Positions 1-64,000 of a stretch of 64,000 bases of DNA are shown here, piece by piece. The stretch is from Streptomyces ipomoeae 91-03 (GTDB taxonomy: Bacteria > Actinomycetota > Actinomycetes > Streptomycetales > Streptomycetaceae): positions 1 to 64,000 of the forward strand of contig NZ_AEJC01000415.1 of NCBI RefSeq assembly GCF_000317595.1. The letters are read 5' to 3'. Every line of letters begins with the position of its first letter. The stretch's first letter is position 1. The position numbers were made by a program, and so were the translations under genes. The notes beneath the pieces were generated by a model. That model was not told the origin of the DNA, ran no database searches, and saw only the letters and a list, made by a program, of their open reading frames with translations.

Positions 1-142
1 TCGCGCACATCAGGTTGCCGCCGCACTCGGCGACGATGCCCCGGACGCCGGCCGCGACCGCGCCGCGCATCACGGTGGTGCCGGGCGGCAGGTCGAGCAC
101 GGTTTCCGTGCCGTCCTGTTGCACATAGGTCACCTTGGGCAT
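1..142 (-). CDS. 2Fe-2S ferredoxin, 3' end beyond window
   Basis: Only the first 47 codons are visible; the gene runs off the left edge. It begins MPKVTYVQQDGTETVLDLPP, a typical start for a plant/putidaredoxin-type [2Fe-2S] ferredoxin, followed by the first cluster-binding region AECGGNLMC with the C-x5-C spacing of that family. It is the last visible gene of a leftward unit that includes a cytochrome P450, so it probably carries electrons to that P450; this is inferred from context. A reductase partner is not in view and could lie further left. The ATG at 142 follows a purine-rich stretch. The family call is fairly firm; the partner is an inference. Confidence 0.8.
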   Translation of the reverse strand, partial: MPKVTYVQQDGTETVLDLPPGTTVMRGAVAAGVRGIVAECGGNLMCA

Positions 143-202
143 GGCGGGGTATTCCTCTCGGAGCAAGGGGGTGAGGGAGTGGCCAGGGCGCTACCGCGCC
201 GC

Positions 203-285
203 GTCAGGGGCGCTGGGGGCGTGGGGCTGTGTCGATATGCGGCTCCGCCGCATGGGCACGACCAGCCCCCGCCGGCCCGCGGGTT
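203..285. repeat. Dispersed intergenic stem-loop repeat, copy 1
   Basis: This lies in the 168-bp gap between the ferredoxin and alcohol dehydrogenase genes. It contains a perfect hairpin (ATGCGGC, loop tcc, GCCGCAT, 237-253) followed by GGGCACGACCAGCC. A diverged reverse-orientation copy is at 25100-25135. The sequence resembles small stem-loop elements common between Streptomyces genes; that resemblance is from memory. Inside an otherwise continuous unit it could act as a transcript end or processing site. Confidence 0.6.
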
Positions 286-310
286 CATCACCGTGTTTCC
301 AGCGGAGCGC

Positions 311-1429
311 CTACTCGGTGGCCACCGGGCTGACGATGAAGTTGCTGAAGCCGCCGTTGCGCCGCGCCGTGCCGCTGATGGCGTCGTTGACGCGCTCCAG
401 CGGGTACACCTCGTGTTCGAGCGGGCTGAGGTCGAGCAGCCCGGCGGCCACCATGTCCGCCATGACCTGGCCCTCGCCGGAGGTGAACCACGCCGAGCCG
501 ATCAGCCGCAACTGCTGGTCCATCATGCGGTGGACGTCGATCGGGACGTCACCGGCGATGGCGCCGATGTTGACCGCGATACCGCCGCGCGCCAGCGCCC
601 GCATGCCCGCGAGGAACGTCTCGTGCGGGGCGCCCGGGCCGAGCGCGTCGATGTAGATGTCCGCGCCATAGCCGTCGGTCTGCTCGCGGACCCACTCGTC
701 GAGCGGGCCGTCGTCGAGGGAGTGCAGGTGGAAGCGGCCGGGGGCCAGTTTGTCGACCTGCTCCAGCAGGTTCCGGTCCCGGCCGGTGCCGTAGACGTGG
801 GTCAGTCCCATGGCGGGCGCGAGCAGCGCGGCGGCGATGCCGAGGGTGCCGCTGATGCCGTTGACGAGGATCGTCTTGCCGGGCCCGGCGTCGGCCTTGC
901 GCAGCGCCGAGTACATGGTGCCGATGTAGCCGAAGCGGGCGGCGGCGTTGAAGGACAGCTGCTCGGGCAGTTTCACCAGCGCGTACGCCGGGGCCACCAT
1001 GTACTCGGCGAGGCCGCCCTGGTAGCGGTCGAGGAGGTTGACGGCCGACTTGGAGAAGCCGAAGTAGCCGGCGAAGGCGTAACTGGCGCAGTTGATGGAG
1101 TCGTTGTCGCGGCAGGAGCGGCACGACCCGCAGGAGCGGCCCGGGTTGACGTAGACCCGGTCGCCCACCTCGAAGCCCTCGACTCCCTCGCCGACCGCGT
1201 CGATCACCCCGGCCGGGTCCAGACCGAAGATCGCCGGGAGGGTCGGCAGCGGGCTGTGCGGGAACCAGGTCGTCCACATCGTCAGGATGTTGGCGAGGTT
1301 CGGCACGATGTTCACGGCGTGCACGGCCACGCGTACGTCACCGGGGCCCGGAGCCGGCACGGGGACCCGCTCGATCCGCATGGGCTCTCCGACGTCGTGC
1401 ATCCGCGCTGCCCGCATGGTCTCGGTCAT
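311..1429 (-). CDS. Zinc-type alcohol dehydrogenase, catalytic zinc site lost
   Basis: A 372-aa medium-chain dehydrogenase/reductase. A GroES-like N-terminal half is followed by a Rossmann half with the nucleotide loop near NGISGTLGIAAALL. The structural-zinc lobe is intact (CGSCRSCRDNDSINC, four Cys). The catalytic-zinc ligands are not: the usual Cys near residue 45 lies in AVNIVPNLANI, and the usual GHE is FGLDPAG. It therefore probably works as a zinc-independent NAD(P)H oxidoreductase on a pathway ketone, aldehyde or quinone. The ATG at 1429 is chosen because AGGAGA lies just upstream and the first four bases overlap the CoA ligase stop (ATGA), giving translational coupling. An upstream in-frame extension has no family similarity. 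Confidence 0.85.
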   Translation of the reverse strand: MTETMRAARMHDVGEPMRIERVPVPAPGPGDVRVAVHAVNIVPNLANILTMWTTWFPHSPLPTLPAIFGLDPAGVIDAVGEGVEGFEVGDRVYVNPGRSCGSCRSCRDNDSINCASYAFAGYFGFSKSAVNLLDRYQGGLAEYMVAPAYALVKLPEQLSFNAAARFGYIGTMYSALRKADAGPGKTILVNGISGTLGIAAALLAPAMGLTHVYGTGRDRNLLEQVDKLAPGRFHLHSLDDGPLDEWVREQTDGYGADIYIDALGPGAPHETFLAGMRALARGGIAVNIGAIAGDVPIDVHRMMDQQLRLIGSAWFTSGEGQVMADMVAAGLLDLSPLEHEVYPLERVNDAISGTARRNGGFSNFIVSPVATE

Positions 1430-3018
1430 GGTCTCTCCTGGGTGTGCTGAGTCTCGGTGGTGGTGTTGCCGCCAGTCGTCGTGGGGTCGCTGGTGGTGTC
1501 GTCCGAAGGGGCGGCCAGTTCGGTGAGCGCGCGCCGCTGGAGTTTTCCGGTGGCCCCTCGGGGCAGTGCCGGGACGACGCAGAGCCGTCGCGGCCACTTG
1601 TGCCGGGCGAGCCGGCCGTCGAGATGTCGGCGGACGTCGTCGAGCGTCGGCTCGGGCGCGTTCGCGACGAGGTATGCGGTGACGAGCTCGCCCCAGACGG
1701 GGTCCGGCGCGCCGCCGACGGCGACCTCGACCACGCCGGGCAGGTCGATCAGGGCGTTCTCGACCTCGGCGGGGTCGACGTTCTCGCCGCCGGTGATGAT
1801 CAGTTCCTTGACCCGTCCGACGACTTCGAGCCGCCCCCGCTCGTCGTACCGTCCGCGGTCCCCGGTGTGGAACCAGCCCTCCGCGTCGGTGACGGGCAGG
1901 GTTCCCGTGCGTGTCCAGTACGAGGCCGCCACGGACGGTCCACGCAGCCAGATCTCGCCGACGCCGTCGACGGGTGCGGCGGCGCCCTTGTCGTCCACGA
2001 CGAGCAGTTCGACGTGCGGCACGGGTGGTCCGGCGGACGTCGGCCGGTCGGCGACCTCGTCGAACACGGCGTAGGTGACACCGGCGCTGGACTCGGTGAG
2101 GCCGTACGAGTTGACGACCTTGACCCCGCGTTCGAGGAGCCGGGTCGTGGTCGCCGACATCGCCGGTGAGCCGCCCGCCAGGACCCAGCGCAGCGAGTCG
2201 AGGTCGGGGTCGTCGAAGCGGGCGTGCCGGGTGAGGAGGGACAGCATGGCCGGTACGGCGAAGGCCGCGGTCACTCCGTGGTCCCGGACCAGGTCGATGA
2301 ACAGGTCGCCGTCGAACTTCGGTGCCAGGACGACGGTCCCGCGTTCGGCCCAGGTGTACTGCGGAAGCCCGCCGAGGACGGCCACATGGGCCAGCGGGGT
2401 GGCGACCAGGACGACGTCGTCCTCGGTCACCGGCAGCCGGGCCATCCCGTTGACCATGCTCCAGTGGAGGTTGTCGTGGGTGAGCGCGGCGCCCTTGGGG
2501 CGTCCGGAGGTCCCGGAGGTGAACGCGATGATCGCGACGTCGGAACCGGCGGGCGGTGCGTCGGCCTCCGCCGGGGGTGTGTCTGCGGCGCTCAGCTCCT
2601 CCCAGGTCAGATGGACTCCCGGGCCCTCGGGCAGCGTCTGCAGGAACCGGCCGTCGGCGACGACGGCACGTGGCGTGGTCTCCTCGCGGACGACGGCCAG
2701 TTCACGCCCCGTCAGCTGGGGATGGACGGGTACGAGGACCGCGCCCATCCGCGTCACGGCGAACATCGTGACGATGGCCTCGGGCCGGGCCTCCCCGCGC
2801 ATCACCACGCGGTCGCCCCTGCGCACACCGCGGTCGGCGAGGCGGCCCAGCGTGCGCCGGATCGCGAGGTCCAGCTCCGCGTAGGTCCAGGTCCGGTCCT
2901 CGAAGACGAGGGCGACCCGGTCGCCGGCCTCGGCCGCGTTCGCGACGAGGCGGGCGCCGAACCAGGTGCCCGGCGGGGCCGTCCGTCCGGTGGCGGCCCG
3001 GCTGATGTTCTCGGACAA
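1426..3018 (-). CDS. AMP-forming acyl/aryl-CoA ligase
   Basis: A 530-aa member of the adenylate-forming (ANL) superfamily. It activates a carboxylic acid with ATP and transfers it to CoA. The signatures are in order: P-loop-like AFTSGTSGRPKGAALTHDN, the A5 region NSYGLTESSAG, the A7-A8 region TGDRGRYDERGRLEVVGRVK, and a C-terminal GATGKLQRR carrying the catalytic lysine. The start is taken as TTG at 3018, because AGGAG lies just upstream (overlapping the P450 stop) and SENISRA is a plausible N-terminus; a longer upstream reading has no family similarity. It lies 8 nt after the P450 and overlaps the dehydrogenase start. The substrate cannot be read from sequence; context suggests an acid made by the neighbouring oxidases. 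Confidence 0.88.
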   Translation of the reverse strand: MSENISRAATGRTAPPGTWFGARLVANAAEAGDRVALVFEDRTWTYAELDLAIRRTLGRLADRGVRRGDRVVMRGEARPEAIVTMFAVTRMGAVLVPVHPQLTGRELAVVREETTPRAVVADGRFLQTLPEGPGVHLTWEELSAADTPPAEADAPPAGSDVAIIAFTSGTSGRPKGAALTHDNLHWSMVNGMARLPVTEDDVVLVATPLAHVAVLGGLPQYTWAERGTVVLAPKFDGDLFIDLVRDHGVTAAFAVPAMLSLLTRHARFDDPDLDSLRWVLAGGSPAMSATTTRLLERGVKVVNSYGLTESSAGVTYAVFDEVADRPTSAGPPVPHVELLVVDDKGAAAPVDGVGEIWLRGPSVAASYWTRTGTLPVTDAEGWFHTGDRGRYDERGRLEVVGRVKELIITGGENVDPAEVENALIDLPGVVEVAVGGAPDPVWGELVTAYLVANAPEPTLDDVRRHLDGRLARHKWPRRLCVVPALPRGATGKLQRRALTELAAPSDDTTSDPTTTGGNTTTETQHTQERP

Positions 3019-3026
3019 CGTGGCTC

Positions 3027-4241
3027 CTAGTGGTCCTTGCGCTGCCAGCGGACGGGAAGGTTCAGCAGTCCGCGGAAGACCCAGCCGCCGGCCCTCACCG
3101 GCTCCTGCGGGGCGAGTTCCAGGCCGGGCAGCCGGCGGAAGAGGGTGGGCCAGGCGATCTCGCCGACCTCGTGGCGGGCCACCCAGGTGCCCATGCAGAA
3201 GTGGGGTCCGCCGCCGAAGGCGAGGTGGCCCCGCTGCTCGCGGTCGATGTCGAAGCGGTCGGCACCGGGGAAGACGTCCTCGTCCCGGTTGCCGGAGCCG
3301 ATGACCAGGGCGACCCGGGAACCGGCCGGGACACGGGTGCCGGAGAGTTCGATGTCCTCGGTGGTCTGGCGGGGGTACATGCCGATCGGGGAGATCCAGC
3401 GGACCGTCTCCTCGAAGACATGCCGCCATCTGGCCGGGTCGGCCTCGACCGCCGCGCGCTGCTCGGGGTGGGTGAGCAGCGCCCAGACTCCGGCGGTCAG
3501 CACATCGCGGGGTTCGTTGATGCCGCCGCCGATGATGACCTTGATGTTGTTCTTGATCTGCTGGAGGGTGGGCGGGTCCTCGGCGTGCAGCATCGAGGAG
3601 ATCACCGAGCCGTCCGGTTCGTCGCGCAGCCGTCGTACGGCTTCGTCGACGGCCTCCTCGACGGCGCCGGCCGCCGCGAGGGCGCGGTCCCAGACCTCGG
3701 GGATGTCGGCGTAGTTGCTGTTGCCGTCCATCATGTCCTGCGACCAGCGGATCATGTCCGCGGCCGGGACCTGTGGGATCCCCAGCAGATGCGCCAGGTT
3801 GGCGGCGGCGAAGGGCCCCGCGAAGTCGGCGAACAGGTCGGCCTCGCCCTTGTCGACGAAGGAGTCGATCAGTTCGTCGGCGGTGCGCTGGAAGACCGGG
3901 CTCCAGTCGGTGCGCACCCTGCGGGGCCGGGCCGGCGGCTCGGCGGCGGCCCGCAGCCTGCGGTGCTCGGGGTCGTCCTCGCGGAGCATGTTGGCGCCCA
4001 TGACCTTCAGGACCAGTGAGTCCTTCTCACGGGAGCTGAAGAGCTCCGGGTGCTGCTCGGCGAAGACGATGTCCTCGTGCCGGGTGATCAGATAGCGGCC
4101 GACGGCGGGGACCCAGGTGACGGGGGCCTCGGCGCGGAGCCTGCGGTAGATGGGGTAGGGGTCGTCCCAGAGTTCTTCGAGCCGGATGCCTCGCGCGAAG
4201 TCGTTCGCGTGGCCGTGCTCGGGTTTCGCGTGTGTCGTCAC
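3027..4241 (-). CDS. Cytochrome P450
   Basis: A 404-aa soluble bacterial P450. It shows the K-helix EETVR (E278, R281) and the heme loop FGGGPHFCMG with the thiolate at Cys349. In the I-helix the usual A/G-G-x-D/E-T is GGGINEP: the acid is present but the oxygen-activating Thr is replaced by Pro, a variation found in some actinobacterial P450s. The start is GTG at 4241 because GGGAGG lies 6-7 nt upstream. Longer in-frame readings (to 4514) are low-complexity Pro/Ser/Arg shadow. The downstream ferredoxin is the likely electron donor. It probably hydroxylates the pathway substrate; which one is unknown. Confidence 0.92.
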   Translation of the reverse strand: MTTHAKPEHGHANDFARGIRLEELWDDPYPIYRRLRAEAPVTWVPAVGRYLITRHEDIVFAEQHPELFSSREKDSLVLKVMGANMLREDDPEHRRLRAAAEPPARPRRVRTDWSPVFQRTADELIDSFVDKGEADLFADFAGPFAAANLAHLLGIPQVPAADMIRWSQDMMDGNSNYADIPEVWDRALAAAGAVEEAVDEAVRRLRDEPDGSVISSMLHAEDPPTLQQIKNNIKVIIGGGINEPRDVLTAGVWALLTHPEQRAAVEADPARWRHVFEETVRWISPIGMYPRQTTEDIELSGTRVPAGSRVALVIGSGNRDEDVFPGADRFDIDREQRGHLAFGGGPHFCMGTWVARHEVGEIAWPTLFRRLPGLELAPQEPVRAGGWVFRGLLNLPVRWQRKDH

Positions 4242-4284
4242 GACGCTCGCCTCCCGTGGTGTCGTACGTGACTCGTCCGTGCTT

Positions 4285-4323
4285 CCCCGGGCGGGCCGCC
4301 CATCGATTACGGCCCGCCCGGGG
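4285..4323 (-). terminator. Strong intercistronic hairpin
   Basis: A perfect inverted repeat: arms of 14 bp (CCCCGGGCGGGCCG at 4285-4298 and its complement at 4310-4323) around an 11-nt loop. It begins 3 nt after the acyl-CoA dehydrogenase stop and lies 44 nt before the P450 start. There is no U-tract. It may be a partial terminator or a stabilising 3' end that lowers expression of the P450 and following genes. Confidence 0.7.
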
Positions 4324-4326
4324 TGC

Positions 4327-5496
4327 TCAGCGGTACGCCGCGAGGCCCGTGACTGACTCTCCGACGACCAGGGTGTGGATCTCCTCGGTGCCCTCGTAGG
4401 TGAGCACCGTCTCCAGGTTGTTGGCGTGGCGCAGCACCGGGTACTCGGTGGTGATGCCGTTGGCGCCGAGTACGGTGCGGGCCGAGCGGGCGATGTCGAG
4501 GGCGGCGCGCACATTGGCGAGCTTGCCGAGGCTGACCTGCTCGGGGCGGAGCTTCCCGGTGTCCTTGAGGCGGCTCAGGCGCAGGGCGAGCAGCTGGGAC
4601 CGTACGAGGTCTACCTGCATATGGGCCAGCTTCTCCTGGGTGAGCTGGAAGCCGCCGATCGGCCGCCCGAACTGCTCTCGGGTGGTGGAGTATTCGAGCG
4701 CCGAGAGGTAGCAGGTGCGGGCGGCGCCGACGACTCCGCACAGGATGCCGAAGCGGGCCTCGGACAGGCAGGACAGCGGTCCGCGCAGTCCGGTGACGCC
4801 CGGCAGCACCGCGTCGCCCGGCAGTCGTACGTCCTCCAGGTGCAGTTCGGCGGTGACCGAGGCGCGCAGGGAGAGCTTGCGGTGGATCTCGCTGGTGGTG
4901 AAGCCGGGGGTGCCCTTGGGGACGAGGAAGCCGCGGATGCCTTCCTCGGTGCGGGCCCAGACGATCGCGATGTCGGCGATGGACCCGTTGGTGATCCACA
5001 TCTTGGTGCCGTTGAGGACCCAGTCGTCGCCGTCGCGCTTGGCGACCGTGCGCATGCCGCCGGGGTCGGAGCCCTGGTCGGGTTCGGTGAGCCCGAAGCA
5101 GCCGATCGCCTCACCGGAGGCCAGCTTCGGCAGCCACTGCTGCTTCTGTTCCTCCGAGCCGTAGCGGTGGATGGGGAACATCACCAGGGAGCCCTGCACG
5201 GAGACGAAGCTGCGCAGCCCCGAGTCGGCGGCCTCCAGTTCGCGGCAGGCCACGCCGTACGCGGTGGCGCTCGCCCCGGCACAGCCGTAGCCCTCCAGGT
5301 GCATGCCCAGCAGGCCCAACTGTCCTAGTTCCGGGGCTAGTTCGGAGGTGGGGAACGTGCCCGTCTCGAACCATTCGGCCACCCGGTCGGTGACCTTGTC
5401 CTTGACGAAGGCGCTGACGGTGTCGCGGATGAGCCGTTCGACGTCGTCGAGTTCGCCGTCGAGTTCGAGGGCGTCGGTGGGGTCGAGGTGCGGCAT
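4327..5496 (-). CDS. Acyl-CoA dehydrogenase, glutaryl-CoA dehydrogenase type
   Basis: A 389-aa FAD-dependent acyl-CoA dehydrogenase. It has the FAD/substrate segments CFGLTEPDQGSDPGGMRT and WVLNGTKMWITNGSIADI, and a C-terminal LTYEGTEEIHTLVVG containing the Glu used as catalytic base by glutaryl-CoA dehydrogenases. The arrangement is closer to glutaryl-CoA dehydrogenase than to short- or medium-chain enzymes. The likely reaction is alpha,beta-dehydrogenation, possibly with decarboxylation, of a dicarboxyl- or ring-cleavage-derived acyl-CoA. The ATG at 5496 shares one base with the cupin stop (TGATG), so translation is coupled. A strong hairpin follows its stop. Confidence 0.88.
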   Translation of the reverse strand: MPHLDPTDALELDGELDDVERLIRDTVSAFVKDKVTDRVAEWFETGTFPTSELAPELGQLGLLGMHLEGYGCAGASATAYGVACRELEAADSGLRSFVSVQGSLVMFPIHRYGSEEQKQQWLPKLASGEAIGCFGLTEPDQGSDPGGMRTVAKRDGDDWVLNGTKMWITNGSIADIAIVWARTEEGIRGFLVPKGTPGFTTSEIHRKLSLRASVTAELHLEDVRLPGDAVLPGVTGLRGPLSCLSEARFGILCGVVGAARTCYLSALEYSTTREQFGRPIGGFQLTQEKLAHMQVDLVRSQLLALRLSRLKDTGKLRPEQVSLGKLANVRAALDIARSARTVLGANGITTEYPVLRHANNLETVLTYEGTEEIHTLVVGESVTGLAAYR

Positions 5497-6035
5497 CAGA
5501 CGGTCCTCCGGGCGCCGATGAGGACGAACAGCGCGACGGCGGGGGCGTCGGAACGGTTGCGCCAGGCGTGCCGGGTGCCGTTCTGGATGACGATGTCGCC
5601 CGGGGCGAGGGTGGTCTCGTTGCCCGCGTCGAGTTCGAGGACGATCTCGCCCTGGAGGAGGACGCCGTAGTCGACGGTGTCGGTGGTGTGCATACCGGGC
5701 GCGTCCGGCTCGAACAGCTCGGCGAGGCCGGGGCTGGTCTCCAGTCGCTCGGCGGCGGCTGCCGCGAAGTCGAAGCCCTCGGTCATGTACACCGTGTCCG
5801 GCGGGATGACCAGGTGGATCAGCCGGGTCTCGCCGGGTGCGGGCACGTAGGAGGCCACGGCGGGTGTGGGATCGATGCCGTCGAAGGGGACGGTGGGCTC
5901 GGCCGGTGTCGACCAGACCAGGGAGTTGGCGAAGCCCGGCGTGTGCTTCAGCTCGTATGCGCGCGGGGCGGGGCCGTCCTGGACGACGGCGGCCTGACCG
6001 TTCTCGTCCAGACCGGTGACGATTCTGCGGGGCAT
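5496..6035 (-). CDS. Cupin-domain protein
   Basis: A 179-aa single-domain cupin. The barrel motifs lie between about residues 115 and 175: VDYGVLLQGEIVLEL and LAPGDIVIQNGTRHAWRN. The second motif keeps the His of the metal site; the first is reduced, so metal binding is uncertain. Such proteins can be small dioxygenases, isomerases or ligand-binding proteins. The ATG at 6035 has GAGGAG nine bases upstream; the earlier in-frame ATG at 6104 lacks one. It sits between the flavin-dependent oxidoreductase and the acyl-CoA dehydrogenase and shares its stop with the latter's start, which suggests a step in the same pathway. Substrate unknown. Confidence 0.75.
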   Translation of the reverse strand: MPRRIVTGLDENGQAAVVQDGPAPRAYELKHTPGFANSLVWSTPAEPTVPFDGIDPTPAVASYVPAPGETRLIHLVIPPDTVYMTEGFDFAAAAAERLETSPGLAELFEPDAPGMHTTDTVDYGVLLQGEIVLELDAGNETTLAPGDIVIQNGTRHAWRNRSDAPAVALFVLIGARRTV

Positions 6036-6151
6036 GGTGCGTACTCCTCGTTGAGCGTGCGGGGTGGTGTCTGCCGGGGGCTCGCCCGCCGTTCGCGTCC
6101 CCACGGGGTCGGATGGGGGGAGCCCTGTCGGGTGCGTGATCTCGTGGGCGT

Positions 6152-7123
6152 TCAGAGCCCTGCGGCCTCGGCGAAGGCGCGCAGTTCGCGGGTGTTGTCG
6201 GGCCCGGCCGGCTGGTAGGCGACCGTGGTGGCGCCCGAGGCCTCCAGTTGCCGCAGGCGCCCGCGTATCTGCTCCGGTGTGCCGGTGGCGGTGGCGGCCT
6301 CGATCGCCTTCGGGGTGATGAAGGGGCGCTCCTCGGGGGTCACCCCGATCAGGTGCTCCCGATGTGTCTCGATGTGCCGGCGCTGCTCCGGGACGGTGGC
6401 GAGCCAGGCCTGGTAGCCACGTACCTCGTCGGTGCCGGCGAGCGGGCCGAAGTCGCCGAGGTGCAGGGCGAGGGCGGCGCCGGGTCCGGCGGCGTCGACG
6501 ACCCGGGGGTCGGTGAGCCCCGCGCCCTCGTCGAGGACCGTGCCGTAGGCGGTGACCACGACCCGGCCCTCGAAGGGGATCGGCTCGGAGCTGTGGCTGG
6601 GGTTGGTGACGACGCCGTCGGCGACCCGGCTCGCGACGGCGAAGCCCTTGGGTCCGTGCGCGGCGGCGAGGACCGGTACGTCGGTGACGGGGGCGAGCCC
6701 CGAGTGGCCGGGGAAGGTCAGGGCGATCCTGGCTCCTTCCCAGTCGATCTCGTCCCCCGCCATCAGGGCGCGCAGCGCCACGATGTACTCCTCGACCTCC
6801 GCCCAGCGGGCTCCCCGGCGGCCGAGCAGGGCCGCGCTGGTGAAGCCGGCGCCGACCACGACGTCCACCCGGCCCGGGGCGAGCGCCGCGAGGGTCACCG
6901 CGGCGGCGGCGTTGTCGACGAGGTGGCGCAGCTTGGGGGTGACCACGGCGACGCCCAGCCGGATCCGGGAGGTGCGGTCCGCCGCCCGGCCCAGGGTCAT
7001 CCAGACGTCCGCGAACAGGGCCGGCGAGTCGTACACGTAGGCGTAAGTGAAGCCGAGTCGCTCGGCCTCCGCGATGTGGTCCGGGGTGGCGGTGGTCGGT
7101 GCGAACAGACAGCCGATGTCCAT
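6152..7123 (-). CDS. LLM-class (luciferase-like) flavin-dependent oxidoreductase
   Basis: A 323-aa TIM-barrel flavoprotein of the luciferase/F420 (LLM) family. It has MDIGCLFAPTTATPDHIAEA at the N-terminus, RIRLGVAVVTPKLRHL and GRVDVVVGAGFTSA in the barrel, and a late TGTPEQIRGRLRQLEASG typical of F420- or FMN-using members. It could be a monooxygenase or an F420-dependent dehydrogenase/reductase. The start is the ATG at 7123 with GAGGAACG upstream, not the ATG at 7159. It is the first gene of the large leftward unit. The shared operator (7219-7247) lies about 95 bp upstream, so it is probably under the MarR regulator encoded just behind. Confidence 0.82.
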   Translation of the reverse strand: MDIGCLFAPTTATPDHIAEAERLGFTYAYVYDSPALFADVWMTLGRAADRTSRIRLGVAVVTPKLRHLVDNAAAAVTLAALAPGRVDVVVGAGFTSAALLGRRGARWAEVEEYIVALRALMAGDEIDWEGARIALTFPGHSGLAPVTDVPVLAAAHGPKGFAVASRVADGVVTNPSHSSEPIPFEGRVVVTAYGTVLDEGAGLTDPRVVDAAGPGAALALHLGDFGPLAGTDEVRGYQAWLATVPEQRRHIETHREHLIGVTPEERPFITPKAIEAATATGTPEQIRGRLRQLEASGATTVAYQPAGPDNTRELRAFAEAAGL

Positions 7124-7218
7124 CGTTCCTCGCAGCGGGTGCGGGGCGTCATTGCCCATGAAGCGGAACAGGTCGGGGAGAACTTGCGGAATCCGTGGAA
7201 CTTGCGGAGAACCTAAGC

Positions 7219-7247
7219 GTCAGGGTTCTAATCGTCAAGAGTCTTAC
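7219..7247. promoter_or_regulatory. Operator for the catabolic MarR regulator (site 1)
   Basis: A 29-bp site in an unusually A/T-rich patch between the MarR gene and the leftward catabolic unit. Read on the minus strand it matches 24 of 29 bases of the site at 9545-9573. It has outer halves GTAAGACTCTTGA and TTAGAACCCTGAC around the centre. Overlapping it is AATCGT-N10-ACGATT (7230-7251). The matching pair in promoter regions of the same gene set suggests a specific repressor site. Confidence 0.65.
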
Positions 7248-7353
7248 GATTTTGCCGGGAGATGCCCCGAGTGTGACCCGAGGGGAGCCTCCGGACAGCT
7301 CGAAACCGCCGGTCAGGAGGGTGTGAGCAGTCCGGAAGCCGTCGAACGGCGGA

Positions 7354-7884
7354 CTACGCCGGGTGCTCCTGGTTCACCATCTTCCCCAGCAGGGCGACCA
7401 GCTGGGAGATCTCCTGGTCCTCCAATACACCCGTCCAGGCGTGCTCGCGCTCGGTCTGGCCCTCGATGGCCTTGTGGAGCATGGTCAGGCCGGACTCGGT
7501 GAGCGAGACACGGACGAGCCGTCGGTCGCCCTGCTCGCGGCGTCGCTCGACGAGGCCGCGTTCCTCAAGGGTGTTGATGGCGCTGGAGACGCTGGCGCGC
7601 GAGGTGCCGGAGATACGGGCGATCTCCCGCTGTTCCAGGTCCCCGAAGACCCAGAGGGTGTTCATGATCCGGAAGCCGGCCCAGGTCATCCCGAGCGGCC
7701 GGTGCACGGAGGCCTCGAAGTCCTGTACGAGGCGGGCGACGAGCCGGGTGAGGTGGGTGACCAGCGCGACGCCGTCGAGCTGGCGGTCCGTGTGGCCCAT
7801 CTCCTGGTGACGGGCCCGTACCTTGTCGGCGAACTCGCGGGAGCGCGGGTGGTCTACGGCGTCGCCTGTGTGGGCGTCCGACAC
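7354..7884 (-). CDS. MarR-family transcriptional regulator
   Basis: A 176-aa winged-helix regulator. The DNA-binding domain covers about residues 60-130: FGDLEQREIARISGTSRASVSSAINTLEERGLVERRREQGDRRLVRVSLT, of which the SRASVSSAINTLEERG stretch is the recognition helix and the DRR turn the wing tip (positions about 78-120). The GTG start at 7884 has GGGAG upstream. It is the last gene of the unit beginning at 9400 and is flanked by two promoter regions carrying near-identical operators. MarR repressors commonly release DNA on binding an aromatic acid or CoA thioester, which would fit this island. Autoregulation is likely because its own promoter at 9401-9573 carries sites. Confidence 0.88.
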   Translation of the reverse strand: MSDAHTGDAVDHPRSREFADKVRARHQEMGHTDRQLDGVALVTHLTRLVARLVQDFEASVHRPLGMTWAGFRIMNTLWVFGDLEQREIARISGTSRASVSSAINTLEERGLVERRREQGDRRLVRVSLTESGLTMLHKAIEGQTEREHAWTGVLEDQEISQLVALLGKMVNQEHPA

Positions 7885-7930
7885 GTGGGGGCTCCCTTCG
7901 TCGCTCGCATCGTAACAGCGCCTCGCGGGC

Positions 7931-8779
7931 TCACCGGCTGATCGGATTGCGCATCGTACCGACGCCCGGCAGCTCGGTCGTGAGCGTCATCCCGGGCTCC
8001 AGGTACAGCCGCGGGACGCGTCGGACGCCGCAGCCGGCCGGGGTTCCCGTGAAGACGAGGTCGCCGGGTTCCAGGGTCACGTACCGGGAGAGCCAGGAGA
8101 CCAACTCGGGGACGCTGAAGATCAGATCGGAGGTACGGCCGCGCTGCACCTCCAGGTCGTCGACCCAGCCCGCGATCTCGATGTCGTCCGGGTCGTCGAA
8201 CTCGTCGACGGTGGCCATCAGCGGGCCGCACGGGGTGAAGGTGTCGTAGGACTTGGCGAAGGTGAACTGGTTCAGCGGCTTGCGCCACTGCTCACGTCGG
8301 TCGGTGATGTCCTGGCCGGCGGTCACGCCCGCGACGCCCTCCCACACCTCCGCCGGGTCCACGGCACGCATGGCCTTTCCGATGACGACCACGACCTCGG
8401 CCTCGAAGTCGCACTTGTCGATGCCCTCGGGCACGATCACCGGCTCGTACGGTCCGGCCAGCGAGCTGGTGAACTTCCCGAAGGCGGTGGGCTGGTCGGG
8501 GACGGGGATGCCCGACTCCTCGGCGTGGCCGCGGTAGTTGAGCGCCACGGCGAGGATCTTCGGGGCCCGCGGGGAGACCGGGCCGAGGAGCTTCTCGTCG
8601 TACTCGGCGAGGTCGGCGTCGTTCGCCTCCTTGACGAGCCGTCGCAGCGCGTCGTGGTTCTTGAGGTCGTAGAGCACCGCGGGGTCGGGGCCGAGCGCCC
8701 CGTTACTGGCCTTCTCCACGTCGAGGGCACGGTCGCCGACGATGATCGTGGCCCGGCCGGCGAGGTTGGCGAGCTTCAT
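7931..8779 (-). CDS. Fumarylacetoacetate hydrolase (FAH) family protein
   Basis: A 282-aa enzyme of the FAH fold, which uses Mg or Mn to hydrolyse C-C bonds in 2-oxo acids or to decarboxylate or hydrate ring-cleavage products. The metal-site acids are visible in CDFEAEVVVVIGK (E-x-E) and in GQDITDR. The C-terminal LEPGDLVFTGTPAGCG is the usual family signature. The ATG at 8779 is 30 nt after the preceding stop. A second FAH paralogue lies at 12218-13147 in the opposite unit, so one could be a hydrolase and the other a hydratase/decarboxylase of the meta-cleavage route. That assignment is inference. Confidence 0.85.
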   Translation of the reverse strand: MKLANLAGRATIIVGDRALDVEKASNGALGPDPAVLYDLKNHDALRRLVKEANDADLAEYDEKLLGPVSPRAPKILAVALNYRGHAEESGIPVPDQPTAFGKFTSSLAGPYEPVIVPEGIDKCDFEAEVVVVIGKAMRAVDPAEVWEGVAGVTAGQDITDRREQWRKPLNQFTFAKSYDTFTPCGPLMATVDEFDDPDDIEIAGWVDDLEVQRGRTSDLIFSVPELVSWLSRYVTLEPGDLVFTGTPAGCGVRRVPRLYLEPGMTLTTELPGVGTMRNPISR

Positions 8780-8809
8780 GAGGTCTGTCTCCTACGAGGA
8801 TGGGAGGGG

Positions 8810-9400
8810 CTACGGCACAGTGGGCGCCGGCAGCGGGAGTTCCGTGCGCAGAGCGGCGATGTCCGGCTCGGGCCGGACGCGGAAGGCGTTGATCGCCATC
8901 GCCACGGTCTGGTACTGGCCGACCGTGTAGACGAGGTCGATGAGCTGCTCGGTACCGAGCCGGTCCCGCAGCTGCTTCCAGACGCCGTCGTCGAGGTCCG
9001 CGCCGCCGACCAGTTGATCGGTGGCCCGCAGCAGGACCCGCTCGGTGTCGTCGAAGCCGGTGGGCTCGGGGGCGCCGAGTGCGCGGATCTCGTCGTCGGA
9101 CACCCCGGCGCGGCGGGCGATCCGGACGTGCTGCAGCCACTCGTACTCGGCCTGGGCGAGCCAGGCGACCCGCAGGATCACCAGTTCGCGCCAGCGGACG
9201 GACAGCGTGTTCTTGCCCAGGACGTGGTTGCCGAAGACGAGGAAGCGGCGCAGTGCGTCCGGGTGCGCGGCGAGCGTCGTCCAGATCGCGTAGATGTCAC
9301 CGCCCGCCTCGGCGTTGCGGTACGGCTCCAGGGCCGTCAGCGCCTTCTCCGGGATGTCCTTCTCCGCCACGGGAGTAAGGCGCGGCTCAGACACAGGCAT
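8810..9400 (-). CDS. Carboxymuconolactone decarboxylase-like protein without Cys pair
   Basis: A 196-aa all-helical protein of the AhpD/CMD superfamily. The core helix reads RWRELVILRVAWLAQAEYEW followed by LQH and a RAGVSDDEIRAL segment. AhpD-type members carry C-x-x-C here; this protein has AEYEW, so no redox cysteines. It resembles the non-redox CMD-like branch in which Glu and His act in proton transfer. It is first in the leftward unit with the FAH hydrolase and MarR regulator. It could be a decarboxylase or isomerase of a lactone or enol intermediate. The start at 9400 fits the family; the promoter region with operators begins about 80 bp upstream. Confidence 0.78.
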   Translation of the reverse strand: MPVSEPRLTPVAEKDIPEKALTALEPYRNAEAGGDIYAIWTTLAAHPDALRRFLVFGNHVLGKNTLSVRWRELVILRVAWLAQAEYEWLQHVRIARRAGVSDDEIRALGAPEPTGFDDTERVLLRATDQLVGGADLDDGVWKQLRDRLGTEQLIDLVYTVGQYQTVAMAINAFRVRPEPDIAALRTELPLPAPTVP

Positions 9401-9481
9401 GGGGGTCGCCCTTCGTGGCGGCCGGGGCCGTCATGACGGTCGGCCGACGTCGTCGTGACGGCGGTGGGCCGTCGTCGGATG

Positions 9482-9573
9482 CCCCGACCGTAGATAGATA
9501 GAACTCTGACAGTCAAGGGCCTTGCGATCCTTCGCGAGAAGTTCGTCAGAGTCTTGATAATTAGAACTCTGAC
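9482..9573. promoter_or_regulatory. Divergent promoter with MarR operators (sites 2 and 3)
   Basis: An A/T-rich stretch in the 248-bp gap between divergent units. Site 2 (9545-9573) has perfect 8-bp arms, GTCAGAGT and ACTCTGAC, 13 bp apart. Site 3 (9482-9510) repeats the right half, AGAACTCTGAC. Site 2 is the match to 7219-7247. Placement is consistent with one regulator controlling both directions. Confidence 0.68.
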
Positions 9574-9648
9574 AACTAGCTTCGGGCAGCGGGCGGCCCC
9601 CAGTCCCTCGCGTTCTCACGGGCGGGGCCTCGACCAGTGGAGGTTTCG

Positions 9649-10578
9649 ATGAGTATTCGCAGCCTGGGCTATCTCGGTATCGGCACGCCCGATCCGGACG
9701 GCTGGGTCGCGTACGCCAGTGACGTGATCGGCACCATGCCCGCCGGCCCGCCCGGTTCCCCCGAGGAACGGCGGCTGCGCCTTGACGAGCACCCCTACCG
9801 GTTCAGCGTGGAGCCCGCCGAGCACGGCGGTGTCACGTACATCGGCTGGGAGGTCGGCGACCGGGCCGGTCTGGACCGTGTCGTGGCGCGGCTGCGGGCG
9901 CACGGCGTGGAGGTCCACGAGGGGACGGCCGAGGAGTGCGCCGACCGGCAGGTGGACCGCATGCTGTGGTTCGCCGGGCCGTGCGCCGTGCGCACCGAGC
10001 TGTTCATCGGGCGGCGCGTCGCCGCGACCCCGTTCGTCTCCCCGCTGGGCGTCACCTTCGTGACCGGCCACCAGGGCATGGGCCATGTGGTGCTGAAGTC
10101 CCCGCAGGCCATGGAGGCGGTGGACTTCTACCGCGACGTCATGGGCTTCCGGCTCAGCGACGTGACCCATCTGCCACTGGGCGGCACCTTCTACTTCATG
10201 GGCTGCAACCCGCGCCACCACAGCATCGCCTTCGTGGAGTCCCGCAAGCGCGAGGGCACCCACCATGTGCTGTGCGAGGTGTCGAGCATGGACGAGGTCG
10301 GCCGCGCCCACGACCGGGCCCGTGAGCACAAGGTCCCGCTGATGGCGACGCTCGGCCGGCACTCCAACGACGGGATGTTCTCCTTCTACATGCGCTCCCC
10401 CGCCGGCTTCGGCATCGAGGTGGGCGCCGAGGGCCGCCAGGTCGACGACGCGACCTGGGTGAGCCGGGTCTACACGGCCGACATCTGGGGCCACCACGCC
10501 GTCGCGGACGGCGACGACGGATACGCCGGGACGGTGGGCACCGTCCGCACACCCGCCACCGAGGGGACGACCCGATGA
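9649..10578 (+). CDS. Type I extradiol ring-cleavage dioxygenase (VOC fold)
   Basis: A 309-aa protein with two vicinal-oxygen-chelate domains, the layout of biphenyl-2,3-diol 1,2-dioxygenase. From the ATG at 9649 (GGAGG five bases upstream; an earlier ATG at 9637 has none) the iron ligands fall at His146 (GMGHVVL), about His206 (THHVLCEV) and Glu257 (GFGIEVG), close to BphC numbering. Other active-site residues occur in NPRHHSIAF and LGRHSNDGMFSFY. It should open a catechol-like ring next to the diol with O2. It overlaps the aldehyde dehydrogenase by four bases (ATGA). This is the best evidence that the island handles an aromatic compound. Confidence 0.88.
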   Translation: MSIRSLGYLGIGTPDPDGWVAYASDVIGTMPAGPPGSPEERRLRLDEHPYRFSVEPAEHGGVTYIGWEVGDRAGLDRVVARLRAHGVEVHEGTAEECADRQVDRMLWFAGPCAVRTELFIGRRVAATPFVSPLGVTFVTGHQGMGHVVLKSPQAMEAVDFYRDVMGFRLSDVTHLPLGGTFYFMGCNPRHHSIAFVESRKREGTHHVLCEVSSMDEVGRAHDRAREHKVPLMATLGRHSNDGMFSFYMRSPAGFGIEVGAEGRQVDDATWVSRVYTADIWGHHAVADGDDGYAGTVGTVRTPATEGTTR

Positions 10579-12137
10579 CCGCACTGCGCAGCTACGTACA
10601 GGACCGGTGGCACACCCCCACCGACGAGGGAGCGCCCGTCCACGACGCGGTCACCGGCGAGGTGATCGCCCATGTCTCCTCCGCCGGTGTCGACATGGCC
10701 GCCGCACTGCACCACGCCCGCACGGTCGGCGGCCCGGAGCTCCGCGCCCTCTCCTTCCACCGGCGGGCAGCGCTGCTGGCGGACCTCGCCTCGTATCTGC
10801 GGGGCCACCGCGAGGAGTTGTACACGCTGTCCCGCACCACGGGGGCGACGCTCTTCGACTCGAAGTACGACATCGACGGCGGCATCCGCGTCGTCCAGCA
10901 CTACGCGGCCCTGGGCGAGCGCGAACTGCCGGGCGGCGACGAGGGACTGGTCCACGTCGAGGGTGCCCAGGAGGGCCTGAGCCGGGACGGCAGTTTCCTC
11001 GGCGGCCACATCCTCACCCCGCTGCGGGGCGCGGCGATCCAGATCAACGCCTACAACTTCCCCGTGTGGGCACCCCTGGAGAAGCTGGCCCCGGCGCTGC
11101 TGGCCGGTGTGCCGAGCCTCGTCAAGCCCGCGACCCAGACCTGCCGGCTCACCAGCCGCCTCATGGAACTCGTCGTGGAGTCGGGCCTGTTGCCGCCGGG
11201 CAGCCTGCAGTTCATCTGCGGCAGCGCGGGCGACCTCCTCGACCACGTCACCGAACAGGACCTGGTGTCCTTCACCGGCTCGGCGGCCACCGCCCAGCGG
11301 CTGCGCACGCATCCGGCCGTCGTACGGCAGGCCGTGCGGTTCAACGCCGAGGCGGACTCGGTGAACTGCTCGGTCCTCGGCCCCGACGCCACGCCCGGCA
11401 CCCCCGAATTCGAACTGTACGTCGACCAGTTGGTCACCGAGATGACCGTGAAGGCGGGGCAGAAGTGCACGGCGATCCGCCGCGCGATCGTCCCCGCCGA
11501 GCTGATGGACGCGGTGAGCGAGGCCGCCGCCGCACGCCTCGCCGAGGTGGTCGTCGGCAACCCGACGGACCCGACCGTGACCATGGGCGCCCTGGCGAGC
11601 CTCGGCCAGCGCGAGGAGGTGCGCCGGTGTGTGAAGACGCTGCTCGACTCGGCGCGGCTGGTCTCGGGCGACCCGGACCGGGTGGACCCGGTCGGCGCCG
11701 ACTCCGAGCGCGGCGCGTTCCTCACTCCCCTGCTGCTGCGCTGCGACGACCCCGGTGCCACCGCCCCGCACGAGGTGGAGGCGTTCGGCCCGGTCAGCAC
11801 GCTCATTCCGTACACCTCGCCGGAGCACGCCGTCTTCCTGGCGGCCCAGGGCCGGGGCAGCCTCGCCGCGTCCGTGGTCACCGGTGACCCGGCGTTCGCC
11901 CGCGAGGTGGTCGTCGGTCTCGCCCCCTGGCACGGCCGGGTCCTCGTCCTGGACACCGAGTCGGCCAAGGCGTCCACCGGCCATGGCTCCCCGCTGCCCG
12001 CGCTGATCCACGGCGGCCCCGGCCGGGCCGGCGGCGGTGAGGAGATGGGCGGCATCCGCGGAGTCCTGCACCACATGCAGCGCACCGCCGTACAGGGCGG
12101 TCCGGGCATGCTCAGGGCGCTCACCGGCCGCGCGTAG
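10575..12137 (+). CDS. Aldehyde dehydrogenase, PaaZ/BoxD-like
   Basis: A 520-aa aldehyde dehydrogenase most like the dehydrogenase half of PaaZ and the BoxD family, which oxidise ring-opened CoA-linked semialdehydes. Visible elements are PLRGAAIQINAYNFPVWAPL, the nucleotide loop SFTGSAATA, and the catalytic cysteine region KAGQKCTAIRR. The MaoC-like hydratase that follows in full-length PaaZ is absent; the protein ends with an extended tail. The ATG at 10575 overlaps the dioxygenase stop. It probably oxidises an aldehyde released after ring cleavage. Whether the substrate is a CoA ester is not shown by sequence. Confidence 0.85.
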   Translation: MTALRSYVQDRWHTPTDEGAPVHDAVTGEVIAHVSSAGVDMAAALHHARTVGGPELRALSFHRRAALLADLASYLRGHREELYTLSRTTGATLFDSKYDIDGGIRVVQHYAALGERELPGGDEGLVHVEGAQEGLSRDGSFLGGHILTPLRGAAIQINAYNFPVWAPLEKLAPALLAGVPSLVKPATQTCRLTSRLMELVVESGLLPPGSLQFICGSAGDLLDHVTEQDLVSFTGSAATAQRLRTHPAVVRQAVRFNAEADSVNCSVLGPDATPGTPEFELYVDQLVTEMTVKAGQKCTAIRRAIVPAELMDAVSEAAAARLAEVVVGNPTDPTVTMGALASLGQREEVRRCVKTLLDSARLVSGDPDRVDPVGADSERGAFLTPLLLRCDDPGATAPHEVEAFGPVSTLIPYTSPEHAVFLAAQGRGSLAASVVTGDPAFAREVVVGLAPWHGRVLVLDTESAKASTGHGSPLPALIHGGPGRAGGGEEMGGIRGVLHHMQRTAVQGGPGMLRALTGRA

Positions 12138-12144
12138 CCGTACG

Positions 12145-12174
12145 TACGACCCCTCGTACCCCGTGCGGGTCGTA
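12145..12174 (+). promoter_or_regulatory. Intercistronic stem-loop
   Basis: TACGACCC (12145-12152) pairs with GGGTCGTA (12167-12174) around a 14-nt loop, in the 80-bp gap before the next gene of the unit. It may tune expression between cistrons; no function can be shown. Confidence 0.4.
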
Positions 12175-12217
12175 TCCCCCGAAGGTCGTACACCGCTGAA
12201 TGACGGAGACCCTTGCC

Positions 12218-13147
12218 ATGACCTTTTCTCTCGCCACCCACCGCGTGGACGGCACCCCCACGCCGGTCCTGTCCGTCGACGGCCGTCACTGGGCCCTCGC
12301 GGACGTCGCCCCGGAGGCCCTGCGGCCGGAGCCCGCGCGCGGTCTGATGAACGTGTTCGACCACTGGGAGCGGACCGAGCCGATCCTCGTCGAGGCCGCC
12401 GAACGCCTCGCCGACGGCACGGACACCACCCGGCCGCTCCCCGCCCCGGCCGCCCTCGAAGACGTGCTCACTCCCCTCCAGTACCCCCGCAAGGTGGTGA
12501 TGACGGGGGCGAACTACTACGACCACATGGAGAAGGACGGCGGTCACACCGACTGGGAGAAGGACAAGAAGATCCCCCTGTTCTTCTTCAAGCCCCCGAC
12601 CACGTCTCTGGTCGGGCCGGGGAAGACGGTGCGGTATCCGGAGCAGTCGGAGAAGTTCGACTACGAGTTGGAGCTGGCGGTGGTGATCGGCAAGAGGGGC
12701 CGTCATCTGACGTTGGACAACGCGATGGAGTACGTGGCCGGGTACACGATCGCGATCGATCTGTCCGCCCGGGACTGGCAGCGCCACCCCAAGCACCTGG
12801 TGAAGTTCGACCTGTTCGGCGGCAAGGCCTTCGACGACAGCTGCCCGCTGGGCCCGGCCGTCGTCCCGGCCCGGTTCGTCGACGAGAACGACCTGCGCCT
12901 GCGGTTCTGGCTCAACGGCGAGCCCAGGCAGGACGCCAACACCCGGGACATGATCTGGTCCATCCCCGAGCAGCTGGTGAAGATCACCGAGCATCTGACC
13001 CTGGAACCCGGGGACGTGGTCTCCACCGGCACCCCCGCCGGCGTCGGCCTGGGCACCGGCCAGTGGATGAAACCCGGCGACCTCCTCGAAGGCGAGATCA
13101 CCGGCCTCGGCCGCCTCACCGTCGAGATCACCAAGGCGGCCGAGTAG
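12218..13147 (+). CDS. FAH-family hydrolase (second paralogue)
   Basis: A 309-aa FAH-fold enzyme with an N-terminal lid domain (about residues 1-80). The catalytic domain has GANYYDHMEKDGG, metal ligands in FDYELELAVVIGK (E-x-E) and AIDLSARDWQ, and C-terminal LEPGDVVSTGTPAGVG. The ATG at 12218 is preferred because GGAG lies nine bases upstream; an ATG at 12200 is in frame but has no ribosome site. It follows the aldehyde dehydrogenase in the rightward unit. Likely roles are 2-hydroxy-diene hydratase, 4-oxalocrotonate-type decarboxylase or acylpyruvate hydrolase in the lower meta pathway. Confidence 0.83.
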   Translation: MTFSLATHRVDGTPTPVLSVDGRHWALADVAPEALRPEPARGLMNVFDHWERTEPILVEAAERLADGTDTTRPLPAPAALEDVLTPLQYPRKVVMTGANYYDHMEKDGGHTDWEKDKKIPLFFFKPPTTSLVGPGKTVRYPEQSEKFDYELELAVVIGKRGRHLTLDNAMEYVAGYTIAIDLSARDWQRHPKHLVKFDLFGGKAFDDSCPLGPAVVPARFVDENDLRLRFWLNGEPRQDANTRDMIWSIPEQLVKITEHLTLEPGDVVSTGTPAGVGLGTGQWMKPGDLLEGEITGLGRLTVEITKAAE

Positions 13148-13189
13148 ATCTGCCCTCACTCACGTCGGCAACGATCAAGGGGGATCGGC

Positions 13190-14532
13190 ATGCCTCTGCG
13201 TTCACGTCGCGGTTCCCGGGCCATACGGTCCGGCTCCCGTGCCTACGGCGAGTCCGGAGTGCCGACGCCCACGCTACTGGCGCTCGCCCTGGCGTACGCG
13301 GTGGCTCCGCTGGCCACGGACATGTATCTGTCGGCCTTCCCCCGGATGATCGACGACCTGGACACCGGGGTCAGCGGTGTCCAGCTGACGCTGACGGCCT
13401 TCATGGTCGGGCTGGCCACCGGACAGCTGCTGATCGGGCCGCTGTCCGACCGCTGGGGACGGCGGCGGCCCATGCTGGCGGGCACCGCGGTGAGCGCGCT
13501 CGCCGGGCTGCTCTGCGCCCTGGCCCCCTCCGTCGAACTCCTCACGGCGGCCCGCTTCCTCCAGGGCTTCGGTGGTGCCGCCGGCATCGTCATCGCCCGT
13601 GCGGTGATCACCGACCGGACCGTGGAGACGGGGACGCGGGCGACGGGGACGGCGGGAAGCGGGGCCCCCGCCCCCGGGGGCCAGGGATTCTGGTGATCAC
13701 CGGTGGGGTGGCCCCCGTGGTGGCCCCGCTGATCGGCGGGGCGGTCCTCGGCGCCGCCGGTTGGCGCGGGATCTTCCTGGTGCTGACCGCTCTGGCCGTA
13801 CTGACCTGCTGCGGGGTCTTCGTCCGCGTACCCGAGACCCTTCCGCCACGACTGCGGCACGGCGGCGGCCTCACGACCACCTTCCGCACCATGGGCGGAC
13901 TGTTCTCCGACCGCTCCTACCTCGGATACGCCCTGGCGTACGGCTTCGGATTCGGCGTCCTCTACTCCTATCTCGCGGCGTCGCCCTTCGTGTACCAGCA
14001 CGTCTACGGTCTCTCCACCGGCGCCTACACAGTGGCGCTCGCGGTCAACGCCTTCGGTTTCACTTCCACCGGGGCCGTCAACCGCAGGATCGTCGGCCGC
14101 TTCGGCCCCCGGGCCCTGTTGCGTGTCGGACTCACGGCGATGCTGATCTGCTGCGCCGTGCTGTGTGTGTTGGCGGCGAAGGGGCGGCCTCCGTTCCTCC
14201 CGGCTGTCGTCCTGATCTATCTGACTGCGTCCTCCCTCGGTCTGGTGGCCGCCAACGCCACGGCCCTCGCCACCGCGCGCGCCCCGCACGCGGCGGGCAG
14301 CGCCTCGGCGCTGCTGGGCGCGCTGCAGTTCGGGCTGGCCGCGCTCGTGGCACCCCTCGTGGGTCTGGGCGGCGAGGGGACGGCACTGCCGATGGCGGCC
14401 ACCATGACGGCCTCGGTCTGTGTGGCGTCTCTGGGCGGCCTGCTGCTCGCGCGACGGGACCGCCCCCCGCGTGAAGGAGGTCGTACCGACGTCGGAGTCG
14501 TTCAAGCCGGCCCGAGTCAGGACGGCGGCTGA
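13190..14532 (+). pseudogene. MFS drug/substrate transporter (Bcr/CflA type), frameshifted
   Basis: The first frame (13190-13696) encodes the N-terminal helices with DMYLSAFPRMIDDL and the MFS motif GPLSDRWGRRRP. It then runs into Gly/Ala/Pro-rich nonsense and stops. The continuation, GILVITGGVAPVVAPLIGG onward, is in another frame and reads to 14532. The break lies within 13620-13690, where G and C runs occur. One missing base restores a single protein of about 447 aa, close to the Bcr/CflA norm. This is either a real disabling mutation or a homopolymer sequencing error. As last gene of the dioxygenase unit it may have moved the substrate or a toxic intermediate. It overlaps the LysR gene tail-to-tail by 16 bases. 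Confidence 0.75.
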
Positions 14533-15437
14533 TCCATGGCCGCCAGGGTCTCGCGCGCGTACTGGGCGAAGGACCGTGCTCGGGGAGTGGGTGTGACGGT
14601 GGAGGCGTGGGCGATCACGACCTTGACCTCCTCCAGCACATCGCTGAGCGGCACCGAGACCAGCGGCAGTCCCTCGAAGCTGGTCTCGGTGGGCCAGCGC
14701 TGCACCAGCATGGAGTAGCCGAGGCCACGGGCGACGAGGCTCCGTACGGCCTCGATGCTGGAGGTGCTGTAGCGGATGTTCGGCCGCACGCCGACGCTGC
14801 GTGTCCAGCGCTCGGCGTTGCCGGGGGCCGGGGGGTCGGCGTAGACGATCAGGGGCTCGTCGGCGAGTTCGGTCAGGGAAACGGTGTCGCGGTCGGCCAG
14901 GGGATGGCGGGGCGGGAGGATGACATACGGTCTGCTCGTCCGCACCGTCGTGCACGTCAGGCCGGCCTCCGCCCCGGTCTCGTACAGGAAGGCCAGGTCG
15001 CAGGCGCCTTCGAGGAGTGCCTGACGGATCTCCTGCTGGGAGCCGTCGAGGAAGCGCAGGTCGACGGCCGGGTGAAGGCGGGTGAAGCCGTCGACCAGGG
15101 GTGGGATCAGGAACGGGGAGAGGGTCGCGTAACAGCCGATCGTCAGCCTTCCCGCCAGCTGCCCCTTCTCCGCCTTGGCACCGGCCCTGAGGTCCTCGGC
15201 CAGGGCCAGTACGGCCTGGGCGTGTTCCAGGACGCGGGTGCCGGCCTCGGTGAGGAAGACGCCCTTGGCCCGCCTCCGCACCAGCAGCTGCACACCCAGC
15301 CGGCGCTCCAGGTCGGCGATGGCCGTGGAGATCCCCGCCTGCGAGGCGTGGCACTGCACGGCAGCCGCGCTCATCGAGCCGGTGGCGGCCACGGCGACGA
15401 AGTACTCCAACTGCCGGAGCGAGAAATCAGCGGTCAC
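14517..15437 (-). CDS. LysR-family transcriptional regulator
   Basis: A 306-aa LysR-type regulator: an N-terminal helix-turn-helix (about residues 1-62, LRQLEYFVAVAATGSMSAAA then CHASQAGISTAIADLERRLG) and a two-lobed effector domain starting about residue 90 (QLAGRLTIGCYATLSPFLIP). The start is GTG at 15437. LysR proteins usually control a divergent neighbour, but the next gene on that side (ArsR) faces the same way. Its target may be itself, the convergent catabolic unit or something outside. Effector unknown. Confidence 0.88.
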   Translation of the reverse strand: MTADFSLRQLEYFVAVAATGSMSAAAVQCHASQAGISTAIADLERRLGVQLLVRRRAKGVFLTEAGTRVLEHAQAVLALAEDLRAGAKAEKGQLAGRLTIGCYATLSPFLIPPLVDGFTRLHPAVDLRFLDGSQQEIRQALLEGACDLAFLYETGAEAGLTCTTVRTSRPYVILPPRHPLADRDTVSLTELADEPLIVYADPPAPGNAERWTRSVGVRPNIRYSTSSIEAVRSLVARGLGYSMLVQRWPTETSFEGLPLVSVPLSDVLEEVKVVIAHASTVTPTPRARSFAQYARETLAAMDQPPS

Positions 15438-15465
15438 GTTCCCAGGCTTAACACGGTCGATCGTG

Positions 15466-15825
15466 TCAGTCGTGCGGCGCCTGCCCGCTCACCCGGTGGT
15501 CGGCGTGGCTGAGTGCTTCGAGGACCAGGCGGCGCAGGTGCCCGTCGCTGAGGCGGTAGTGGATGTGGCGCCCCTCCCGGCGGGTGTCCACGAGCCCGGC
15601 GAGCCGCAGCTTGGCCAGGTGCTGGCTGACCGCGGTGCGGGAGGCCTCGCAGCGTTCGGCGAGGGAACCGACGTCGGACTCGCCCTGGGCGAGGAGCCAG
15701 AGGAGATGCAGCCGGGTGACGTCGGAGAGCATCGCGAACACTCCGGTCGCCTCGGTGAGCCGCGCGCTGTCGGGGGCGCGCAGATGCGCACCGGATGCAG
15801 CTGACACGGCGTGGCGTTCGGGCAT
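15466..15825 (-). CDS. ArsR/SmtB-family metal-sensing repressor
   Basis: A 119-aa winged-helix repressor (ARLTEATGVFAMLSDVTRLH, LAERCEASRTAVSQHLAKLR). In the C-terminal helix it carries D94-x-H96-x10-H107-x2-H110, exactly the alpha-5 metal site of SmtB, CzrA and NmtR, which bind Zn, Co or Ni at the dimer interface. There is no ArsR-type Cys-x-Cys in the alpha-3 helix. It is divergent from an MFS exporter, and a 12-2-12 inverted repeat lies between them (15871-15896). A repressor released by metal and controlling both genes is the natural reading. Which metal cannot be told from sequence. Confidence 0.88.
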   Translation of the reverse strand: MPERHAVSAASGAHLRAPDSARLTEATGVFAMLSDVTRLHLLWLLAQGESDVGSLAERCEASRTAVSQHLAKLRLAGLVDTRREGRHIHYRLSDGHLRRLVLEALSHADHRVSGQAPHD

Positions 15826-15870
15826 GCGCCCAGCCTAGAGCCATGGGATGGCAGCACACCCACTCCAGCC

Positions 15871-15896
15871 ATAATGTGCGCACTTGCGCACATGAT
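15871..15896. promoter_or_regulatory. 12-2-12 operator for the ArsR/SmtB repressor
   Basis: ATGTGCGCA (15874-15882), two-base spacer, TGCGCACAT (15885-15893): a perfect 9-bp inverted repeat, extending to 11 of 12 matching positions per arm. The 12-2-12 layout is the known operator form of the ArsR/SmtB family. It lies 45 bp before the repressor start and 55 bp before the exporter start. Confidence 0.8.
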
Positions 15897-15951
15897 GGCT
15901 ACACTCGTCGATATCAGCCCGGACCCGTCGTGCCGAGGGGAGCCGTTTCCC

Positions 15952-17274
15952 ATGCTCACCGTTCTCCGCCATCGCGCCTACCGGCACCTCTTCGCCGCCC
16001 AGGTCATCGCCCTGGTCGGCACCGGACTCGCGACCGTCGCGCTCGGTCTGCTGGCGTACGACCTCGCGGGCGCCGACGCCGGTTCGGTGCTCGGTACCGC
16101 ACTCGCGATCAAGATGGTGGCGTATGTGGCGATGGCCCCGGCCGTCGGCGCGGTCGCCGATCGGTTGCCGCGTCGGGCGCTCATGGTGTCGGCGGATCTG
16201 ATCCGCGCCGGGGTGGCCGTGTTCCTGCCGTTCGTCGACCAGATCTGGCAGGTGTATGTCCTGGTCTTCCTTCTCCAGTCCGCCTCGGCCGCGTTCACGC
16301 CCACGTTCCAGGCCGTCATCCCCGATGTACTGCCCGAGGAGCGCGAGTACACGCGGGCCTTGTCGCTGTCGCGGCTCGCTTACGACCTGGAGAGTCTGTT
16401 CTCCCCCGCGTTGGCAGCCGCTTTGTTGTCGGTCATGACTTACAGCCGGCTGTTCACCGGGACCGTGTTCGGTTTCCTCGCCTCGGCCGCGCTGGTGGCG
16501 ACCACCGTGCTGCCCGAGCGGGCCGCCCGTGTCGCACCGTGCGCCGGCCGGCGTACCCGCGTGGGCTCCCGTGTCTTCCTCGCCGTCCCCCAGCTGCGAT
16601 CCCTGCTCGCCCTCAACCTCGCGGTCGCGGCGGCCGGTGCGATGGTGACCGTCAACTCCGTCGTCTACGTCCGTGACGTCCTGGGGTTGTCGGAGGGCGC
16701 CGTGCCGCTGGCGCTCGGGGCGTACGGGGCCGGGTCGATGGTCGTGGCCCTGGTTCTGCCGCGGGTGCTGGACAAGGTGCCGGACCGGGCGGTGATGTTG
16801 CCGGGCGCGCTGTCGCTGGTTGTCGTCTTCGCCGGGTCGGGGGTCGTCACCGCGGCGTCGGGCGGGAGTTGGCGGCTGCCGGTGCTGCTGGGCCTCTGGG
16901 CGGCGTTCGGTGCCGCGTGCTCGGCTGTGCTCACCCCGACCGGGCGGCTCATCCGCCGCTCGGTGGAGCCCGGGGAGCGGACGGCCGCGTTCGCCGCCCA
17001 GTTCTCCCTGTCCCACGGCTGCTGGCTGCTGACGTACCCCCTGGCCGGCTGGCTCGGAGCGGCGGCCGGCCTCGACTGGGCGGTACTCGCCCTGGGTTCG
17101 ATCGCGCTGGCCGCCGCCCTGCTGGCCGTACGGCTCTGGCCTTCACGGCCCGTGCCCCATGTGCACGCCGACCTTCCCCTCGGCCACCCCCATCTCGTGG
17201 GTGCCCTCCGTGTACCGACGGGCTGGCGGCACAGCCACGGGCCGCCGGCGGACGGTCTGCACGCGCGGTCGTAG
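15952..17274 (+). CDS. MFS exporter with His-rich C-terminal tail
   Basis: A 440-aa major facilitator protein with about 12 membrane segments, of the MFS_3/EntS-like branch (LRHRAYRHLFAAQVIALVGT, PAVGAVADRLPRRALMVSAD). After the last helix comes a cytoplasmic tail rich in His: PVPHVHADLPLGHPHLVG and GWRHSHGPPADGLH, a likely metal-binding segment. The ATG at 15952 has GAGGGGAG about nine bases upstream; earlier in-frame ATGs lie over the operator. With the divergent metal-type ArsR this suggests a metal-responsive efflux pump. The alternative is drug efflux. Confidence 0.82.
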   Translation: MLTVLRHRAYRHLFAAQVIALVGTGLATVALGLLAYDLAGADAGSVLGTALAIKMVAYVAMAPAVGAVADRLPRRALMVSADLIRAGVAVFLPFVDQIWQVYVLVFLLQSASAAFTPTFQAVIPDVLPEEREYTRALSLSRLAYDLESLFSPALAAALLSVMTYSRLFTGTVFGFLASAALVATTVLPERAARVAPCAGRRTRVGSRVFLAVPQLRSLLALNLAVAAAGAMVTVNSVVYVRDVLGLSEGAVPLALGAYGAGSMVVALVLPRVLDKVPDRAVMLPGALSLVVVFAGSGVVTAASGGSWRLPVLLGLWAAFGAACSAVLTPTGRLIRRSVEPGERTAAFAAQFSLSHGCWLLTYPLAGWLGAAAGLDWAVLALGSIALAAALLAVRLWPSRPVPHVHADLPLGHPHLVGALRVPTGWRHSHGPPADGLHARS

Positions 17275-17316
17275 GGCCGCGCGGTCCGGCGGGCCGGGGC
17301 GAGGCCCCGCAATCAG

Positions 17317-17347
17317 CGGGCCGGGGCGGGCTGTGCGCCCCGGCCCG
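17317..17347. terminator. Bidirectional terminator hairpin
   Basis: CGGGCCGGGGCG (17317-17328) and its complement (17336-17347) form a 12-bp stem with a 7-nt loop. It lies in the 77-bp gap between the convergent MFS exporter and the urea transporter operon. Confidence 0.7.
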
Positions 17348-17351
17348 AAGG

Positions 17352-18044
17352 TCAGACGCTCAGGGCCGCCCGTACCGTCTGCTCGGCGCCGGTGCCTCCC
17401 TCTCCCGAGGAGGTGACCCGGCCCGCTTCGAGGACGTAGTACCGCTGGGCCGCCCGCATGGCGAAGCCCACGTGTTGTTCGACGAGGAGGACGGAGAGGC
17501 CCCCTCGGCCGGTCAGGGCGAGGATCGTTTCCTCGATCTCGGTGACGACGGAGGGCTGGATGCCCTCGGTCGGTTCGTCGAGGAGGAGGAGTTTCGGGCG
17601 GGTGATCAGGGCGCGGGCGATGGCGAGTTGCTGGCGCTGGCCGCCGGAGAGCAGACCGGCGCGGCGGCCGGAGAGTTCGCGCAGGACGGGGAAGAGGTCA
17701 AGGGCCTCGGCGACGGCCGCCTTGCCGTCGGGGCGGCCGTCGGCGACGAGTCGGAGGTTCTCGGCGGTGGTGAGGTGAGGGAAGGACTGCTGGCCCTGGG
17801 GGACGTAGGCCATTCCCCTGGCGACGCGCTGGTGCGGGGCGAGGTGGGTGATGTCCTCGCCGTTCAGCAGGACGCTGCCGCTCCTGGGCTTGAGCAGGCC
17901 CATGGCGGCGCGCAGGAGGGTGCTCTTGCCGGCGCCGTTGTGGCCGAGGACGGTGGCGACGCCGTCGGTCGGGACGGAGACGGTGACGCCGTGCAGCACG
18001 GTCGTGCGGTCGTAGCCGGCGTGGACGGAGTTCAGCTCCAGCAT
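17352..18044 (-). CDS. urtE: Urea ABC transporter ATPase UrtE
   Basis: A 230-aa ABC ATPase. It has Walker A GHNGAGKSTLLRAAMGL, signature LSGGQRQQLAIARAL, and Walker B LLLLDEPTEGIQPSV. The last string (TEGIQPSVV) is characteristic of UrtE rather than of the leucine transporter LivF. It is the fifth gene of a urtABCDE operon and sits inside the membrane complex as one of two ATPases powering urea or short-amide uptake. The ATG at 18044 is 5 nt after the urtD stop, with AGGAGG upstream. Confidence 0.92.
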   Translation of the reverse strand: MLELNSVHAGYDRTTVLHGVTVSVPTDGVATVLGHNGAGKSTLLRAAMGLLKPRSGSVLLNGEDITHLAPHQRVARGMAYVPQGQQSFPHLTTAENLRLVADGRPDGKAAVAEALDLFPVLRELSGRRAGLLSGGQRQQLAIARALITRPKLLLLDEPTEGIQPSVVTEIEETILALTGRGGLSVLLVEQHVGFAMRAAQRYYVLEAGRVTSSGEGGTGAEQTVRAALSV

Positions 18045-18049
18045 GGGGG

Positions 18050-18817
18050 TCACGCCTCCTGGGTCGAGGGAACGGGGTCGGGGTCGGAGGCGCGGCCCAG
18101 GTAGACCTCCTGGACCTTGGCGTCGGCCTGTACCTCGGCGACGGTGCCCTCGCTGAGCACCTTGCCGGCGTGCAGGACGGTGACGCTGCGGGCGAAGGAG
18201 CGCATGAAGTCCATGTCGTGCTCGATGACGACGACGGTGTGGTCGGCGCTGATGCGTTGCAGGAGTTCGCCGGTGGCCTCGCGTTCGTCGTGGCTCATGC
18301 CGGCGACCGGTTCGTCGAGCAGCAGCAGTCTCACGTCCTGCACGAGCAGCATGCCGATCTCCAGCCACTGCTTCTGGCCGTGGGCGAGCACACCCGCCGG
18401 GCGGTCGCGGAGGTCGGTCAGGCCGGTGGTCTCCAGGGCGCGCACGACTTCCTCGGGGACGCCCTTGCGGCGGCGCAGCATCGTCCACGCGCCGCGGCCG
18501 GCGCCGGCCGCGATGTCGAGGTTCTGCAGAACCGTCAGTTCCTCGAAGACCGTGGCCGTCTGGAAGGTGCGGCCGATGCCCATGCGGGCGATCCGGTGCA
18601 CGGGTCTGCCGATGAGTTCCGCGCCGCCGAAGCGGACCGAGCCGGCCGCCTTCACCAGGCCGGTGACGGCGTCGACGAGGGTGGTCTTGCCAGCGCCGTT
18701 CGGGCCGATGAGGAAGCGCAGGTCGCCGGGGTGGATGTCGAGATCGACGCCGTCGACGGCCTTGAACCCGTCGAACGTCACCCGCAGATCGCGGACGGTC
18801 AGTCCCTCGCCGCTCAT
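18050..18817 (-). CDS. urtD: Urea ABC transporter ATPase UrtD
   Basis: A 255-aa ABC ATPase with Walker A GPNGAGKTTLVDAVTGL, signature LAHGQKQWLEIGMLL (the degenerate form typical of UrtD) and Walker B LLLLDEPVAGMSHDE. It pairs with UrtE. The ATG at 18817 overlaps the urtC stop by four bases. The leading MSGEGLTVRDLRVTFDGFKA is a normal UrtD start. Confidence 0.92.
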   Translation of the reverse strand: MSGEGLTVRDLRVTFDGFKAVDGVDLDIHPGDLRFLIGPNGAGKTTLVDAVTGLVKAAGSVRFGGAELIGRPVHRIARMGIGRTFQTATVFEELTVLQNLDIAAGAGRGAWTMLRRRKGVPEEVVRALETTGLTDLRDRPAGVLAHGQKQWLEIGMLLVQDVRLLLLDEPVAGMSHDEREATGELLQRISADHTVVVIEHDMDFMRSFARSVTVLHAGKVLSEGTVAEVQADAKVQEVYLGRASDPDPVPSTQEA

Positions 18818-19941
18818 GCCGTTCCTCCGGTGGGTGTCGTGGTCGTGGGGGTACGGCGCCCGCGCACCACGCTCGCCAGGGAGGCCAGGCCACCGGGCAG
18901 GAAGCCGACCGCCACGACGAACAGCAGGCCCTGGAGGTACGTCCAGGCCGCGGGGAACGCGTCGGAGAGCGTGCTCTGCGCCCAGGCCACCGCGACGGCG
19001 CCGAGTACCGCGCCCACGAGCGAGGCCCGGCCGCCTACGGCCGCGCCGATGACGAAGCCGATGGACGGGACGACGCCGATCAGGGCCGGGGAGATGATCC
19101 CGACGGCCGGTACGAAGAGGGCGCCCGCGAGTCCGGCCATGCCGGCGGCGACGACGTAGGCGACGAGCTTGACGTTCGCGGGGTCGTAGCCGAGGAAGCG
19201 GACGCGCTCCTCGGAGTCCCGTACGGCGACGAGGAGTTCGCCGTAGCGGCTGACGAACAGTTGGCGGGCGGCGGCCATCAGCAGGAGCAGGGCCGCGGCG
19301 ATGATGAAGTACACGGTCCGCTGGTTGGCGGGGTCGCCCAGGTCGTAGCCGAAGAAGCCCTGGATGTCGGTGAGGCCGTTGGTGCCGCCGGTGGTGGCCT
19401 GCTGGCCGACGAGCCAGATGGCGAGGGCCGCCGCGAGCGCCTGGCTGAGGATCGCGAAGTACGCGCCCTTCACCCGACGGCGGAAGACGAAGAAACCGAG
19501 CAGCGCGGCGACCGCCATGGGCAGCAGCACGGTCATGGCGAGGGCGAAGGCCGGGTCGGCGAAGGGCTTCCACCACCAGGGCAGGGTGTCGCCGGTGCCG
19601 TACAGCTGCATGAAGTCGGGCAGGGTCTGGCCGGTGGCGGCGGCGTCGGCGAGCTTGAGGTGCATGGCCATGGCGTAGCCGCCGAGGCCGAAGAAGACGC
19701 CCTGGCCGAGGACGAGCAGTCCACCGCGGCCCCAGGCGAGGCTGACGCCGACCGCGACGATCGCGTAACACAGGTACTTGGCGAGGAGGTTGAGCCGGAA
19801 GTCGGAGAGGACGAGCGGGGCGACGCCCATGAGCAGGACCGCGCCGAGGAGGAAACCGCCGGGGACGCGGAAGCGTTCGAGGCGGGACGGCGACGGCTGT
19901 GCGGCGGGAGTCGTCTTCGTCGGGGGGAGGGTTGTCGTCAT
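18814..19941 (-). CDS. urtC: Urea ABC transporter permease UrtC
   Basis: A 375-aa membrane permease of the branched-chain amino acid/urea type with about ten hydrophobic helices. The segment LCYAIVAVGVSLAWGRGGLL followed by LGQGVFFGLGGYAMAMHLKL is a UrtC hallmark. A cytoplasmic N-terminal extension rich in Thr and Pro precedes the first helix. It overlaps both urtB and urtD by four bases. It forms the channel with UrtB. Confidence 0.92.
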   Translation of the reverse strand: MTTTLPPTKTTPAAQPSPSRLERFRVPGGFLLGAVLLMGVAPLVLSDFRLNLLAKYLCYAIVAVGVSLAWGRGGLLVLGQGVFFGLGGYAMAMHLKLADAAATGQTLPDFMQLYGTGDTLPWWWKPFADPAFALAMTVLLPMAVAALLGFFVFRRRVKGAYFAILSQALAAALAIWLVGQQATTGGTNGLTDIQGFFGYDLGDPANQRTVYFIIAAALLLLMAAARQLFVSRYGELLVAVRDSEERVRFLGYDPANVKLVAYVVAAGMAGLAGALFVPAVGIISPALIGVVPSIGFVIGAAVGGRASLVGAVLGAVAVAWAQSTLSDAFPAAWTYLQGLLFVVAVGFLPGGLASLASVVRGRRTPTTTTPTGGTA

Positions 19942-20822
19942 GCCAGGCTCCGGGTGCGCAGTGTGTACAGGCCCTGGGGTCGCCACTGGAGGAAGGCGAC
20001 GATCGCCACGAGGACGGCGACCTTGGCGACGCTGACGGTCGTCGAGTACTCCAGGACCGACTGGAGCACGCCGAGCGCGAAGGCGGTGATGACGCTGCCC
20101 TTGAGCTGGGCGACTCCGCCGACGACCACGACGAGGAAGGCGTCGACGATGTAGTTGGTGCCCATCGTCGGGCCGATCGGGCCGACCAGGGTCAGCGCGA
20201 CACCGGCCACGCCCGCGAGGCCCGAGCCGATGAAGAAGGTCATGCGGTCGACGCGGCCGGTGGCGATGCCGGACACCTCGGCGAGGTCGCGGTTCTGCAC
20301 GACGGCCCGGATACGGAGGCCGAGCGGCGTCAGCCGCAGGATCAGAGTGAGGCCGAGAACGCACAGCAGGGCGAGGCCGAGGATGAACAAACGGTTGTTC
20401 GCCAAGGTGATGCCGCCCACCGAGACGTTGCCGGTGAGCAGGTCCGGGGCGCGGGTCTGGACGTTCGGGGCGCCGAAGATGTCGCGGGCCAGCTGCTGGA
20501 GCATCAGGGAGACGCCCCAGGTGACCAGCAGGGTGTCCAGCGGCCGGGTGTACAGGCGCCGGATGAGCAGCCACTCCAGCAGCGCGCCCAGGGCGCCGGC
20601 CACCAGGAAGGCGACGGGCAGGGCGACGAGGAGGGAGACGCCGGCGCCGCTGATGGACTTCTGCAGCACGTACGTGGTGTAGGCGCCGGCCATGATGAAC
20701 TCGCCGTGTGCCATGTTGATCACGCCCATCTGACCGAAGGTCAGGGTCAGGCCGAGGGCGATCAGCAGGAGGACGGCACCGATGCTGATGCCGGTGAAGG
20801 ACTGGGTGAGGATGACCGTCAT
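19938..20822 (-). CDS. urtB: Urea ABC transporter permease UrtB
   Basis: A 294-aa permease with eight or so helices. The GLTLTFGQMGVINMAHGEFI and VQNRDLAEVSGIATGRVDRM stretches are the LivH/UrtB family pattern, and it lacks the long N-terminal periplasmic domain found in some UrtB. It follows urtA after a 60-bp gap and overlaps urtC. It works with UrtC, UrtD and UrtE. Confidence 0.92.
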   Translation of the reverse strand: MTVILTQSFTGISIGAVLLLIALGLTLTFGQMGVINMAHGEFIMAGAYTTYVLQKSISGAGVSLLVALPVAFLVAGALGALLEWLLIRRLYTRPLDTLLVTWGVSLMLQQLARDIFGAPNVQTRAPDLLTGNVSVGGITLANNRLFILGLALLCVLGLTLILRLTPLGLRIRAVVQNRDLAEVSGIATGRVDRMTFFIGSGLAGVAGVALTLVGPIGPTMGTNYIVDAFLVVVVGGVAQLKGSVITAFALGVLQSVLEYSTTVSVAKVAVLVAIVAFLQWRPQGLYTLRTRSLA

Positions 20823-20882
20823 GAAGCGGCTCCGGGTTGGGGGCGGGGGCGAGGAACCGTTCGGGTGCCGGCTCCGTTCGGT

Positions 20883-22133
20883 TCAGGAGAGGCCGGAGGC
20901 CCAGGCGTAGCCCTTCAGATACGGGTCCGGCTTGATCGGCTTGCCCGAGTTCCAGACCTCGGTGATCAGACCGTCGGCGCCGACCTTGCCGATGCGGGCC
21001 GTTTTGTAGACGTGCTGTGTGGCACCGTCGACGGTGACCTTGCCCTCGGGGGCGTCGAGTTCGATGCCGTCGGAGGCCGACTTCACCTTCGCCACATCAA
21101 AGGAACCGGACTTTTCGACCATCTCCTTCCACAGGTAGACGGAGATGTAGGCGGCCTCCATGGGGTCGCTGGTCGGCTTGTCCTTGCCGTACGCGGCCCG
21201 GTACGCCTTCACGAACTTCTCGTTGGCCGCGCCCGGCGTGGTCTCGTAGTAGTTCCAGGCGGTCAACTGGCCTTCCAGATACTGGGTGCCGATGCTCTTG
21301 ACCTCCTCCTCGGCGATCGACACCGACAGCACCGGCAGGCTCTTCGCGGTGAGCCCGGCGGACTTGTACTCCTTGAAGAAGGCCACGTTGCTGTCACCGT
21401 TGAGGGTGTTGAACACGGCGTCCGCGCCGGCGTCCTTGACCTTGTTGACGATGGTGGCGAACTCCGTGGAGCCGAGCGGCGCGTAGTCCTCGCCGACCAC
21501 CGTCATGCCGTTGGCTTTCGCGTACGCCTTGATGATCTTGTTGGCGGTGCGCGGGAAGACATAGTCGCTGCCCACCAGATAGAGCCGGGTCAGGCCCTGC
21601 TTCTTGAGGTAGTCGAGGGCGGGGACGATCTGCTGGTTGGTGGTGGCGCCGGTGTAGAAGATGTACGGGGACTGCTCCAGCCCCTCGTACTGCACGGGGT
21701 AGAACAGGAGCGACTTGTAGCGCTCGAAGACCGGCTTGACGGCCTTGCGGCTGGCGGAGGTCCAGCAGCCGAAGGTGGCGACGACCTTGTCGTCGGTGAT
21801 CAGCGCCTCCGCCTTCTCGGCGAAGGTCGGCCAGTCCGAGGCGCCGTCCTGGCTGATGGGCTTCAGCTTCTTGCCCAGGACGCCACCGGCGGCGTTGATC
21901 TCCTTCACGGCGAGCAGCAGCGCGTTGTGGACCGTCACCTCGCTGATGGCCATGGTGCCCGAGAGCGAGTTCAGCAGGCCCACCTTGACGGTGTCGCCGG
22001 AGGTGTCCGCCTTGGCGCCGGAGGTCGACGTGGCACTGCCGGTCTTGGCGCCGCAGGCGCTGAGGGCGGCCGTCGCGCCGAGCGCGGACGCGCCCGCGAG
22101 GAGACCGCGTCTGCTGATGCTGAGCCCGGACAT
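20883..22133 (-). CDS. urtA: Urea-binding lipoprotein UrtA
   Basis: A 416-aa substrate-binding protein. The leader [21 protein letters not shown] combines a twin-arginine motif with a lipobox (LSAC), so it is probably TAT-exported and lipid-anchored. The mature domain has [20 protein letters not shown] and [20 protein letters not shown], both typical of UrtA. The ATG at 22133 has GGAGG six bases upstream; the longer reading to 22253 has no signal and lies over the promoter. It is the first gene of the operon and captures urea outside the membrane. Confidence 0.93.
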
Positions 22134-22240
22134 GCAATACCTCCTTGCCCCTGAAGGGCGTTGTGAAGAGGAGCGGAAGAATCGGGGAGAAATTAAGGGA
22201 AGAATCTTCAAGAGCGAAGACTGCACCCACAGCCTGCGAG

Positions 22241-22284
22241 GAAACTGTTTCACCTGCGTTTCGACGCAATTGAAGAACAGTTTC
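22241..22284 (-). promoter_or_regulatory. Candidate nitrogen-control (GlnR-like) boxes upstream of urtA
   Basis: On the minus strand, GAAAC occurs at 22280-22284, 22258-22262 and 22247-22251. The last two are exactly 6 bp apart, the spacing of GlnR half-sites, and the whole lies about 110-150 bp upstream of urtA in an A/T-rich patch (22134-22380). The right-hand copy is part of the palindrome GAAAC-TGTTTC. The paired a-type half (GTnAC) is poor, so this is a candidate only. Confidence 0.4.
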
Positions 22285-22452
22285 CAGGGGAAGTATTTCC
22301 ATGACCGAAAAAGGGAGGAGCAACGGCGTTATATTGCTTCCTGGGGAAAGGATGTGATTCCCTCTTTGCTCGCTGCCACCGGGCCGCTGACCGAAGGTAG
22401 GCTCCAGACAGCCCTGTTGCGGGGATGTGCGGATGCGGGAACGAGGAGTGCG

Positions 22453-22947
22453 ATGGCGAGGCGGCCCCAGGAACTGCTCCATCTGCTGACCCGGGCCGAG
22501 CGCCTGTCCGTGCGCCGAGTCCAGTCCGTACTCGACGAGTTCGGCTGCTCCGTCGAGGCGTGGCGGATCCTCGACCTGCTCTCCGACGGACAGGGTCACA
22601 ACATGACGGCCCTCGCCGACCACGCCTTCCTGCCGGCGCCGAGCCTGACCAAGCTGATCGACCAACTCGTCGACCAGAACCTGGTGTTCCGGCGCGTCGA
22701 CCCCACCGACCGACGCCGCGTCCTCGCCCACCTCACCCCGCGCGGCAGAGAGCGCCGGCAACTGCTGGCCCGTGAAGTACGCGCCGACTGGGCGGAGTTG
22801 GAGCCACTGCTCGCGGACGAGGACGGGGAGCGGCTGGAGCTGCTGCTGGACCGGCTGGCTCGGACCCTGGAGGACGGGGCGGCCGTGACGGGTCGGGGGA
22901 AGGTCAGCGGAGGTCGTGCGGAGGGCGCAGCTGGGCGAGCACGTTGA
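22453..22947 (+). CDS. MarR-family transcriptional regulator
   Basis: A 164-aa winged-helix regulator: LTRAERLSVRRVQSVLDEFG, then the HTH MTALADHAFLPAPSLTKLID and wing FRRVDPTDRRRVLAHLTPRG. The ATG at 22453 has ACGAGGAG four bases upstream. It is divergent from the urt operon across about 320 bp and overlaps the 3' end of the AmiC-like gene by 44 bases, tail to tail. Position suggests control of urea/amide uptake, its own gene, or both. Confidence 0.85.
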   Translation: MARRPQELLHLLTRAERLSVRRVQSVLDEFGCSVEAWRILDLLSDGQGHNMTALADHAFLPAPSLTKLIDQLVDQNLVFRRVDPTDRRRVLAHLTPRGRERRQLLAREVRADWAELEPLLADEDGERLELLLDRLARTLEDGAAVTGRGKVSGGRAEGAAGRAR

Positions 22948-24025
22948 AGTCGTAGCCGTCCGCCTGGGCCAGGTAGATGCGCTGGCGCACATGCCGGCCG
23001 TCCAGCCTCAGCAGTCCGCGCGGACCCTCGTACGAGACGCTGTCGGCGGCGGCCCCGATCGCGGACACATCCAGGGCGCGCGCCCGTTCGATGAGCGCGG
23101 CGAGCAGCAGAACGCCCTCGTAGCAGGACTCGCCGAGGCTGCCCGGGACGGGTGCCTCCAGGCCGAAACGGCCGGCGTACCGGCCGTGGAAGTCCAGGGT
23201 GTTCTGGTCGGCGAGCGAGGCGAAGAACCCGGCGGTGCTGTAGAGGTCGACAGTGGCCTCGGGACCGCTGCCCATCAGCATGTTCTCGTCCATCAGCGTG
23301 CTCAGCCTGAGACAGCGCCGGTCGAGTCCGAAGGCGGCGAAGGCGCGGTTGAAGCGGACCGCGTCGCTGCCCACCAGGAGCATCAGCACACCGTCGGCGT
23401 CCGCCCGTTCGATACGCCGCAGGACCTGCGCGAAGTCCTCGGTGCCCAGCGGCAGATACGCCTCGCCGCACACCCGGCCCCGGCAGGCGCGCGCGTAGCC
23501 GCGGGCGGCGCGGGCGGTGTGCCGGGGCCAGACGTAGTTGTTGCCGACGACGAACCAGCGGCGCACCCCGCGCGACTCGGCGAGCAGCCGCATCGCGGGC
23601 AGGAGTTGCCAGGAGGGGGTCTCGCTGGTCATGAAGACGCCCTCGGTGCGCTCCCCGCCCTCGTACAGGGCGGTGTACACATATGGCACCCGGTGCGCGA
23701 TCCGCGGGGCCACGGCCTGGCGCACCGAGGAGATGTGCCAGCCGGTGACCCCCTGCACCGCGCCCGAGGCCACCAGGGCCTCGACGTCCTCCGCCACCCG
23801 GCTCGGCTCGGCCCCGCCGTCGACCTCGATCAGCCGCAGCTCCTTGCCCAGCACTCCCCCGGCCTTGTTGACCTCCTCCGCGGCCAGCCGCGCGCACGCC
23901 CCGCAGGTGGGGCCGAAGATGCCGGCGGGGCCCTGCATCGGGTACACCAGGGCCACGTTCAGGGTCGAGTCGTCGGCCGTGAACCACTCGGGGGTGGGGA
24001 GGTGGAACGGTGACGGCCGGTGCAT
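22904..24025 (-). CDS. AmiC/UrtA-like periplasmic-binding-fold protein without signal peptide
   Basis: A protein of about 373 aa with the type I binding fold of UrtA, FmdD and AmiC (LNVALVYPMQGPAGIFGPTC, EEVNKAGGVLGKELRLIEVD, TGWHISSVRQAVAPRIAHRV, TLMDENMLMGSG). It starts HRPSPFHLPTPEWF with no hydrophobic leader, Arg-Arg motif or lipobox, so it should stay in the cytoplasm like AmiC, the amide sensor that controls an antiterminator in Pseudomonas. The start is uncertain: ATG 24025 and ATG 24094 are both possible, and neither has a clear ribosome site. A sensor of amides or urea linked to the urt genes is inferred; no AmiR-like gene is seen. Confidence 0.72.
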   Translation of the reverse strand: MHRPSPFHLPTPEWFTADDSTLNVALVYPMQGPAGIFGPTCGACARLAAEEVNKAGGVLGKELRLIEVDGGAEPSRVAEDVEALVASGAVQGVTGWHISSVRQAVAPRIAHRVPYVYTALYEGGERTEGVFMTSETPSWQLLPAMRLLAESRGVRRWFVVGNNYVWPRHTARAARGYARACRGRVCGEAYLPLGTEDFAQVLRRIERADADGVLMLLVGSDAVRFNRAFAAFGLDRRCLRLSTLMDENMLMGSGPEATVDLYSTAGFFASLADQNTLDFHGRYAGRFGLEAPVPGSLGESCYEGVLLLAALIERARALDVSAIGAAADSVSYEGPRGLLRLDGRHVRQRIYLAQADGYDFNVLAQLRPPHDLR

Positions 24026-24250
24026 GGCCACATGATTGCGTGAGCGCCGACGCCGCCCAAGCGCGGGCGCGGATCGAGACCGTTTCGTAGGCATGGGCGC
24101 GACACCGGGGGTCGCTGCGCGCCGGCGCCGTGTTCCGGTCAGGTGGTCGTGGCCGTCGCCGGCTTCGTGTGGGGGGAGGCGGCGGCTCGGCAGGTCCGGG
24201 GTCAGGCCGACGGCCCCCGGGGCGGGATGGGTAGGGGGAGGCCGCGAACT

Positions 24251-24266
24251 TGAGTACCTGTACTCA
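24251..24266. promoter_or_regulatory. Palindromic operator before the acyltransferase
   Basis: TGAGTAC-CT-GTACTCA, a perfect 7-bp inverted repeat, 59 bp upstream of the acyltransferase start in a 300-bp gap that otherwise shows no gene. The regulator is unknown. Confidence 0.5.
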
Positions 24267-24325
24267 GGGCGGCTGTCACGCGCCCGTCGATGATGAAGAT
24301 CACATCATGAGACCGGGGGACCCAT

Positions 24326-24988
24326 ATGCTCAGCCGACTCGCCGACGTCCTGGTACCTGCCGTCGGGCGTCTCACGGTGACCGCCGAGGCCGACGCCGAG
24401 TTGGCGCCGGGCAGTGTCATCGCCGCGAACCACACCTCGCTCGCCGACCCAGCCGTGGTGCTCGCCGCACTGCACCGTCTCGGTGTGCGGCCGGTCGTCA
24501 TGGCGGCGGCCGGCCTGTGGCGCATCCCGGTGCTCGGGGGCGCGCTCACCCGCGAAGGGCACATCCCCGTGTACCGCTGGGACCGGCGCGCCGCCCGGGC
24601 GCTCGACCTCGCCGCGACCGCCCTGGAGGAGGGCCGGCTGGTCCTCATCTACGCCGAAGGCGGGCTGCCGCTCCGCAAGGACGCCGCCGAGGCCGCGCCC
24701 CACGCCTTCCGCAGCGGCCTGGCCCGGCTCGCCGAACGCACCGGGGCGCCGGTCGTCCCGGTCGGCCAGGCGGGGGCGCGCCGGGTGACGTCGGGCAGCG
24801 TGGCCAAGCAGCTGGCCGGGCTGGCGACCGCGCCGTTGCGCCGACCGGATCTGCACGTCCACATCGGGGCACCGCTCACCCTGACCGGCGACCGTGCGGC
24901 CCGCACGACGCAGGCCCACGGTGCGGTGACGGCCGCCTGGCGCACGGCGGCCACCCACCTGGGCGAGCCGGCCGCGCTCGCCGCGTGA
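24326..24988 (+). CDS. 1-acylglycerol-phosphate acyltransferase-like (PlsC family)
   Basis: A 220-aa acyltransferase. The catalytic motif NHTSLAD (NH-x4-D) is at about residues 35-41. The family's second block appears as YAEGGLPLRKD, in place of the common EGTR, about 75 residues later. PlsC enzymes transfer acyl groups to lysophosphatidate at the membrane; the divergent second block leaves the acceptor open. It stands alone, with a palindromic operator 59 bp upstream and GGGGGA before the ATG. Confidence 0.82.
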   Translation: MLSRLADVLVPAVGRLTVTAEADAELAPGSVIAANHTSLADPAVVLAALHRLGVRPVVMAAAGLWRIPVLGGALTREGHIPVYRWDRRAARALDLAATALEEGRLVLIYAEGGLPLRKDAAEAAPHAFRSGLARLAERTGAPVVPVGQAGARRVTSGSVAKQLAGLATAPLRRPDLHVHIGAPLTLTGDRAARTTQAHGAVTAAWRTAATHLGEPAALAA

Positions 24989-25361
24989 GCGCTCCGCTCG
25001 AAGTGCCGCGATGTGCCGTTCGCTCACTGCGGCGCGGTCGGGGCGGGTCGCGCAGTTCCGCGCAGCACCGCGGCCGTTGTTCGTCCACCGCGCCGTCATG
25101 GCTGGTCGCGCCCACGCGGCGGTAGCCGCACATCCAATGCCGCGGCCTCCGCCCGGAGCGACGACCACACGGTGCTCGGCTCGGCCCAGGGGACGGCCGT
25201 GATGGGCTCTTCCATGCGAGCAGGGGCTGTTGTCCGACGGGCTCCGGGTCCGCGCATTTCGAAGGAGCCGGTCGCCATGGCTGGGGTGCGTGTCTCTCCC
25301 CCGATACCGGCCGGCGGAGGGTGACCTCCCGTGATGTCGGCCGGTGTCCCCGTCGCCGGGT
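24989..25361. repeat. Gene-poor gap with dispersed stem-loop repeat, copy 2
   Basis: No convincing gene. The stretch 25100-25135 is a reverse-orientation relative of the repeat at 231-267 (it reads GCGGC-tacc-GCCGC then GTGGGCGCGACCAGCC on the minus strand). Just before it, 25054-25079 has the GGTCGCGCAGTTCC string that often accompanies such elements. GGAGG-gtga-CCTCC (25317-25330) could form a small hairpin. A 60-codon minus-strand frame (25096-25278) lacks family features. Confidence 0.5.
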
Positions 25362-26222
25362 TCAGACGGAGAGGCCGTAGGCGCGGGCGGCGGTGCCCGC
25401 GAAGACCTCCCGCTGTTCGGCCGGGCTCAGGTCCTGTGCCAGTGAGCGGGCCGTGTCGAGGACCTGGGCGTAGTCGGCGGCGAGTCGGCAGACGGGCCAG
25501 TCGGAGCCGAACATCAGGCGGTCGGGGCCGAAGGCGTCCAGCACGGTGTCGGCGTACGGGCGGAGGTCCGCGACGGTCCAGGAGGCCCACTCGGCCTCGG
25601 TGACCATCCCGGAGAGCTTGCACACGGTGTTCGGCAGGGCGGCCAGGGCGCGGATCTCCTCCGCCCACGGGTCCAGCTTTCCGGTGGCGATGGGCGGCTT
25701 GGCCAAGTGGTCCAGGACGAAGGTGAGTTGAGGGACGAGTCGAGCGGTCTCGACGGCGGCGGCCAGCTGGTGGGGTTTGACCAGGAGGTCGTAGGCGAGT
25801 CCGGCGTCGGCTACGGCGGCCAGTCCGCGCAGGACGTCCGGGCGCAGCAGCCAGCGGGGGTCGGGTTCGCCCTGTACCTGGTGGCGGATGCCCACCAGGT
25901 GTTCGCCGCCGGGCCGTTCACGCAGTTCGGCCAGGGTGTCGTCGACATCGGGGGCCGTGAGGTCGGTCCAGCCGACGACCCCGGCGACCAGTTCACTGTC
26001 GGCGGCCAGGGCCAGGAACTCGGGGGTCTCCTCGGGCACGGTGATCGTCTGCACCAGCACCGTGGCGGTGACCCCGGCCGCGCGCGCCTCCGGTTCCAGG
26101 TCGTGGAGGGAGAAGTCGCGGCGCAGCGGGGCGAGTTCGGGGCCGCTGATCCAGTCCTGGTCGCGGACGGAGAGGTCCCAGACGTGGTGGTGGGCGTCGA
26201 TGACCCGCAGGCTCTCGATCAC
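25362..26222 (-). CDS. Amidohydrolase, probable L-fuconolactone hydrolase
   Basis: A 286-aa amidohydrolase_2 (TIM-barrel) protein. It starts VIESLRVIDAHHHVWDLSVR, whose H-x-H binds metal. Later it has TFVLDHLAKPPI and DRLMFGSDWPVCRLAADY, with the conserved late Asp. This family includes L-fuconolactonase and L-rhamnono-lactonase. In the fucose pathway it opens L-fucono-1,5-lactone to L-fuconate. GTG at 26222 overlaps the mutarotase stop by four bases (GTGA). It is the last gene of the six-gene operon. Substrate is assigned by context. Confidence 0.88.
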   Translation of the reverse strand: MIESLRVIDAHHHVWDLSVRDQDWISGPELAPLRRDFSLHDLEPEARAAGVTATVLVQTITVPEETPEFLALAADSELVAGVVGWTDLTAPDVDDTLAELRERPGGEHLVGIRHQVQGEPDPRWLLRPDVLRGLAAVADAGLAYDLLVKPHQLAAAVETARLVPQLTFVLDHLAKPPIATGKLDPWAEEIRALAALPNTVCKLSGMVTEAEWASWTVADLRPYADTVLDAFGPDRLMFGSDWPVCRLAADYAQVLDTARSLAQDLSPAEQREVFAGTAARAYGLSV

Positions 26223-26530
26223 AGTTCCCACACCACGGGCAGTGAGGCGTCGGAGCCCTCGGCGGAGTAGTCGTGGACGACGTCGAGCAGTTCGGCCATC
26301 CGGGCCTGCCAGGCGATGTTGACCGGCAGTTTCTCCAACTCCGCGATCATCGCCGCGTAGTCGTCGACCTCCAGGACGTGGAAGAGGTCGGTACCGCTGC
26401 GCCAGATCGTCCACTCGCTCACCCCGGCGGCCCGGATGGCGGCGGTCAGTTCCTCGGGGACCTCGCGGTGCGCGGCCTCGTACTCCGCGATGCGGTCGGC
26501 GCGGACCTTGGTGTGCAGGGCGACCCTCAC
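26219..26530 (-). CDS. L-rhamnose/L-fucose mutarotase (RhaM family)
   Basis: A 103-aa small ferredoxin-like alpha/beta protein of the rhamnose mutarotase family. It has RVALHTKVRADRIAEYEAAH with the catalytic-region His early, WTIWRSGTDLFHVLEVDDY and VNIAWQARMAELLDV. It interconverts sugar anomers so that the dehydrogenase receives the right form. The GTG start at 26530 shares one base with the stop of the upstream aldo/keto reductase, and its own stop overlaps the lactonase. Full family length. Confidence 0.9.
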   Translation of the reverse strand: MRVALHTKVRADRIAEYEAAHREVPEELTAAIRAAGVSEWTIWRSGTDLFHVLEVDDYAAMIAELEKLPVNIAWQARMAELLDVVHDYSAEGSDASLPVVWEL

Positions 26531-27564
26531 TACGGCTCCTTCGGCAATGGGGTTTGTCCAGGGGATGCGACGGCTTCGGGGCGGGCCGTGGGCACGGGCG
26601 CGTCCGGCGCCAGCAGCCCCTCCGCCCGCAGCTCGTCCCAGAGGGAGGCCGGGACGGGCCGCCGCAGCTGCTCCACCGTGTCGCGTACCTCCTCGGGGGA
26701 CCGGGCGCCGGTGAGGACGCTCGCCACCGCCGGGTGCCCGAGCGGGAAGCGCAGGGCTGCGGCGCGCAGAGGCACGCCGTGGCGTTCGGTGACCGTCTTC
26801 AGGCGCTGGGCCCGTTGGAGTACGGCTTCCGGGGCGGGCGCGTAGTCGTACGTGGCGCCCGGCTTAGGGTCGGTGAGCAGGCCGGAGTTGAAGACGCCGC
26901 CGATGAGGACGCTCCGGCCCCGGGCGGCGGCCTCCGGCAGCAGTTCGGCGAGTCCTTCCTGTTCGAGGAGGGTGTAGCGGCCGGCCAGCAGGACGACGTC
27001 GATGTCGGTCTCGCGCAGGAAGCGGGCCGGGAGGGCGCACTGGTTCATGCCGACGCCGATCGCGCCGACGACGCCTTCGGCCCGCAGCCGTTCCAGAGCG
27101 GGGTAGGCCTCGCGGAGGGCCTGTTCGGCGTGGTCGTCGGGGTCGTGGAGGAGGACGATGTCGACCCGGTCGAGGCCGAGGCGGTCCAGGCTGGCTTCGA
27201 GGGAGCGCCGGACGCCGTCGGCGGTGAAGTCCCAGACGCGGCGCAGGGTCGCGGGTACGGCGAAGCCGTCTGCGAGGTCGTCGCCGCCCGAGCCGTCGGG
27301 CACCAGGAGCCGTCCGACCTTGGTGGAGAGGGTGTAGGAGTCCCGGGGGCGGTCGCGCAGCGCCGCGCCCAGGCGGCGTTCGGAGAGGCCGAGGCCGTAG
27401 TGGGGTGCCGTGTCGAAGGTGCGGATGCCGGCGTCCCAGGCGGCGTCCAGGGTGGCGGCGGCGTCCTCGTCCGTGACCGGGCGGTAGAGGTTGCCGATGC
27501 CCGCCGCACCGAACGCCAGCTCGGTGGCGCGGACGGCGGTGCCGCCCAGTGCGCTGGTCCTCAT
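26530..27564 (-). CDS. Aldo/keto reductase, probable L-fucose dehydrogenase
   Basis: A 344-aa aldo/keto reductase TIM barrel. It has FDTAPHYGLGLSERRLG (catalytic Asp and Tyr), STKVGRLLVPD (Lys), VDIVLLHDPDD (His) and a C-terminal SVLTGARSPEEVRDTVEQL for cofactor binding. These features match the D-threo-aldose 1-dehydrogenase/L-fucose dehydrogenase subgroup. It would oxidise L-fucose to its lactone with NAD(P). The ATG at 27564 overlaps the SDR stop by four bases. Confidence 0.88.
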   Translation of the reverse strand: MRTSALGGTAVRATELAFGAAGIGNLYRPVTDEDAAATLDAAWDAGIRTFDTAPHYGLGLSERRLGAALRDRPRDSYTLSTKVGRLLVPDGSGGDDLADGFAVPATLRRVWDFTADGVRRSLEASLDRLGLDRVDIVLLHDPDDHAEQALREAYPALERLRAEGVVGAIGVGMNQCALPARFLRETDIDVVLLAGRYTLLEQEGLAELLPEAAARGRSVLIGGVFNSGLLTDPKPGATYDYAPAPEAVLQRAQRLKTVTERHGVPLRAAALRFPLGHPAVASVLTGARSPEEVRDTVEQLRRPVPASLWDELRAEGLLAPDAPVPTARPEAVASPGQTPLPKEP

Positions 27565-28364
27565 GACTGGGCCGCCGGGCGCAGCCGGAGCCCCTGCATG
27601 CCGCCGTCCACCGCGAGGGCGGTGCCTGTGACGGACGCGGCGGCGGGGCTCGCGAGGTAGACGATGGCCGCGGCGACCTCGTCGGCGGTGACCAGGCGTC
27701 CCATGGGCTGGCGGGCGTTGAGGGCGGCGCGCTCGGCCTCGGGGTCGTCGGCGGCGTCGAGGAGCCGGCCGATCCATGGGGTGTCGGCGGTGCCGGGGTT
27801 GACGCAGTTGACGCGGATGCCCTCCCGGACGTGGTCGGCGGCCATGGCGAGGGTCAGGGAGAGGACGGCGCCCTTGCTGGCGGAGTACAGGGCGCGCTGC
27901 GGCAGGCCCGCGGTGGCGGCGATCGAGCAGGTGTTCACGATCGCGGCGTGGGACGAGTTCCGCAGATGCGGCAGGGCGGCGCGGCTGGTGCGCACCATGC
28001 CGAGGACGTTGACGTCGAGGACGCGCTGCCACTGCAGGTCGGGGTTGTCCTCGACGGTGCCCTGGGCACCGATGCCCGCGTTGTTGACGAGGATGTCCAG
28101 CCCGCCGAGCCGTTCGACGGCCTCCGCGACGCCGGCGCGTACCGAGGCGTCGTCGGTGACGTCCGCCTTGAGGGCGAGCACCGGCTGGGGCACACCGGAG
28201 GGGTCGACGTCGAGTACGGCCACGGCGGCGCCCCGGGCGGCCAGCATGCGGGCGGTGGCCAGCCCGATGCCGGACGCGCCACCGGTGACGATCGCCCTGA
28301 GACCCGTCGGACCTGTCGGATCCGCCAGCTCTGTCGGCTCTGTCGGCCCTGTCGGTTCGGTCAT
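27561..28364 (-). CDS. SDR, probable 2-keto-3-deoxy-L-fuconate dehydrogenase
   Basis: A 267-aa short-chain dehydrogenase. It has [18 protein letters not shown] for nucleotide binding, VNNAGIG, a catalytic Ser-Tyr-Lys set (TCSIAAT, YSASKG) and the PG motif [10 protein letters not shown]. It would oxidise 2-keto-3-deoxy-L-fuconate at C4 to the 2,4-diketo acid. The N-terminus is an unusual Thr-Glu-Pro-Gly repeat ([20 protein letters not shown]), encoded by a short degenerate tandem repeat at 28300-28360 and not part of the fold. The ATG at 28364 has GGGAGG upstream and overlaps the dehydratase stop. Confidence 0.88.
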
Positions 28365-29713
28365 GCGACTTCCTCCCGTCCTGCGAGGTCGGCGACCCAG
28401 AACTCGCCGTCGGGGTAACGGTATTCGGCGAGCGACGCGGGGTGCATGGTGGCGGAGAATCCGGGTGCCAGGGGGGCGACGTAGTGGCCCTCCCGCATCA
28501 CCACGGGTGCGGTGAAGTGCTCGTGGAGGTGGTCGACGTACTCGATGACGCGGTTCTCGGTGGTGCCGGAGAGCGCCAGGTAGTCGAACATCGACAGATG
28601 CTGGACGAGTTCGCACAGGCCGACTCCGCCGGCGTGCGGGCACACGGGTACGCCGAACTTGGCGGCGAGCAGCAGGATCGCGAGGTTCTCGTTGACGCCG
28701 CCGACCCGGGCGGCGTCGATCTGGAGGACGTCGAGGGCGCCGGCCTGGAGGAGCTGCTTGAAGACGACGCGGTTCTGGACGTGCTCGCCGGTGGCGACCT
28801 TCACCGGGGCGACCCCTTGGCGGACGGTCGCGTGGCCGAGGATGTCGTCGGGGCTGGTGGGTTCCTCGATCCAGTACGGGTCGAAGTCGGCGAGGGCGCG
28901 GGTCCACTCGATCGCCTCGTCGACGTTCCAGCGCTGGTTGGCGTCGATGGCGATGCGGATGCCGTCGCCGACGGCGGCGCGGGCGGTGCGCATCCGGCGG
29001 ATGTCGTCGTCGAGGTCGGCGCCGACCTTGAGCTTGATCTGGGTGAAGCCGTCGGCGACGGCCTGCTTGGCCAGCCGGGTGAGCTTCTCGTCGGAGTAGC
29101 CGAGCCAGCCCGGTGAGGTGGTGTAGCCGGGGTAGCCGCGTTCCAGCAGGTTCGCCTCGCGCTCGGCGAGACCGCTCCGCCCCTCGCGCAACAGCTCCAG
29201 GGCGTCCTCGGGGGTGAGGGCGTCGGCGATGTACCGGAAGTCGACCTGGGAGACCAGCCACTCGGGGTCGGCGTGGGCGAGCAGCCGCCACAGCGGCTGT
29301 CCGGCGCGTTTGGCGGCCAGGTCCCACACGGCGTTGACCACGGCCCCGATGGCCATGTGCATCACGCCCTTCTCGGGGCCGAGCCAGCGCAGCTGGCTGT
29401 CGCCGATCAGGTCGCGGCTGACCGATCCCGGGTCGGCGCACAGCTCCTCCACCGGGCGTCCCAGGAGGTGGGGCCTGAGGGCTCCGATCGCGGCGACCTG
29501 GACATCGTTGCCGCGGCCGATGGTGAAGGTGAAACCGTGGCCTTCGAGTCCGTCATCGGCGTCGGTGCGCAGCACGACGTAGGCGGCGGAGTAGTCGGGG
29601 TCCGGGTTCATCGCGTCGGAGCCGTCCAGTTCCCGCGAGGTGGGGAACCGGATGTCGTAGGTGTCGACCGCGGTGATCCGGGCGGGGGTTGCAGTCAAGG
29701 GGGTGCCTTTCAC
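28361..29713 (-). CDS. L-fuconate dehydratase (enolase superfamily)
   Basis: A 450-aa enolase-superfamily dehydratase at full length for L-fuconate dehydratase. Lysine pair region [13 protein letters not shown], metal ligands in [22 protein letters not shown] and [10 protein letters not shown], acid/base Asp in [12 protein letters not shown], and the His in [11 protein letters not shown]. It removes water from L-fuconate to give 2-keto-3-deoxy-L-fuconate. The GTG at 29713 overlaps the upstream FAH stop (GTGA); a TTG seven codons on with AAAGG upstream is an alternative start. Confidence 0.92.
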
Positions 29714-30561
29714 GCTTGGCCGAAGGTCTGGCGCTGGCCTCCGAGTCCGCCGATCTCCAGCTCGACGGTGTCGCCGGGGCGGAGATACGGGGTGCCGGGC
29801 AGGCCGAGGGCGACGCCTGCGGGCGTACCGGTGTTGATGACGTCGCCGGGCTCCAGGACCATGTAGCGGCTGAGGTAGGCCACGACCTGGTGGACCGGGA
29901 AGATCATGTCGCGGGTGTGCCCGTGCTGCCGCTCGACGCCGTTGACGCTGAGGCGGAGTTCCAGGTTCTGCGGGTCGGCGATCTCGTCGGCGGTGACGAG
30001 CCAGGGGCCGAGCGGGTTGAAGGTCTCACAGGACTTGCCCAGGTCCCACTGCGGGGAGTACTCCAGCTGGAACTCGCGCTCCGAGACGTCGTGGCTGACC
30101 ACGTAGCCGGCGATCACCTCGGCCGCCTCCTCGGGGCCTTCCAGATAGCGGGCGCGGCGGCCGATGACGACGCCGAGTTCGACCTCCCAGTCGGTCTTCA
30201 CCGAGCCACGCGGGACCAGCACCTCGTCGTACGGGCCGACGACGGTGCCCGGGTCCTTCATGAAGATCACGGGGCGCTCGGGGATCGGGGCGCCGGTCTC
30301 GGCGGCGTGGTCGCGGTAGTTGAGCCCGACACAGACGATCTTGCCGGGGCGGGCGACGGGGGCGCCGATCCTGAGGCCTTCGGTGTCGATCTCGGGCAGT
30401 CGCCCTGCCTCGACCGCCGCGTGGGCCCGGTCGACTCCGCCGGAAGCGAGGAAGGCGCCGTCGATGTCGGAGGCCACGGAGGACAGATCGAGCAGCCGTC
30501 CGTCCTCGGTACGGACGGCGGGCCGCTCCTGTCCCAGGGCGCCGACACGTAGCAGTTTCAC
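29710..30561 (-). CDS. FAH-family 2,4-diketo-3-deoxy-L-fuconate hydrolase
   Basis: A 283-aa FAH-fold enzyme. It has [14 protein letters not shown], metal-site [14 protein letters not shown] (E-x-E), [10 protein letters not shown] and [18 protein letters not shown]. In the non-phosphorylating fucose route this family splits 2,4-diketo-3-deoxy-L-fuconate into pyruvate and L-lactate. It is first in the leftward operon. The GTG at 30561 has AGGGAG seven bases upstream. Sequences like it are often labelled ureidoglycolate lyase, but the neighbours fix the role here. Confidence 0.9.
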
Positions 30562-30965
30562 TGGGCAGCTCCCTTGCCATGGGGTCGATCATTCATCGGA
30601 GGAATGGCGCACCGTGACTTTAAGCGCAGGACGGCGCCCTGACAACGTGTTCCTCGAATGTCATTGGCCCCACGTCGGCTGCAAGCATCAGGTGCAAGCA
30701 CAGACGACTCCGTTACGCAATTGGTCGGGGACGACCTCTTGTCAGCTCCGTCACAGCCGCCGTAACGTCCTCCGCGTCCCGAGATACATCGGAGGAATCG
30801 CATCACTGAGTCGTGGCCGTTTCACGATCCGCTTCTCGTAACCCGGTCGACCGGTCGACCCTCATCCCTCCCCCGCCGACGCTGCGCGCATGCCCGCTCG
30901 CGGTCGACTCGTGGGGCTCCCCCGTTCTGGTCAGGAACCGTTCTGGTTAAGGAGAGAACCCGGCC
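30562..30965. promoter_or_regulatory. Divergent control region of the fucose genes
   Basis: A 404-bp gap without genes. It holds two exact copies of CATCGGAGGAAT (30594-30605 and 30787-30798), 193 bp apart, one near each promoter side. It also has an inverted repeat GGTCG-ggga-CGACC (30723-30736), a perfect tandem palindrome GGTCGACC twice (30845-30860), and a direct repeat around CCGTTCTGGT (near 30918 and 30939). The GntR regulator at 34748 is the likely binder; which element it uses is not known. Confidence 0.55.
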
Positions 30966-32018
30966 ATGAAGCTCGCTCGCACCCGCTCCACCGCCGCAGC
31001 GGCATGCGCCCTCGCGGTCCTGTCCCTCGCCACCGCGTGCAACCGCGACAGCTCGGGATCGGCCGCCTCGGGCGGCGGTGACCAGCCCGCCATCGGCATC
31101 GACCTGCCCCGGTCCGACTCCGACTTCTGGAACTCCTACGCCGACTACCTGAAGAAGGACATCAAGACCGACGGCATCAACGCGCTGCCGCTCAGCAACT
31201 CGCAGAACGACGTCACCAAGCTGGTCGCGAACGTGCAGGTGTTCCAGAACACCGGTGCCAAGGCCGTCGTCATGGCCCCGCAGGACACCGGCGCCATCGC
31301 CTCCACCCTCGACACCCTGGCGTCGAAGAAGATCCCCGTGGTCAGCGTCGACACCCGGCCCGACAAGGGCGACGTCTACATGGTGGTCCGCGCCGACAAC
31401 CGTGCCTACGGCACCAAGGCCTGCGAGTTCCTCGGCGAGCAGCTGGGCGGCAAGGGCAAGGTCGCCGAACTGCAGGGCGCCCTGGACTCGATCAACGGAC
31501 GTGACCGCTCCGAGGCGTTCGCGGAGTGCATGAAGGAGAAGTTCCCGAAGATCAAGGTGTTCGAGCTGCCCACCGACTGGAAGGGCGACGTGGCCTCCGC
31601 CAAGCTGCAGAGCCTGCTCGCCCAGCACCCGGATCTGAACGGCATCTACATGCAGGCCGGCGGTGTCTTCCTGCAGCCCACCCTCGCCCTCCTTGAGCAG
31701 AAGGGCCTGCTCAAGCCGGCCGGGGAGAAGGGGCACATCTCGATCATCTCCAACGACGGCATCCCGCAGGAGTTCGACGCCATCCGCAAGGGCCAGATCG
31801 ACGCCACCGTCTCCCAGCCCGCCGACCTGTACGCCAAGTACGCGCTGTACTACGCCAAGGCCGCGGCGGAGGGCAAGACCTTCAAGCCGGGCAAGACCGA
31901 CCACGACTCCACGATCATCGAGATCCCCAACGGCCTGGAGGACCAGCTGCCCGCGCCGCTGGTCACCAAGGACAACGTCGACGACAAGACCCTGTGGGGC
32001 AACACCGTCGGCCAGTGA
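30966..32018 (+). CDS. Sugar ABC transporter substrate-binding lipoprotein
   Basis: A 350-aa RbsB-type binding protein. The leader ends LSLATACNRD, a lipobox, so it is lipid-anchored outside. The body has IGIDLPRSDSDFWNSYADYL and KAVVMAPQDTGAIASTL, with a hinge segment typical of ribose/galactose-like binding proteins. AAGGAGAG lies nine bases before the ATG. It is divergent from the fucose catabolic operon and heads a three-gene importer plus regulator, so L-fucose or a related deoxy sugar is the probable ligand. Confidence 0.88.
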   Translation: MKLARTRSTAAAACALAVLSLATACNRDSSGSAASGGGDQPAIGIDLPRSDSDFWNSYADYLKKDIKTDGINALPLSNSQNDVTKLVANVQVFQNTGAKAVVMAPQDTGAIASTLDTLASKKIPVVSVDTRPDKGDVYMVVRADNRAYGTKACEFLGEQLGGKGKVAELQGALDSINGRDRSEAFAECMKEKFPKIKVFELPTDWKGDVASAKLQSLLAQHPDLNGIYMQAGGVFLQPTLALLEQKGLLKPAGEKGHISIISNDGIPQEFDAIRKGQIDATVSQPADLYAKYALYYAKAAAEGKTFKPGKTDHDSTIIEIPNGLEDQLPAPLVTKDNVDDKTLWGNTVGQ

Positions 32019-32089
32019 CCCGAATCGCCCCGCGAGAGACCACCCACCCCGCGAAGGGACCACGCACCCCACGAAGGACGGTATCCACC

Positions 32090-33682
32090 ATGGCGGACAC
32101 CGCGACCGCCCCGGCGAGCGGCGACGGGAACCCGGCCGACGGAAACACCGTTCCGGTGGCCGAGGCCACCGGCATCACCAAGCGGTTCGGGGCGACGGTC
32201 GCCCTGCGCGACGCCCGTATCACCGTCGCCCCGGGCGAGTCGCACGCGCTGGTCGGCCGCAACGGCGCCGGCAAGTCGACGCTCGTGTCCATCCTGACCG
32301 GACTGCAACACGCCGACTCCGGCACCCTGCGCTTCTCCGGTCGACCTGCGCCGGCCGTCGGGGACATCGACGCCTGGCGCTCGAAGGTCGCCTGCGTCTA
32401 CCAGCACTCCACGATCATCCCGGAACTGACGGTCGCCGAGAACCTCTTCCTGAACCGGCAGAGCGACGGCCCGCTGCGGCCCATCCGCTGGAAGCGGCTG
32501 CGGGGCCGGGCCGAGGAACTGCTCGGCGAGTACGGCGTGGACGTCGACGCCACCGCGCGGGCGAAGGATCTCACCGTCGAGCAGCGGCAGTTCGTGGAGA
32601 TCGCCCGGGCGCTGTCGTTCGGGGCCCGCTTCATCATCCTCGACGAGCCCACCGCGAAGCTCGACGCCCGCGGCATCAACCGGCTCTTCGACAAGCTGCG
32701 CGACCTCCGACGGCAGGGCGTCGCCTTCCTGTTCATCTCGCACCACCTCCAGGAGGTGTACGACCTCTGCACCACCGTCACCGTGTACCGCGACGCGGCG
32801 CACATCCTGACCGCGCCCGTGGCGGAACTCGGCCACCAGGCACTGGTGGAGGCCATGACCGGGGAGTCGACCGGCACCGTGGCACCGACCGTCGACAGCC
32901 GTACGGCGGTGCGGGCCGACGCCGATGAACTCCTCACCGTGGAGGGTCTGACGCTGTCCGGCGCCTGCCGTGAGCTGTCGCTGACGGTCCACGCGGGCGA
33001 GGTGGTCGGCCTCGCCGGGGCGGCGGCCAGCGGGAACGTACGGGTGGGGGAAGCCGTCGCCGGACTGCACCGCGCCGAGGAGGGCTCCATCTCGGTCGCC
33101 GGCCGGGGCGTACGCATCGGCAGTGTCCCGTCGGCGCTCGCCGCCGGGGTCGGTCTGGTGCCGGAGGACCGTCATCTCCAGGGGCTGGTCGACAACCGCA
33201 GTGTGGCCGAGAACGCGACGCTCACCGTCACCGACCAGCTGGGCCCGTTCGGCACCGTGCTGCCCGCCCGGACCAGGGCCTTCGCCCAGCGCATGATCCG
33301 GGATCTCGACATCAAGACTCCCGGCGCCGGCACCCCGGTGTCCGCGCTGTCCGGCGGCAATCAGCAGAAGGTCGTCGTCGCCCGTGCCCTGGCCACCGAT
33401 CCCCATGTGCTGGTGGCCATCCGCCCGACCAACGGGGTGGACGTCAAGTCCAAGGAGTTCCTGCTGCGCCGGATCCGCGAGGCCGCGGACGGCGGGAAGG
33501 CCGCGCTGATCGTCTCCGACGAGCTGGACGACCTGAAGACATGCGACCGCGTGGTCGTCATGTTCCACGGGCGGACCGTCGCCGAGTTCGGCCGCGGCTG
33601 GAAGGACGAGCAGATGGTCGCCGCGATGGAGGGCGTGGCCGATCACACCGAGGTATCCGTCACCGAAGAGCACGGAAGGTAG
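32090..33682 (+). CDS. Sugar ABC transporter ATPase, two domains, second degenerate
   Basis: A 530-aa double ABC ATPase of the RbsA/MglA class. Domain 1 is intact: Walker A GRNGAGKSTLVS, signature LTVEQRQFVEIARAL, Walker B FIILDEPTAKLD. Domain 2 keeps SGGNQQKVVVARAL, but its Walker A is GLAGAAASGN and its Walker B region is LVAIRPTNGVD, lacking the catalytic Asp-Glu. So only the first site should hydrolyse ATP well, a known trend in the family taken further here. The ATG at 32090 is weakly spaced from GAAGGA. It powers the permease that follows after 2 nt. Confidence 0.88.
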   Translation: MADTATAPASGDGNPADGNTVPVAEATGITKRFGATVALRDARITVAPGESHALVGRNGAGKSTLVSILTGLQHADSGTLRFSGRPAPAVGDIDAWRSKVACVYQHSTIIPELTVAENLFLNRQSDGPLRPIRWKRLRGRAEELLGEYGVDVDATARAKDLTVEQRQFVEIARALSFGARFIILDEPTAKLDARGINRLFDKLRDLRRQGVAFLFISHHLQEVYDLCTTVTVYRDAAHILTAPVAELGHQALVEAMTGESTGTVAPTVDSRTAVRADADELLTVEGLTLSGACRELSLTVHAGEVVGLAGAAASGNVRVGEAVAGLHRAEEGSISVAGRGVRIGSVPSALAAGVGLVPEDRHLQGLVDNRSVAENATLTVTDQLGPFGTVLPARTRAFAQRMIRDLDIKTPGAGTPVSALSGGNQQKVVVARALATDPHVLVAIRPTNGVDVKSKEFLLRRIREAADGGKAALIVSDELDDLKTCDRVVVMFHGRTVAEFGRGWKDEQMVAAMEGVADHTEVSVTEEHGR

Positions 33683-33684
33683 TC

Positions 33685-34725
33685 ATGTCCGCCACCACTG
33701 ATGTCACCGACCCCGCGGCGAGCGTGGCACCGGAGAAAGCCGGGGACACCCGCCGTGGGCTCGATCTCGGCCGGTTCCGTGAGCTGTCCCTGGTCCCGGC
33801 CATCCTCGTGCTGGGGCTGATCGGCTTCATCGTCTCGCCGGCCTTCCTGACCGCCGACAACCTCATCGGTGTGGCCCAGCAGTCCACCGAACTCAGCCTG
33901 CTGGTGCTGGCCACCGCGCTGATCCTGATCTCCGGACGGATGGACCTGTCCCTGGAGTCCACCATCGGCGTGGCGCCCGTGATCGCCGTGTGGCTGGTGC
34001 TGCCCACCAGCGGCGCCCGATTCACCGGCCTCGGCATCTTCCCCGAGTGGATGGCGGTCCCGCTCTGCCTCCTGGTCGGCGTGGTGATCGGCGCCGTCAA
34101 CGGCTTCCTCATCCTCAAGCTGCGCCTGAACGGGTTCATCGTCACCCTCGGCATGCTCACCATGCTGCGCGGCCTCCAAGTCGCGCTCTCCGAGGGCCAG
34201 TCCATCGTCGAACTGCCCTCCTCCTTCACCTACCTGGGCAAGGCGTCCTGGCTGGGCGTGCCCGCCGCCATCTGGGTCTGCGCGCTGCTCTTCGCGCTCG
34301 GCGGCAGCGCGCTGGCGTGGTTGCGGCACGGGCGTGCGCTGTACGCGATCGGCGGCAACGCGGAGGCGGCCCGTACCGCCGGTATCCGGGTCGACCGGAT
34401 CGTATGGGTGGTGCTGATCACCGGCAGTCTGCTGGCCGCGTTCGCCGGGATCCTCTACAGCGGCCACTACGGCTCCATCTCCGCCACCCAGGGCAGCGGC
34501 TGGATCTTCCAGGTGTTCGCCGCGACCGTCATCGGCGGGGTCAGCCTCAACGGCGGCAAGGGCTCGGTGTTCGGGGCGCTCACCGGTGTGCTGACACTGC
34601 AACTCGTCGTGAACGTCATGACGTTGGCGGGCGTGCCGCCGCTGTGGAACCAGTTCCTCAACGGCGCCATCATCATCGTCGCGCTGATCATCTCCCGCTT
34701 CGCCTCGGGCGAGAAGCAGGAGTAG
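33685..34725 (+). CDS. Sugar ABC transporter permease
   Basis: A 346-aa RbsC-type permease with about ten membrane helices. The family signatures are GRMDLSLESTIGVAPVIAVW and LRLNGFIVTLGMLTMLRGLQ, and late QVFAATVIGGVSLNGGKGSV. The ATG at 33685 is 2 nt after the ATPase stop. Only one permease gene is present, so it presumably works as a homodimer. Confidence 0.9.
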   Translation: MSATTDVTDPAASVAPEKAGDTRRGLDLGRFRELSLVPAILVLGLIGFIVSPAFLTADNLIGVAQQSTELSLLVLATALILISGRMDLSLESTIGVAPVIAVWLVLPTSGARFTGLGIFPEWMAVPLCLLVGVVIGAVNGFLILKLRLNGFIVTLGMLTMLRGLQVALSEGQSIVELPSSFTYLGKASWLGVPAAIWVCALLFALGGSALAWLRHGRALYAIGGNAEAARTAGIRVDRIVWVVLITGSLLAAFAGILYSGHYGSISATQGSGWIFQVFAATVIGGVSLNGGKGSVFGALTGVLTLQLVVNVMTLAGVPPLWNQFLNGAIIIVALIISRFASGEKQE

Positions 34726-34747
34726 CCGCGCAGAGAGAGGGCCCCTT

Positions 34748-35449
34748 GTGGCGCTGACGGACGAGGCGATGGACAAGATCAAGGCGATGATCGTGGCCGG
34801 CGATCTGGCACCGGGCTCCCGGCTGCCCAAGGAGGAGGTTCTCGCCGGGCAGTTGGGACTCTCCCGCAGCTCACTGCGTGAGGCGGTCCGGGCGCTGACC
34901 GCCATGCGGATCCTGGTGACAAGGCAGGGGGACGGCACGTACGTGTCCAGCCTCGAACCCCATCTCCTGCTCGAATCGCTCTCCTTCGCCTCGGACGTCT
35001 CCCAGGGGCAGACGGCCCTGCAACTGCTCCAGGTACGCCGACTCCTCGAACCCCAGGCGACCGGCATGGCCGCCGCGCTGCTCACCCAGGAGGATCTGCG
35101 GGAACTGGGCGCCGTCCTCGAACGGTCCCGGGCCGCCGCCACGGTCGAGGAGTTCGTGGGCCACGACATCGCCTTCCATCTGCGCATCGTCGAGGCCGTC
35201 GGCAACCCGGTGCTGTCGATGCTGCTCCGCGTACTCTCCACCCGCACCCAGCGGGCCCGCATCGTCCGCGGCACCCGCACCGAACGGGCCGTCGAACACG
35301 CCCATCGGGAGCACGAGGAGATCCTCCGTGCCCTCCGCACCCGCGACGCGCAGCTGGCGGTCTCCGCCGCGACGGTCCATGTCGCCGCCGTGGAGCAGTG
35401 GCTCGCGGCCGACCTCGTCGAGGCCCCTCTCCGCACCGCCGAGGACTGA
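34748..35449 (+). CDS. GntR-family (FadR/FCD) regulator of the fucose genes
   Basis: A 233-aa regulator: winged helix at about residues 8-72 (RLPKEEVLAGQLGLSRSSLR, EAVRALTAMRILVTRQGDGT) and an all-helical FCD ligand domain (LLQVRRLLEPQATGMAAALL, DIAFHLRIVEAVGNPVLSML) with the His/Asp pattern that often binds a metal and a sugar acid. GTG start at 34748, 22 nt after the permease. It most likely represses the importer and catabolic operons and is released by a pathway intermediate. Confidence 0.87.
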   Translation: MALTDEAMDKIKAMIVAGDLAPGSRLPKEEVLAGQLGLSRSSLREAVRALTAMRILVTRQGDGTYVSSLEPHLLLESLSFASDVSQGQTALQLLQVRRLLEPQATGMAAALLTQEDLRELGAVLERSRAAATVEEFVGHDIAFHLRIVEAVGNPVLSMLLRVLSTRTQRARIVRGTRTERAVEHAHREHEEILRALRTRDAQLAVSAATVHVAAVEQWLAADLVEAPLRTAED

Positions 35450-35471
35450 CCACCACTCCCCCTTCACCATT

Positions 35472-35495
35472 CAGGGCGAAGGAGTCGTCGCCCTG
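35472..35495. terminator. Hairpin between convergent units
   Basis: CAGGGCGA (35472-35479) pairs with TCGCCCTG (35488-35495) around an 8-nt loop, between the GntR gene and the convergent RraA-like gene. Confidence 0.55.
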
Positions 35496-35573
35496 GCCGG
35501 ATGCGAGCAGACAGCCGTCCCCGTCCCTTTCCTGATAGAGCGTCAGACCTCGCAAGGTGCGCGAGCGGGCCTC

Positions 35574-36074
35574 CTACGCCTTCGCGATCGACGCGGAGCC
35601 GGGGAGCAGCACGACCCCGTCCTCGTCGGCGTGCAGGATGTCTCCGGTGGCGAAAGTGACCCCGCCGAAGGTCACCGGGGCGTCGACCTCGCCCTTTCCG
35701 GCCTTGCCGCTCCTGCGCGGATTGGCGCCGAGGGCCCGCACGCCGACGCGCACGTCGGCGAGGAGCGCGGCGTCCCGGACGGCTCCGCGGATGACGAGGC
35801 CGGCCCAGCCGTTGTCCCGGGCTCGGGCGGCCATGAGGTCGCCGAGGAGCGCGGTGCGCAGGGAGGCTCCGCCGTCGACGACCACGACCGCGCCGTCGCC
35901 GGGCTCCCTGAGCAGCGTGTGCAGCAGGGCGTTGTCCTCGTGGCAGGAGACGGTGCGGACGGGGCCGGCGAAGGAGCGGACGGCTCCGTACGAGGTGAAC
36001 CGCATGTCGCAGACGCGCAGTTGGTCGCCGTACCGGTCGAAGAGGTCGGCGGTGGGGATCGGGGTGACGGGCAT
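35574..36074 (-). CDS. RraA-like aldolase/decarboxylase
   Basis: A 166-aa protein of the RraA family. It has DLFDRYGDQLRVCDMRFTSY, the core DNALLHTLLREPGDGAVVVV, DGGASLRTALLGDLMAARAR and the RGAVRD motif carrying the Arg-Asp used by 4-hydroxy-4-methyl-2-oxoglutarate/4-carboxy-4-hydroxy-2-oxoadipate aldolases. RNase E inhibitors share the fold, but aldolase function fits here. It is divergent from the lactonase/GntR/aconitase genes across a gap with a TTGTATC-type operator. Hydroxy-tricarboxylate chemistry would also fit the aconitase neighbour. Confidence 0.82.
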   Translation of the reverse strand: MPVTPIPTADLFDRYGDQLRVCDMRFTSYGAVRSFAGPVRTVSCHEDNALLHTLLREPGDGAVVVVDGGASLRTALLGDLMAARARDNGWAGLVIRGAVRDAALLADVRVGVRALGANPRRSGKAGKGEVDAPVTFGGVTFATGDILHADEDGVVLLPGSASIAKA

Positions 36075-36107
36075 CGGGGCCTCCCTGAGGTATCACTTCC
36101 CGCACTG

Positions 36108-36133
36108 TTGTATCAAATGACTTCCCGATACAA
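36108..36133. promoter_or_regulatory. TTGTATC inverted-repeat operator, site 1
   Basis: TTGTATC (36108-36114), 12-bp spacer, GATACAA (36127-36133): perfect arms in the gap between the divergent RraA-like and lactonase genes. The same element, with one change, precedes the aconitase-like gene (38486-38511). The GntR gene between them is the probable binder. Confidence 0.68.
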
Positions 36134-36143
36134 TCCCTATCGC

Positions 36144-36177
36144 AGATCAGCCACCACACCAGATCAGCCACCACACC
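36144..36177. repeat. Perfect 17-bp tandem repeat
   Basis: AGATCAGCCACCACACC occurs twice head to tail, followed by a partial third copy (AAGTCAGCC), between the operator and the lactonase start. Role unknown. Confidence 0.7.
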
Positions 36178-36205
36178 AAGTCAGCCTCCGAGGACGGGAG
36201 CCGAT

Positions 36206-37483
36206 GTGACCCTGCCCGCCAACAGTTCCGACAGCCCCGGCGGTTCCGACCGCCGGCCGACGACGAGCGCGGCGCTGTCGCGTCGCACGATGGTCACCCT
36301 CCCCGTCGCCGCCCTGGGCGCCGCGCACGCCACCTCCGCGGTCGCCGCATCCCCCACCGCCGCGCACACCCGCCACCGCCGAGGGACCGTCGCCTACGTC
36401 GGCTCCCGGACCACCGCCGCCCGCGGAGGCAAGGGCAAGGGCATCGAGGTGTTCGAGGTCGGCCCCGACGGCGAGGACTGGACGCCGCTCCAGACCGTCG
36501 AGCTGGACAACCCGACGTTCCTGACGACCGACCGCACCCGGCGTTTCCTGTACGCGGTGCACGGCGACTTCACCTACGTCAGCGCCTACCGCATCGACCC
36601 CGACAGCGGGCGCCTCACCGCCCTGGGCCGGCAGGAGACCGGTGGCCGCAACCCCGTACACCTGGCCGTGGACCCGTCGAACCGTTTCCTGGTGCTGGCC
36701 AACCACTCCACCGGCACCGTGGCGACCCTGCCCCTGCTGGACGACGGCCGGCTCGGCCCCGTCGCCGATCTGCTGTCGCTGCCCGGCGAACCGGGACCGC
36801 ACCGCGTCGACCAGACCGGTGCCAAGCCGCACCACGTGCCCTTCTCACCCGACGGCCGTTTCGTCGTCGTGGCGGACAAGGGGCTGGACAGGATCTTCAC
36901 GCTGACGCTGGACGCCGGGTCCGGGAAGCTGGGCTTCGGTGCCACCCCGTCCGTCGCGACCCGTGAGGCCGCCGGTCCCCGGCACATCGCCTTCCACCCG
37001 CGCCTGCCGTACGCGTACACGATCGACGAACTGCGCTCGACGGTCACCGCGTACCACTGGGACGCCCGGCAGGGCGAGCTCACTGCGCTGCAGATCCTCT
37101 CCAGCACCGAGCCCACCATGACCGGCGACAGCCGGGGCGCGGAGATCGCGGTCAGCCCGGACGGTCGGTTCGTGTACGCCTCCAATCGCAGCGGCGCGGG
37201 GGACTCCGCTCCCGGCGGGCCCGAGCCGGACACCATCGGCGTGTTCAGGGTGTCGCCGAAGGACGGGACGCTGCGACCGGTGGGCTGGACGTCCACCCAG
37301 GGGATCCGGCCGCGGTTCTTCTGTCTGAGCCCGGACGGCCGGAAGCTGTACGCCGCGAACGAGCGCAGCCACACCGTCGTCATGTACGACGTCGACGCGG
37401 TGAGCGGTCGGCTCACGCCCACGGGCGGGGTGGTGCGCACCGGCTCACCCGTGTGCGTCCTCTTCGTGCGACGGGGTTCGTAG
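36206..37483 (+). CDS. Exported beta-propeller lactonase (6-phosphogluconolactonase family)
   Basis: A 425-aa lactonase of the seven-bladed propeller family that includes YbhE-type 6-phosphogluconolactonase and carboxy-muconate cyclase. Propeller repeats include NPVHLAVDPSNRFLVLANH, GAKPHHVPFSPDGRFVVVAD, AEIAVSPDGRFVYASNRSG and FFCLSPDGRKLYAANERSHT. The N-terminus has LSRRTMVTLPVAALGAAHAT, a twin-arginine leader, so it is probably secreted. GTG at 36206 has GGGAG five bases upstream. With an RraA-like aldolase and an aconitase relative it suggests a lactone/hydroxy-acid route; substrate unknown. Confidence 0.83.
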   Translation: MTLPANSSDSPGGSDRRPTTSAALSRRTMVTLPVAALGAAHATSAVAASPTAAHTRHRRGTVAYVGSRTTAARGGKGKGIEVFEVGPDGEDWTPLQTVELDNPTFLTTDRTRRFLYAVHGDFTYVSAYRIDPDSGRLTALGRQETGGRNPVHLAVDPSNRFLVLANHSTGTVATLPLLDDGRLGPVADLLSLPGEPGPHRVDQTGAKPHHVPFSPDGRFVVVADKGLDRIFTLTLDAGSGKLGFGATPSVATREAAGPRHIAFHPRLPYAYTIDELRSTVTAYHWDARQGELTALQILSSTEPTMTGDSRGAEIAVSPDGRFVYASNRSGAGDSAPGGPEPDTIGVFRVSPKDGTLRPVGWTSTQGIRPRFFCLSPDGRKLYAANERSHTVVMYDVDAVSGRLTPTGGVVRTGSPVCVLFVRRGS

Positions 37484-37526
37484 GATGAGGTTTCGCCGAT
37501 CCACCACGTGAAGAGCGCAGGAACGA

Positions 37527-38414
37527 ATGTCGCGGCCCAATCTGACCACCGCCATGGCCACCCGACTGCTCGACCTGATGCGCCGCAGCGGCCTCACGAA
37601 GGGTGCCCATGTCACCGAGCAGTGGGCGGCGGACGAACTGGACGTCTCCCGTACGCCGGTGCGCAAGGCGATGCTCTTCCTGACCGAGGTCGGCATCCTG
37701 GAGCGGGTCCCCAACCGCGGTTTCTTCCTCACCCGGGACGCGGGCACCCTCGGCCGGCCGGAGCTGGGCGAAGGCGACGACGTCGAGCAGTCGGCGTACT
37801 TCGAGATCGCGGACGACTACGTCGGCGGGCGTTTCACCGGTTCCTTCACGGCGGCGGACATCGGCCGCCGCTACCGGCTCACGCCCCGTCAGGCCGACCG
37901 GGTGCTGTCCCGGATGGAGAACGAGGATCTGGTACGGCGCAAGGCGGGCGGCCGGGGCTGGGAGTTCCAGCACGCCATGGCCGGCGTCGACGCACACGAC
38001 CAGAGCTACCGGTTCCGGATGATCATCGAGCCCGCCGCGCTCCTCGAACCGGGCTTCGCCGTGGACGCCGAGGCCTTCGCACGTCATCGGCAGCAGCAGG
38101 AGGCCCTGTTGCGCGGGGACATCCTGCTGCTGCCGCGGGGCGAGCTGTTCCAGGTCAACGCCTCGTTCCACGAGATGGTGGTGGGCTGCTCCGGCAACCA
38201 GTTCCTGCTCGACGCCGTACGCCGCCAGAACCGGCTGCGCCGTCTGATCGAGTACCGCCACCAGGTCGACCGCTCCCGCCTCGCCAACCAGGCCCGTGAG
38301 CATCTGAGGCTCCTCGACCTGATCGAGAGCGGGGACCTGAAGGAGGCGTCCGCCTTCCTGAGCGCGCACCTGAACAAGGTGCGGATCATCAAGACGGGCA
38401 TCAGCGACATCTGA
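37527..38414 (+). CDS. GntR-family regulator with tandem HTH and FCD domain
   Basis: A 295-aa regulator. Residues 1-75 are a GntR winged helix (WAADELDVSRTPVRKAMLFL). Residues about 105-150 look like a second helix-turn-helix (IGRRYRLTPRQADRVLSRME) and are followed by an FCD-type ligand domain (FRMIIEPAALLEPGFAVDAE, FHEMVVGCSGNQFLLDAVRR). Two DNA-binding-like modules are unusual for this family. AGGAACGA precedes the ATG. It lies between two copies of a TTGTATC operator and is the obvious candidate to control both flanking units. Confidence 0.82.
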   Translation: MSRPNLTTAMATRLLDLMRRSGLTKGAHVTEQWAADELDVSRTPVRKAMLFLTEVGILERVPNRGFFLTRDAGTLGRPELGEGDDVEQSAYFEIADDYVGGRFTGSFTAADIGRRYRLTPRQADRVLSRMENEDLVRRKAGGRGWEFQHAMAGVDAHDQSYRFRMIIEPAALLEPGFAVDAEAFARHRQQQEALLRGDILLLPRGELFQVNASFHEMVVGCSGNQFLLDAVRRQNRLRRLIEYRHQVDRSRLANQAREHLRLLDLIESGDLKEASAFLSAHLNKVRIIKTGISDI

Positions 38415-38485
38415 ACACCCGGGCTCCACTCCGAGGCCGCCCATCCCCTCGCACGCCGCTCGTGGAATCAGCACGCGTCCAGCGG

Positions 38486-38511
38486 TTGTATCAACAATCA
38501 CATTGAGACAA
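38486..38511. promoter_or_regulatory. TTGTATC inverted-repeat operator, site 2
   Basis: TTGTATC (38486-38492), 12-bp spacer, GAGACAA (38505-38511): 6 of 7 arm matches and the same spacing as at 36108-36133. It lies 57 bp before the aconitase-like start. Confidence 0.62.
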
Positions 38512-38568
38512 TATGAGGCCGTCGCAAGCTCGTCGGCATCTCGCCGCGCCTCAGGACAGCAGGGGACC

Positions 38569-40104
38569 ATGAACGCTGACCGCACCGCCGTGCTCACCGT
38601 CGAGGGCCGTTCGTACGGCTATCAGCCCCTCGACCGGATCCTGCGGACCGCGGAGCTGGACGCACTGCCGTACGCGATACGCGTGCTGCTGGAGAACGTG
38701 GCCCGTCGGGCGCCGGAGGCACTCGCGGGCGTGGTGAGCCGGGCCCGGGCCGGGAGCGGCGCGTGCGAGGTCCCGGTGCGTCCGAACCGGATCATGCTGC
38801 ACGACACGACCTGTCTGCCCGCCCTCGCCGACTTCGCCGCCCTGCGCGACAGCGTCGCGGAGCTGGGCGGCGACCCGGAGCGGCTGCAGCCGTCGATCCC
38901 CGTGGATCTGACCGTCGACCACTCCGTGATCGTCGAGGAGTACGGCCGCGCCGACGCCGTCGAGCGCAATCTGCTGATCGACTTCCGCCGCAACGGCGAG
39001 CGGTACGAGATGGTCAAGTGGGCCGAGCGCAGCGTGCGGAACTTCCGTGTCGTGCCGCCGGGAACCGGCATCATCCACCAGGTCAACATGGAGGCGCTGG
39101 CCCGGGTCGTCTGGCAGGACACCCCGGCCGACGGCGGCCCGCCGATGCTGCACCCGGACCTGCTGGTCGCCACCGACAGCCACACGCCGATGATCAACGC
39201 CCTGGGTGTGGTCGGCTGGGGCGTCGGCGGTCTCGAAGGCCAGGCCGCCATGCTGGGCGAACCGGTCACCATCCCCTACCCGGACGTGGTCGGCGTCCGC
39301 CTCACCGGAAAGCTCCGGCAGGGCGTCGGCGCCACCGACCTCGCCCTCACCCTGACCGAACTGCTGCGTGCGACGGGCGTGGTGAACAAGTTCGTCGAGT
39401 TCTGCGGCGACGGCGTCACCACCGATCACATCTCGCCCGCCGGTGCCATTCCCGCCCGCAGTGCGGCCGGACAGTGGCTCACCGAGCGTGGAGTCGCCCG
39501 CCGCGACCTCAACCAGTACTCCACGCGCCGCAGCAACCACGAGGTCATGCTGCGCGGCGCCTTCACCAACGCGGCCGTCACCAACCTGCTGCTGGACCAC
39601 GACTCCGTTGCGCGGCCGGGGCCGGGCGGCCACGCCCGCACGGCGGACGGCGCCCACGTCCTGCCCGTCCACCAGGCCGCGCCGACCTACCGGGAGGCGG
39701 GCCACGACCTGGTCGTCGTCGCCGGGCGGAACCACGGGGCGGGGTCCAGCCGGGACTGGGCGGCCAAGGCCCAGGCGCTGCTGGGGGTGCGGGCCGTCAT
39801 CGCCGAGTCGTACGAGCGCATCCACCGCAGCAATCTGATCGGCATGGGTGTGCTGCCGCTGGAGTTCGCCGAGGGCGACCACGCGTCGTCGTACCCGTTC
39901 ACCGGGGAGCGGGAGCTTTCCTTCGAAGGGCTCGACGGCCTGACCGTGGGCACGAACCGCGTCACCCTCCACCTGCGCGGACCGGACGGCCGGCACACCA
40001 CCGCGGGACTGCGGCTGCGGGTCTTCTCCCGTCAGGAGCTGGAGTACCTCCGGCACGGGGGCATCCTGCCGTACGTGGTCCGCCGCGCCCTCGCCTCGTC
40101 GTGA
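38569..40104 (+). CDS. Internally deleted aconitase (AcnA-like), cluster-less
   Basis: A 511-aa open frame. The N-terminal part is AcnA-like: LDALPYAIRVLLENVARR, VATDSHTPMINALGVVGWGV and GGLEGQAAMLGEPV. The C-terminal part is the AcnA swivel domain: TTDHISPAG, GAGSSRDWAAKA and SNLIGMGVLPLEF. Normal bacterial AcnA is about 900 aa. Here residue 278 (KFVEF) runs straight into TTDHISPAG (about 284), so several hundred residues holding the three [4Fe-4S] cysteine motifs are missing, in frame. It cannot work as an ordinary aconitase. It could be a decayed gene still open, an assembly collapse, or a reused scaffold. ATG at 38569 follows AGGGGA and lies 57 bp after an operator. Confidence 0.85.
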   Translation: MNADRTAVLTVEGRSYGYQPLDRILRTAELDALPYAIRVLLENVARRAPEALAGVVSRARAGSGACEVPVRPNRIMLHDTTCLPALADFAALRDSVAELGGDPERLQPSIPVDLTVDHSVIVEEYGRADAVERNLLIDFRRNGERYEMVKWAERSVRNFRVVPPGTGIIHQVNMEALARVVWQDTPADGGPPMLHPDLLVATDSHTPMINALGVVGWGVGGLEGQAAMLGEPVTIPYPDVVGVRLTGKLRQGVGATDLALTLTELLRATGVVNKFVEFCGDGVTTDHISPAGAIPARSAAGQWLTERGVARRDLNQYSTRRSNHEVMLRGAFTNAAVTNLLLDHDSVARPGPGGHARTADGAHVLPVHQAAPTYREAGHDLVVVAGRNHGAGSSRDWAAKAQALLGVRAVIAESYERIHRSNLIGMGVLPLEFAEGDHASSYPFTGERELSFEGLDGLTVGTNRVTLHLRGPDGRHTTAGLRLRVFSRQELEYLRHGGILPYVVRRALASS

Positions 40105-40598
40105 ACGCCGTGCGCGGGGAAAGGAGATCCCTCCGCGATGAGCCACACAGCAACCGGTGAACCGGTTTTCGGTCGACCGCCGGGCGTGGCCCCCGGCTCA
40201 GCCGCGGCCGAGCCGGGCCCGCAACCGGCGGGTCGCCGAGTCCATACGGGTCGGCACGGCGGCCCGTGCGGCGCGGGGTCCTTGGTCCTCACGGCCGTCA
40301 GGACGGCCTCGTGCTCGCCGGGCCGGCCGTCCCCGGGCTCGCGGATGTTCTGCCGGATCCACACGGCGACCAGCGTCTCCAGTCGGGCCTGGAGACCGGC
40401 CGGGGCGCTGTTGACTCCACGCCGGGAGCCCGGTCCGGCACGAGGGCCAGGAGATCAACCTGCTGATCCGGCCCGAGGACTGCCTGCCGTACCCGGCGAC
40501 GGCCTGACCGGCTCACCCCCGGCCGGGCTGCGGCGGAGGTGCCACCGCCGAGTACACCGCGGTCGGCATCCCGACTGATCCGCGCCTGCCGACCAGGG
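40105..40598. other. Decayed region with gene fragments
   Basis: A ribosome site and ATG at 40138 (AAAGGAG, then MSHTATGEPVFGRPPG) look like the start of a gene that is not continued. Near 40451-40507 a plus-strand fragment ends EINLLIRPEDCLPYPATA, resembling an ABC ATPase TOBE tail, in another frame. Between them lies a broken regulator on the minus strand. No intact gene is supported. Confidence 0.5.
40198..40425 (-). pseudogene. Fragment of an FCD-domain (GntR) regulator, frameshifted
   Basis: Read on the minus strand: LQARLETLVAVWIRQNIREP and EHEAVLTAVRTKDP in one frame, then RAARAAVPTRMDSATRRLRA in the next, ending at 40198. Joined, they match the C-terminal helices of an FCD domain (EH-x-AIL-x-AI-x-x-DP-x-AA ... 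SATRRL). The shift lies near 40283. The N-terminal DNA-binding half is missing, so this is a remnant. Confidence 0.6.
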
Positions 40599-40651
40599 TT
40601 AGAACGATCGTTATAAGAGGGTGTAGCCTGCGGTTATAACGATCGCCTTAG
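40599..40651. promoter_or_regulatory. Two TetR-type operators (sites A and B)
   Basis: Site A, 40599-40616: TTAGAACGATCGTTATAA, nearly palindromic around AACGATCGTT. Site B, 40634-40651: TTATAACGATCGCCTTAG. Both precede the first tautomerase-like gene; site B ends 9 bp before its start. Related sites flank the TetR gene at 44422-44474. Confidence 0.7.
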
Positions 40652-40660
40652 GAGGCAGCC

Positions 40661-41137
40661 GTGACCGTCATCACCGTGAACACCGCGAAGGGCCGTCTGA
40701 GCCCCGAGCAGCGCCGGACGCTGGCCGAGACCCTGACGGACGCCGTTCTGGTGCCCGAGGTCGGCCAGTTCGCGCCGGCCGCCCGGCCCGGGTTCCAGGT
40801 GCACTTCGTGGAGCGCGAGGCCGACATGATGGCCATCGGCGGTCGCCTGGTGGCGGACGCCGGGCCGGAGGTCGACGTGATGATGATCGATGTGGCGGTC
40901 ATGGACGGGGACTGGCGCCAGGAGGTCCGGACCGAGGTCATCGAGCGTGTCCTGGCCGCGATGGCCGCCGCCTGCGGGGTCGAGAAGCCGTTGCCCACCT
41001 GGTGGGTGAACTTCCGCACCATCGACGAGGGGAGCTGGGGTTCCAGCGGCGGCGTCCTGTCGGTCCTGGCCCTTCTCGACAGCGGCGTGTTCACGGAGGA
41101 GAAGGCCAGGGCGATCCGGGCGGCCGTCGGCGCCTGA
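40661..41137 (+). CDS. Tautomerase-superfamily-like protein without N-terminal Pro
   Basis: A 158-aa protein with the look of the tautomerase/4-OT superfamily: short start TVITVNTAKGRLSPEQRRTL, a beta strand then a helix with LAETLTDAV, and later QVHFVEREADMMAIGG. The catalytic Pro that normally follows Met is Thr here (MTV). It therefore cannot use Pro1 chemistry and may be a binding protein or altered enzyme. GTG at 40661 has AGGAGG five bases upstream. A second, Pro1-bearing relative lies at 44516 under the same operator type. Function unknown. Confidence 0.68.
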   Translation: MTVITVNTAKGRLSPEQRRTLAETLTDAVLVPEVGQFAPAARPGFQVHFVEREADMMAIGGRLVADAGPEVDVMMIDVAVMDGDWRQEVRTEVIERVLAAMAAACGVEKPLPTWWVNFRTIDEGSWGSSGGVLSVLALLDSGVFTEEKARAIRAAVGA

Positions 41138-41151
41138 GGCACCGCGCCTGG

Positions 41152-41312
41152 CGGGTGACGCACGGCGGGTGGCGCACGGCGGTGGCGCACGGCCACGATC
41201 ATCCTCAGGCCGACAACGACCGCCCCACGATCACCCTCAGGCCGGCGGCGCGCACCCCCCGGTCACCTTCAGGCCGGCAGCGCGCGCCCCAGGATCCCGT
41301 TCAGGTCGGCGG
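41152..41312. repeat. Degenerate tandem repeats over the 3' end of the acyl-CoA dehydrogenase gene
   Basis: First about three copies of a CGGGTGGCGCACGG unit (41152-41191), then about four diverged copies of a unit near 32 bp with the core ATCACCCTCAGGCCGGCG (41195-41312). The last two copies cover the gene's final codons, so the repeat seems to have grown outward from the stop codon. Confidence 0.6.
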
Positions 41313-42924
41313 TGTTCGGCAGGGTGCCGAAGGAATGGCCCCAGTCGCCGCCGAGTCGAGTCGCGCAGAAGGCGTCGGCGACGGCGGCCGGGGCGTGCCG
41401 GACCAGCAGGGAGGCCTGCAGGGTCAGGGCCATGTGCTCCACCAGGCGGCGGGCGCCCGTCTGGTCGGCCCCGCGCAACTCGTCCTTCAGGCGGGCCACA
41501 GCGGCATCCAGGCGGGTGTCCGCGCCCTGAGGCACCGCGAGTTCGGCGAACAGGGCGTCGGCGGTGCCGGGCTCACGGGTCAACGCCCGCAGGACGTCGA
41601 GGGCGTTGACGTTGCCGGAGCCCTCCCAGATCGACGCCAGGGGTGCCTCCCGGTAGTGGCGGGGCATGCCCGACTCCTCGACGTAGCCGTTGCCGCCGAA
41701 GCACTCCAGGGCCTCCGCGGTGAAGGCCGGGCCGCGCTTGGTCACCCAGTACTTGGCGACGGCGGTGGCGATCCGCCGGAACATCCTCTCGCCCGCGTCC
41801 CCGCGCAGACCCCGATCGGCCGCGCCGGCCAGCCGCAGGGTCAGGGTCGTGGCCGCCTCGGACTCCAGCGCGAGATCGGCCAGAACGTTGCGCATCAGCG
41901 GCTGGTCCAACAGCCGGGCACCGAAAGCACTGCGGTGGCCGGCGTGGTGGCCCGCCTCGACGAGGGTCTTGCGCATCAGCGCCGCCGTGCCCATCACACA
42001 GTCGAGCCGGGTGCAGTTGACCATCTCGATGATGGTCTTCACCCCCTGCCCCTCGGGCCCCACGCGCCAGGCGACGGTGCCGTCGAACTCCGGCTCCGAG
42101 GACGCGTTGGAACGGTTGCCCAGCTTGTCCTTGAGGCGCTGGATGCGGAAGGTGTTGCGGCTGCCGTCGGGCAGGACGCGCGGCACCAGGAAGCAGGTCA
42201 GGCCGTCCGGCGCCTGGGCGAGCACGAGGAACAGGTCGCACATGGGTGCCGACGTGAACCACTTGTGCCCGCGCAGGGTGTACATGCCGGGCTCGGCGCC
42301 GGGCGTGGCCGTCGTGGTGTTCGTACGGACGTCGCTGCCGCCCTGCTTCTCGGTCATCCCCATCCCGGCGAGCAGCCCGCGCTTCTCGGTGGGCACCCGC
42401 AGGCCGGGGTCGTACTCCCGGCCGGTCAGCAGGGGTTCGTACACGGCGGCCAGCTCCGGCTGCCGGCGCAGCGCGGGCACCACCGCGTACGTCATCGCCG
42501 TGGGGCAGCTGTGCCCGGCGTCGGTGTGTCCCCAGACCAGCGCGCCCGCGATACGGGCGACATGCGCGCCGGGGCGGCCGTCCGCCCAGGGCGCGCCCGC
42601 CAGGCCCTCGCCCACCGCGACCCGCATCAGATGGTGCCAGCTGGGGTGGAAGTCGACCTCGTCGATCCGGTTGCCGTAGCGGTCGTGGGTGCGCAGCTCC
42701 GGTTCGTACCGGTTGGCCTGCTCGGCCCACTCCTGTGCCTCGGCGCTGCCGGCGGTGCGGCCCAGGCGTCGGACGTCGTCCTCGGCCCACTGAGCGCCCT
42801 CCCTGCGCAGCCCCTCCAGCAGGGCCGCGTCGTCGGACGCGTCGTAGGGGGTCAGGGGCGGGGGCTGGTTGGTGACGTCGTGCGTGGCGTACTGCGGCCG
42901 GTCGTGCGCGAGTATCGAGACCAT
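41269..42924 (-). CDS. Acyl-CoA dehydrogenase, AidB-like
   Basis: A 551-aa acyl-CoA dehydrogenase of the AidB branch, longer than fatty-acid enzymes. It has GMGMTEKQGGSDVRTNTTTA for FAD binding, LRGHKWFTSAPMCDLFLVLA, EMVNCTRLDCVMGTAALMRK, and the C-terminal FTAEALECFGGNGYVEESGM. AidB-like proteins bind DNA in E. coli, but most actinobacterial members are unassigned dehydrogenases. It is divergent from a PaaX-type regulator with a clear inverted repeat between them. No good ribosome site precedes the ATG at 42924; a leaderless transcript is possible. Confidence 0.87.
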   Translation of the reverse strand: MVSILAHDRPQYATHDVTNQPPPLTPYDASDDAALLEGLRREGAQWAEDDVRRLGRTAGSAEAQEWAEQANRYEPELRTHDRYGNRIDEVDFHPSWHHLMRVAVGEGLAGAPWADGRPGAHVARIAGALVWGHTDAGHSCPTAMTYAVVPALRRQPELAAVYEPLLTGREYDPGLRVPTEKRGLLAGMGMTEKQGGSDVRTNTTTATPGAEPGMYTLRGHKWFTSAPMCDLFLVLAQAPDGLTCFLVPRVLPDGSRNTFRIQRLKDKLGNRSNASSEPEFDGTVAWRVGPEGQGVKTIIEMVNCTRLDCVMGTAALMRKTLVEAGHHAGHRSAFGARLLDQPLMRNVLADLALESEAATTLTLRLAGAADRGLRGDAGERMFRRIATAVAKYWVTKRGPAFTAEALECFGGNGYVEESGMPRHYREAPLASIWEGSGNVNALDVLRALTREPGTADALFAELAVPQGADTRLDAAVARLKDELRGADQTGARRLVEHMALTLQASLLVRHAPAAVADAFCATRLGGDWGHSFGTLPNTADLNGILGRALPA

Positions 42925-42931
42925 ACGGCGA

Positions 42932-42971
42932 GTATTACACCATCTCTGCGACTGACGCCATCATGTAACAC
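42932..42971. promoter_or_regulatory. Inverted operator between the acyl-CoA dehydrogenase and PaaX-like genes
   Basis: GTATTACACCATC (42932-42944) faces GTGTTACATGATGG (42958-42971, minus strand): the same half-site on opposite strands. It overlaps the A/T-rich promoter core of the 75-bp gap. The PaaX-type regulator is the likely binder. Confidence 0.65.
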
Positions 42972-43005
42972 GCATGGAAGGCCCGTACAGTACGGAGTCA
43001 TGCAG

Positions 43006-43752
43006 ATGAAGGCACCGCGGCGGCCGGCCGAGCTCCAACTGCGGCCGCTTTCCGCGCGGTCGGTCGTCCTGAGTCTTCTGCTGGGCACGCATCCGCCCGA
43101 GCTGCCGGTCAAGGAGCTGGTGCGCCGTGTGGAGCCCTTCGGTGTCGCCGGGTCCACCGTGCGGGCGGCGCTCAGCCGGATGGTGTCGGCCGGGGATCTG
43201 CGGCGCACGGACACCGTCTACCGCCTCAGCGACCGGCTGCTGGAGCGCCAGCGGCGCCAGGACGAGGCCGTGCATCCCGAGACCCTGCCGTGGAACGGCG
43301 ACTGGGAGATGGTCGTCGTCACCGGCACCGGCCGCGAAGCCGCCGAGCGCGCCGAACTCCGCGCCCGGCTGACCGCGCTACGGCTCGCCGAACTGCGCGA
43401 GGGCGTCTGGCTGCGCCCCGTCAATCTGCGCCGCGACCGGCCGCCGGCCCTGGGCCCGACGGTCCAGCACTTCACCACCCGCCCCGGCCGGCCCGCCGAC
43501 GAGCTGGCCGCGAGCCTGTGGCCCCTGGACACCTGGGCCGCCACCGCCGAAGCGCTGCTCGCGCACATCGAGCACACCCGCCGACCCGCCGACCGCTTCA
43601 CCGCCCTCGCGGCAGCCGTACGGCACCTGCTGGCCGACCCCGTTCTGCCCACCGAGCTCCTGCCCGCCGACTGGCCGGGCCCCGGGCTCCGGGCCATGTA
43701 CGCGGACTACCGACGGGAGCTGGCCGAGGAGGGACCGGGGCACGCCGACTGA
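43006..43752 (+). CDS. PaaX-family transcriptional repressor
   Basis: A 248-aa regulator with the PaaX layout. There is an N-terminal winged helix (LSARSVVLSLLLGTHPPELP, VAGSTVRAALSRMVSAGDLR), a central RAGNYA-like domain (LPWNGDWEMVVVTGTGREAA) and a C-terminal helical domain. PaaX repressors respond to aryl- or acyl-CoA, which suits control of the divergent acyl-CoA dehydrogenase. Two starts are possible: ATG 43000, with GGAG only two bases upstream, and ATG 43006, better spaced and chosen here. Confidence 0.85.
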   Translation: MKAPRRPAELQLRPLSARSVVLSLLLGTHPPELPVKELVRRVEPFGVAGSTVRAALSRMVSAGDLRRTDTVYRLSDRLLERQRRQDEAVHPETLPWNGDWEMVVVTGTGREAAERAELRARLTALRLAELREGVWLRPVNLRRDRPPALGPTVQHFTTRPGRPADELAASLWPLDTWAATAEALLAHIEHTRRPADRFTALAAAVRHLLADPVLPTELLPADWPGPGLRAMYADYRRELAEEGPGHAD

Positions 43753-43828
43753 GCCCGGGCGCGGCCCGGGCGGTCGGCTCTCGTCGGGCCGGGCGGTTCA
43801 GTGCCGCTCTCGTCAGGCTTGGCGGTTC
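43753..43828. repeat. Degenerate direct repeat at the 3' end of the TetR gene, with hairpin
   Basis: A GC-rich stem (GCCCGGGCGCGGCCCGGGC, from 43755) lies between the convergent PaaX-like and TetR genes. It is followed by a direct repeat with core GCTCTCGTC-(A/G)GGC-x-GGCGGTTCAG that runs into the last codons of the TetR gene. Confidence 0.5.
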
Positions 43829-44403
43829 AGCGCCGCGGTGAGCAGGGCTTCCATCTGCTGTGCCACGTGGTCCAGGGGCCGGATGTCGCGCTTGGCGCGG
43901 CACATGGCGATGGCGCCCTCGGCCGAGGCCACGACGAGGGTGGCGAGGGCGGGGGCCTGTGCGGGGTCGGCGCCGTGGGCGCGCAGGGCGTCGGCGAGAA
44001 GCCGCTCCCAGCTGTCGAACGCCTCGGCGGCGGCGAGGACGGCCGGGGGGATCTCGTCGGCCGGGGGTTCCTCGACGGAGACGGCCAGTACGGGGCAGCC
44101 GGCGCGGAACTCGCTCTTCACGACGATGCCGCGCCAGAGGGCGAGGAAGGCGCGCAGTCCCTGGACGGGGCCGGCTTCCAGCTCTTCGCGCAGTATGCGG
44201 GCGACGGTCGTGCCCCCGTGGCGCACCGCCTCGGTGGCCACCTGCTGCTTGCCCCCGGGGAAGTAGTGGTAGGTCGAGCCGAGGGGCGCCTTGGCGTGTT
44301 TGGCCAGCTCCCGGATGCTCGTGGCGTTCAGGCCGCGCCTGCTGATCATGTCGGCGGCACCGGCCACGATGCGCTCACGGGACGGCGCGCTGGGTTCGGC
44401 CAA
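43813..44403 (-). CDS. TetR-family transcriptional regulator
   Basis: A 196-aa TetR repressor. The N-terminal HTH is RERIVAGAADMISRRGLNAT then SIRELAKHAKAPLGSTYHYF; the C-terminal ligand domain resembles the YxaF/LmrA group (EFRAGCPVLAVSVEEPPADE). The TTG start at 44403 has AAGGGAG seven bases upstream. The divergent region on its right carries two copies of an 18-bp operator also found twice at 40599-40651, so it probably controls itself, the divergent tautomerase-ADH operon and the more distant tautomerase-like gene. Confidence 0.87.
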   Translation of the reverse strand: MAEPSAPSRERIVAGAADMISRRGLNATSIRELAKHAKAPLGSTYHYFPGGKQQVATEAVRHGGTTVARILREELEAGPVQGLRAFLALWRGIVVKSEFRAGCPVLAVSVEEPPADEIPPAVLAAAEAFDSWERLLADALRAHGADPAQAPALATLVVASAEGAIAMCRAKRDIRPLDHVAQQMEALLTAALNRQA

Positions 44404-44421
44404 GACCGTGCTCCCTTCTGG

Positions 44422-44474
44422 CTATATCGACCGTCATAGTCTAGCGTGATCGCTGCTTATAACGATCGTCATAG
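44422..44474. promoter_or_regulatory. Two TetR operators (sites C and D)
   Basis: Site D, 44422-44439: CTATATCGACCGTCATAG. Site C, 44457-44474: TTATAACGATCGTCATAG. Site C matches site B (40634) at 16 of 18 positions. They sit between the divergent TetR gene and the tautomerase-ADH operon. Confidence 0.7.
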
Positions 44475-44515
44475 GACGATCTCCGAAACACAGGAAGACC
44501 GAGGGAGACTTCGTC

Positions 44516-44947
44516 ATGCCGATGATCCGGCTCACCGCCCCCGCTGGTTCGCTGACCGAGGAGGGCCGCGAGAAGGTCCGGCGCGAGCTGGCCGGTGTGC
44601 TGCTGCGCTGGGAGGGGGCGCCCGACACGGCGTTCTTCCGCGCCCAGGCGTGGAGCTATCTGGTGGAGCTGCCCGAGGGGGCCCAGACCACCGCCGAGGA
44701 CGACGCGCCACGGTTCCTGGTGGAGGTGACGGTGCCGCAGGGGGCGCTGTCCGAGCGGCGCAAGGCCGGGCTGGTCGAGGAGGCCACGAAGACGGTCCTC
44801 GGCGCCGCCGGGCTCTCCCAGGACGACGCCCTGCGCGTGTGGGTGCTGGTGCACGAGCAGCCCGACGGCACCTGGGGCGCCGGTGGCTCCGTGATCCGCT
44901 ACGCCGACCTCGTGGCGCTGGCGAAGGGGCAGCGGGGCGATGCGTGA
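44516..44947 (+). CDS. Tautomerase-superfamily protein with N-terminal Pro
   Basis: A 143-aa protein beginning MPMIRLTAPAGSL, so Pro is available as the N-terminal base of 4-oxalocrotonate tautomerase-like enzymes. Then comes LTEEGREKVRRELAGVLLRW and, in a second beta-alpha-beta unit, PRFLVEVTVPQGALSERRKA. The two-unit length suits fused tautomerase relatives. It overlaps the alcohol dehydrogenase start by eight bases. Probable role: keto-enol isomerisation of a substrate or product of that dehydrogenase. Confidence 0.72.
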   Translation: MPMIRLTAPAGSLTEEGREKVRRELAGVLLRWEGAPDTAFFRAQAWSYLVELPEGAQTTAEDDAPRFLVEVTVPQGALSERRKAGLVEEATKTVLGAAGLSQDDALRVWVLVHEQPDGTWGAGGSVIRYADLVALAKGQRGDA

Positions 44948-45950
44948 GCTGACCTACGTCGCCCGTGACACCGTCGAGTGGCGCGAGGCACCCGACCCGA
45001 AACTCCAGTCGGACCAGGAGGCGATCGTCGCCCCCGTGGCCGCGACCTCGTGCGACGTCGACACCGCGATCCTGGCAGGCCATGGCTTCCTGGACCCGCC
45101 GTTCGCCCTCGGCCACGAGTGCGTGGCCCGGGTCGTCGAGGCCGGTGACGCGGTGACCGCCGTGTCCCCCGGTGATCTGGTGGTCGTGCCCTGGTCCATC
45201 AACTGCGGGACCTGCGACAAGTGCCGTGCCGGGCTGACCGCGCACTGCTCGGCCGTTCCCTACATGGCCATGTACGGCGCGCCGATCGGCGGTGACTGGG
45301 GCGGTCTCTTCTCCGATCTGGTCCGGGTGCCCTGGGCGGACGCCATGCTGGTGCCGCTGCCCGCCGATCTCGACCCGGTCGCCATGGCCTCGGCCAGCGA
45401 CAACTGGTCCCTGTCGTGGCGGCTGGTCGCACCCCATCTCAAGGCCAGGCCCGGCGCGCGCGTCCTGGTCGTCGCGCGCGGCAGCATAGGCCTGTACGTG
45501 TGCGACATCGCCCGCGCGCTCGGCGCCTCCGATGTGCTGTACGTCGACCCCGACCCCGAGCACCGCGAGCTGGCCGAGGGGTTCGGCGCCCGCACGGCCG
45601 AGTCGGTCGACCCGGTCCCGCCCGGCTTCGACATCGCCGTCGAGGCGACCGGCCGCGTGGACCAGCTCGCCGCCGCCCTGAAGCGCCTCGCCCCGGAGGG
45701 CATCTGCGAGTCGGCGGGCAACCACTTCCGGCCGGGCGAACTGCCCCTGCTGGACATGTACCTCACCGGTGTCACCCTGCGCATCGCCCGGGACAACGTC
45801 CGCAGCCACATCCCGGACGCTCTCGGCCTGGCCCGCTCCGGCGACGTCGACCCCCGTCGGGTCGTCTCCCATGTCCTCGACTGGGAGCAACTCCCGGAAG
45901 CGCTCCCCGAGAAGCACCTCAAGCCCGTCTTCGTACGCGCCACGGAGTGA
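44940..45950 (+). CDS. Zinc-dependent alcohol dehydrogenase
   Basis: A 336-aa medium-chain dehydrogenase with complete zinc sites: catalytic Cys in ATSCDVDTAIL, GHECVARVVEAGD, and the structural lobe NCGTCDKCRAGLTAHC. The Rossmann part has RVLVVARGSIGLYVCDIARA. Unlike the dehydrogenase at 311-1429 it keeps the catalytic metal. It is cotranscribed with the tautomerase and under the TetR operators. Substrate unknown. Confidence 0.87.
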   Translation: MRELTYVARDTVEWREAPDPKLQSDQEAIVAPVAATSCDVDTAILAGHGFLDPPFALGHECVARVVEAGDAVTAVSPGDLVVVPWSINCGTCDKCRAGLTAHCSAVPYMAMYGAPIGGDWGGLFSDLVRVPWADAMLVPLPADLDPVAMASASDNWSLSWRLVAPHLKARPGARVLVVARGSIGLYVCDIARALGASDVLYVDPDPEHRELAEGFGARTAESVDPVPPGFDIAVEATGRVDQLAAALKRLAPEGICESAGNHFRPGELPLLDMYLTGVTLRIARDNVRSHIPDALGLARSGDVDPRRVVSHVLDWEQLPEALPEKHLKPVFVRATE

Positions 45951-46045
45951 CCGCCCCTCGGGCACGGGCTCACCGCCCCTCGGGCACGGGCTCACCGCCC
46001 CTCGGGCCACCGACTCGCCACCCCTCGGACCACCGACTGACCGAC
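45951..46045. repeat. Tandem repeat after the alcohol dehydrogenase stop
   Basis: The 22-bp unit CACCGCCCCTCGGGCACGGG(CT) occurs about two and a half times, then decays into ACCCCTCGGACCACCGACTG copies. The repeat starts at the stop codon. Role unknown. Confidence 0.65.
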
Positions 46046-46085
46046 CCCGGGCTTCGGCCCACCGCATCACCCACCGGGAAACCCC

Positions 46086-46778
46086 ATGAACACATCCCTC
46101 AGCGACCCGCCGACGACGAACGGCGGCACCCCTCGACCGACGGAAGGAGAACTGGAGCGGCAGCGGGCGGCGATCGCCGCGCTCGGCCATGAGCTGCGGG
46201 TCCTGGTGGACGCCGCCGTGCGGACGACGGCCCCGGCGGAGGTGCTGCACCGTGTGGCGGACGGCGTGCGCCGGATCACCGGACGGCTGACCGGCCGACC
46301 GCGGGCGAGGGCGGAGGTCCCGGCCGTGGACGAGTTCCCCGGAGAGGTGCGGATGTACAGCCCCGTCACCGGCGCCGGCAGTCCCCTCGCACCGCCCATG
46401 CTCGTGACACCGGGCGACGGCGGCCTCGTCGGACTGTGCACCCCCGGTATCGCCCACGAGGGGCCGCCCGGCTACGTGCACGGCGGGATGAGCGCGATGC
46501 TGCTGGACGAACTCATGGGCCGGGCCTGCGGCGCCGCCGGTCTGCACGCCATGACCGCCTCCCTCCAGGTGCACTACCACCGGCCCGTCCCGGTGGAGAC
46601 GCCCCTGCGAGTCGTCGCCCGGGTCACGGGCACCGAGGACCGCAGGATCCTCGTGGAGGGCTCGATCAGCACGGACGGGCAGTCGGCCACCCCCTTGGTC
46701 ACCGCCGACGGTGTCTTCGTCTCGCCCGACCCGGACCGCGCCCGCGTCCTGTTCCCCGGCATGCGCGAAACACCCTGA
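46086..46778 (+). CDS. PaaI-type hotdog thioesterase
   Basis: A 230-aa protein. Residues about 105-220 form a hotdog thioesterase domain with PPGYVHGGMSAMLLDELMGR (the HGG active-site loop) and ASLQVHYHRPVPVETPLRVV. The N-terminal 100 residues are a helical extension not needed for the fold. Such enzymes hydrolyse acyl- or aryl-CoA thioesters. It follows the alcohol dehydrogenase after a repeat-filled gap and may be cotranscribed. The ATG at 46086 is preceded by ACCGGGAAACCCC, a weak ribosome site. Confidence 0.83.
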   Translation: MNTSLSDPPTTNGGTPRPTEGELERQRAAIAALGHELRVLVDAAVRTTAPAEVLHRVADGVRRITGRLTGRPRARAEVPAVDEFPGEVRMYSPVTGAGSPLAPPMLVTPGDGGLVGLCTPGIAHEGPPGYVHGGMSAMLLDELMGRACGAAGLHAMTASLQVHYHRPVPVETPLRVVARVTGTEDRRILVEGSISTDGQSATPLVTADGVFVSPDPDRARVLFPGMRETP

Positions 46779-46793
46779 CGGCGGAGAAGCCGT

Positions 46794-46825
46794 ACGGCGA
46801 CGCCTCGCGCGGGCGGCGTCGCCGT
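46794..46825. terminator. Bidirectional terminator hairpin
   Basis: ACGGCGACGCC (46794-46804) pairs with GGCGTCGCCGT (46815-46825) around a 10-nt loop, between the convergent thioesterase and DHQ-synthase-like genes. It may mark the left boundary of the polyketide cluster. Confidence 0.7.
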
Positions 46826-46843
46826 GAGCCGATACGCCCCGGG

Positions 46844-47917
46844 TCAGCCGCGGGGCATCTCGGCCAGGCAGTCCTTCACGAGCTGTTCCGGGACATCGCG
46901 GACGAGTTCGGCGCCGTTCGGGCCGTCGAGGACGAAGGTGAGATGGCCCGGCGCGGTCCCGGCGGCCTTCTTGTCGAGCCGCATCAGGCTGATCAGGTCG
47001 TCGATGTCGGCGGTGGCCGGGAGCTGCCAGGGCAGTCCGTAGTGCCGTACGACGGTGAGGTGTTCGTCGACGCGGGCCTGGTCGATCCGGCCGAGGGCGC
47101 CCGCGAGGCGGCCGGCGAAGACCGTGCCGATGGCGACCGCCTCGCCGTGGCGGAGGTCGAAACCGGTCTCGGTCTCCAGGGCGTGGGCCAGGGTGTGGCC
47201 GTAGTTGAGCAGGTGCCGTAGTCCGGTGTCGCGTTCGTCGGCGGAGACGATCTCGGCCTTGCGCCGCACGCTCGCCGTGATCTGTTCGACGGTGGTGCGC
47301 TCCCGCAGGTCGCCGGCGCCGATGAAGTGGCAGCGGGCGATCTCGCCGTAGCCGTTGCGCCATTCGCGCTCGGGCAGGGTGGCGAGGTGGTCGGTGTCGC
47401 AGAACACGGCCTTGGGCTGCCAGTAGGCGCCGACGAGGTTCTTGCCCTCGGGCAGGTTGACGGCGGTCTTGCCGCCGGTGCTGGCGTCGACCTGGGCGAG
47501 CAGGGAGGTCGGCAGATGGATCACCGGGACGCCCCGGTGATAGAGGGCGGCGGCCAGGCCCACGGTGTCGGTGGTGGTGCCGCCGCCGCAGGAGACGACG
47601 ACGTCGCTGCGGCTGAGGCCGGCGTCGGCGAAACGGCGGCACAGTTCGCCGACGGTGGCCAGGGTCTTGTGGGGTTCGCCGTCCTGTGCCTCGATCAGCC
47701 GGTACGGGACGCCGGGGTCCGGGACGAGAGCGGCGGGGCGGGCCGAGACGATCACGGCACGGCTCGCGCCCAGCCCGTCCACGGTCTCGGCGAGTCGATG
47801 GCGGACCCCGGCACCGATGTGCACGTCGTAGGAGCGCTCGCCCAGTTCGACGCGGACCCGGCCCGTTCCCGTCCCATGGTCGCTCTTGTCGCTCTTGTCG
47901 CTCTTGTCGGTTGTCAT
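46844..47917 (-). CDS. 3-dehydroquinate synthase-like enzyme (possible aminoDHQ synthase)
   Basis: A 357-aa sugar-phosphate cyclase. NAD-site CGGGTTTDTVGLAAALYHRG, substrate loop VDASTGGKTAVNLPEGKNLV, metal ligands in YGEIARCHFIG (Glu), LNYGHTLAHALE (His) and LRHGEAVAIGT (His). It is not beside aroK or aroC, so it is probably a specialised paralogue. Next to a RifF-like amide synthase, the natural reading is aminoDHQ synthase for 3-amino-5-hydroxybenzoate; a shikimate-pathway or cyclitol enzyme is the alternative. In the E-x-x-K motif of DHQ synthase the Lys is Arg here. The N-terminus holds a KSD triplet repeat coded by a 9-bp tandem repeat. GAGGAG precedes the ATG. Confidence 0.8.
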   Translation of the reverse strand: MTTDKSDKSDKSDHGTGTGRVRVELGERSYDVHIGAGVRHRLAETVDGLGASRAVIVSARPAALVPDPGVPYRLIEAQDGEPHKTLATVGELCRRFADAGLSRSDVVVSCGGGTTTDTVGLAAALYHRGVPVIHLPTSLLAQVDASTGGKTAVNLPEGKNLVGAYWQPKAVFCDTDHLATLPEREWRNGYGEIARCHFIGAGDLRERTTVEQITASVRRKAEIVSADERDTGLRHLLNYGHTLAHALETETGFDLRHGEAVAIGTVFAGRLAGALGRIDQARVDEHLTVVRHYGLPWQLPATADIDDLISLMRLDKKAAGTAPGHLTFVLDGPNGAELVRDVPEQLVKDCLAEMPRG

Positions 47918-47981
47918 GCGTACTCCTCGCACGGCCGCGGCCGTGGTGGCGGTCAGGGGGCTTGCGGTGGTGGGGGCCGGG

Positions 47982-50678
47982 TCAGCCGACCAGGCTTTCC
48001 GGGTGGCGGGCGTGGAGTTCGGCGGGCAGGTCCTCGCGGCGTTTGACGTCGAGCTTGCGGAACACACGGGTCAGATGCTGTTCCACGGTGCTGGGGGTGA
48101 CGTGGAGCATGGCGGCGATCTCGCGGTTGGTGTGGCCGACGACGGCGAGGGCGGCGACCCGGCGCTCGGCCATGGTCAGGACGGTGGCGGCCGACCGTTC
48201 CAGCAGTCCGGCGTTGCCCTCGGGGACCAGCTGCTCGCACAGTCGCTCGGCGCCGCAGGACTTCGCGACGTGCCAGGCGCGACGGACGAGGCGTTGGGCG
48301 CTGCGGCGTTCGCCCGCCGCGGTGTGGGCGTCGGCGAGTTCGGTGAGGACGAGGGCGAGTTCGTACCGGCCGCCGTGCCGGCCGAGGATGTCGGCGGCCT
48401 CACCGAGCAGTTTCGTACGGCGGGCCGCCGGGCCGAGGGCGGCGGCGACGCGGAGGGCGAGGCCCCGGTACGGGGAGTCGCCGCCGCCGAGCCGGGCGAG
48501 GTGTTCGTCGAGCAGCCACTTGGCCTGGTCGCGGTTGCCCAGGTGCAGCCAGGCCTCGGCGGCGCTGGTGCACCAGGGCACGATGTGGGCGCCACCCAGG
48601 CCCCAGGCCCGGATGCGCTCCCCGCAGAGCAGGAAGTCGGCGAGGGCGGCCCGGTGGCGGCCGGCCGCGGCGGCGTACTCGCCTCGGGCGTGCAGATAGT
48701 GCAGGCCGTAGCGGGTCTGGAGGAGTGCGTCGGGCACGGGACGGTTGACGTGGCGGGCGGCGAATTCGAGGCGGCCGATGCGGACGGCGGCGGCGATCGC
48801 GGTGCCGAGCGGCAGTCCGATGACGACGCCCCAGCTCTCCGGGGTGATGAGGGACAGCGCGTTCTCGGCCTGTTCGGCGGCCCGCGTCAGGTCACCGAGG
48901 CGCAGGCATGCCTCGGCGCGAGCGGCGGTGAGCGCGGCCTGCCAGGCCGGGGTGTTGCCGCAGCGCGGGTCGGCGAGGAGTTTGTCGCACCAGTCGAGGG
49001 CCGTCTGGGGCTGTCCGGCGTAGAGCTGTGCGAGCAGGGCCAGCAGACAGGCCTCGCCGCCCCAGGGCGAGTCGCCGGCCCAGCGGAAGTCGCCGATGAC
49101 GGCGTCGATACGGGGCAGGGCGTCCCGGTCGAGTCCGCTGATGAGGTGCCCGGCGACCTCGGCGGCGGCGGACAGGGAGGGTTCGGTGGTGAGACGGCGG
49201 GCGTCGGCGGCGACACGGGGCTGGGTGCGGGGGACGAGGCCCGGGTACGTTCCGGCCAGCCAGGTCGACAGGTCGCGGAACTCCTCTTCCTCCGCGACGA
49301 TCTGACGCTTTCTCATATGGGCGAGGACGCGGGACAGTTCGTCGGCGCGGCCGTGCCAGGCGAGGCGGCGTACGACATCGGTCCACTCGCGGGTGCCGAG
49401 CCGGTCGGCGAGTACGGCGGTGACCGAGGACGCGAGGTGTGCGGCGGCGGCGAAGGGGGTGACCTGCCACTGGGCGTCGGCGAGTTCGGCGCGGACGGTC
49501 GCGCGGAGCACGGGTTCGCGGCAGGACGCCTCGGCGATGGTCAGATGGTCGACGGCCTCGCGTGCCCGGCCCTCGGCGAGCAGTTGGCGCGCGGCCTCGC
49601 GGAGTACTTCGCACTCCCAGCTCTCCCCGGCCTCACCGGCGCGGGCCAGCCGGTCGGCCACGACGGTGGCGGGGGCGCCGTCCTGGTGGAGCAGTTCGGC
49701 GGCCTTGCGGTGCAGGTCGGCCGTCTGCCCGGGCGGCAGGTCGTCGACGAGGGTGCGGGCGGCGGCGGGGTGCCGGAAGCGGTCGCCGTCCAGCAGTCCG
49801 GCCGTGGTCAGCGCGTCGAGGGCGCCGGTGGTGGTGCCGACGCCCAGGCCGGTGAGGCGGGCGATGTGCTCGGGGCGGGCTCCGTCACCGAGGACGGCGA
49901 GGGCCCGGGCGACGGCGAGCCCTTCGGGTTGGCCGCGCCGTACGCAGCTCAACAACTCGCGTGCGTAGGCCTGCTGGGGAGCGCTCCCACGACGTTCGTC
50001 GGAGATCAGCGCGTGCAGTAGCCGAAGGTTGCCTCCGCTGAGGTCGGTGAAGTCGGCGGCCAGCCGGTCGGCCTCGCGCTCGCCGAGTTCCGCGGCCAGC
50101 ACCTGGCGTACGCCGTGCCGGGTGAGCGGCCGGAGCGGAACGCGGTGGAAGAAGGGCTGCCGGTACAGCTCGGCGCACAGCGGGTTCTGGGCGGCATAGG
50201 TCTCGGCGTGGTCGGTGACCAGCAGCAGGACGGGCGCCGTCTTGATCCTCAGGGCGAGGTACGACAGACAGTGCAGCGAGGGTTCGTCGCCCGTGGAGAG
50301 GTCGTCGATGGTGATCACGACCGGGCGTCCGTCACCGGCGAGGCGCCGGAACGCGTCCTGGACTTCCCGACGGCTCTCGGGGATGCCGTCCCGCCCGGAA
50401 GGGACGGTCGGCAGGCCGTTCATGTCCGCCGGTACTCCGGGGCTGTCGAACAGCTGGGTGAGCACCCCGTACGGGAGGGACTGCTCGACCGGGGTGGCTG
50501 CGGCACGGAGCACCAGGGCACCCGACTGCTCGGCGTGCCGGACGAGGTCGAGCAGGAGCGCGGTCCGGCCGCTGCCCGGTGGACCGTCGAGCAGTACGTG
50601 CCGTCCCTGTCCTCTCGCGCACTCCTCGAAGAGGGTACGGAGCCGCAAGACACTGTCGTCCCGCTCGACCAGTCGCAT
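47982..50678 (-). CDS. LAL-family (LuxR) transcriptional activator 1
   Basis: An 898-aa large ATP-binding LuxR regulator. It starts RLVERDDSVLRLRTLFEECA and has Walker A GPPGSGRTALLLD and a Walker B-like region PVVITIDDLSTGDEP. A long helical repeat middle follows. It ends in a LuxR helix-turn-helix (LTMAERRVAALAVVGHTNRE, IAAMLHVTPSTVEQHLTRVF). LAL proteins are the usual pathway activators of ansamycin and macrolide clusters. It is divergent from the thioesterase across a gap with two 25-bp direct repeats. Confidence 0.9.
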   Translation of the reverse strand: MRLVERDDSVLRLRTLFEECARGQGRHVLLDGPPGSGRTALLLDLVRHAEQSGALVLRAAATPVEQSLPYGVLTQLFDSPGVPADMNGLPTVPSGRDGIPESRREVQDAFRRLAGDGRPVVITIDDLSTGDEPSLHCLSYLALRIKTAPVLLLVTDHAETYAAQNPLCAELYRQPFFHRVPLRPLTRHGVRQVLAAELGEREADRLAADFTDLSGGNLRLLHALISDERRGSAPQQAYARELLSCVRRGQPEGLAVARALAVLGDGARPEHIARLTGLGVGTTTGALDALTTAGLLDGDRFRHPAAARTLVDDLPPGQTADLHRKAAELLHQDGAPATVVADRLARAGEAGESWECEVLREAARQLLAEGRAREAVDHLTIAEASCREPVLRATVRAELADAQWQVTPFAAAAHLASSVTAVLADRLGTREWTDVVRRLAWHGRADELSRVLAHMRKRQIVAEEEEFRDLSTWLAGTYPGLVPRTQPRVAADARRLTTEPSLSAAAEVAGHLISGLDRDALPRIDAVIGDFRWAGDSPWGGEACLLALLAQLYAGQPQTALDWCDKLLADPRCGNTPAWQAALTAARAEACLRLGDLTRAAEQAENALSLITPESWGVVIGLPLGTAIAAAVRIGRLEFAARHVNRPVPDALLQTRYGLHYLHARGEYAAAAGRHRAALADFLLCGERIRAWGLGGAHIVPWCTSAAEAWLHLGNRDQAKWLLDEHLARLGGGDSPYRGLALRVAAALGPAARRTKLLGEAADILGRHGGRYELALVLTELADAHTAAGERRSAQRLVRRAWHVAKSCGAERLCEQLVPEGNAGLLERSAATVLTMAERRVAALAVVGHTNREIAAMLHVTPSTVEQHLTRVFRKLDVKRREDLPAELHARHPESLVG

Positions 50679-50827
50679 GAGTCACCTGCCAGATGTCCGA
50701 ACGAGCCCACCGAACCGAATGAGCCCACCGAAGCCCGGGAGCCGTCGGGACCACGCCGTCGCCGCGGCTCTTCGACCGAGCCGGTACCTCCGCCAGGTTC
50801 GCATTGATCAAGCTCTCGGACCCCCCT

Positions 50828-50937
50828 GAACGACCCCCTACTCGCCTGTGAAAATCTCCCTGGCCCCTGTGTCACCCCCCTTGTCGCCGGGGCGTTCCGG
50901 ACGATTTCCCTCGAACGGCCCCCTAATCACCGGTGAA
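50828..50937. promoter_or_regulatory. Direct-repeat activator sites between LAL1 and thioesterase
   Basis: Two 25-bp copies start at 50828 and 50913: GAACGaCCCCCTAcTCgCCtGTGAA and GAACGgCCCCCTAaTCaCCgGTGAA, lower case marking the differing positions (21 of 25 match). They are 85 bp apart, about eight helical turns. The CCCCCTA core (TAGGGGG on the other strand) resembles reported LAL binding sites. It sits in the 337-bp divergent gap, so it could drive either gene. Confidence 0.65.
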
Positions 50938-51015
50938 TTCGCCCCCGAGCCCTGTCGCGGAACGCCGTGGTGGTGAAAGCTGGCATGGTTTCGCGCGAAA
51001 GTGATGAGGTACGTG

Positions 51016-51771
51016 ATGCCGGCAGGTTCCCAGTGGATTCGCAGATTTCATCCGGCCGAGGAGGCGACGGCCCGCGTCGTGTGCCTTCCGCACGCGGGGG
51101 GTTCGGCGAGTTTCTACTTTCCGTTGTCCCGGGCGCTGACGCCGTCGCTGGACGTGTTGGCCGTGCAGTACCCGGGGCGGCAGGACCGGCATGCCGAACC
51201 GTGCGTGGACGAACTGGGCAAGCTCGCGGACCTCGTGGTGGACGAGCTGGCGCCGTGGCTCGACCGGCCGCTGGTGCTCTTCGGGCACAGCATGGGCGCG
51301 ACGCTCGCCTTCGAGGTGGCGACCCGGCTGCGGCGACGCGGCGTCGTACCGCTGAGGCTGTTCGCGTCGGGGCGGCGGGCGCCGTCGACGCATCGCGACG
51401 AGTCGACATATCTGCTCGACGACGACGCCCTGGTCGCCGATGTGTTCCGGATGGCCGGCGACGACATGGAGCTCCCCGACGAGGAGCTGGTGCGGATGAT
51501 GCTCCCGGCGATCCGCAACGACTACAGGGCCGCCGAGACCTACCGGTACCACCCGGGCGAGCCGCTGTCCTGCCCGATCACCGTGCTGACCGGCGACCGC
51601 GACCCGAAGGTGACGGCCGAGGAGGCCGCCGCGTGGAAGGCGCACACGACCGCCGGGTGCGAGGTGCGGACGTTCAGCGGCGGGCACTTCTTCCTGGCGC
51701 CGCACCTCGCGGAGATCACGCGGCTCGTCGGGGAGGCGGCGCGTGGGGCGCGGGGAATTTCCGGCTCATGA
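51016..51771 (+). CDS. Type II thioesterase
   Basis: A 251-aa alpha/beta hydrolase of the discrete thioesterase family that edits stalled acyl carriers. N-terminal VVCLPHAGGSASFYFPLSRA, nucleophile loop FGHSMGATLAF (Ser), TGDRDPKVTAEEA (Asp) and GGHFFLAPH (His). The ATG at 51016 has GAGG six bases upstream; GTG 51001 and ATG 51004 are weaker. It is the only rightward gene of the cluster edge and ends 21 bp from the convergent LAL2 gene. It should clear wrong or decarboxylated units from the PKS. Confidence 0.9.
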   Translation: MPAGSQWIRRFHPAEEATARVVCLPHAGGSASFYFPLSRALTPSLDVLAVQYPGRQDRHAEPCVDELGKLADLVVDELAPWLDRPLVLFGHSMGATLAFEVATRLRRRGVVPLRLFASGRRAPSTHRDESTYLLDDDALVADVFRMAGDDMELPDEELVRMMLPAIRNDYRAAETYRYHPGEPLSCPITVLTGDRDPKVTAEEAAAWKAHTTAGCEVRTFSGGHFFLAPHLAEITRLVGEAARGARGISGS

Positions 51772-51792
51772 GATCCATGGGGTCTGAGAGGC

Positions 51793-54474
51793 TCATGGGG
51801 TTGGTCGCTCGTCCGTCGGGAGCCACGGGGGCAGTTCGCGGCGTCCGCTGATGCGCAGCTTGCGGTAGACGCGGGTCAGATGCTGTTCGACCGTGCTCGC
51901 GGTGATGTGGAGGCGTTCGGATATCTCCCGGTTGGTGGCGCCGCCCCCGGCGAGGATCGCGACCCGGCGTTCCTGTTCGGTGAGCGCGGCGACCCGCCCC
52001 CGGCAGGGCTCCGCCGTCGTGCCGTCGGGCATGACCCGGTGGCACAGCCACAGCGCGCCCGCCTCCCGGGCGAGGGCCCAGGCCCTGCGGGCGGTGTCGC
52101 GGGCGAGGCGCTGGTTGCCGAGTTGTTCGTGCACGTCGCCGAGGTCGGCCAGGGCCGCCGCCAGCTCGAACTTGTCCCCGTGGTCCTCCAGGACGCCCAC
52201 CGCCCGGATGAGCAGATGGACGCCGCGCTCGGGACGGACCGCTCGGCCCAGCAGGCGCAGGGCGATCCCCCGCTCCCTTCCGGTCAGCGAGTGCCGGTCG
52301 AGCAGCGGTCTCAGCAACGCCCTCACCTCCTTCTTGTCGCCTTGGACCAGCCATGCGACGGCGGCGCCGAGTTCCCAGGGCACGCGTCCGGTGAAGTCGG
52401 GGCCCAGCTGGGTGAGGAGCCCCTCGCAGGCGCGGAAGTCGGCCAGCGCGGCGTGCGGTCGGCCGGCGGCGAGTCGGTACTCGCCGCGCGCGTACAGGTA
52501 GCCGAGTTCGTGGCGGCTGTGCGCCATCGCGTCCGGTACGACGGTCCTCAGGTACCCGGCGGCGTCATCGATCCGGCCGAGGCGGACGGCGGCGCGGACG
52601 GCGCATGCGACGGGCAGGCCGAGCAGCGCGCCCCAGCCCTGCGCCGGGACGAGGTCGAGCGCGCGTCGGGCGTGGTCGTGCGCGGTGGTCAGATCGCCCC
52701 TGCGCAGGGCCACTTCGGCGCGCAGCGCGGTGAGCACGGCACGCCAGACGGTGCCGATGTCGTCGAGCGCCGGATCGTCGAGCAGTTTGTCGCACCAGGC
52801 CTGGGCGGTGCCCAACTGATCGGCCTGGATGAGGACCAGGACGGCGATCGTCGTGGCCGTACCGCTCCACACCGAGTCCGCGTCCAGGCAGGTGGTCTGC
52901 AGGGTGAGTTCGGCGACCGAGGCCGCCGCCCGGCTCGGGCCCGTCCTCATCGCCCGGACCAGGTCGGCGGTGAACACCACGGCGGGGTCGCCGGTCTCCG
53001 CGCCGTCCGGCCGCAGGGTCGATGAGGTCGGTCGCCGTGGCGCGTCGAGCCGTGCGGCGTGCTCCGGGTACACGTGCCGCAGCCAGTCGGCGAGGTGACG
53101 GTACTGGGGATGGGTGCCGCGCAGGGCCTCCAGTACCGCGACCGCGTCGTCGGCGTGCCCGTACCAGGCGAGCCGCCACAGGAGGTCGCTCACCTCGGTG
53201 TCCCCGAGGTGGCCGGCGAAGAAGTCGGCCCGCTGGTCGGCGAGATGGCGGGCGGCGGTGGTGGGCGAGTACCGCCACTCCAACTGCGCGGCGGTAGCCC
53301 GCACGGCGGCGCGTTCACGAGCGTCCGCGCTGCCGCCGAGCGCCAGGTCGAGGCAGCGCAGCGCCCGGGGCACCCGCCCGTCGAACACCGCTTCGCGCGC
53401 CGCGGCCCGCAGCGTGGCCACGGCCCAGGGGGCGTTCGCCCAGGCGGCGCTGACGAGGTGCTTCGCGACGGCCCCGGCGGACGCCCCGCGCTCGTACAGG
53501 AACTCGGCGGTCCGCCGGTGCAGCGCCGCCGCCTCGGTGGCGACCTCGACGGTCGGCGTGGCCGCTGTGCGAAGGGCCCGCGAGCCGTCCGTGCGAGGGC
53601 TCGGCCCAGGGGCGCCGTCGGCCCCTGCCCTGCCGAGGAGCATGGTCTGCAGGATCAGCGGGTTGCCGCCGCTGCGGAGGAACAGTTCCGCCACATGGGG
53701 GTGTACGGGGGTGTCGCCGAAGTGGTGTGCGGCGAGGGTGGCCACGCCGTCGAGGGACAGGGGGTGCAGGGTGATGTGGCCCAGACCTGGCGTGCGGTAG
53801 AGCGCGAGCAGGCGCCCCGGTTCCGTGGCACCGTGGCTCAGGTCGTGGGTGAGGACGCCGAGGACACGGGCGGTCCGCAGCCGGGAGAGGACCTGGGTGA
53901 GGTAGCACAGTGACTCGGGGTCGACGTGGTGGGCGTCGTCGATCGCGATCACCAGGACCTCGTGCTCGGCCAGCGCGGTGATCTCCTCGGCGAGACGGTG
54001 GGCGTCCGCCGCCATCTCCTCCTCGGACGGCACATCCCGCCGGTCACGCAGAGGAGGCGGCAGGGGCGTTCCGGCGAGCAGCCGCCGCAGCGCCCCGAAG
54101 GGCACCGCGGCGTCGTCCGCCACGGCCGTGACGGCGACGGTGCGGACGCCGGGGCCCGCGACGGCGTCGAGGTAGTCGTGGACGAGTCTGCTCTTGCCCG
54201 TGCCCCGGCAGCCCTGGACGATGGCGAGCCTGCCGTGGCCCGCCGCCGCGTCGACCAGAAGCCGGTTGAGCATCGCCACCGCGTCCGCCCGCTCGACCAG
54301 TGAACCGAGCGGGCCGCTTCCCGCTGCCCGGGACTCCAGGATGTCAGGGAACGCGGGGGGCGATCCGGCTCCGTGTTCCTGCTCGTCCCCGTACACGGAT
54401 ACGCCGATGAACGCTGATTCGACAGCTTTCTTCCACAGCCACGACCTTAAGAGCGTTTCCGCACGAGGAAGCAC
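51793..54474 (-). CDS. LAL-family (LuxR) transcriptional activator 2, with TTA codon
   Basis: An 893-aa LAL regulator. Walker A is QGCRGTGKSRLVHDY, Walker B-like LVIAIDDAHHVDPESL, and the C-terminal LuxR domain LTEQERRVAILAGGGATNRE, ISERLHITASTVEQHLTRVY. From the GTG at 54474, about 60 residues precede the LVERADAV stretch where LAL1 begins, so the true start could be later. If 54474 is right, codon 9 (54448-54450) is TTA, needing the bldA tRNA, a common brake on Streptomyces secondary metabolism. It lies 90 bp after the amide synthase stop and may have its own promoter there. Confidence 0.85.
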   Translation of the reverse strand: MLPRAETLLRSWLWKKAVESAFIGVSVYGDEQEHGAGSPPAFPDILESRAAGSGPLGSLVERADAVAMLNRLLVDAAAGHGRLAIVQGCRGTGKSRLVHDYLDAVAGPGVRTVAVTAVADDAAVPFGALRRLLAGTPLPPPLRDRRDVPSEEEMAADAHRLAEEITALAEHEVLVIAIDDAHHVDPESLCYLTQVLSRLRTARVLGVLTHDLSHGATEPGRLLALYRTPGLGHITLHPLSLDGVATLAAHHFGDTPVHPHVAELFLRSGGNPLILQTMLLGRAGADGAPGPSPRTDGSRALRTAATPTVEVATEAAALHRRTAEFLYERGASAGAVAKHLVSAAWANAPWAVATLRAAAREAVFDGRVPRALRCLDLALGGSADARERAAVRATAAQLEWRYSPTTAARHLADQRADFFAGHLGDTEVSDLLWRLAWYGHADDAVAVLEALRGTHPQYRHLADWLRHVYPEHAARLDAPRRPTSSTLRPDGAETGDPAVVFTADLVRAMRTGPSRAAASVAELTLQTTCLDADSVWSGTATTIAVLVLIQADQLGTAQAWCDKLLDDPALDDIGTVWRAVLTALRAEVALRRGDLTTAHDHARRALDLVPAQGWGALLGLPVACAVRAAVRLGRIDDAAGYLRTVVPDAMAHSRHELGYLYARGEYRLAAGRPHAALADFRACEGLLTQLGPDFTGRVPWELGAAVAWLVQGDKKEVRALLRPLLDRHSLTGRERGIALRLLGRAVRPERGVHLLIRAVGVLEDHGDKFELAAALADLGDVHEQLGNQRLARDTARRAWALAREAGALWLCHRVMPDGTTAEPCRGRVAALTEQERRVAILAGGGATNREISERLHITASTVEQHLTRVYRKLRISGRRELPPWLPTDERPTP

Positions 54475-54520
54475 CTCGTCGCCATGTCTTGGTGCTGTCG
54501 TGACCGTTGGGTAAAAGAAT

Positions 54521-54568
54521 TCAGAGAACGCCCCCGTTTCTTTGTCCGTTCTTGCCGAAGAGTTTCAT
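54521..54568 (-). other. Possible 15-codon coupled peptide
   Basis: An ATG overlapping the amide synthase stop (ATGA) opens a short frame, MKLFGKNGQRNGGVL. No clear ribosome site of its own. It may be chance or a short leader before the LAL2 gene. Confidence 0.2.
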
Positions 54569-55347
54569 TCCACGGGGTTCTCGGGCGCGGTGATGGCGGC
54601 CACGACACTTCGGTACGCGGCGGGATGGACCATGGCGTGCACGATCTGTTCCTTCCCGTCCCGCACGGTCGAGCACAACTTGCCGGTCTGCGTGAGCTGT
54701 TCGTCCCCCACGAGACGCCGGCGCCGGATGATGGGGTCGATGGCGTCCCGCCCCGCGTCCGGCCCGACCATCGCGTCGAACGCGCCCGCCCACTCGTCGA
54801 CGCTCCGCGGCTTGAGCACGAACCGGTACGACGTCCGCCAGTCCGCGTCCCGGCTGCGGTACCGCAGCACGTGGTACTCGCCCTCGCGCACGAGCCGGTA
54901 GTCGACGCCGTCCTGGGTCTGCACGTCGGCGCAGACCCGCAGGGGCTCGACGAAGGACAGCCCGCCGAATCCGACGTCGGCCAGCCAGTCCTCCCCGTCG
55001 AGCCGGACCCGTACAAGCATGTGCTCGATCGACGGGCCGAACACATTGCCGGGGAACAGCGTGCTGGCCGCGATGAGTTCCGTCTCGAAGCCCAGCTCCG
55101 CGAGCAGCCGCCGGAACATGCCGTTGAGCTGGGTGCAGATGCCGCCTCTCCGGCCGCACACCACCGTCTCGAACGTCTTCTCGACGTCGATGACGGCGAT
55201 GTTGTCGAGGTCGAGCTCGGTGACATGACCGTTGTCGTACGGGATCGCCTGGAGATGGCCGCGGTGCAGCCGGGTGAGCGTTTCCAGGGTGGCCGTCGCC
55301 GGTCCCGCGTGACCGAGGGTCCGCAGATACCGATCCACGTCGAACAC
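54565..55347 (-). CDS. RifF-like amide synthase (arylamine N-acetyltransferase family)
   Basis: A 260-aa arylamine N-acetyltransferase-fold protein. The triad is in place: Cys71 (GRRGGICTQLNGMF), His109 (SIEHMLVRV), Asp124 (WLADVGFGG). In rifamycin, geldanamycin and related clusters such a protein takes the finished chain from the last ACP and closes the macrolactam on the aryl amine of the starter. GTG at 55347 has GGAGG seven bases upstream, inside the PKS gene's end, and the PKS stop lies immediately before it (TAG, then GC and GTG). Placement right behind the last module and the lack of a PKS thioesterase support chain release here. Confidence 0.92.
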   Translation of the reverse strand: MFDVDRYLRTLGHAGPATATLETLTRLHRGHLQAIPYDNGHVTELDLDNIAVIDVEKTFETVVCGRRGGICTQLNGMFRRLLAELGFETELIAASTLFPGNVFGPSIEHMLVRVRLDGEDWLADVGFGGLSFVEPLRVCADVQTQDGVDYRLVREGEYHVLRYRSRDADWRTSYRFVLKPRSVDEWAGAFDAMVGPDAGRDAIDPIIRRRRLVGDEQLTQTGKLCSTVRDGKEQIVHAMVHPAAYRSVVAAITAPENPVE

Positions 55348-55349
55348 GC

Positions 55350-58300
55350 CTAATCCTCCTGAGCGATCTGTGCGGTCTGTGTGCTCTGTGCGCTTTGTGT
55401 GCTCTGTTGGGTGATTTCCTGCCGCAGTTGCTCGGCGAGCAACTGCGCGGTCGGGTGGTCGAACACGAACGTCGACGACAGCCGTACGGCGGTGGCCTCG
55501 CTCAGCCGGTTCCGCAACTCGACGGCGGTCAGCGAGTCGAAGCCCGCCTCGAAGAAGAACGCGTCGGCGGGGAAGCTCTCCGCGGCGGGCAGGCCCAGGA
55601 CCTGGGCGGCGGTGCCCCTGATCAGCGTCAGCAGCGTCGCCTCCTGCTCCTCGGCGGACAGCCCGGCCAGCCGTACGGCGAGCGGTTCCTCGACCGGCGC
55701 CGCGCCGGCCGGGGCGATCGCCGCGCGTCGTACCCGCCGGACGAGCCCGTGCAGCAGATGCGGCAGCGTGCCGTCGGACGCCTGCGCGCGCAGGGCCGTG
55801 TAGTCGAGCCGTACGGGTACGGCGAGCGCGGTGTCGCCGTCGCGCAGCGCGGCGTCGAACAGGGCGAGCCCCTCGTCGGTGCCGAGCGGCGCGAGTCCGC
55901 CACGGGCCAGCCGCTTGCGGTCGGTCTCGGTGAGCCCGGTCGTCATACCGCCCGCCTGGTCCCAGAGGCCCCATGCGAGGGTGAGCGCGGCCCGGCCCTC
56001 GGTGCGGCGGTGGTGGGCGAGCGCGTTGAGGTAGGCGTTGGCCGCCGCGTAGTTGCCCTGCCCGGCACCGCCCATGAGCCCCGACACGGACGAGAACAGG
56101 ACGAACGCGCCCAACTCCCGGTCCTTGGTGAGTTCATGGAGGTTCCAGGCCGCGTCGACCTTCGGCGCGAGGACGGTCGACAGCCGCTCCGGGGTGAGCG
56201 CGGTGAGCACACCGTCGTCGAGTACGCCGGCCGTGTGGACGACAGCGGTGAGCGGCACGCTGTCCGGGACGGTGCCGAGCAGCGCCGCCAGCGCCTCGCG
56301 GTCGGTGGCGTCACAGGCCTCGATCCGTACCCGCGCGCCGAGTTCGGTCAGCTCGGCCTTGAGCTCGGCGGCTCCGGGAGCGCCCGGTCCGCTGCGGCTG
56401 GTCAGGAGGAGGTGACGGATGCCGTGCGCGGTGACCAGGCGCCGGGCGACGAGTGCGCCGAGGGAACCGGTGCCGCCGGTGACGAGGACGGTGCCGTTCG
56501 GGTCGAGGGTCACGGCCGTACCGGTGGTGTTGTCCTCGGTTCCGGTGCCGCCGGTCTGCGGGTGCGGGGCGTGTGCGGCTCCTCGGACGAAACGGGGGAC
56601 GTATGCCGTGCCGCCGCGCAGGGCGACTTGCGGTTCTCCGGTCGACAGGGCGGCCGGCAGTACGGCCGCCGTGGACCAGTCGGGCGCGTCGTCGTCGAGG
56701 TCCACGAGGACGACACGGCCGGGGTGCTCGGACTGGGCGGCCCGCAGCAGGCCCCATACGGCCGAGGCCGCCAGGTCGGTGACGGGGTCGTGTGTGTCGA
56801 CACCGACCGCGCCCCGGGTGACGGCGAGCAGCCGGGTGCCGTCGAGGGACGGTTCGGCCAGCCATGCCTGTACGACGGAGAGGACGTGCGTGGTGAGCGC
56901 GTGCACGGTTTCGGGGCGGTCGCCGGTCTCCTCTGTCGTGCCGGCGACTTCCAGGACGATCAGCTCGGGTGCGGGTGATCCGGCGGCCGTCGCCTTCGCG
57001 AGGTCGGCGATGTCCTGCGGGCCGTCGACGGGTACGGCGGCCGGCTCGGCCTGGATGGGGTTCGTGACGGCCTTGTGCCACTCGACTCGGTACAGGGACT
57101 CGGCGCCCGGGGTGGGCCCGGCGAGCCGGTCGGTGGCGGCGGGGCGGGCGACGACGGACCGTATGGCGACCACGGGGGCACCGGTGCAGTCCGCGAGTTG
57201 GGCGGTGGTGGCGCCGGTGTCCGACCGGACCACGCGGACGCGGATGTGCGGGGTGCCGGCGGCGTGGAGGGTGACCCCGTTCCACGCGAAGGGCAGCATC
57301 GTCCGCCCTTCGCCGCCCTCGTGGTCGCCGGTGAGCATCGACGCGTGGAAGGCCGTGTCGAGGAGGGCGGGGTGGATGCCGTAGCGGGCCGCGCCTTCGT
57401 GGTGTTCCTCGGGCAGCGCCGCCTCCGCGAAGACCTCGTCGCCCCGTGTCCACGCGGCCGTCAGCCCCCGGAAGACAGGACCGTAGTGATACCCGGCTGC
57501 CGCGACGGCCTCGTAGGCGGCGTCGAGGGCGAGCGGCCGGGCGTTCTCCGGCGGCCAGACGGACAGGTCGAAGTCGGCGGGCTCGGCCGTCGTGGTGAGG
57601 GTGCCGCTCGCGTGACGCGTCCACGGAATGCCGGGGTCGTCGCCCTCCGGCCGCGAGTGGACGGTCACTCCCGCGTCCGCCTGGACGGCGACCTGGAGTT
57701 GGACCGCACCGTGCTCCGGGATGACGAGCGGCGCCTCGATGATGAGTTCGTCGACACCGGCGTACCCGGTCTCCTGGGCGGCGTGCAGCGCGAGTTCGAC
57801 GAAACCGGTGCCCGGCATCAGGACCGTACCGGCGATGGAGTGATCGGCCAGCCACGGCTGGGACTTCAGTGAGATCACCCCGGTGAACACGGCGCCACCC
57901 GAGCCGGGCAGATCCAACTTTCCCTGCAGCAAGGGGTGTTCGGGGGCTGAGAGCCCCGCCGACGTGACGTCGAAGGTCCGGGGTGCCGTGTCCAGCCAGT
58001 ACGGCTGGTACTGGAAGGCGTAGGTGGGCAGGTCGACGCGCTTGCCGCCGGGGAGGAGGGCCGGCCAGTCGAGGGGGATGCCCCGGGTGTGCAGGACGGC
58101 GACGGCGGTGAGGAGCGCGCGGGGTTCGGGGTCGTCGGCGCGGAGGGTCGGGACGCAGGCCGGAGTGCCGACGGTGTCGTTGGCGGCCGAGGTGAGATGT
58201 GGGGTGGGGCCGAGTTCGAGGTAGGTGGTGACGCCCTGGTCGGCGAGGGTACGGATGGTCTGCTCGAAGCGGACGGAGTCGCGGATGTGGCGTGCCCAGT

Positions 58301-61300
58301 AGTCCGGGGTGAGCGGGTCGCCTTCTGCCGCTGTGATCAGTGGGATTCGTGGCTCTTCGTATGTGACGGTGTCGGCGATGGCCGCGAACTCGTCCAGGAT
58401 CGGGTCCATCAGGGGTGAGTGGAAGGCGTGGGAGACCTTCAACTCCCGTGCGCGGTGGCCCTGTTCGATGAGGGTGTCCCGGATCGCCGCGATGTCGTCG
58501 GCGTCGCCGGAGATGACCGTGTTGGTGGGGCTGTTGTACGCGGCTACGGCGGTGCGCTCGGTGAGCAGCTTGGCGACGGTCTCGGCCGGGGCGGTGGTGG
58601 TGATCATCGCGCCGCCGGAGGGCAGGGACTGCATCAGGCGGGCGCGGGCGGCCACGAGCTTCGCCGCGTCCTCCAGGTCGAGCACACCGGCGATGTGAGC
58701 GGCCGTCAGCTCGCCGATGGAGTGACCGGCCACGTGGTCCGGCCGTACGCCCCAGGACTCGACGAGCCGGTACAGCGCGGTCTCGACGGCGAACAGGCCT
58801 GTCTGGGTGTAGAGCGTCCGGTCCAGCCAGCCGTCGGGATCGCTGAACACCACCTCCGCCACCGGGTGCGGGGCGTGTCCGGCGAGATGCCGGTCGAGGG
58901 CCGCGCACGCCTCGTCGAAGGCCTGTGCGTACACGGGGAAGGCGTCGTACAACTCCCGGCCCATGCCTGGGCGTTGACTGCCCTGCCCGGTGAACAGCAC
59001 CGCCAGACGGCCCTGGAGGGGGCTGCCGGTGACGAGGGAGACATGGGTACCGCCCTCGGCCAGGGCATCCAAGGCCGCCCGCGCCTGCTCATGGCCCTCG
59101 GCGACGATCACGGCGCGGTCCGGTAGCTGGGCACGGGTCGTGGCGAGCGAGTACCCCAGGTCGAGCAGGGAGTGGGTGCCGTCGAGGTGGCTCAGCAGGC
59201 GGCGGGCCTGGCCGGCGAGGGCGGCCGGGCCTCGGGCGGAGAGGACGAGAGGGGTCGCCGGGAGGGGGTGGGGGGTGAGTGTGTCCGGGGTGATGATGTC
59301 CGGGATGGTGCTGTCCGGAGCCTGTTCGAGGACGACATGGGCGTTGGTGCCGCTGATGCCGAAGGACGAGACGGCGGCGCGGCGGGGGTGGCCGTTCTCG
59401 GGCCAGTCGCGGGCCTCGGTGAGGAGTTCGACGGCGCCTTCCGACCAGTCGACCTGCGGGGTGGGCTCGTCGACGTGCAGGGTCCTGGGCAGGACGCCGT
59501 GCCGCATCGCCTGGACCATCTTGATCACACCAGCCACACCGGCGGCGCCCTGGGTGTGGCCCACGTTGGACTTGAGGGAGCCGAGCCACAGGGGCCGGTC
59601 GTCGGGCCGGTCCTGACCGTAGGTGGCGATGATCGCCTGTGCCTCGATCGGGTCGCCGAGGGCGGTGCCGGTGCCGTGCGCCTCGACGGCGTCGACGGCG
59701 GTCGGGGCCAGACCCGCGTCGGCCAGCGCCTTGCGGATGACGCGTTGCTGGGAGGGGCCGTTGGGGGCGGTGAGCCCGTTGGAGGCGCCGTCCTGGTTGA
59801 CGGCGGTACCACGGACCACGGCCAGGACGTGGTGGCCGTTGCGCCGGGCGTCGGACAGCCGCTCCAGCAGGAGCATGCCGACGCCCTCCGACCAGATCGT
59901 GCCGTCGGCGGCTGCCGCGAACGACTTGCAGCGCCCGTCGGCCGCGAACACCCGCTGCCGGGAGAACTCGATGAACGTCCCCGGACTGCTCATCACGGTC
60001 ACACCGCCCGCGAGCGCCATCGAGCACTCCCCGGCACGCAGCGCGCGCGTCGCCGTGTGGAGGGCGACCAGCGACGACGAGCAGGCCGTGTCGATGGTCA
60101 TCGTCGGCCCTTCGAGGCCGAAGAGGTACGCGACCCGGCCCGCGAGCACGCTGCCCGCCGTGCCGAGGCCGAGGAAGCCCTCGACCTCCTGCGGGATCTC
60201 GTGCAGTCCCGACGCGTAGTCGTGGTACATCAGGCCGGTGTAGACGCCGACGTCCTCGCCGCGCACAGCGCCCGGGTCGATGCCCGCGCGCTCGAACGTC
60301 TCCCAGACCGTCTCCAGCATCAGCCGCTGCTGCGGGTCCATGGCGACGGCCTCGCGGGGCGAGATCCCGAAGAAGGCGGGGTCGAAGTCGGCCGCGTCGT
60401 GCAGGAAACCGCCCTCGCGGACGTACGAGGTTCCCGTGTTCTCCGGGTCGGGGTCGTAGAGGGCGTCCAGGTCCCAGCCGCGGTCGGTGGGGAACGGGCC
60501 GATGCCGTCCCCGCCGGCCGTCACCAGGTCCCAGAGGTCCTCGGGCGAACGCACCCCGCCGGGCAGACGGCAGGCCATGCCGACGATGGCGATCGGTTCG
60601 TCGAGCGTGGGGGTGGGGTTCGTGGTGGGAAGGGACGGGGTGGCGGAGGGCCGATTGTCCGTCAGGTCGAGTTCCGACCAGAGGTGGGTGGTGAGGGTCG
60701 TCGGGGTCGGGTAGTCGAAGAGGAGCGTGGCGGGCAGGCGGATCCCGGTGAGGGTGGTCAGCCGGTTGCGCAGTTCCACCGCCGTGAGGGAGTCGAAGCC
60801 GATCTCGTTGAAGGCGCGCTCCGCCTCGACGAGGTCGGCCGACGCGTGGCCGAGTACGGCCGCCGCCTCGCCCCGGACGAGGTCGAGGAGCGTGCGCCGC
60901 GCCTCCGTCCCGCTGAGCGCGGCCAGCCGGTCGAGGAGTCGTCCGGTGCTGTCACCGGTCGCCGCGTCCGCCGCGCTCGCGGCTCGGCGGGGCGCGCGGA
61001 CGAGCCCACTGAGGACCTTGGAGAGCTGGTCGCGGGAGGCTCGGCCGCGCAGGGTGTCGTGGTCCAGTTCGGCCGGGATCACGACGGGATGCGGGACGGT
61101 CAGTGCCGTGTCGAAGAGCCGGAGGCCGTGGTCGTTCGACAGCGCCACCATGCCGGTACGGCGGATGCGCCGCAGGTCCGCATGGCTCAGCAGGTCCGCC
61201 GACTGCTCCCACAGGCCCCAGGCCAGCGCCGTCGCGGGCAGGCCGAGCGTGTGGCGGTGCTGGGCGAGCGCGTCGAGGTAGGCGTTCGCCGCCGCGTAAC

Positions 61301-64000
61301 CGCACTGGCCGGGCGCGCCGAGGACGGTCGCCGTCGCCGAGGAGAACAGCACGAACGCGTCCAGGTCGTCCCGGTCCTTGGTCAGCTCGTGCAGGTGCCA
61401 TGCCGCGTCGGCCTTCGGGCCGAGGACGTTGGCGAGCTGCGTCGGCGTGTACGTGCGGACGACGCCGTCGTCGAAGACGGCGGCGGTGTGGACGACCGCC
61501 GTGAGTGGTGTGCCGGTGAGGAGTGCGGCGAGTGCGTCGCGGTCGGTGATGTCGCAGGCCTCGATACGGACGTTCGCGCCGAGGGCGGTGAGTTCGGTAC
61601 GGAGGTCGTCGGCGCCGGGGGCGTCCGGGCCGCTGCGGCTGACGAGGAGGAGGTTGCGGACGCCGTGCCCGGTCACCAGGTGGCGGGCCAGCAGTCGGCC
61701 GAGCGAGCCGGTGCCGCCCGTGATCAGGACCGTGCCGCTCGGGTTGAGCGCGATGGGTTCGCCGTTGCCGGTCGCCTTGCCCAGGCGCGGTGCGTACAGC
61801 TTGCCCGCGCGGAGGGCGAGTTCGGGTTCGCCGAGGGTGCGGACGGTGGCCGGGACATCAGCCGTGGGGCCGTCGGACGCGTCGGACGCGTCGGTGTCGA
61901 GGAGGGTGATACGGCCCGGATTCTCCGCCTGGGCCGACTGGACCATGCCCCGGACCGCCGCGGCGGCGAGGTCGGTGACCTGGTCGTCGGGCCCGGTGGC
62001 CACTGCCCCGTGGGTGACGACGAGGAGGTGGCTGGCGTCGAGTGCGGGCTCGGCGAGCCAGGCCTGGAGGAAGGCGAGGGCGTGTGTCGTCGCCGCGTGG
62101 ACGGCCTCGGCGTCCGTCCCTCCTCGTACGTCGAACCGGATGACCGGCGGAGGCACATCAAGGCCTCGCAGGTCCCGCAGGCCTCGTAGATCGTCCGCGC
62201 CGGAGACGGTGACGGCCTCCAGTACATCGGTCTCGGAGGTGGTGATCTCCGTCCAGCCGAGCCGGTGGAGGGAGTTCGCCGGGCCCGCTGCCTCAAGCTG
62301 CTCGGCGACCACGGGTCGTGCCACCAGCGACTCGACGGTGGCGACCGGGGCGCCGGTGCCGTCCGCGATCTGGGCGGCGGTGGCGTCCCGGCCGGCGGGG
62401 AAGATCCGGACGCGGACGTGGGTGGCACCGGTGGCGTGCAGGGTGACGCCGTTCCAGGCGAACGGCAGGAGCGTCGGAGTCTCGTCGCCGTCGTCCCTGC
62501 GCGAGGCGAACATCGCGGCATGGAACGACGTGTCCAGCAGCGCGGGGTGGATGCCGTACGCCCCGGCCTCGTCGTCGGGCACGGTGAGTTCGGCGAACAC
62601 CTCGTCACCGCGGCTCCACGCCCTGCTGAGCCCCTGGAACGTGGGGCCGTAGTGGTACCCGGCGTCGGCCAGCGTCTCGTACGCGCCGTCGAGCGGGATG
62701 GGCTGCGCGCCCTCGGGCGGCCAGACAGCGAGGTCGAAGTCCGCCGGGCGGGAGGCCGTTGTGAGGGCGCCGCTCGCGTGACGGGTCCAGGCCGCCTCGG
62801 AACCCGAACCGGCGATACGGGAGTGGATGCCGATCGCCCGCCTGCCGTCCCCGGCCGGTGGCTGAACCGTCACCTGGAGCTGGACGGCCACCCCGTCCGG
62901 GATCACGAGCGGTGCCTCGATGACGAGTTCGTCGATGCCCGCGCAGCCGGTCTCCTGCGCGGCGTGCAGCGCGAGTTCGACGAAACCGGTGCCCGGCATC
63001 AGGACCGTACCGGCGATGGAGTGGTCGGCCAGCCAGGGGTGCGTCCGCGAGGACAGCTGAGTGGTGAAGAGATGGCCGCCGCTGTCGGGCAGTTGGGTCA
63101 TCGCGCCGAGGAGCGGGTGGCCGGGGGTGGTGAGGCCGAGGCCGGTGGCGTCGAGGGGGGCGTGGTCGGCCGGTACGAGCCAGTAGTCCTGGTGTTGGAA
63201 GGCGTAGGTGGGGAGGTCGACGCGTTTGCCGCCGGGGAGGATGGCGGGCCAGTCGAGGGAGGTCCCGCGGGTGTGGAGGGTGGCGAGGGCGGTGAGCAGG
63301 GCGTGGGGTTCGCGGTGGTCGGGGCGGAGGGTGGGGATGCAGGCGGTGGTGTCGAGGGTGTCGTTGACCGCCGAGGTCAGGTGCGGGGCCGGGCCGAGTT
63401 CGAGGTAGGTGGTGACGCCCTGGTCGGCGAGGGTACGGACCGCCTGCTCGAAGCGGACGGAGTCGCGGATGTGGCGCGCCCAGTAGTCCGGGGTGAGCGG
63501 GTCGCCCTCCGCCGCCGTGACGAGCGGGATACGCGGCCGGTGGAAGGTGACCGTGCCCGCGATGGCCGCGAACTCCTCCAGCACCGGGTCCATCAACGGC
63601 GAATGGAAGGCATGCGAGACCTTCAACTCCCGGACTCGGTGCCCCTGTTCGGTGAGAGCGTCGCGGATGGCCGCGATGTCGTCGGCGTCGCCTGAGATGA
63701 CCGTGTTGGTGGGGCTGTTGTACGCGGCGATGGCGGTGCGCTCGGTCAGCAGACCCGCCACCGTCTCCGCCGGGGCGGTGGTGGTGATCATCGCGCCGCC
63801 GGAGGGCAGGGACTGCATCAGGCGGGCGCGGGCGGCCACCAGCTTCGCCGCGTCCTCCAGGTCGAGCACACCGGCGATGTGAGCGGCCGTCAGCTCACCG
63901 ATCGAATGCCCGGCCACCTGGTCCGGCCGTACACCCCACGACTCCACCAGCCGGTACAGCGCGGTCTCCACCGCGAACAGCCCCGACTGCGTGTACAGCG
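55350..64000 (-). CDS. Type I modular polyketide synthase, final two modules (5' end beyond window)
   Basis: At least 2,880 codons, open to the right edge. Order from the edge: AT (partial, to about 63180), DH (63125-62290), KR (62275-60970), ACP (60945-60670), then KS (60600-59320), AT (59005-57990), DH (57960-57130), KR (57090-55720), ACP (55680-55420). Both ATs have GHSIGE and HAFH, the malonyl-CoA type. Both DHs have H-x3-G-x4-P ([11 protein letters not shown]) and a later Asp (HPALLD). Both KRs have GTGSLG, Ser-Tyr-Asn sites and the B-type DD pair (VFDDGV, VLDDGV). KS has DTACSSS, EAHGTGT and KSNVGHT. ACPs have GFDSL. No ER and no thioesterase. The C-terminus is a Gln-Thr-Ser repeat, [18 protein letters not shown]. 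Confidence 0.95.
58513..58716 (-). repeat. AT segment nearly identical to that of the preceding module
   Basis: Inside the PKS, this stretch matches 63697-63900 at a constant offset of 5,184 bp. It includes an exact run of about 70 bases from 58585 and another of about 55 bases after one mismatch. Similar close matching continues through the GHSIGE region and parts of the DH. Recent duplication or gene conversion between modules is likely. Confidence 0.7.

Follow-up and report, generated by a model that had tools for sequence, protein, structure and literature searches.

Gene layout at the release end

The window analysed here, the whole stretch of 64,000 nucleotides from Streptomyces ipomoeae 91-03 (positions 1 to 64,000 of contig NZ_AEJC01000415.1, labelled C414), carries at 46844-64000 the following genes:

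46844..47917, minus strand: aminodehydroquinate synthase, RifG-type, of the AHBA pathway (357 aa; DHQ_synthase and DHQS_C domains), left end of the conserved cluster
47982..50678, minus strand: LAL regulator 2 (898 aa; AAA_16 and LuxR HTH, GerE)
51001..51771, plus strand: discrete type II (editing) thioesterase (256 aa; PF00975, 181 bits)
51793..54474, minus strand: LAL regulator 1 (893 aa; AAA_16 and GerE)
54565..55347, minus strand: amide synthase, RifF/GdmF-type, NAT fold (260 aa; GTG start; PF00797; Cys-His-Asp triad)
55350..64000, minus strand: 3' part of the last PKS gene (whole gene to contig position 71159), with module 10 from the AT on and the entire module 11 (KS-ATmal-DH-KR-ACP)

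All parts that a sequence-only reading had named for this region are present. As it had claimed, an amide synthase with an intact triad directly follows the terminal PKS gene (its GTG lies 2 nt after the PKS stop at 55350, minus strand), the ACP at the end of the last PKS gene is not followed by a thioesterase domain, a DHQ-synthase paralogue is found by its domain matches, and two LAL activators are encoded. The discrete thioesterase that it described is also there, but its strand had to be corrected to plus; the minus-strand ORF at 50923-51705, which has no Pfam or NCBIfam match and lies opposite the thioesterase gene, was rejected as a gene. A hotdog-fold thioesterase gene is located at 46086-46778 (plus strand), outside the conserved block.

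GdmF is the best PDB match of the amide synthase (E 4e-34) and thus the solved protein nearest to it. The Cys, His and Asp of the amide synthase (residues 71/109/124, GTG counted) show no variation across 9 aligned sequences. In the NAT tree, this protein and its counterpart from Streptomyces sp. MA5143a form their own branch (100/100, stem 0.56) within a clade (100/99) shared with amide synthases of the luciferase-like-monooxygenase type, to which identity is only 42-45%. Among 392 genus genomes (own genome excluded) the best match is 49% identical, and a pattern-based species-wide scan (one genome each, 84,980 species), in which records very near the own genome may be left out, gave at least 80 amide-synthase-like loci and, among the matches listed, the close sibling at 88% and the next best at 46%. 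A second NAT gene of the genome, on C637, was rejected as a cluster member; its neighbours are AurF, UbiA, chorismate-binding and DAHP synthase genes.

Flanking regions were compared for 60 of the 80 loci (L070-L129), the 20 weakest being omitted. DHQ synthases 60-72% identical to the one described here flank 31 of the 59 other amide-synthase loci (fetched flanks, sibling excluded), as against only 45% over 197 residues for the single other match in its own genome; its likely start is at 47917, and its match to the aroB equivalog model stays under the cut-off. Of the 59 other loci (MA5143a excluded), 9 also have LALs that match these regulators within their fetched flanks.

The same cluster, with the same gene order, 69-93% protein identity and the same dead KR residues, is present in MA5143a (contig NZ_OLMK01000061.1 and others), where it is also split over several contigs. 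Since the order NAT-LAL1-TEII-LAL2-DHQS recurs there (88/69/85/85/89% identity), with the type II thioesterase in the same opposite orientation, the arrangement is not due to chance. DNA homology between the two stops at C414:46840, almost exactly at the reported left edge, the sibling continuing for 2.2 kb of unmatched sequence. In the available excerpts of PMC6490886, MA5143a appears as a source of BLAST matches for ossamycin proteins, and those excerpts describe no ansamycin from the strain.

AHBA genes, loading module and contig linkage

The window has no natural boundary on its right, as the PKS runs on to the contig end (C414:101585) and then over contigs C297 and C150. The sequence-only reading took the window for the edge of an ansamycin cluster and made this depend on an AHBA synthase or an adenylating loading module in the genome; both were found, in the same assembly line, and this part of the reading holds. 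The AHBA synthase gene (C150:15932-17083) has RifK as the best solved match of its product (1b9h, 616 bits over residues 4-381), the next different solved enzyme reaching only 196 bits, and it has no counterpart among the genome's 16 further DegT-family matches (best full-length 31%). RifL, RifJ, RifN (ROK), HAD (RifM-like) and FAD monooxygenase genes also lie on C150, the J, L, M and N types being assigned from their families and their similarity to genes of other AHBA loci, and the RifG-type gene lies on C414. The loading module on C150 consists of an A domain (AMP-binding, 270 bits), a KR remnant and an ACP, followed by a KS; in the draft assembly the first ~70 codons of the loading gene are out of frame.

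Neither a dedicated aminoDAHP synthase (RifH) nor RifI was found in the cluster sequence (C150, C297 and C414). The class II DAHP synthases detected in the genome are on C586, C637 and C375 only, two of them adjoining other aromatic-pathway genes; the one on C375, near a chorismate-binding/GATase protein and an SDR, was considered as RifH and is unsupported. In the fetched parts of L070, L078, L081, L082, L084, L087 and L156 there was no match to RifH-position proteins, and one was found in L121.

Because the ends of C150, C297 and C414 share no exact sequence overlap, contigs of the sibling were used to link them. One (L156) covers the end of C150 and the start of C297, with 299 bp between them, and another (L160) aligns with C297 over its final 136 bp (90%) and, 18 bp on, with the end of C414 (91%). 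These matches indicate that C150, C297 and C414 (reverse strand) are one assembly line that was split in assembly. Further PKS contigs in the genome are C483, C232 and C514.

Module architecture and the two monooxygenases

Sequence motifs give the following modules:

M1: malonyl, KR
M2: malonyl, no KR
M3: methylmalonyl, dead KR (Tyr-less)
M4: malonyl, DH-ER-KR
M5: malonyl, KR
M6: methylmalonyl, DH-KR
M7: malonyl, KR
M8: methylmalonyl, KR with Tyr replaced by His
M9-M11: malonyl, DH-KR each

DH and KR activity was assigned from motifs only, and in the chaxamycin PKS two DHs with intact motifs are presumed inactive, according to the excerpts of PMC4551226 available. The dead-KR residues of M3 and M8 are identical in MA5143a. 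We infer that M9-M11 would give a terminal triene amide. The early modules carry the naphthalenic hallmark, leaving two ketones (no KR in M2, inactive KR in M3); according to the same excerpts, the chaxamycin system has a loading KR that is short and inactive, an M3 KR lacking its Tyr and, for the naphthalene ring, a homologue of Orf19.

In a different group of loci, homologues of the FAD monooxygenase (PF01494) on C150 also adjoin the amide synthase, so its presence alone was rejected as a naphthalenic marker and a tree was needed for its class. The tree groups it with the class adjoining RifN genes (96/99) and not with the class adjoining amide synthases, classes being named here by gene position and not by assayed function. 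This would point to an enzyme of the Orf19 class, as expected for naphthalenic clusters of the rifamycin/chaxamycin type. No carbamoyltransferase (gdmN-type), methoxymalonyl gene or GdmM-class monooxygenase beside the amide synthase (GdmM being, as we assume, of the class of FAD monooxygenase found in that position) was seen among the called cluster genes. The module architecture, the FAD-monooxygenase tree and the missing gdmN- and methoxymalonyl-type genes thus lead to a naphthalenic ansamycin related to the clusters with a luciferase-like monooxygenase, and the window is very probably the release end of a near-complete, assembly-split cluster of this kind spanning ~76 kb.

C150 also carries a luciferase-like monooxygenase gene within the AHBA block, with the FAD monooxygenase gene on one side and rifJ on the other, and not beside the amide synthase. 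Its product is 72-74% identical to those adjoining amide synthases in the related clade; of the 392 genomes searched, 5 others have the form with 73-74% identity, its gene in each of them directly adjoining an amide-synthase gene. Eight loci of this type were surveyed for the penultimate module (L062 and L085, one S. iranensis contig, counted once), of which seven remained after L076, which has no readable PKS frame; that module is KS-ATmmal without KR in six of the seven, the exception (L082) being reducing. The arrangement of a penultimate KR-less methylmalonyl module followed by one malonyl DH-KR module is absent here, where M8, the methylmalonyl module with a dead KR, is fourth from last and three malonyl DH-KR modules follow.

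Whether the luciferase-like enzyme would insert oxygen beside the ketone left by M8 is, in our estimate, evenly balanced. An alternative, to which we give slightly less than an even chance, retains the same naphthalenic ansamycin but has the enzyme act after the PKS (hydroxylation or quinone formation), M8 leaving a plain ketone. It would agree with the many luciferase-like families, with the failure of all NCBIfam models listed (the best 25 of 27) to reach their cut-offs here and with the displacement of the gene from the amide synthase. Against it stand the regular pairing of this form with amide synthases and its occurrence with KR-less methylmalonyl modules, M8 itself being methylmalonyl with a KR defect kept in the sibling. 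Insertion of oxygen on the PKS is moreover ascribed to OvmO in olimycin by the title of a paper in the reference list of PMC9686540. The KR-less methylmalonyl module of the relatives, the Tyr-to-His change in M8 of both strains and the three subsequent malonyl DH-KR modules are what suggest that oxygen is inserted in mid-chain and that the chain ends in a triene amide. Tentatively, and with somewhat less confidence than for either alternative on its own, we propose that oxygen is inserted into the PKS-bound chain at M8, that the resulting ester chain is extended by three modules to a conjugated triene, and that NAT-type macrolactamisation yields a C32 ansamycin with a lactam, an in-chain ester and no first-extender methyl on the naphthalene core, the ketone arising by point loss of the KR Tyr and not by loss of the domain.

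From the gene content, order and catalytic residues present in the contigs, we infer the following pathway. AHBA would be made with RifG/J/K/L/M/N-type enzymes, loaded by the A-KR*-ACP module and elongated through 11 extension modules, non-reducing M2 and M3 acting with the Orf19-class FAD monooxygenase to close the second (naphthalene) ring. The luciferase-like monooxygenase may, at the even odds given above, add oxygen next to the M8 ketone before three more extensions. The triene acyl chain would then pass to the NAT-fold amide synthase, whose Cys would accept the acyl group and where the AHBA amine would close the macrolactam; the two LALs would serve as activators of the genes, with the type II thioesterase in an editing role. 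The computed ring-closed lactam is C32H41NO8 ([M+H]+ 568.290), or C32H41NO9 (584.285) with the inserted oxygen, both before the changes of naphthalene closure, and this makes the predicted scaffold testable by mass.

Comparison with known ansamycin systems

Ansamycins include rifamycins, geldanamycins and maytansinoids. The literature searched contained no description of the present cluster. The sequence-only reading had likened it to the geldanamycin group, and a cluster for a benzenoid ansamycin such as geldanamycin or macbecin would indeed share the two LALs, the aminoDHQ synthase and a GdmF-like amide synthase, the first two being reported for the gdm cluster in the accessible part of PMC6784220. 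The same source gives geldanamycin seven modules and a benzoquinone core, against 11 modules here, and the KR-less M2, the Tyr-less KR of M3, the grouping of the FAD monooxygenase with the class adjoining RifN and the missing gdmN- and methoxymalonyl-type genes are all at odds with this subtype, which we consider very unlikely and do not retain.

That the cluster is simply a known hygrocin/divergolide cluster is very unlikely. The luciferase-like clusters (S. iranensis, S. samsunensis, S. fumanus and others), which we take to be probably of the hygrocin/divergolide/olimycin type, have in common with it the larger amide-synthase clade, the monooxygenase at 72-74% identity and a methylmalonyl module keeping its beta-ketone. 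However, the amide synthase here is distant and on its own branch, the KR is kept with its Tyr changed to His in module 8 of 11, the line ends in malonyl DH-KR three times and not in methylmalonyl without KR then malonyl DH-KR, and the monooxygenase is encoded within the AHBA block. Naphthomycin, also considered as a match, has a longer chain. It is scarcely conceivable that the three contigs are separate loci and that the NAT is a normal arylamine N-acetyltransferase adjoining an unrelated macrolide PKS: although the assembly is fragmented, with no exact overlap of contig ends and 18 of 29 Ketoacyl-synt_C matches on other contigs, both joints are bridged by sibling contigs, the only AHBA synthase among 17 DegT matches lies ahead of the PKS loading module, and the NAT begins 2 nt after a TE-less PKS gene.

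The product of this naphthalenic cluster is almost certainly a relative of the rifamycin type with a predicted tail of three double bonds, and possibly with an oxygen inserted in mid-chain. The cluster is a comparison case for where along an assembly line oxygen insertion can occur. With rifamycin and chaxamycin, as far as the excerpts of PMC4551226 describe them, it shares the AHBA genes, the A-KR*-ACP loading module (as in cxm), an M2 without KR, a Tyr-less M3 KR, an Orf19-class FAD monooxygenase and a last PKS that lacks a TE and directly precedes the amide synthase. It differs from them in having 11 modules instead of 10, a malonyl M1 where that of chaxamycin is methylmalonyl, three modules that take methylmalonyl, a terminal run of three malonyl DH-KR modules and a luciferase-like monooxygenase, and in that RifG, which stands in a G-H-I-K row in rifamycin and chaxamycin, lies beside the LALs here.

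Cluster edge and release genes

DNA homology to Streptomyces sp. MA5143a, a sibling strain carrying the same cluster split over several contigs, ends at position 46840 of the window's contig (C414), and the left edge placed at 46844 by the sequence-only reading is therefore very likely the edge of the cluster. As that reading had it, 46844-64000 carries a RifF-like amide synthase following a terminal PKS gene that lacks a thioesterase, a DHQ-synthase paralogue, and two LAL regulators; its discrete thioesterase is likewise present, with the strand corrected to plus, and a minus-strand ORF overlying it gave no match.

Genes at the cluster edge
54565-55347, minus strand: amide synthase, GTG start 2 nt past the PKS stop
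51001-51771, plus strand: thioesterase
start most likely at 47917: DHQ synthase

The amide-synthase triad is intact, its residues being invariant in an alignment of nine sequences, and the nearest solved protein is GdmF (E 4e-34). In MA5143a, the amide synthase, first LAL regulator, thioesterase, second LAL regulator, and DHQ synthase occur in the same order and orientations (88, 69, 85, 85, and 89% identity, respectively).

Bordering the cluster, 40661-46778 encodes two tautomerase-fold proteins, an AidB-type acyl-CoA dehydrogenase, a TetR regulator, a zinc alcohol dehydrogenase, and a hotdog thioesterase, and the sibling homology stops short of these genes. Farther left and outside the cluster, 28361-40104 encodes, in close proximity, an enolase-superfamily enzyme, an ABC-transporter ATPase, a beta-propeller lactonase, and an aconitase-family protein, which may constitute a locus for sugar-acid catabolism.

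AHBA supply and contig linkage

An AHBA synthase and an adenylating loading module, on whose presence in the genome the sequence-only reading had made its ansamycin call depend, were both found outside C414, the 101,585-bp contig whose bases 1-64000 make up the window, in the 10.4 Mb draft of 686 contigs. The product of C150:15932-17083 has the rifamycin AHBA synthase as its best solved relative (616 bits; next different enzyme, 196), and the other 16 DegT-family matches in the genome are unlike it (best full-length, 31%). Nearby on C150 are RifL-like, RifJ-like (type II dehydroquinase), RifN-like (ROK), and RifM-like (HAD) genes, an FAD monooxygenase, a luciferase-like monooxygenase, and a PKS gene that starts AMP-binding - KR remnant - ACP - KS and continues past the contig end. 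In the draft, but not in the sibling, the first ~70 codons of this gene are out of frame, owing to a few one-base differences at about 19060-19290 of C150 (about 13060-13290 of fetched stretch L023), which probably represent a draft error and possibly a real break.

The window's DHQ synthase shares 60-72% identity with DHQ synthases flanking, within the sequence fetched, 31 of the 59 amide-synthase loci scanned besides MA5143a, but only 45% over 197 residues with the sole other match from the same genome; it thus belongs to AHBA supply as an aminoDHQ synthase. A search of the cluster contig sequence for RifH found none, and class II DAHP synthases occur on three other contigs. An SDR and a chorismate-binding/GATase protein lie near the divergent class II DAHP synthase of contig C375 (L069:9420-14530), which suggests another chorismate-derived metabolite cluster. 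A second gene of the NAT family, on contig C637 (L056:7526-17198), accompanied by genes for an AurF-type N-oxygenase, chorismate-binding/GATase protein, aminotransferase IV, UbiA prenyltransferase, P450, and DAHP synthase, probably marks a separate aminobenzoate-derived prenylated cluster.

The ends of C150, C297, and C414 do not overlap. They were linked through MA5143a (identity 88% for the amide synthase, 93% for AHBA synthase), one contig of which spans C150 to its end, with the C297 start resuming 299 bp later. A second contig aligns with the final 136 bp of C297 (90%; two further methylmalonyl-AT ends match at 86-88%) and, after 18 bp, with the end of C414. Counted from the RifN-like gene at the far end, the available cluster sequence amounts to ~75.7 kb.

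Assembly line and predicted oxygen insertion

AT specificity was called from the HAFH and YASH motifs. DH and KR states were called from catalytic motifs, rules for which are also given in PMC4551226.

Domain order of the joined assembly line (lower-case dh as called)
Loading: A-KR remnant-ACP
M1: KS-ATmal-KR-ACP
M2: KS-ATmal-ACP
M3: KS-ATmmal-KR(Tyr to Ser)-ACP
M4: KS-ATmal-DH-ER-KR-ACP
M5: KS-ATmal-dh-KR-ACP
M6: KS-ATmmal-DH-KR-ACP
M7: KS-ATmal-dh-KR-ACP
M8: KS-ATmmal-dh-KR(Tyr to His)-ACP
M9, M10, M11: each KS-ATmal-DH-KR-ACP

The dead KR residues of M3 and M8 are identical in the sibling.

The luciferase-like monooxygenase (best paralogue in its own genome, 38%) recurs at 73-74% identity in five others among 392 genus genomes; in all five an amide-synthase gene is close by, its matched part lying 91-115 nt from the monooxygenase start. 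In three genomes with 54-61% relatives, no amide synthase reached the cut-off. Among the scanned amide-synthase loci of the named collection, it was present in 11 of 60, and the amide synthases of these 11 group in a single clade (99/97); the window's and that of MA5143a make up a separate branch (100/100) within a larger clade (100/99) that takes in both. The penultimate module is methylmalonyl without KR in six of seven readable luciferase-type loci. The exception, L082 of S. misionensis, has DH and KR there, and its KR-less module may have been lost or collapsed in assembly. For divergolides and hygrocins, according to PMC9668088, Baeyer-Villiger oxygenation has been proposed, there on a macrolactam intermediate, after ring closure. 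The sole late ketone-leaving module of this cluster is M8, again methylmalonyl as in the luciferase-type loci, and we therefore infer that oxygen would be inserted at M8, followed by three further extensions; the product formula is a prediction of the same kind. Gene content, domain order, linkage via the sibling, the intact triad, and the conserved dead KR residues are read directly from sequence. According to established family knowledge, AHBA would serve as starter unit, with naphthalene closure, release by the amide synthase, LAL activation, and thioesterase editing.

Comparison with known ansamycin clusters

A pattern-based scan across the genomes of 84,980 species kept at least 80 loci, though records closest to the genome of the window may be missing from it; the next-best amide-synthase match after MA5143a among the matches listed was 46%. 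No report of the S. ipomoeae cluster was found in the available portions of the open-licence literature searched. We assign it to the naphthalenic ansamycins as a probable new variant.

FAD-monooxygenase homologues occupy two places in the scanned loci, either adjoining the amide synthase on its strand or on the opposite strand, mostly beyond RifN, and in a tree of 26 the S. ipomoeae enzyme groups with the latter kind (96/99). In S. seoulensis A01, two different amide-synthase/PKS loci coexist (L071 and L079), of which one has an FAD monooxygenase next to it within the sequence fetched and the other has none.

The geldanamycin subtype was rejected on module logic and the FAD-monooxygenase tree; its seven-module pattern (PMC6784220) is not matched by the S. 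ipomoeae cluster. Chaxamycin, as described in PMC4551226, shows the naphthalenic pattern of a loading module with a short, inactive KR, an M3 KR without Tyr, and an Orf19-type hydroxylase acting in naphthalene-ring formation; the S. ipomoeae cluster shares all three, whereas M1 is methylmalonyl in chaxamycin and malonyl here.
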